From an uncultured Pseudomonas sp. (GTDB lineage: Bacteria; Pseudomonadota; Gammaproteobacteria; Pseudomonadales; Pseudomonadaceae), in the NCBI GenBank assembly GCA_946886875.1, contig CAMPJN010000026.1, forward strand, positions 1-18,104: 18,104 nt of DNA, read 5' to 3'. Below the pieces are notes generated by a model. The model was given only the letters and a program-made list of their open reading frames with translations, made no database searches and had not been told where the DNA came from. How positions within the stretch are numbered: position 1 is the first letter of the stretch; each line of letters begins with the position of its first letter. Of the stretch, positions 1-18,104 are shown piece after piece. A program made the position numbers and the translations under genes.

Positions 1-1013
1 AGTTCACCGTTGTCATCTTGATTGCCGGCGATGATGCTGTTGCGTATTAACAACTCGCCCCAGTTCTCGACAGCGTCTTTGCCCATAGGAAAATCCTGGT
101 TAAGGGTAATGGTGACGTTGGTCAACGTGGCCTTGGAGCTGGTAGCAGAGCTTTCATGGCCATTGGTTAGCGCCGTATTATTGCGGCTGAGCGTGCTGTT
201 GCTGAGCACCAGCGTGCCGCCATCGTTGGTTATGGTGCCGCCTTCGGATTCGGAGTCGTTGTAGTTGCGGTGAAAGGTACTGCTCTCCACAGTGGCATTG
301 CCGGAGTTGTAGATGCCTGAACCCTCGCCCGAATCGCTGAAGTCATAAGCACCGTTTGAATAGAAGTTGCTGCCGCGTACCAGCACGCTGCCGCTGTTAA
401 AGACAGCGCCCCCCTTACCCGTTACAAAAACGCCAAAGGCGGTGTTTTCCTGAAAGCGTGAATCCTCAATACGCAAATTACCGTAGTTGGCAATAGCTCC
501 ACCGTTGGAACCTTCGTTGCGCAGGGCAAATACCTTGCGCAGCTGCAACTGACCTTGATTTGCCACGGCGCCGCCGTTGTACTCGCCGTGACCATCCTCA
601 AGGGTCAGGTTTTCCAGGGTCAGTTTGGCGTTGGCTAATACCTCGAACAGGCGGTCGTTGAGTTCGTAACGGCCCTTGATACGGCTAGTGGTGGTGGACA
701 ACCCGCGAATGCGCAACTCGCCGAGCACATCCAGATCACCAATCCGATTGTCCTGGTCTTCGATGGGATCGCCTTGCGGGTCGAGCAGCGCCGGGCGGGT
801 AAGCTGATAGCTACCCGGCGGCAGCAGGATGGTGCTGGGCCCCGCTGTCTGATTGGCAACCTGTACCGCATCGCGCAGCGAGCAATGCAGGTTGCAACGA
901 CCGTCGTAGCTGTCGGCAGTAGTGGTGACCAACAGGGTGGAGGCGTGGGCGGTGGCGGCGCTGGACAGCAGCAGAGCGCCAGCCAAAGCACGGGGCAGAG
1001 ATAAGGTAAACAT
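1..1013 (-). CDS. Array copy 1: secreted CSLREA/beta-helix protein, 3' end cut by window edge
   Basis: This gene is open at the left edge; 337 residues are visible and the C-terminal domain is missing. The ATG at 1013 is chosen because GGAAGGAG lies seven bases upstream and it begins a signal peptide (MFTLSLPRALAGALLL, cleavage near AHA-STLL). Next come the CNLHCSLRDA motif, an acidic segment ending GDLDVLGELRIRG, and beta-helix rungs with NGGAVANQG, NGGAIANYG, GGAVFNSG and GGTITNDGG turns. The visible part ends just after RNSIIAGN, where siblings have about 110-130 more residues with four conserved cysteines. It has no internal stop in the visible part. It is a predicted exported parallel beta-helix protein of unknown substrate. 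Family assignment is secure; function is not known. Confidence 0.9.
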   Translation of the reverse strand, partial: MFTLSLPRALAGALLLSSAATAHASTLLVTTTADSYDGRCNLHCSLRDAVQVANQTAGPSTILLPPGSYQLTRPALLDPQGDPIEDQDNRIGDLDVLGELRIRGLSTTTSRIKGRYELNDRLFEVLANAKLTLENLTLEDGHGEYNGGAVANQGQLQLRKVFALRNEGSNGGAIANYGNLRIEDSRFQENTAFGVFVTGKGGAVFNSGSVLVRGSNFYSNGAYDFSDSGEGSGIYNSGNATVESSTFHRNYNDSESEGGTITNDGGTLVLSNSTLSRNNTALTNGHESSATSSKATLTNVTITLNQDFPMGKDAVENWGELLIRNSIIAGNQDDNGE

Positions 1014-1090
1014 GGTGTGGCTCCTTCCGGTTTTGCCGAATTGTTCAGGAGCGGACAAACGCAATTCCCGCTTGATTGGGGTATGTCCGC
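1014..1090 (-). promoter_or_regulatory. Leader RNA of copy 1: GC stem plus SD-sequestering hairpin
   Basis: In the transcript, GCGGACA (1090-1084) pairs perfectly with UGUCCGC (1057-1051). Between them lies the conserved CGGGAAUUGCG (1070-1060). Nearer the gene, GCUCCU (1052-1047) can pair with AGGAGC (1025-1020), which contains the Shine-Dalgarno sequence. Inside it, UUCGG pairs with CCGGA around a CAAAA loop. The structure is read by eye; a regulatory role is inferred. Confidence 0.55.
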
Positions 1091-1125
1091 CCTGCCCTTA
1101 CCGCTGAGCCGGGCGGATTACTGCG

Positions 1126-2526
1126 TCAGGGGATCAACTCATAGGCGCCCAAATCGCACACCGCCACGCCGTCGCCGTTACCGTCCTTAGGTCGGCTGAC
1201 GCCGCGCTGGTCCTTGGCGATGCAATTGCCGATGCCGGCGTCGATAGCCGGGCTGCCGGGGAGCAGGACCTGGGCCCAGGTGCTGTTGCTTTGCTCGGTC
1301 GGTCGGGCTGAAAGAACCTTGGTGAAGGTCTGATCAAAGGGGACGAAGTAATCGGCGTTGCAGTTGCCTTCTTCGTCGTTACGCAGCAGGCCAATCGCCT
1401 GATAGCTGAAGTTGGAACCCTGGTTTATACAGTTGGCTCCCCCGCCAGACCAGAGGTCGCGATTTCCGGCGATTACACTGTTACGGATCCGCAAATCACT
1501 CCAGTTCACAACAGCGTAGTAGCCAAAGTCGTCGTTACTGGTGATGGTGACATTATTCAGCGTTGCCTTGGATAGTTGCCCCGGCAAATCGTTGAGCCCG
1601 TTGACCAGCGCCGATACGGAGTTATAGCTAAGGGTGCTGTTGGTCAGTTTCAGCACGCCCCCTCCCTCATTAGTAATCGCTCCTCCGTCAGATAACTTAT
1701 CGACGTAGTTCAAGATAAAAGAACTGCGTTCAACCGTGGCCAGCCCCTTGCTATAGATCGCGGCACCGGAACCAGCATAGGACTCGTCAACGGCGTAGTT
1801 CTCTTGAAAGTGCGTGTCGCTTACCCGCAGGCTGCCACGGTTGTAGATGGCGCCGCCCAAGCCGGAATTGTTGTTCTCCCTAAAACCTTCGGCACCGTTA
1901 AATCGAATGTGCGAGGCCAGCACCGTCAGATCCCCGTAGTTGGCAATAGCACCGCCTCTGCCACTACTGGCCTCTTCATCAAGTGGATCGTCCAGCGGTT
2001 TTCGGGCCCGGGCGATATTTTCCTCCACCCGCATATCGCGCAGCAGCAAATACCCATGGTTCTCCACAGCGCCCCCGTTGTAGGCGCTGTGGCCGTCTTT
2101 CAGGTTCAGGTCTTCCAGAACCAAGCGCGCATTGGGGTGCACCTCGATAAGCCGGTGATGGAGCGTCAGATAGGCATCGGTCGGCCCCTTGATAGTGGTC
2201 ATGTCCCGGCCGGCTCCTTTGATCCGCAACTCGCCAGGGATATCCAGATCGCCGGTCTGATTGCCGTCTTCGTCGATAGGTATGTCATCGCCATCCAGAG
2301 GATCTAGCCGAGAGAGCGTGTAAGTGCCAGAAGGCAGCAGAATGGTGTTCGCTGTGCCGGATTGATTGGCGACCGCCACCGCATCGCGCAGCGAACAATG
2401 CAGGTTACAGACACCGTCATAGGCGTCGGCTTTGACCGTTACCAGCAAGGTGGCGGCCTGGGTTGTGGCGGCGCCAGCCAGCAGCAAAGCGCCAGCCAAA
2501 GTGCGGGGCAGATATGAGGTGAACAT
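1126..2526 (-). CDS. Array copy 2: secreted CSLREA/beta-helix protein
   Basis: 466 residues from the ATG at 2526, which has GGAAGGAG seven bases upstream. A longer in-frame start at 2577 would put the conserved leader inside the gene and bury the signal peptide, so it is rejected. Signal peptide is about residues 1-24 (cut near TQA-ATLL). The CSLREA-type motif has C40 and C44. The acidic segment IDEDGNQTGDLDI follows, then rungs such as NGGAVENHG, GGAIANYG, GGAIYNRG and GGAITNEGG. The C-terminus carries the NC/NC pair, LLPGSPAIDAGIG, KDQRGVSRPKDGNGDGVAVC and DLGAYELIP. Six conserved cysteines fit an exported, disulfide-bonded protein. Both ends are almost identical to copy 3 while the middle differs. 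Function is unknown; a role as adhesin, carbohydrate binder or lyase-like fold is possible but unproven. Confidence 0.93.
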   Translation of the reverse strand: MFTSYLPRTLAGALLLAGAATTQAATLLVTVKADAYDGVCNLHCSLRDAVAVANQSGTANTILLPSGTYTLSRLDPLDGDDIPIDEDGNQTGDLDIPGELRIKGAGRDMTTIKGPTDAYLTLHHRLIEVHPNARLVLEDLNLKDGHSAYNGGAVENHGYLLLRDMRVEENIARARKPLDDPLDEEASSGRGGAIANYGDLTVLASHIRFNGAEGFRENNNSGLGGAIYNRGSLRVSDTHFQENYAVDESYAGSGAAIYSKGLATVERSSFILNYVDKLSDGGAITNEGGGVLKLTNSTLSYNSVSALVNGLNDLPGQLSKATLNNVTITSNDDFGYYAVVNWSDLRIRNSVIAGNRDLWSGGGANCINQGSNFSYQAIGLLRNDEEGNCNADYFVPFDQTFTKVLSARPTEQSNSTWAQVLLPGSPAIDAGIGNCIAKDQRGVSRPKDGNGDGVAVCDLGAYELIP

Positions 2527-2603
2527 GGTGTTGCTCCTTCCGGTTTTGCCGGATCTTTCAGGAGCGGACAAACGCAATTCCCGCTTGGTTGGGGTATGTC
2601 CGC
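2527..2603 (-). promoter_or_regulatory. Leader RNA of copy 2: GC stem plus SD-sequestering hairpin
   Basis: GCGGACA (2603-2597) pairs with UGUCCGC (2570-2564). GCUCCU (2565-2560) pairs with AGGAGC (2538-2533), covering the Shine-Dalgarno sequence, and encloses UCCGG-CAAAA-CCGGA. This is the cleanest example in the array. The same GGGCGGA segment can instead pair with UCCGCCC just after the copy 3 stop codon (2630-2624). Confidence 0.58.
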
Positions 2604-2638
2604 CCAGCCCTCATCGCTGAGCCGGGCGGATTACTGCG

Positions 2639-4012
2639 TCAGGGGATCAGCTCATAGGCGCCCAAATCGCACACCGCCACACCATCGCCATTGCCGTCCT
2701 TAGGTCGGCTGACGCCGCGCTGGTCCTTGGCGATGCAATTGCCGATGCCGGCGTCGATAGCCGGGCTGCCGGGGAGCAGGTTGAGGGTCTGGGTTCCGTT
2801 GCTTTGCAGGGTCGGTGCGGCTGACAGCACAGTGGTAAAGGTTTGTTCGAAGGGGACGAACAAATCGGCCGTGCAGTTGCTCTCCTCATCGTTCATCAGC
2901 AGGCCGGTGGCCTGGTAGCTGAAGTTTGAACCTCGGTTATCGCAGTTGTCTCCGGCTTCGGCGAAGCTACTGGTGTTGCCGGCGATCACGCTGTTGCGAA
3001 TCACTAATTCTCCGCCATTGATAACCGCCGAGTTCAGGAAATAACCGTTTCCCGCGATGGTCACATTGGTCAGGGTGGCGGTGGATCGCCGTTCCGGCAG
3101 CTTGTCGTAAAGACCATTGCTCACAGCCACATCGTTGCGGGTCAGGGTGCTGTTGGTCAGCGTCAGTACTCCGCCTTCATTGGCGACCGCGCCGTCTGCG
3201 ATGTCCCAGCCGAAATTATCAGTGAAGGAGCTGCGCTCGATTGTTGCCTGGTTTCTGTTATAGATCGCATGGCCGCGCCCCTCCACATCGTCGCTGCCAT
3301 TGCCATCGAAGTGGCTGTCATGCACTGTCAGGTTTCCGTCATTAAAGAGTGCGCCGCCCATGGCCGTAGTACTGAGGCCGGTCGACTTAGTGAGGTTCTC
3401 CTCAAATAACGAATCCCGGATGAGCAACTGCCCATAGTTGGCAATGGCGCCGCCGCCGAGTAGGTCGTTATCCTCGCCCGGCATGCCGTGAACGGTAGAG
3501 ATGTTGTTATCCGCGCCTACCTGGCGCAGCGACAAGCGTCCATGATTTTCCACCGCCCCGCCGTTGTAGGCGCTACGGCCATGCTTCAGCGTCAAGCGAT
3601 CCAACCGCACGCGAGCGTCAGGATGCACCTCGACAAGCCGGTGGTTTATTGCATCGTAAGTATCGCTTGGCCCCTTGATGATGCTCTTGCCAAGCCCAGC
3701 ACCTTTGATCAGCAGTTCGCCAACAACATCCAGATCGCCGGTTAGATTGCCGTCCTCTTCGATGGGTATGCCGGCGCTATCCAGTAGATCGAGCCGGGTA
3801 AGGATGTAGGTGCCAGAAGGCAGCAGAATGGTGTTCGCCGTGCCGGACTGGTTGGCGACCGCCACCGCATCGCGCAGCGAGCAGTGCAGGCTGCAGACGC
3901 CGTCGTAAGCATCAGCTTTTACCGTTACCAGCAAGGTGGCCGCTTGCGCGGTGGCTGCGCCGGACAGCAGCAAAGCGCCGGCGAGTGTGCGAGGCAGAGA
4001 CAGGGTAAACAT
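2639..4012 (-). CDS. Array copy 3: secreted CSLREA/beta-helix protein
   Basis: 457 residues from the ATG at 4012, preceded by GGAAGGAG at seven bases. An upstream in-frame start at 4129 is rejected because it reads through the conserved leader. Signal peptide MFTLSLPRTLAGALLL..., cleavage near AQA-ATLL. The motif is CSLHCSLRDA. Acidic segment IEEDGNLTGDLDV. Rungs include NGGAVENHG, GGGAIANYG, GGALFNDG, and a variant GRGHAIYNRNQ. The C-terminus ends DLGAYELIP with DGNGDGVAVC before it. It pairs with copy 2: signal peptide, first ~80 mature residues and last ~45 residues are nearly the same, but the helix middle is clearly different, which suggests exchange or selection confined to the middle. 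Role unknown. Confidence 0.93.
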   Translation of the reverse strand: MFTLSLPRTLAGALLLSGAATAQAATLLVTVKADAYDGVCSLHCSLRDAVAVANQSGTANTILLPSGTYILTRLDLLDSAGIPIEEDGNLTGDLDVVGELLIKGAGLGKSIIKGPSDTYDAINHRLVEVHPDARVRLDRLTLKHGRSAYNGGAVENHGRLSLRQVGADNNISTVHGMPGEDNDLLGGGAIANYGQLLIRDSLFEENLTKSTGLSTTAMGGALFNDGNLTVHDSHFDGNGSDDVEGRGHAIYNRNQATIERSSFTDNFGWDIADGAVANEGGVLTLTNSTLTRNDVAVSNGLYDKLPERRSTATLTNVTIAGNGYFLNSAVINGGELVIRNSVIAGNTSSFAEAGDNCDNRGSNFSYQATGLLMNDEESNCTADLFVPFEQTFTTVLSAAPTLQSNGTQTLNLLPGSPAIDAGIGNCIAKDQRGVSRPKDGNGDGVAVCDLGAYELIP

Positions 4013-4093
4013 GATGTAGCTCCTTCCGGTTTTGCCCGGATTTTGTTTTAGGAGCGGACAAACGCACTTCCCGCCGGGTTGGGTCATACCCGC
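4013..4093 (-). promoter_or_regulatory. Leader RNA of copy 3: GC stem with wobble pairs plus SD-sequestering hairpin
   Basis: GCGGGUA (4093-4087) pairs with UGUCCGC (4060-4054) through two G-U wobbles; the same changes are mismatches on the plus strand. GCUCCU (4055-4050) pairs with AGGAGC (4024-4019) and encloses UCCGG-GCAAAA-CCGGA. The structure fits the sense transcript of copy 3. Confidence 0.55.
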
Positions 4094-4128
4094 CCTACCC
4101 TGACCACGAAGCCGGGCGGGGTACATCA

Positions 4129-5505
4129 CTAAGGCTTCAATTCATAGGCGCCGAGGTCGCACACCGCCAGGCCATCGCCGTTGCCGTCCTGCGGGCGGGA
4201 GACGCCACGCTGGTCGTGGTCGATGCAGGTCCCGATGCCCGTATCCACCGCCGGGCTACCGGGTAGCAGGGGGTGGACTGCCACCCTTTCGTTTTCGTTT
4301 TGCAACTGTTCGCTCAGAACCCGGGTAAAGGTCTCAGCGAGCGGCACGTAGAAATCGCCGGTACAGTCGTTCGGCTCGTCGTTGATCAGCAGACCGACAG
4401 CCTGGTAGCGGTAGTTACTGCCCACGTTGGTGCAATTATTGGGTCTCTCCGTGCCCTGGATGATGCTCCGGTTGCCGGCAATAATGCTGTTGTAGATCCG
4501 CAGGCTGCCTCCGTTGACGACGGCTGGATAGCAATAATAGTAACGCTCGCAAATATCCCGCGTGATGGTGACGTTCGTCAGGATTGCCTTGGACTGCTCG
4601 GGCATTTCGTCGTAGAAGCCGTTGGTCAGGCTGAACCTGTTCCCGCTCAGCGTGCTGTTGAGCAGGTACAAGGTGCCACCTTCATTGGTGATGGCGCCGC
4701 CTTCGGCCACATGAGGATGATCGAGAATGCTGCTGCGTTCGATTCTGGCCAAACCGGTGCTGTAGATCGCCGAGCCTGCAACGAAACCAGAATTTTCCTG
4801 AAAGAGACTGTCTTCTATCAGCATGCTGCCATTGCTGTAGATGGCGCCGCCATAGCCACTTCGGTGATCATGATAAAGCCTGTGAGCCTTGTTCGATCGG
4901 AACTGCGATTTCGTCACGATCAGTTTCCCGTAGTTCGCGATGCCGCCTCCGCGACCGTCATGGAAGCGGTCGCCGCCTATCAAACCGGGCTCCCATGGGG
5001 TGACGTTATTGTCCTTTACCAGCACTTCACGTAGCTCCAGCGCCCCGTGGTTTTCCACCGCCCCGCCATTTTTCACGGAGTTGCCGCCTCGCAGGGTCAG
5101 ACGCTCCAGCGTTAGCTGGGCGCCCGCTCGCACCTCGAACAGGCGGTCGTTGATCAGGCCGCTGATCACACTCTCTGCGAGGCTTGTGCCACTGATCAGC
5201 AGTTTTCCCGTAACGTCCAGATCGCCACGGCGGTTACGGTCTTCCTCGTTGGGGTTGCCGTCTTCATCCAGCGGGTTTTCCCGGCTCAATTCATAAGTAC
5301 CGTCGAGCAGGACGATACGATCCGTCCCCGATCTACGGTTGGCGGCCGTGACGGCATCACGAAGCGAACAATGGCTATTGCAGGTGCCGTCGTAGCTATC
5401 CTCGGTTGTGGTGACCCTCAGGGTTGCGGCTTGGGCGCTGACGGCGCTGGCCAGCAGGATGCCGAAGACTAGGGTAGGTACGGCGTAGGGTTTGAGAGTA
5501 GACAT
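4129..5505 (-). CDS. Array copy 4: secreted CSLREA/beta-helix protein
   Basis: 458 residues from the ATG at 5505, with AAAGGA eight bases upstream. This start gives a signal peptide (MSTLKPYAVPTLVFGILLASA, cut near AQA-ATLR) that is unlike the PRxLAGALLL type of its neighbours. Motif CNSHCSLRDA, then the acidic stretch DEDGNPNEEDRNRRGDLDV, beta-helix rungs (NGGAVENHG, GGGIANYG, GGAIYSNG, GGAITNEGG) and the end DLGAYELKP. It has an extra cysteine pair (CERYYYC) in the rung after LTNVTITRD. Copy 5 has a matching pair, and the two share GLINDRL, WEP and DRFHDGRGGG, so they form a sister pair. Exported; function unknown. Confidence 0.93.
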   Translation of the reverse strand: MSTLKPYAVPTLVFGILLASAVSAQAATLRVTTTEDSYDGTCNSHCSLRDAVTAANRRSGTDRIVLLDGTYELSRENPLDEDGNPNEEDRNRRGDLDVTGKLLISGTSLAESVISGLINDRLFEVRAGAQLTLERLTLRGGNSVKNGGAVENHGALELREVLVKDNNVTPWEPGLIGGDRFHDGRGGGIANYGKLIVTKSQFRSNKAHRLYHDHRSGYGGAIYSNGSMLIEDSLFQENSGFVAGSAIYSTGLARIERSSILDHPHVAEGGAITNEGGTLYLLNSTLSGNRFSLTNGFYDEMPEQSKAILTNVTITRDICERYYYCYPAVVNGGSLRIYNSIIAGNRSIIQGTERPNNCTNVGSNYRYQAVGLLINDEPNDCTGDFYVPLAETFTRVLSEQLQNENERVAVHPLLPGSPAVDTGIGTCIDHDQRGVSRPQDGNGDGLAVCDLGAYELKP

Positions 5506-5568
5506 GTTTGGCGTCCTTTCTGATAAGGCGAGCCGGACTACCTTCGCTCGCATGGAGTGAAGCCCGGC
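5506..5568 (-). promoter_or_regulatory. Leader RNA of copy 4: diverged sequence, stem kept
   Basis: The sequence differs strongly from the other leaders, yet GCCGGGCU (5568-5561) pairs over 8 bp with AGUCCGGC (5539-5532) with one G-U wobble. A CCUU-AUCAGA-AAGG hairpin covers the Shine-Dalgarno sequence just before the ATG. Same architecture with different bases. Confidence 0.45.
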
Positions 5569-5596
5569 CGACTTCAATAACCGGGCAGGTACGTCA

Positions 5597-6990
5597 TTAC
5601 TCAGCTAATTCGTAGGCCCCCAGGTCGCAGACCGCTACGCCATCGCCGTTGCCATCCTGCGGGCGGCGAACGCCACGTTGGTCATGGGCGGTGCACTTCG
5701 CTATTCCAGCATCCACCGCGGGGCTACCCGGCAACAGTCGATGGAAGTCGGTACTGCCGTTGTCAACGGCCAGCTGTCCGGAGAGAACTTGAGTGAAGGT
5801 CTCATCGAACTCCACGTAGTAATCGCCCGTGCAATTATCCATCTCACTGTTGGTGAGTAGGCCGTTGGTCCGATAACGGTAGTAGCGGCCGACATTCACA
5901 CAGTTGAGAACCAAATCCCACTCCTGATCCGGACCTCCGTCGCCATTGCCGGCAATGATGCTATTGCGAATGCGCAGGTCGCCACCATTGATTACGGCCT
6001 CAGGGCAGCCAAAGATATCGCAGCTGCCACGCGTAATTGTAACGTTGCTCAAAGTCGCCTTGGATTGACCGGCTGCTTCGTCATAGAAGCCGTTGGTCAG
6101 ACTCCCCGAGTTACCGCTTAGTGTGCTGTTGAGCAATTCAAGGACGCCGCCGTCATTGGTGATGGCGCCCCCTTCGGACCATTCCGAGGCCCCATGATCG
6201 ATCACTGCGCTGCGTTCGATCCTCGCCTGGCCGCTATTGAAGATTGCTGCGCCCGCACCGCCATCGGTGTAGTTGGTTACCCAGTTGTAATGAAAAAAAC
6301 TGTCCTGTATCCGCAGCTCTCCCTTGCTGTAGATGGCGCCACCCAAGCCGCTGTAAAGGTCGTAGTAAAGACCTAGAGCGCCGTTGCCTTGAAACCTGGA
6401 AGCGATCACCGTCAGTTTTCCATAACTGGCGATCCCCCCCCTCGACCATCATGAAAGCGGTCGCCTAGTCCGCCGTGGGGCTCCCAGGCGAAAACGCGGT
6501 TATTGATCACCAGCACATCGCGCACCTCCAGGGTTCCGTGGTTTTCCACGGCACCGCCGTTCTGCACGGAGCGGCCGTTGCCCAGCGTCATATGCTCCAG
6601 GGTCAATTGGGCATCCGGGCGTACCTCGATCAAACGATCATTGATCAAGCCATAGAGCGTGGTACGGAACATTCCATCACCACTGATCACCAGCCTGTCG
6701 GTAACGTCCAGATCGCCCAGCGCGTTGTTGTCTTCATCGATGGGTTGCCGGTTCCCATCGAGTGGATTTTTCAGGCTCAGGTCATAGCTACCTTCGGGTA
6801 GCACAATGCGGTCGCCACCCGACCTGCGATTGGCCGCCGCCACCGCATCCCGCAGTGAGCAGTGCTTGTCGCAGATGCCGTCGTAGACGTCTTGAGGCAC
6901 TGTGACCGAAAAGGTCGCGGCCTGAGTGACGGTGGCTCCAATCAGTAATACAGCGCCCGCCAAGGCGCGAGGCAGGGGTATAGGGAACAT
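5597..6990 (-). pseudogene. Array copy 5: CSLREA/beta-helix gene split by a frameshift in a G8 tract (possible phase-variable gene)
   Basis: The start at 6990 (MFPIPLPRALAGAVLL, GGAAGGAG upstream) gives a normal signal peptide and the CDKHCSLRDA motif. The frame then stops at 6412-6414 after DGRGGGSPVMEN. The remaining 270 codons continue in another frame from 6409 to a normal end, DLGAYELAE at 5597. The break is a run of eight G (plus-strand C, 6434-6441). With nine G the reading would be DGRGGGIASYG, matching the GGGIANYG turn of copy 4, and the gene would encode 464 residues, the family's normal size. Both halves keep the family pattern, so inactivation is recent, reversible by slippage, or a sequencing error. 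It shares an extra cysteine pair (CDIFGC) with copy 4. Confidence 0.85.
6434..6441 (-). repeat. Homopolymer G8 tract inside copy 5
   Basis: Eight consecutive G on the coding strand encode the Gly-Gly-Gly turn of one beta-helix rung. At the same turn copies 4 and 6 use mixed glycine codons, so only copy 5 has a slippage-prone run. One added base restores the full reading frame. Tracts of this kind drive phase variation of surface proteins in other bacteria; that role here is inference. Confidence 0.8.
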
Positions 6991-7065
6991 GGTGGCTCCT
7001 TCCGGTTGCCCGGTTCCAGCGGTGGTTGCGGACGAGCATGATTCCCGCAGTTGGGTTAAATCCGC
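6991..7065 (-). promoter_or_regulatory. Leader RNA of copy 5
   Basis: GCGGAU (7065-7060) pairs with GUCCGC (7033-7028) with one terminal U-G wobble. CCGG-GCAA-CCGG (7013-7002) forms a short hairpin with a GCAA loop touching the GGAAGGAG. The outer anti-SD arm seen in leaders 1-3 is absent. Confidence 0.42.
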
Positions 7066-7093
7066 CTGACCGTTCCGGCCGGGCGACTCTTCA

Positions 7094-8464
7094 CTAGGGA
7101 ATCAACTCAAAAGCACCGAGGTCGCATACCGCCACGCCATCGTCGTTGCCGTCCTGCGGACGGGCGACGCCGCGTTGGTCGTGGGCGATGCAGGCACCGA
7201 TGCCCGCATCTATCGCCGAGCTGCCGGGGCGTAATGCGTGGAGCCAGTGGGTTTCGTCGGGTTTGCTCAAAGTCGGGAACAGCACCTTGGTGTAGGTATC
7301 TTCGAAGGACACGAAGTAATCGCCCGTGCAGTTGCTCGGCTCGTCGCCGATCAGCAACCCGGTTGCCTGGTAGCTGTAGTTGCCGAAGTTGAAGCAGTTG
7401 GCCGGCGCTTGCTTGATCGAGAAGTCGTAGTTGCCGGCGATGATGCTGTTGTAGATGATCAGGTCGCCGCCATTGGCCACCGCGTATCTGTCCTCGCCGA
7501 AGTGCCCGGTGATGGTCACATTGGTCAGGGTGACTTGGGCCAACGCCGCGGGCTGCCGACGGATATTGACCAACCCGCCCAGGTAATTCTGGCTCAGGGT
7601 GCTGTTGGTCAACGCCAGCTCGCCTTCATCGTTGAATATCGCCGCATCGGAAAACTCCGAACCGCCGTGCCGCAGAAAGCTACTGCGCTCCACCATGACC
7701 GTGCCCTGGAGGTTGTACAGGGCGCCGCCATCACCAGCGTCGCCATGATCCAGCGCCGCGTTGGCGAGGAAAATACTGTCGCGAATGACAACCGTGCCGA
7801 GATGATTGAACAACCCCCCGCCTCGCCCTGTATTGACATTCATCTGATGCCCGGTGGCGGTGTTGTGCTGCAGGCGCGAGGACAGCAGCGTCAGCTCGCC
7901 GTAGTTGGCGATGCCGCCGCCCTGGGCGGTGGTGTAGCGCTCGGCCGGTGGCAACGCGAATTGTGGATAGAGCGCCTGGTTGTGTTGTACCAGCACCTCA
8001 CGCAGGGTCAGTTGCCCATGATTCACCACAGCGCCGCCGTTATGCACGGTGTTGCCCTTTTCCAGACTCAGTTTCTCCAGCCGCAAGCTGGCGCCGGGGC
8101 GTACCTCGAACAGACGATCATTGAACTGGCCCTGGATAATGGTCTTGGCGGTATCCAGGCCGCGGATACGCAACTCACCGAGTACATCCAGGTCGCCGAA
8201 CTGATGATCAGCATCGTCGACCGGCAAACCATTGGCATCCAAGGCTACTGGGCGATTCAGCACGTAGGTGCCGGGCGGTAACACTATGGTGTCGGCATTT
8301 GGCGCCTGGTTGGCCCTGGCGACCGCATCGCGTAACGAACAGTGCAGGTTGCAGACGCCGTCATAGCTGTCCGCGCTGGTGGTGACCAACAGGATGTCGG
8401 CATGGGCGCTGGCGGCACTCGACAGTAGCAGCGCACCCGCCAGGGTACGGGTTGAGGGGAACAT
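7094..8464 (-). CDS. Array copy 6: secreted CSLREA/beta-helix protein
   Basis: 456 residues from the ATG at 8464, preceded by GGAAGGAG. The signal peptide MFPSTRTLAGALLLSSAASAHA is followed by DILLVTTSADSYDG and CNLHCSLRDA. The acidic loop is DANGLPVDDADHQFGDLDV, differing from the DEDxN form of its neighbours. Rungs include NGGAVVNHG, GGGIANYG, GGGLFNHLG and GGALYNLQG, and the end is DLGAFELIP after DGNDDGVAVC. No close sister copy is present in the window, so it is one of the more diverged members. A long open frame on the plus strand opposite it (7238-8281) is a codon-usage shadow. Exported beta-helix protein of unknown role. Confidence 0.93.
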   Translation of the reverse strand: MFPSTRTLAGALLLSSAASAHADILLVTTSADSYDGVCNLHCSLRDAVARANQAPNADTIVLPPGTYVLNRPVALDANGLPVDDADHQFGDLDVLGELRIRGLDTAKTIIQGQFNDRLFEVRPGASLRLEKLSLEKGNTVHNGGAVVNHGQLTLREVLVQHNQALYPQFALPPAERYTTAQGGGIANYGELTLLSSRLQHNTATGHQMNVNTGRGGGLFNHLGTVVIRDSIFLANAALDHGDAGDGGALYNLQGTVMVERSSFLRHGGSEFSDAAIFNDEGELALTNSTLSQNYLGGLVNIRRQPAALAQVTLTNVTITGHFGEDRYAVANGGDLIIYNSIIAGNYDFSIKQAPANCFNFGNYSYQATGLLIGDEPSNCTGDYFVSFEDTYTKVLFPTLSKPDETHWLHALRPGSSAIDAGIGACIAHDQRGVARPQDGNDDGVAVCDLGAFELIP

Positions 8465-8537
8465 GGGCGGCTCCTTCCGGTCGTTCCGGAATCGCTATGC
8501 GGACAGGCGCAATTCCCGCTTGGTTGGGGATGCCCGC
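8465..8537 (-). promoter_or_regulatory. Leader RNA of copy 6
   Basis: GCGGGCA (8537-8531) pairs with UGUCCGC (8505-8499) with one G-U wobble. UUCCGG-AACGA-CCGGAA is a perfect 6-bp hairpin (8491-8475) overlapping the GG of GGAAGGAG. The conserved CGGGAAUUGCG lies between the outer arms. Confidence 0.52.
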
Positions 8538-8563
8538 CCTGCCCCTTAGCGTGGGCAAGGCGG
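8534..8563 (-). other. Strong hairpin directly after the copy 7 stop codon
   Basis: CCGCCUUGCCC and GGGCAGGGCGG pair over 11 bp with one U-G wobble and an 8-base loop, six bases after the copy 7 stop. No U-run follows, so it does not look like a classical intrinsic terminator. It shares bases with the copy 6 leader stem, so the two structures exclude each other. Confidence 0.5.
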
Positions 8564-8569
8564 TGTACA

Positions 8570-9988
8570 TCACTGCACAGTCGGTTCGAAAGCGCCCAGT
8601 TCGAAGGCGCCGAGGTCGCATACCGCCACGTCGTCGCCATCGCCGTCCTGCGGCCGCGGGGCGCCGCGCTGATCGTGGTCGGGGCAATCGCCGATGGCGG
8701 CATCGATCGCCGGGCTGCCGGAGAGCAGATCGTGGGTCCAGGTTTGCTTGTGCTGGGTGGGCGTGGGCGAAAGAACCTGAGTAAAAGTCGCAGCGCCGCT
8801 GACGAACAGGTTAGCGCTGCAATTGCTCTGTTCGTCGTTGCGCAACAAGCCGACAGCCTGGTAGCTGTAGTGATCGCCCACGTTCATGCAGTTGCTGGGC
8901 ACTGCCAAGGGGTTATCCAGATCAGCGTAGTAGTCGTAATTGCCGGCAATGATGCTGTTGTGTATCAGTAATTCGCCCCCATTTAGCACAGCACCAGGCT
9001 CACCGACATCACCGTTTGTATTGCGGGTTATGGTGACGTTGGTCAGAGTGGTCTTCGAACGCTGTACTCCAGGGCTGTCTGCACGGCCGTTGCTCAATGC
9101 CTTACTCCAGTTGCCACTCAGGGTACTGTTGCCGATAGTCAGCTCTCCGCCCTCGTTGGCGACGATGCCATCCTGGGTATATTCCGCGTTCAAATTCTCG
9201 GAAAAATAACTGCCCCATATTTCTGCACGGCCTTCGTTATAGATAGCCCCACCAGGGCCAACCAGCGAGAAGGTTTCGGTGCGGTTACGCAGAAAACTGC
9301 TGTCACGCACTAGCATGCTACCGGAGTTGTAGATGGCACCGCCGTAAGCATAAAAATCAGCATTCGCATTGTTGCGCTCGAAGTGCGAGGACAGCACCAC
9401 CAGGCTCGCGTAATTGGCGATAGCGCCGCCGTAGCCGCGTTCAGGCGCATCCGATAGATTGTTGTGGGTCATGTTGTCCAGCGCGCGCACCTTACGTAGT
9501 AGTGCATGGCCATGATTCTCCAGTGCACCACCATTGCCGGCGCTGTAACTGCCCTTCAGGGTCAGATTGTCCAGTACCAGGCGCGCGCCGGGCCGTACTT
9601 CGACAAGTCGGTGGCGCAATCTGAGTACGTCCACACCGAGGCCATCGATGCTGCTCTTGGTGATGCCGGCACCTTTTATCAACAGGTCGCCGCGGATATC
9701 CAGATCACCGCTCAGGTTGTTGTCTTCATCAATGGGAAGGTGCGGATCGTTTTGATCCAGTACGTCGAGTCTGCTGAGGCCATAGTTACCAGACGGCAAC
9801 AGAATAATGCTCGCACCAGATGCTTGATTGGCAGCAGTCACGGCATCGCGCAGCGAGCAATGTCGATTGCAGACGCCGTCATAGCTGTCTGCGGTGGTGG
9901 TAACCAGCAGTGTGGCGGCTTGAGCGCCGACGGCAGCGCACAGCAACAATGCGCAGGTGAACGTACGAGGCAGGATTAAGGTAAACAT
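8570..9988 (-). CDS. Array copy 7: secreted CSLREA/beta-helix protein with extended C-terminus
   Basis: 472 residues from the ATG at 9988, the longest complete copy, with AAGGAG seven bases upstream. Signal peptide MFTLILPRTFTCALLLCAAVGAQA, then CNRHCSLRDA. The acidic loop is IDEDNNLSGDLDI. Rungs include NGGALENHG, GGAIANYA, GGAIYNSG and GGAIYNEG. The protein ends GAFELGAFEPTVQ: the usual GAFEL is followed by a second GAFE from an imperfect 15-bp tandem repeat (8584-8613). Copy 8 shares this unusual tail. It uses IDAAIGDCPDHDQRGAPRP and DGDGDDVAVC where others have IDAGIG and DGNGDGVAVC. Exported, function unknown. Confidence 0.93.
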   Translation of the reverse strand: MFTLILPRTFTCALLLCAAVGAQAATLLVTTTADSYDGVCNRHCSLRDAVTAANQASGASIILLPSGNYGLSRLDVLDQNDPHLPIDEDNNLSGDLDIRGDLLIKGAGITKSSIDGLGVDVLRLRHRLVEVRPGARLVLDNLTLKGSYSAGNGGALENHGHALLRKVRALDNMTHNNLSDAPERGYGGAIANYASLVVLSSHFERNNANADFYAYGGAIYNSGSMLVRDSSFLRNRTETFSLVGPGGAIYNEGRAEIWGSYFSENLNAEYTQDGIVANEGGELTIGNSTLSGNWSKALSNGRADSPGVQRSKTTLTNVTITRNTNGDVGEPGAVLNGGELLIHNSIIAGNYDYYADLDNPLAVPSNCMNVGDHYSYQAVGLLRNDEQSNCSANLFVSGAATFTQVLSPTPTQHKQTWTHDLLSGSPAIDAAIGDCPDHDQRGAPRPQDGDGDDVAVCDLGAFELGAFEPTVQ

Positions 9989-10068
9989 GGGAATGCTCCT
10001 TCCGATTGATCGGACTCCTTTTATCGCGGACAGGCGCAATTCCCGCTTGGTTGGGTGTTAATGCCCGC
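9989..10068 (-). promoter_or_regulatory. Leader RNA of copy 7: compensatory change in SD hairpin
   Basis: GCGGGCA (10068-10062) pairs with UGUCCGC (10032-10026). The SD-proximal hairpin is UCCGA-UCAA-UCGGA (10014-10001), where other leaders have UCCGG and CCGGA. Both arms changed together, which preserves pairing. Confidence 0.52.
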
Positions 10069-10101
10069 CCTGCCCCTTAGCGTGGGCCCAGGCGGTGTAC
10101 A

Positions 10102-11499
10102 TCACTGCACAGTCGGTTCGATAGCGCCCAGTTCGAAGGCGCCGAGGTCGCATACCGCCACGCCATCGTCATTGCCGTCCTGCGGACGCGGGGCGCCGCG
10201 CTGGTCGTGGTCGGGGCAATCGCCGATGGCGGCGTCGATCGCCGGGCTACCGGCGAGCAGAGCGTGAGTCCAGTTGGTGCTGTTGTGCTGGGTTGGCGTG
10301 CGCGATAGCACCTGGGTAAAGGTCTGCTTGAGAGTCACGTAGAAGTCGGCGCGGCAGTTGCTCTGCTCGTCGTTACGCAGCAGGCCGATGGCCTGGTAGC
10401 TGAAGCTGTCACCGAGATTGGCGCAATTGGCTACCTCATAACTAGTTACTGCGCCGTTATCGATGAGCGGAGAGATGTTGCCGGCGATCAGGCTATTGCG
10501 AATCAGCAGTTCGCTCCAGTTCAACAGCACCTCGCGGGATGCAAGCTCGCTAGCCGGCCTGGGCGGATTACGGGTGATGGTGACATGGTTGAGAATGGCC
10601 TTGGAGTGCCTGGAAGGATCATCGCCACCACCATTGTTCAGTACCCCACCCCAATTGGCGTTCAAGGTACTGTTGCTCAGCGTGAGCACGCCACCTTCAT
10701 TGACAATCGCGCCGCCTGAAACGCCATAGGCGGCATTGCGGGAAAGATAGCTACGCTCGATTCGCGCGCTGCCGGTGTTGTAGAGCACCGCGCCTTCGGC
10801 GCTGCTGGAGTTGTCGCGAAACAGGCTGTCACGCACCAATAGGTTGCCGACATTGTAAATGGCGCCGCCGAGGCTGCGATTGCTGCCGGCGTAGATATTT
10901 GCCACGTTGGCCCTGAACGTCGAGCCCAGCACCGTCAGCGTGCCGTAGTTGGCGATAGCACCGCCGTATGCACGGCCGCGGGAATCAGGTACTACCGGCT
11001 CGGTGGCCCAGTTGTTCGCCAATTGCACTTCGCGCAGCAGCAGTTGCCCCTGATTCTTCAACGCACCGCCCTCGAAGAGCGTGGTTCCCCCTTCGAGTGT
11101 CAGGTTTTCCAGGGTTAGTTGCGCCGTGGGCGCGACCTCTATCAGGCGATCGCCGGCGGCGCGTCTGATACGGCTGAGGCCGGTGGTAGAACCGATGATA
11201 TGCAACTCGCCGAGCACATCCAGATCGCCGATCTGGTTGTCCTGATCCTCAATGACGCGCTGTTGCTCGTCGAGCGCTGAGGGCTGGATGAGCCCGAGGT
11301 TCCCGGGCGGCAATTGGATGGTGCTGGGGCCGGGGGTCTGATTTGCGACGGTTACTGCGTCGCGCAGCGAGCAATGCGCATTGCACTGGCCGTCGTAACT
11401 GTCCTGCCCAGTGGTGACCAGCAGCGTGTTGGCATAGGCACCGACAGGCAGTAATAAGGCTGCAAAAAATACGCTGCATAACGGGGAACGGATGGACAT
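10102..11499 (-). CDS. Array copy 8: secreted CSLREA/beta-helix protein with extended C-terminus
   Basis: 465 residues from the ATG at 11499 with AAGGAG seven bases upstream. The signal peptide is distinct: MSIRSPLCSVFFAALLLPVGAYA, cut before NTLLVTT. CNAHCSLRDA follows. The loop after it is EQQRVIEDQDNQIGDLDV, close to that of copy 1. Rungs include EGGALKNQG, GGAIANYG, GGAIYNVG and GGAIVNEGG. The tail GAFELGAIEPTVQ matches copy 7, and the two share the 3' ~150 bp and spacer sequence although their N-terminal halves and leaders differ. This mosaic pattern points to segmental exchange between copies. Exported, function unknown. Confidence 0.93.
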   Translation of the reverse strand: MSIRSPLCSVFFAALLLPVGAYANTLLVTTGQDSYDGQCNAHCSLRDAVTVANQTPGPSTIQLPPGNLGLIQPSALDEQQRVIEDQDNQIGDLDVLGELHIIGSTTGLSRIRRAAGDRLIEVAPTAQLTLENLTLEGGTTLFEGGALKNQGQLLLREVQLANNWATEPVVPDSRGRAYGGAIANYGTLTVLGSTFRANVANIYAGSNRSLGGAIYNVGNLLVRDSLFRDNSSSAEGAVLYNTGSARIERSYLSRNAAYGVSGGAIVNEGGVLTLSNSTLNANWGGVLNNGGGDDPSRHSKAILNHVTITRNPPRPASELASREVLLNWSELLIRNSLIAGNISPLIDNGAVTSYEVANCANLGDSFSYQAIGLLRNDEQSNCRADFYVTLKQTFTQVLSRTPTQHNSTNWTHALLAGSPAIDAAIGDCPDHDQRGAPRPQDGNDDGVAVCDLGAFELGAIEPTVQ

Positions 11500-11573
11500 G
11501 GTGCAACTCCTTGCGTGTAAGTGGATTCCTTTCGCGGCGGAGCATGGCAACCGCACGGGTTTGGCCATGCCCC
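11500..11573 (-). promoter_or_regulatory. Leader RNA of copy 8 (B-type element)
   Basis: GGGGCAUGGC (11573-11564) pairs over 10 bp with GCCAUGCUCC (11548-11539) with one G-U wobble. Next to the gene, GCAA-GGAG-UUGC would place part of the Shine-Dalgarno sequence in a small loop. The sequence type differs from most other leaders but position and stem are the same. The same element recurs after copy 10. Confidence 0.45.
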
Positions 11574-11591
11574 CCCGTTGCTCGGTCGTGT

Positions 11592-12971
11592 TTATGGCTT
11601 CAGCTCATAGGCGCCCAGGTCGCATACCGCCACCCCGTCGCCGTTGCCGTCTTTAGGGCGGGAAACGCCGCGCTGATCCTTACTGACGCAGCTGCCAACG
11701 CCGGCATCCAGCGCCGGGCTGCCGGGTAGCAAGGCGTAGAAAGAGGTCTTGCCATCGCTACTCAGGGTGCGTGACAACACCTGGGTAAAGGTCTGCTCCA
11801 GCGGCACGAACAGGTCGGCGTCGCAGTTGCTCGACTCGTCGTTACGCAGCAGGCCGATGGCCTCGTAGCTGTAGTGGTCGCCGAAGTTTTCGCAGTTCAA
11901 CGGCTCTCCGTCCCAAAAGCCGTTGCCGGCGATCAGGCTATTGCGGATGCGCAATTGGCCCCAATTCATTACCGCTACCCTACCGCCTAGATCAAAGATG
12001 CTGTCGGTGATGGTGACATTGGTCAGGGTCGCGGATGAGCGGATCGCTGGTGGGCTGTCGTTACGGCCATTGGTTATCGCGCCGTTAAGGTTAAAGCCGA
12101 AGGTGCTGTTGGTTACCGTCAGCACACCGCCTTCATTGGTGATGGCGCCGCCTTTGCCGCTTTCGCCAACGTAATTACCGACAAAAGAGCTGGTTTCGAT
12201 CCTGGCGCTGGCCGTGTTGTAAATGGCCGTGCCGGCGCCGGCAAGGGACCAGCCGCTGAGGCCGTTGCTGTCGAAATGGCTACCGCGCACCTGCAGGTTG
12301 CCGCTGTTGAAAATGGCGCCTCCCAGCGGATTGCCATTAACGTCATTGGTGGCGTGGTTTTGGATGAAAGACGAAGCTGATACCAGCAGATCGCCATAGT
12401 TGGCGATGGCGCCGCCGCGCCCGTCATCCAAATCGCCCACATAGTCCAATTCGCTGGCGTAGTTGCCCCGCGCCTGCACATCATGCAGCAGCAAGTTGCC
12501 ATGGTTTTCCACCGCGCCGCCATTGCCGGCACTATCTCCATTGGTCAGTGACAGGCTTTTGAGGATCAGGCGGGCTCCGGGACGAACTTCAAATAGCCGA
12601 TGTTCGTAACTGAACGGATCGGGATTCACGCCGTCGACGATGCTCTTGCCGATACCGGCGCCCTGAATCAACACTTCGCCGGTGACATCCAGATCGCCAG
12701 TCAGGTTGTCGTCTTCGTCGATGGGCTGGTCGTCAGCGTCGCGCAGGTTGCGCCGAGTAAGCGTATAGGTGCCCGATGGCAACAGAATGATACTGCTGCC
12801 GCTCGCTTGGTTGGCCACGGCCACGGCATCGCGCAGCGAGCAATGCTGATTGCACTGGCCATCGTAGCTATCGGTTTTGGTTGTGACCAACAACGTGGCC
12901 GCATGTACGCCCGTGGCGCCGGATAGCAGCAAGGCGCCGAGCAGGATTTTGGGCCGGGATAAAGTGCGCAT
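11592..12971 (-). CDS. Array copy 9: secreted CSLREA/beta-helix protein
   Basis: 459 residues from the ATG at 12971, with GAAGGAG upstream. A start at 13112 is open but reads through the leader and is rejected. Signal peptide MRTLSRPKILLGALLLSGATGVHA, then CNQHCSLRDA and IDEDDNLTGDLDV. Rungs include NGGAVENHG, GGAIANYG, GGAIFNSG and GGAITNEGG. The end is DLGAYELKP after KDQRGVSRPKDGNGDGVAVC. It is the closest relative of copy 10: the signal peptide core and the last ~75 residues are the same, while the middle rungs differ by many substitutions. Six conserved cysteines are present. Exported, function unknown. Confidence 0.93.
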   Translation of the reverse strand: MRTLSRPKILLGALLLSGATGVHAATLLVTTKTDSYDGQCNQHCSLRDAVAVANQASGSSIILLPSGTYTLTRRNLRDADDQPIDEDDNLTGDLDVTGEVLIQGAGIGKSIVDGVNPDPFSYEHRLFEVRPGARLILKSLSLTNGDSAGNGGAVENHGNLLLHDVQARGNYASELDYVGDLDDGRGGAIANYGDLLVSASSFIQNHATNDVNGNPLGGAIFNSGNLQVRGSHFDSNGLSGWSLAGAGTAIYNTASARIETSSFVGNYVGESGKGGAITNEGGVLTVTNSTFGFNLNGAITNGRNDSPPAIRSSATLTNVTITDSIFDLGGRVAVMNWGQLRIRNSLIAGNGFWDGEPLNCENFGDHYSYEAIGLLRNDESSNCDADLFVPLEQTFTQVLSRTLSSDGKTSFYALLPGSPALDAGVGSCVSKDQRGVSRPKDGNGDGVAVCDLGAYELKP

Positions 12972-13064
12972 GATGTAACTCCTTCTAACGATCCGGACAG
13001 CTCCGGGCTCCTTCGGGGCGGACTGCGCAATTCCCGCGATTTCGGGTTGCCGCCTCGGCACATG
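12972..13064 (-). promoter_or_regulatory. Leader RNA of copy 9 (A-type element)
   Basis: GGCGG (13064-13060) pairs with CCGCC (13021-13017); CGGGAAUUGCG is conserved between them. Closer to the gene CCGGA-GCUG-UCCGG forms a 5-bp hairpin. The SD-overlapping hairpin of the other leaders is weak here (UCC with GGA only). Confidence 0.4.
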
Positions 13065-13098
13065 AACATACCGGGCGGGTAACGAGGTTCCTTTCACG

Positions 13099-13137
13099 GC
13101 GGAGCATGGCAACCGTACGGGGTTTGGCCATGTCCGC
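13099..13137 (-). repeat. B-type stem element after copy 10
   Basis: GCGGA plus CAUGGC pair with GCCAUG plus UCCGC, 11 bp with one bulged base. It is the second copy of the element that forms the leader of copy 8 and sits here because of the tandem duplication. Confidence 0.55.
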
Positions 13138-13154
13138 CCGTTGCTAGGTCGTGT

Positions 13155-14525
13155 TTATGGCTTCAGTTCATAGGCACCCAGGTCGCACACCGCCACGCCG
13201 TCGCCGTTGCCGTCTTTAGGGCGGGAAACGCCGCGCTGATCCTTGCTGACGCAGCTGCCAACGCCGGCATCCAGCGCCGGGCTGCCGGGTAGCAAGGCGT
13301 AGAAAGAGGTCTTGCCATCGCTACTCAGGGTGCGTGACAACACCTGGGTAAAGGTCTGCTCCAGCGGCACGAACAGGTCGGCGTCGCAGTTGCTCGACTC
13401 GTCGTTACGCAGCAGGCCGATGGCCTGGTAGCTGTAGTGGTCGCCGAAGTTTTGGCAATTGACTGGCTCATCGCCGTACTGCTCGCGATTGCCGGCAATC
13501 AGGCTATTGCGAATCAGCAACTGTCCCCAATTCATCACCGCATAGCGGTTGGAAAACTCAGCTATACCATCGACGATGGTGACATTGGTCAGGGTGGCGG
13601 ATGAGCGGATCGCCGGCGGATTGTCGTTACGGCCATTGGTTATCGCCCCTTCGCGGTTGCCGCTGAAGGTGCTGTTGGTAACTGTCAGCACGCCGCCTTC
13701 ATTGGTGATCGCGCCGCCTTCCGCCAGTTCGCCAGCATTGTTGCCGACAAAGGAGCTGGTTTCGACCCTGGCGTTGAGCGTGCTGTAAATGGCGGTGCCG
13801 GCGCCGGAAAGAGGCAAGCCGCCAACGCCGTTGTTGTCAAAATGGCTGCTGCGCACCTGTAGCCTGCCGCTATTGAAAATGGCCCCTCCCAGCGGATTGC
13901 TGCTCTCTTTCACGGCGCCGTTACCTTCAAACTTCGAAGCCGACACCAGCAGATCGCCATAGTTGGCGATGGCACCGCCGCGCCCGCCATCCACATCACC
14001 CCATTCGCGGGTCAGATTGTTCAGCGCTTGCACGCCATACAGCAGCAAGCTGCCATGGTTTTCCACCGCCCCACCGTTGTCAGCACTACGCCCGGTGCTC
14101 AGAGACAGGCTTTTGAGGATCAGGCGAGCCCCAGGCCGAATCTCGAATAGTCGGTGTTCAACCACGAACAGATCGGCGTTCACGCCCTCGACGATGCTCT
14201 TGCCGATACCGGCGCCCTGAATCAACACCTCGCCGGTAACATCCAGATCGCCAATCAGGTTGTCATCTTCGTCGATGGGTTGGTTGTCATCGTCGCGCAG
14301 GTTGCGCTGAGTGAGCTTATAAGTGCCCGATGGCAGCAGAATGATGTCGGCATTCGCCGACTGGTTGGCCACAGCCACGGCATCGCGCAGCGAGCAATGC
14401 AGGTTGCACTGGCCATCGTAGCTATCGGTTTTGGTTGTGACCAACAACGTGGCCGCATGTACGCCCGTGGCGCCGGATAGTAGCAAGGCACCGAGCAGGA
14501 TTTTAGGCAGGGGTAAAGTACGCAT
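13155..14525 (-). CDS. Array copy 10: secreted CSLREA/beta-helix protein, first gene of the array
   Basis: 456 residues from the ATG at 14525, with GGAAGGAG seven bases upstream. Signal peptide MRTLPLPKILLGALLLSGATGVHA, then CNLHCSLRDA and IDEDDNLIGDLDV. Rungs NGGAVENHG, GGAIANYG, GGAIFNSG and GGAITNEGG. C-terminus with NC/NC, LLPGSPALDAGVGSC and DLGAYELKP. As the most upstream gene of a same-strand array with no U-run terminators seen between copies, it may be the first gene of a long operon; each copy could also have its own promoter. It is the recent duplicate of copy 9. Exported beta-helix protein of unknown role. Confidence 0.93.
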   Translation of the reverse strand: MRTLPLPKILLGALLLSGATGVHAATLLVTTKTDSYDGQCNLHCSLRDAVAVANQSANADIILLPSGTYKLTQRNLRDDDNQPIDEDDNLIGDLDVTGEVLIQGAGIGKSIVEGVNADLFVVEHRLFEIRPGARLILKSLSLSTGRSADNGGAVENHGSLLLYGVQALNNLTREWGDVDGGRGGAIANYGDLLVSASKFEGNGAVKESSNPLGGAIFNSGRLQVRSSHFDNNGVGGLPLSGAGTAIYSTLNARVETSSFVGNNAGELAEGGAITNEGGVLTVTNSTFSGNREGAITNGRNDNPPAIRSSATLTNVTIVDGIAEFSNRYAVMNWGQLLIRNSLIAGNREQYGDEPVNCQNFGDHYSYQAIGLLRNDESSNCDADLFVPLEQTFTQVLSRTLSSDGKTSFYALLPGSPALDAGVGSCVSKDQRGVSRPKDGNGDGVAVCDLGAYELKP

Positions 14526-14609
14526 GGTATGGCTCCTTCCAATGGCCCGGATGGCTCCGGGCTCCTTCGGGGCGGACTGCGCAATTCCCGCGATTTGGGG
14601 TTACCGCCC
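14526..14609 (-). promoter_or_regulatory. Leader RNA of copy 10 (A-type element)
   Basis: GGGCGG (14609-14604) pairs with CCGCCC (14575-14570), with CGGGAAUUGCG between the arms. CCCGGA-GCCA-UCCGGG (14561-14546) is a perfect 6-bp hairpin. UCCGG-GCCA-UUGGA with two G-U pairs is an alternative that reaches the Shine-Dalgarno sequence. The two small hairpins share an arm, so they compete. Confidence 0.5.
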
Positions 14610-14977
14610 TGGCCGGGCGGGTAGATCACTGCGTCTCGACTAACGCGCACCCACTTGCGCCATCGCCCGGAGATAGTGGGCGATGACGCTGCATTATTTT
14701 TGTGCGCGAGCGCCCGTTTCCGGGCAAACAAACGACGCATAAGGATGAGGACTGAGGGGCGCCGGGAAAGGTTCCGGGGCGCTCGTCGGCGTAGCATGGC
14801 GGCGCGCATTGAAGCGACCAACGGCCTGCTCGCAGATGCATGCCTGTCACGCGCTTGATCGAGGTCAACGGTATGGCGGCGGCACACGATCACAATGGAA
14901 CCTGACCGTAGCGCCCTGACGCCTGACATTAGAACTGCGCGCCGGCAATCCGCCACAGACGATAAAGGAGAGGCAAA
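14610..14977. other. Non-coding divergent region between the array and the ferritin-like gene
   Basis: No convincing gene was found. From 14610 to about 14637 the sequence still resembles the bases around the stop codons of copies 2 and 3 (ACGCAGTGATC-type), then homology ends, so it may be the remnant of a further lost copy. Two inverted repeats follow (14661-14685 and 14712-14725). Promoters for the array and for the plus-strand gene should lie here, but no pair of -35/-10 boxes was good enough to call. AAAGGAG seven bases before 14978 is the ribosome binding site of the next gene. Confidence 0.6.
14661..14701 (+). terminator. Possible intrinsic terminator or hairpin with T-rich tail
   Basis: CATCGCCC and GGGCGATG form a perfect 8-bp stem with a 9-base loop, and ATTATTTTT follows after seven bases. 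The gap before the T-run is longer than usual, and no plus-strand gene precedes it. In minus-strand transcripts it would be part of the array's leader. Just beyond it GCCCG-GAAA-CGGGC (14725-14712, minus) is a stable tetraloop hairpin. Confidence 0.3.
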
Positions 14978-15442
14978 ATGCGCTTTCATCAAGTTCGAGA
15001 CATCGTCACCTGGGCGGCCGACTTCCATGCCCGGCTAGCTCAGCAATACACCAACGAGGCAAAGAGTAGCGACGACGAGCGCGTGCGCATGGCGCTGACC
15101 TACCTGGCACAGCACGAGCACAATATGCAGGCCGGGCTCGCGCGCTACCTGGCCCCGGATAACCAACATCGCAATGTGCTCGACACCTGGTACAGCGACC
15201 TGACCGAATTACCGCAACCCGAAGCGCTCGGCCTCCTATGCGGCTGCATCAACTGTACAACCGTGGCCAGCCTGCTGACCAAGGCGCTAGAGATCCACGA
15301 AACCCTGAAAGACATGTACCGCCACCGCAGCCGGGACTCGGCCATCGACGCCGAAAAAGAATTCTTCGCCTCCCTGGCCAGCGGTCATGAAGCTGAAATG
15401 CGGCGTATGGTGCGCGATATGGCGCGGCTTGAAGCTTATTAA
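14978..15442 (+). CDS. Small ferritin-like (rubrerythrin-like) helical protein
   Basis: 154 residues, ATG at 14978 with AAAGGAG seven bases upstream. There is no signal peptide, so it is probably cytoplasmic. The sequence is almost all amphipathic helix. LAQHEHNMQAGLARYL (about 43-58) and SLASGHEAEMRRMV (about 132-145) resemble the second and fourth helices of ferritin-like diiron proteins. The usual ExxH ligand spacing is not kept: the segments read HEH (46-48) and HEAE (137-140). Glu27 and Glu105/His107 are other candidate ligands. A C88-G-C-I-N-C93 cluster is unusual for the fold. The fold call comes from pattern recognition and no iron role is proven. It is followed directly by a strong terminator, so it is a single-gene unit. 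Confidence 0.75.
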   Translation: MRFHQVRDIVTWAADFHARLAQQYTNEAKSSDDERVRMALTYLAQHEHNMQAGLARYLAPDNQHRNVLDTWYSDLTELPQPEALGLLCGCINCTTVASLLTKALEIHETLKDMYRHRSRDSAIDAEKEFFASLASGHEAEMRRMVRDMARLEAY

Positions 15443-15453
15443 GGCTGCGGGTG

Positions 15454-15495
15454 GGGTGGAGTTATTTAACTGTATTCACTCCACCCTTCTTATTT
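15454..15495 (+). terminator. Intrinsic terminator of the ferritin-like gene
   Basis: GGGTGGAGT (15454-15462) and ACTCCACCC (15478-15486) form a perfect 9-bp stem with a 15-base loop, followed at once by TTCTTATTT. It begins 12 bases after the stop codon at 15442. Confidence 0.85.
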
Positions 15496-15954
15496 GTCCC
15501 GTTGCCAATCCTCTTCTCATCTTTCGATGAATATCCCTGCTGCGCTGGTGCTGCGGGAAGCGGCGCCTGGAACCTGCATGGTGAACCACTCGTCGGAGCT
15601 GAATGGAAACTCCTGCAACCAAAATCTGGCACGCAGAGTCATGATTTGAACGACTCGATGCCAGCGTTTGCACAGCGTCTCAAGGATCTAACTCTAGGCA
15701 GCAGGGAGCATAAAACCATGAGCTACTTTCTAAACGGCCTACCTGCCTCCCAAGCAGTTTCATCAGTTATAAATCTTATTAAATAAGAATATTCCGCCTT
15801 CGACAGATCGCAGAAAGTTTGCTTGTCCGCGCAGTATCGGGAAATCGAAATAATGATCGGCCACAAAAGGGAGCGAATAAAAAGTATTGATTAAAACAAC
15901 GGACTGACGACGCCGGCGCTTCTAGGACACATGGCGTCATCAAGGAGAGAGTAA
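15496..15954 (+). other. Spacer upstream of the secreted metalloprotease gene
   Basis: AT-richer than its surroundings. A small palindrome TCTTATT-A-AATAAGA lies at 15774-15788. No promoter could be fixed. At 15905-15942 a 10-bp arm pair with one mismatch (TGACGACGCC and GGCGTCATCA) ends exactly where the AAGGAG of the next gene begins, so it could affect translation. An open frame at 15451-15786 was judged not to be a gene because it begins inside the terminator and has no family resemblance I recognise. Confidence 0.55.
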
Positions 15955-17574
15955 ATGCGCAACTTAATACATAACCTGCCCCGAACTCTGTGTTTCATGC
16001 TTGCAGCTGCATTGACAATACAGACGCAGGCAGCTGAGGTATGCAGCAAACCGGCCAACCTGCTCAAAAATGGCAGTTTCGAGAAAGGCGTCTTTTCGCC
16101 GAACAGCTTGCCGGATAACTGGTCATGGGATGCCTACAATTACGTCGCCATGCCGAGCTGGGATGACCACACGGCGCAAGCCGGGAATAAGAGCGTTAGG
16201 ATTGATTCATTGGCGCTCGACGACTCCCGTTGGATTCAAAGCATCCCGACCCGCCCCAAGACCCTCTATAACCTGTCTGGCTGGATCAAGACCGAGGATG
16301 TGAACCGCTCTCCCGAATTCATTGACGCCGGAGCGAACCTTTCGCTGTTGAATACCTTCACCCGCTCACCGGGCCTCCTTGGCACCCAGGACTGGACCAA
16401 GACCGGGGTGCTTTTCAATTCGCAAGACCAGAATCAGGTCACGGTTGCCGCACGCTTGGGGTTTTACTCAGGCACTACAACAGGCACCGCCTGGTTCGAC
16501 GACCTAAAGCTTTCTCAAGTCCTTCCAAGCAACCCGCACCCTCGCTGGAACATTTTGGTGCTCATATACCGCGGCACCGATTTCACCTACACGGATAGCT
16601 CAGGCACACAACGTCATGTGGTTGCCACGATGGCGGATGATGAAGTCGAGCAAGCAGCGAATGCTGCTCGGCAGTTTGTGGAGAAGGATATTCCGGCATT
16701 GACCAGTACCAATATGCTGCCAAGGCTGACCATCCGTTATCCGGAAGAGCCATTGACCGAACTCTCGCGCCATGGCGAAGGCTGGTGGCCGTCACCGGAA
16801 AATACGGCGCCATCGAGGGACCCCGCCTTCGACTCGGTGATTGTCATCTGGGATCCGCGTACGATCGATCAAAATACCGGACAATCCATTTGGATTGGCA
16901 GCGCCGCAGGGCTCGCCCTCGCGATGGGCACCGGGCAAGCCTATGCGACCATAATTGTCGAAGCGGCAACTTCGTACGGTCATCGCAACGTGTTCAAGCA
17001 TGAATGGGGACACTCCATCCTTCATTTTTTTGACGCAGCCGGTACGGCGCCGCCAGTCAAGGTCGAGAACCATGCGGCAGCCACACAATACGTAAACTGC
17101 CTGACCGGTAACTATTACGTATGGGAGGATGAAACAGATGCCAACCCCATTCCTAATTCGATCTACAACAACGAGTCGGGATTCACCCACGATTACTATT
17201 CCGGCATCACGGCTCGAGCGGAGGAACCAGGACGCTGCCTGGGCATTACTCCTGAGGCCTGGGCGTTTGGCGGCCCTGTATCCAACTCCGCCAACCACCC
17301 CGTATTCAGTGCGCTTTCACGAGTCGTGGCGACCGTGGACCAGGTACAAGCGCTGGTGACAAGTGACCAACTCGATGCACGCCATGGTGAAACGCTGCAG
17401 CGAACATTGAAAATTGCAGGTCTGGCTGCGGCGAAGAACCAAGATCGTATCGCCAAACTCAAGTTCGAGCTTTTCAAATCACAAACCCAATGGCTCGTAA
17501 CCAACAAACAATTACTGCCGCATGCCGGCGAACTACTGATTGCAGCCGCGCGCAGTACAGTCGCTTGTCTATAG
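15955..17574 (+). CDS. Secreted protein with carbohydrate-binding-like domain and HEWGH zinc metalloprotease motif
   Basis: 539 residues, ATG at 15955 with AAGGAG seven bases upstream. A Sec signal peptide covers about residues 1-26 (cut near TQA-AEV). Residues ~34-188 resemble a CBM4/9-type beta-sandwich: NLLKNGSFEKG at the start, W and Y/W strands, LSGWIKTED, and GTAWFDDLKLSQV at the end. Residues ~198-460 hold the catalytic-like region with HEWGH at 349-353 followed by SILHFFD, the HExxH zinc signature of zincins. There is no metzincin HxxGxxH extension; the third ligand is not obvious, with Glu407 or His412 in NESGFTHDY as guesses. The last ~80 residues look helical. Predicted role is extracellular protein cleavage, perhaps on glycosylated or surface targets. 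It lies on the opposite strand from the array and is not in its operon. Confidence 0.8.
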   Translation: MRNLIHNLPRTLCFMLAAALTIQTQAAEVCSKPANLLKNGSFEKGVFSPNSLPDNWSWDAYNYVAMPSWDDHTAQAGNKSVRIDSLALDDSRWIQSIPTRPKTLYNLSGWIKTEDVNRSPEFIDAGANLSLLNTFTRSPGLLGTQDWTKTGVLFNSQDQNQVTVAARLGFYSGTTTGTAWFDDLKLSQVLPSNPHPRWNILVLIYRGTDFTYTDSSGTQRHVVATMADDEVEQAANAARQFVEKDIPALTSTNMLPRLTIRYPEEPLTELSRHGEGWWPSPENTAPSRDPAFDSVIVIWDPRTIDQNTGQSIWIGSAAGLALAMGTGQAYATIIVEAATSYGHRNVFKHEWGHSILHFFDAAGTAPPVKVENHAAATQYVNCLTGNYYVWEDETDANPIPNSIYNNESGFTHDYYSGITARAEEPGRCLGITPEAWAFGGPVSNSANHPVFSALSRVVATVDQVQALVTSDQLDARHGETLQRTLKIAGLAAAKNQDRIAKLKFELFKSQTQWLVTNKQLLPHAGELLIAAARSTVACL

Positions 17575-17607
17575 ATCAGTGACCAGTTGCATGGGCGTTG
17601 GCGAAGA

Positions 17608-17630
17608 GCTGCCCTAGTTGCAAGGGCAGC
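17608..17630 (+). terminator. Hairpin in the convergent intergenic region
   Basis: GCTGCCCT and AGGGCAGC form a perfect 8-bp stem with a 7-base loop, 33 bases after the metalloprotease stop. No T-run follows on either strand, so termination is only possible, not shown. Confidence 0.4.
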
Positions 17631-17635
17631 AATGG

Positions 17636-17667
17636 GTAGGGTGCGCCGTGCGCACGGCGCACCCTAC
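17636..17667. repeat. Perfect 32-bp palindrome (GTAGGGTGCGCCGTGC arms)
   Basis: Sixteen bases followed by their exact reverse complement with no loop. GTAGGGTGCGC motifs of this sort recur between genes in many Pseudomonas-like genomes, to my recollection. It lies between two convergent genes, a common location for such repeats. Confidence 0.8.
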
Positions 17668-17712
17668 GAGTCAGTCCGAAGCCTGGACGCTACGGGTAAG
17701 CGGCGACGCTGA

Positions 17713-18104
17713 TCAGCCGCCGCTGGCGTTCATAAAGCGCAGCACTTTGACTTCGCCGTCGGGGCTGAATTCGTGGCGCCAGGGTTTGCCTTGCAGGGCT
17801 TTTTGTACCGCGTCGATGATCGGTTGGTCGTCCAGCGGATAGCGCCGGACCAAAGCGCGCAGGTCGATAGAGTTCTCGTGACCCAGGCATAGCAGCAGAC
17901 GGCCTTCCACGGTGAGGCGCACGCGGTTGCAGGTGCCGCAGAAGTTGTGCGAGTTCGGCGAGATAAAGCCAATGCGCGTACCGGCATGCTCCTTCAGGCG
18001 GATGTAACGGGCCGGGCCGCCGCTGTGTTCGGCGCTGTCGAGCAACTCATGCTGGCTGGCGATCAGGTTGCGCACTTCCTCGCTGGAGCAATAGGACTCG
18101 CCGC
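17713..18104 (-). CDS. moaA: GTP 3',8-cyclase MoaA, C-terminal part, 5' end cut by window edge
   Basis: 129 residues are visible up to the TGA at 17713-17715. MoaA is the radical SAM enzyme for the first step of molybdenum cofactor synthesis, turning GTP into 3',8-cyclo-7,8-dihydro-GTP in the cytoplasm. The visible part has GFISPNSHNFCGTCNRVRL, with the C-terminal cluster cysteines in the pattern CxxCx13C that bind the second [4Fe-4S] cluster holding GTP. RLLLCLG and the HENSIDLRAL segment follow. It ends with the conserved di-glycine (NASGG) needed for activity in the family. The N-terminal radical SAM motif is outside the window. A GTG at 18075 is internal, not the start, because coding continues upstream to the edge. 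Confidence 0.95.
   Translation of the reverse strand, partial: GESYCSSEEVRNLIASQHELLDSAEHSGGPARYIRLKEHAGTRIGFISPNSHNFCGTCNRVRLTVEGRLLLCLGHENSIDLRALVRRYPLDDQPIIDAVQKALQGKPWRHEFSPDGEVKVLRFMNASGG

Follow-up and report, generated by a model that had tools for sequence, protein, structure and literature searches.

The array and its repeated leaders

Do the repeated spacers that precede a set of paralogous beta-helix genes take part in the expression of each copy? As many as a dozen such genes occur in some Pseudomonas genomes, and the published work that we found says almost nothing about the control of CSLREA beta-helix genes. The question is raised by the window (the whole stretch of 18,104 nucleotides that was analysed), where the list of open reading frames revealed a Pseudomonas-type tandem array of CSLREA/choice-of-anchor-Q beta-helix paralogues on the minus strand. 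A scan of three array paralogues gave NCBIfam NF041518 (choice_anch_Q) at E 6.9e-14 and TIGR04214 (CSLREA) at E 6e-4, the latter below the family cut-off. The array genes are as follows, from the list of open reading frames.

1-1013, minus strand: array paralogue, cut
1126..2526, minus strand: array gene, CSLREA/choice-of-anchor-Q beta-helix protein, start checked
2639-4012 and 4129-5505, minus strand: array paralogues, starts checked
5597-6990, minus strand: array paralogue, broken
7094-8464, 8570-9988 and 10102-11499, minus strand: array paralogues, starts checked
11592-12971 and 13155-14525, minus strand: array paralogues, starts checked

The spacer before the array genes is indeed repeated and partly conserved on the minus strand, as had been noticed from the sequence. 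The original prediction placed in each of the ten leaders a stem, here called S, whose changed pairs become G-U. In leader 1 this stem lies about 77 to 38 nt 5' of the start codon.

1051..1090, minus strand: stem S of leader 1, GCGGACA (1090-1084) with UGUCCGC (1057-1051); 7 of 7 positions pair; the 3' arm is common with element H (see below)

The arms quoted for leaders 1 to 7 are all present and, with the arms set by hand, 49 of their 50 positions pair; six of these pairs are G-U when read as sense RNA. Leader 4 has both arms altered (an extra C-G pair and an inner U-A for A-U) with pairing kept. The stem is not found in every leader: only 4 of 7 positions pair in leaders 9 and 10, and leader 8 has another hairpin, GCAUGGC/GCCAUGC. 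The nearest relative, L001a, has a mismatch in S, and the sequence CGGGAATTGCG, said to be kept between the arms in most copies, is exact in six of the ten. The wobble pairs are real in leaders 1 to 7, but selection for them is weakly shown: the 3' arm GUCCGC is invariant apart from leader 4, so that the changes are otherwise one-sided. When ten leaders were aligned (those of the window without 4 and 8, and two from L001), 82.1% of cells were paired and two-sided changes were absent; the percentage is too low because the 5' arm of three rows (9, 10 and L001b) is shifted in register. In a 125-nt context, enforcing S costs 6.1-10.3 kcal/mol in eight of the ten leaders (6.1 above the minimum free energy, MFE, in leader 1) and 0-0.2 kcal/mol in leaders 4 and 8.

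A smaller element common to relatives

Stem S was rejected as the structure common to relatives: it is well formed in leaders 1 to 7, yet what relatives share is a smaller element, H, which uses the 3' arm of S. H reads GCGGG-AAUUGCGnnnG-UCCGC in the window and about GCGGA-AGCnnnGnCGUn-UCCGC elsewhere. R1, a covariance model built on H, matches eight of the ten window leaders, five of these eight being members of its seed.

1045..1077, minus strand: H of leader 1, seed member; R1 28.1 bits, E 0.01; arms GCGGG (1071-1067) and UCCGC (1055-1051)
2558..2590, minus strand: H of leader 2, outside seed; R1 27.9 bits, E 0.011
4048..4080, minus strand: H of leader 3, seed member; R1 26.8 bits, E 0.019
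5506..5596, minus strand: leader 4, without H, no R1 match; S stem GCCGGGCU/AGUCCGGC, 8 of 8 positions pair; -40.0 kcal/mol with S enforced, MFE -40.2
7022..7054, minus strand: H of leader 5, seed member; R1 22.5 bits, E 0.15
8493..8525, minus strand: H of leader 6, outside seed; R1 18.8 bits, E 0.89, weak alone; block GCGGGAATTGCG shared
10020..10052, minus strand: H of leader 7, seed member; R1 24.8 bits, E 0.049
11500..11591, minus strand: leader 8, without H, no R1 match; the stem of its hairpin GCAUGGC/GCCAUGC is that of the MFE fold
13012..13043, minus strand: H of leader 9, outside seed; R1 20.8 bits, E 0.35
14566..14597, minus strand: H of leader 10 (the array's first gene), seed member; R1 22.0 bits, E 0.19

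The window lineage has drifted in H, with GCGGG as 5' arm and a loop of 10 or 11 nt. GCGGG...GUCCGC forms an invariant block in ten aligned rows (the eight window leaders other than 4 and 8, plus two from L001).

Distribution of H

When R1 was run on 298 Pseudomonadaceae genomes (E ≤ 0.1), 14 of its 16 matches lay upstream of CSLREA/choice-of-anchor-Q genes; seven of the nine non-seed matches did so, some of them closely related to seed members. All 19 matches in six genomes (E ≤ 1) were upstream of CSLREA genes when compared with the gene positions, 16 being seed members, and five of six in 244 genomes of the order, all five already seen. A further sample came from 59 loci (724 kb) chosen because they hold CSLREA genes. 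Here, at E ≤ 1, the count was 53 of 55 (a script assigned 52; the other is L032:7939, which has a duplicate leader that had been taken out), or 25 of 27 for non-seed matches; the best match (38.4 bits) was outside the seed, and the median distance from match end to start codon was 27 nt. Counting related arrays separately, H was present in 17 of 18 CSLREA-to-CSLREA spacers of at least 100 nt and in none of ten shorter ones. An R1 match was absent from 36 of 87 distinct Pseudomonas CSLREA leaders.

The genome scans gave three off-family matches, one inside a phage-type ORF (L137), one in repetitive-looking sequence with no convincing gene (L138) and one antisense to a TonB-receptor-like start (L197). 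Two more in the 59 loci, L049:2375 and L024:7352, inflate the pair counts of H and of the mini-hairpin discussed below.

Rfam 15 supports the view that no described RNA family has this form: its covariance models gave no match in the window at gathering score, nor at E ≤ 2. In the loci of nine relatives (E ≤ 1), only Guanidine-II was found; it lies in L107, some 680 nt 5' of H. A similarity search of leader 1 against plasmid DNA gave no match; among viral contigs, 83 stretches fitted a pattern and none encodes a relative. Integron attC sites were discarded, no paired core sites being seen by eye. H is conserved and almost restricted to Pseudomonas CSLREA/choice-of-anchor-Q genes. The expectation of a cis-acting RNA element without Rfam counterpart is supported by a family-specific element found across Pseudomonadaceae, although the particular stem proposed is not the part that relatives share.

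Pairing within H

H pairs in 96.7% of cells, a value that none of 500 shuffles reached, in an alignment whose two off-family rows inflate the counts. Two-sided changes occupy six cells, two of them from off-family matches; the four that remain represent about three events. L016 provides an inner compensatory change, GCGAA/UUCGC. Of 47 rows, 8 lack the outermost pair, and columns 8, 9, 26 and 27 are invariant in all. Among 32 cluster representatives, the four inner pairs include seven G-U and no A-C cells; such variation to G-U, and never to A-C, argues for an RNA rather than a DNA element. At the innermost pair, all 11 rows with G-U come from the window lineage or from L001 and L143, which are akin to it.

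H rarely gives the minimum-energy fold. Enforcing H costs 2.6-11.6 kcal/mol in the eight window leaders that bear it (125-nt context), and its pairing probability in window leaders is at most 0.08; among relatives the cost runs from 0 (L001, L007, L049) to 15.3 kcal/mol. In window leaders 1, 2, 5, 7, 9 and 10, S costs less than H when its 5' arm is taken as the start of folding. Taken together, the existence of H as a base-paired helix is supported, if thinly. Significant promoter-like sites were found in 2 of the 32 representatives, upstream of H in L030 and downstream in L015; the window between 900 and 15100 has four such sites, against 5.6 in shuffles, and none is on the minus strand.

Complementarity between H and the Shine-Dalgarno sequence

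In leader 1 the Shine-Dalgarno sequence (SD) can pair with a segment that overlaps the end of the 3' arm of H.

1020..1026, minus strand: SD AAGGAGC of leader 1, with an adjoining hairpin (CGGCAAAACCG) 5' of it
1047..1052, minus strand: GCUCCU of leader 1; pairs with AGGAGC of the SD (1020-1025) and overlaps the 3' arm of H at its end; seen in the helix listing and in the MFE fold
2560-2565 (leader 2) and 4050-4055 (leader 3), minus strand: GCUCCU as in leader 1; seen in the helix listing and in the MFE fold

The SD region of a leader is matched better by the 3' half of that leader's own H than by that of swapped leaders: the energies were -11.26 and -9.04 kcal/mol, respectively, a difference reached in 0 of 20,000 permutations (n=25), with the hypothesis formed on the same leaders as those tested. 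At four levels of clustering the own-leader excess was equalled in 0, 7, 414 and 170 of 20,000 permutations (n=26, 21, 9 and 6). A scan of 18 offsets (14-18 leaders) placed the excess only at -8 (0/3000), -4 (1/3000) and 0 (60/3000), and it persisted when the 8 strongest of 27 leaders were dropped (77/10,000). Anti-SD:SD pairs with different letters occur, namely GGCUGUAUCC:GGAGAUACAGCC in L026, UUUCUCCG:CGGAGAAA in L010 and GUCUCC:GGAGAC in L140 and L166. No good anti-SD helix is seen in L021, L030-L032, L002+9486 and window leaders 9 and 10.

A test of SD pairing in a fixed register was not significant (1889/20,000, n=26; 1487/20,000, n=22). Mean SD openness rises from 0.26 to 0.37 when H is enforced and is higher in 18 of 26 leaders. 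It is weakly below that of shuffled leaders (0.274 vs 0.324, p=0.028, n=31); the same comparison for leaders without H gave p=0.074 (n=25).

A possible translational switch

These features suggest that the leaders quite possibly carry a conserved cis-acting RNA element controlling translation of CSLREA/choice-of-anchor-Q genes: the hairpin before eight of the ten array genes, and before many related genes of other Pseudomonas species, may alternately hide the ribosome-binding site and so act as a translation switch. The 5' arm, GCGGA(A)G, resembles an SD and could pair with the UCC-containing 3' arm, and the 3' half (about the last 8 nt of the loop plus UCC) could equally pair with the real SD of the same leader. 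During transcription H would form first and hold the anti-SD half, letting ribosomes load; a protein, a small RNA or heat might then open H or capture its 5' arm, whereupon the anti-SD half, now free, would pair with the SD and translation would stop. In leaders 1 to 3 the pairing with the SD would use a shifted register (GCUCCU:AGGAGC), and in the window lineage the outer stem S would compete for the same 3' arm. Among the functions originally offered for the leader, a switch-like one that acts through access to the SD is the best fit, a protein-binding leader being a further possibility; nothing observed speaks for a processing site in a long operon mRNA.

More tentatively, and judging from sequence, this could be an undescribed family of leader RNAs in which a single anti-SD strand is contested by an SD-mimic hairpin arm and the true SD. 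Such leaders, known to date only from Pseudomonas CSLREA/choice-of-anchor-Q genes, would be repeated before most genes of some tandem paralogue arrays to let every member of a probably secreted protein repertoire be translated or silenced separately. A leader that possibly sets the translation of each paralogue would offer a handle on how the beta-helix repertoire is expressed, and with H Rfam would gain an RNA element that it does not yet contain.

Alternative readings of H

H might instead be a static 5' UTR hairpin serving stability, spacing or standby binding, with no switching and with SD complementarity as a by-product. Its conservation close to the start codon would suit such a role, as would the ensemble SD openness, little different from shuffles, and the fixed-register result. 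A static hairpin would not be expected, however, to show own-leader complementarity confined to its 3' arm and surviving the removal of eight leaders, and most leaders have a stable fold other than H; we consider this reading rather unlikely.

It is unlikely, too, that the 5' arm is a binding site of RsmA/CsrA type, at which a protein would bridge its GGA and that of the SD and block ribosomes. Of 32 cluster representatives, 31 do have GGA among the first 8 nt of H, and in the window lineage GCG[GGAAUUG]CGY would present it in a loop, the three pairs being kept in 10 of 10 rows with two varying between G-C and G-U. Yet the flank is GC-GGA rather than the preferred A-N-GGA, one member carries GAA, matched by UUC, and the conserved 3' arm is left unexplained. 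Across the family, the mini-hairpin GC[GGAA]GC shows no covariation (76.5% paired, with 399 of 500 shuffles as high, two off-family rows included).

Quite unlikely is a DNA operator, in which CGGA-N10-12-TCCG would serve as an imperfect inverted repeat recognised by a transcription regulator of the CSLREA gene family. The near-palindrome, its strongly conserved letters (the four invariant columns) and its near-specificity for one gene family would fit; against it, half-site spacing is not fixed, the loop being 10, 11 or 12 nt in 35 members, the inner-pair departures are G-U without A-C, and the SD complementarity is unexplained.

A function of the outer stem S in the window lineage, alone or in competition with H, is likewise quite unlikely, and we rate it just below the operator. 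Besides the pairing in leaders 1 to 7, with both arms changed in leader 4, S comes to no more than 2 kcal/mol above the MFE in leaders 1, 2, 4, 5, 8, 9 and 10 (7 of 10) when folding starts from its 5' arm, and is at or near the MFE in leaders 4 and 8, both without H. Set against this are the one-sided changes outside leader 4, the breaks in leaders 9 and 10, the mismatch in L001a and the pairing of the 5' arm with a CCGCCC hairpin once upstream sequence is included; inspection by eye revealed no counterpart of S in relatives beyond the lineage.

A dispersed REP-like repeat that hitch-hiked with gene duplication, as a GC-rich imperfect palindrome in a tandem array might suggest (a REP-like palindrome lies elsewhere in the window, at 17637-17667), is very improbable and was rejected, since a single gene family lies downstream of 14 of the 16 matches found in 298 genomes, and H is absent from all ten short spacers.

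Comparison with known systems

The proposed translational switch resembles riboswitches and RNA thermometers that sequester the SD, such as the ROSE-like element before rhlA of Pseudomonas aeruginosa: H lies in a 5' leader, includes an anti-SD strand and might offer an alternative fold that frees the SD. Unlike those, the H leader has no aptamer-sized ligand domain, a short SD-like 5' arm being the competitor; its helices look GC-rich, whereas thermometers of the ROSE/FourU kind have a U-rich or bulged SD helix that melts near growth temperature; and H is limited to one gene family, before eight of the ten array genes, with no Rfam match. Like leaders bound by RsmA/CsrA, the H leader has a GGA in addition to that of the SD, but the GGA of H sits in a conserved stem arm with a conserved UCC partner, and its flank differs from the A-N-GGA that these proteins prefer. 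Leaders that carry RfaH ops or respond to NusG paralogues have a short conserved hairpin early in the leader, as H leaders may, and GCGGAAGC resembles the ops sequence, GCGGTAGC. In contrast to these, H adjoins the SD and is complementary to it.

The array genes

The minus strand of the window carries ten paralogous genes, separated by spacers of 91-183 nt. One gene is cut at the window edge and the fifth looks broken, since its reading frame is split in two near position 6410. The whole genes encode proteins of 456-472 aa with a signal-peptide-like start. The three array proteins scanned all have a choice-of-anchor-Q C-terminus, with a CSLREA match below its cut-off, and the named close relatives are mainly from Pseudomonas. 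The genome locus scoring highest against the window, L001, belongs to a Pseudomonas MAG. Features of the window are:

5597-6990, minus strand: fifth array gene, in two reading frames (ORFs 6412-6990 and 5597-6409) split near 6410
15955-17574, plus strand: protein of 539 aa whose FKHEWGHSILHFF fits HExxH and by eye looks metallopeptidase-like; neither Pfam nor NCBIfam gives a match at E≤0.01
17637-17667: REP-like palindrome GTAGGGTGCGCC/GGCGCACCCTAC, between two genes

The outer stem S

The original prediction placed a stem (S; GCGGACA/UGUCCGC in leader 1) in the leaders of all ten genes. The arms quoted were found in leaders 1-7, where 49 of 50 positions are paired, six of them as G-U (arms set by hand); in leader 4 both arms are altered and pairing is kept. 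Leaders 8, 9 and 10 have another form: leader 8 carries a different hairpin, and 4 of 7 positions are paired in leaders 9 and 10. The further claim that CGGGAATTGCG is held in most copies was borne out, the exact sequence occurring in six of the ten leaders. An alignment of eight window and two L001 leaders (leaders 4 and 8 excluded) gave 82.1% paired cells in S and zero two-sided changes; the 5' arm is misregistered in three of its rows. The inner block GCGGG...GUCCGC shows no variation in any row. Forming S in a 125-nt context costs 6.1-10.3 kcal/mol in eight of the ten leaders and 0-0.2 kcal/mol in leaders 4 and 8; when folding begins at the S 5' arm, S lies within 2 kcal/mol of the minimum free energy (MFE) in seven of ten. 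Several stop codons in the window spacers are followed by a CCGCCC...GGGCGG-type hairpin that overlaps and competes with the S 5' arm.

A smaller element, H, conserved upstream of CSLREA genes

The upstream sequences of 86 genes from related loci have in common an element of approximate form GCGGA-AGCnnnGnCGUn-UCCGC (H), which shares its 3' arm with S and mostly starts 44-66 nt 5' of the start codon. A covariance model of H (R1) was built from 28 seed sequences. A search of six genomes with a limit of E≤1 returned 19 matches, of which 16 were seed members, and all 19 lay upstream of genes of the CSLREA/choice-of-anchor-Q beta-helix family (gene positions compared by eye). A scan of 298 Pseudomonadaceae genomes at E≤0.1, run with stricter filters and scoring the best candidates alone, placed 14 of 16 matches (7 of 9 non-seed) upstream of CSLREA genes, which occur at E≤1e-30 in only 24 of these genomes. 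Within 59 loci holding CSLREA genes the corresponding figures were 53 of 55 and 25 of 27. R1 matches eight of the ten window leaders, five being seed members, and 51 of the 87 distinct Pseudomonas CSLREA leaders, leaving 36 with none. Between adjacent CSLREA genes, H is present in 17 of 18 spacers of at least 100 nt versus 0 of 10 shorter ones. Conservation of the H sequence is thus solid.

The five H pairs are formed in 96.7% of cells, more than in any of 500 shuffles. Two chance rows supply two of the six two-sided cells; the other four comprise three A-U at the outermost pair, which is broken in 8 of 47 rows, and one A-U inside. Among 32 cluster representatives the inner four pairs hold seven G-U and no A-C cells, the pattern that reading of the sense RNA would predict. 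At the innermost pair, every G-U row comes from the window lineage or from its kin, L001 and L143. In most leaders H is costlier than the MFE structure, so that thermodynamics does not favor it, and S often costs less than H among leaders of the window lineage. With the pairing and G-U evidence set against the few two-sided changes and the unfavorable thermodynamics, H is probably, rather than solidly, a base-paired helix.

Other features were seen in these leaders. A second small hairpin (CCGG-loop-CCGG or near) lies directly 5' of AAGGAG in window leaders 1, 2, 3, 5, 6 and 7; it reads CCGA/UCGG in leader 7 and CCGG-GAAA-CCGG in L001, so pairing is kept while letters vary. By eye, a second leader class (L022, L025, L029, L034, L044, L174) has approximately GAACnnAGCAGUCCCCGU in common, and its GCAG(U)CC is a possible pairing partner of GG(U/C)CUGC at the Shine-Dalgarno sequence (SD). 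A promoter-like site, TTGACT-17-TAAGAA, stands directly upstream of H in L030.

Complementarity between H and the SD

Reading of the folds suggested that the H 3' half pairs with the SD, and SD regions were swapped between leaders as a test. Own pairs averaged -11.26 kcal/mol versus -9.04 for swapped pairs, with 0 of 20,000 permutations as low (25 representatives); as the idea arose from these very leaders, the sample is not independent, with L169, L175 and L185 joined later and pooled with the rest. At four clustering levels (n=26, 21, 9 and 6) the counts were 0, 7, 414 and 170 of 20,000, and dropping the eight strongest of 27 left 77 of 10,000. A 12-nt test piece slid along the leader gave a signal only at offsets of -8, -4 and 0 relative to the 3' arm. 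Against SD pairing, the fixed-register version was not significant, and SD openness was only slightly lower than in shuffled leaders. Clear anti-SD helices occur, for example, in L010, L012, L015/L026, L140, L166, L086, L016+6498 and window leaders 1-3; the L021/L030-L032 group, L002+9486 and window leaders 9 and 10 have poor ones. The H 3' half of the L030-L032 and L130 leaders can also pair just downstream (CGUUAUC:GAUAACG in L030+6451).

In the likeliest of the proposed mechanisms, H would form first on the emerging RNA and protect the SD, which would become hidden once H is opened. The 3' arm would have to match the GGA of the SD, and so hold UCC, and the 5' arm would have to match the 3' arm, and so hold GGA; a single competition would therefore explain letter conservation in both arms. 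Possibly, an RsmA-type protein acts at the GGA of H, since 31 of 32 representatives retain this triplet.

Comparison with known RNA families and proteins

The window has zero matches in Rfam, and the loci of nine relatives gave a sole match, far upstream of H:

L107:770-822: Guanidine-II (mini-ykkC) riboswitch, scoring 32.3 bits (cut-off 32), in Pseudomonas indica, about 680 nt upstream of H

In the open-access literature, titles and abstract openings on CSLREA, rhombotarget and choice-of-anchor Q do not mention such a leader; 'choice-of-anchor Q' with Pseudomonas returned nothing, and structured RNA motifs in Pseudomonas just a review on Clostridioides riboswitches. On the protein side, an article on Acinetobacter names a protein with a CSLREA domain as one of the candidate substrates of type II secretion (PMC9245377).
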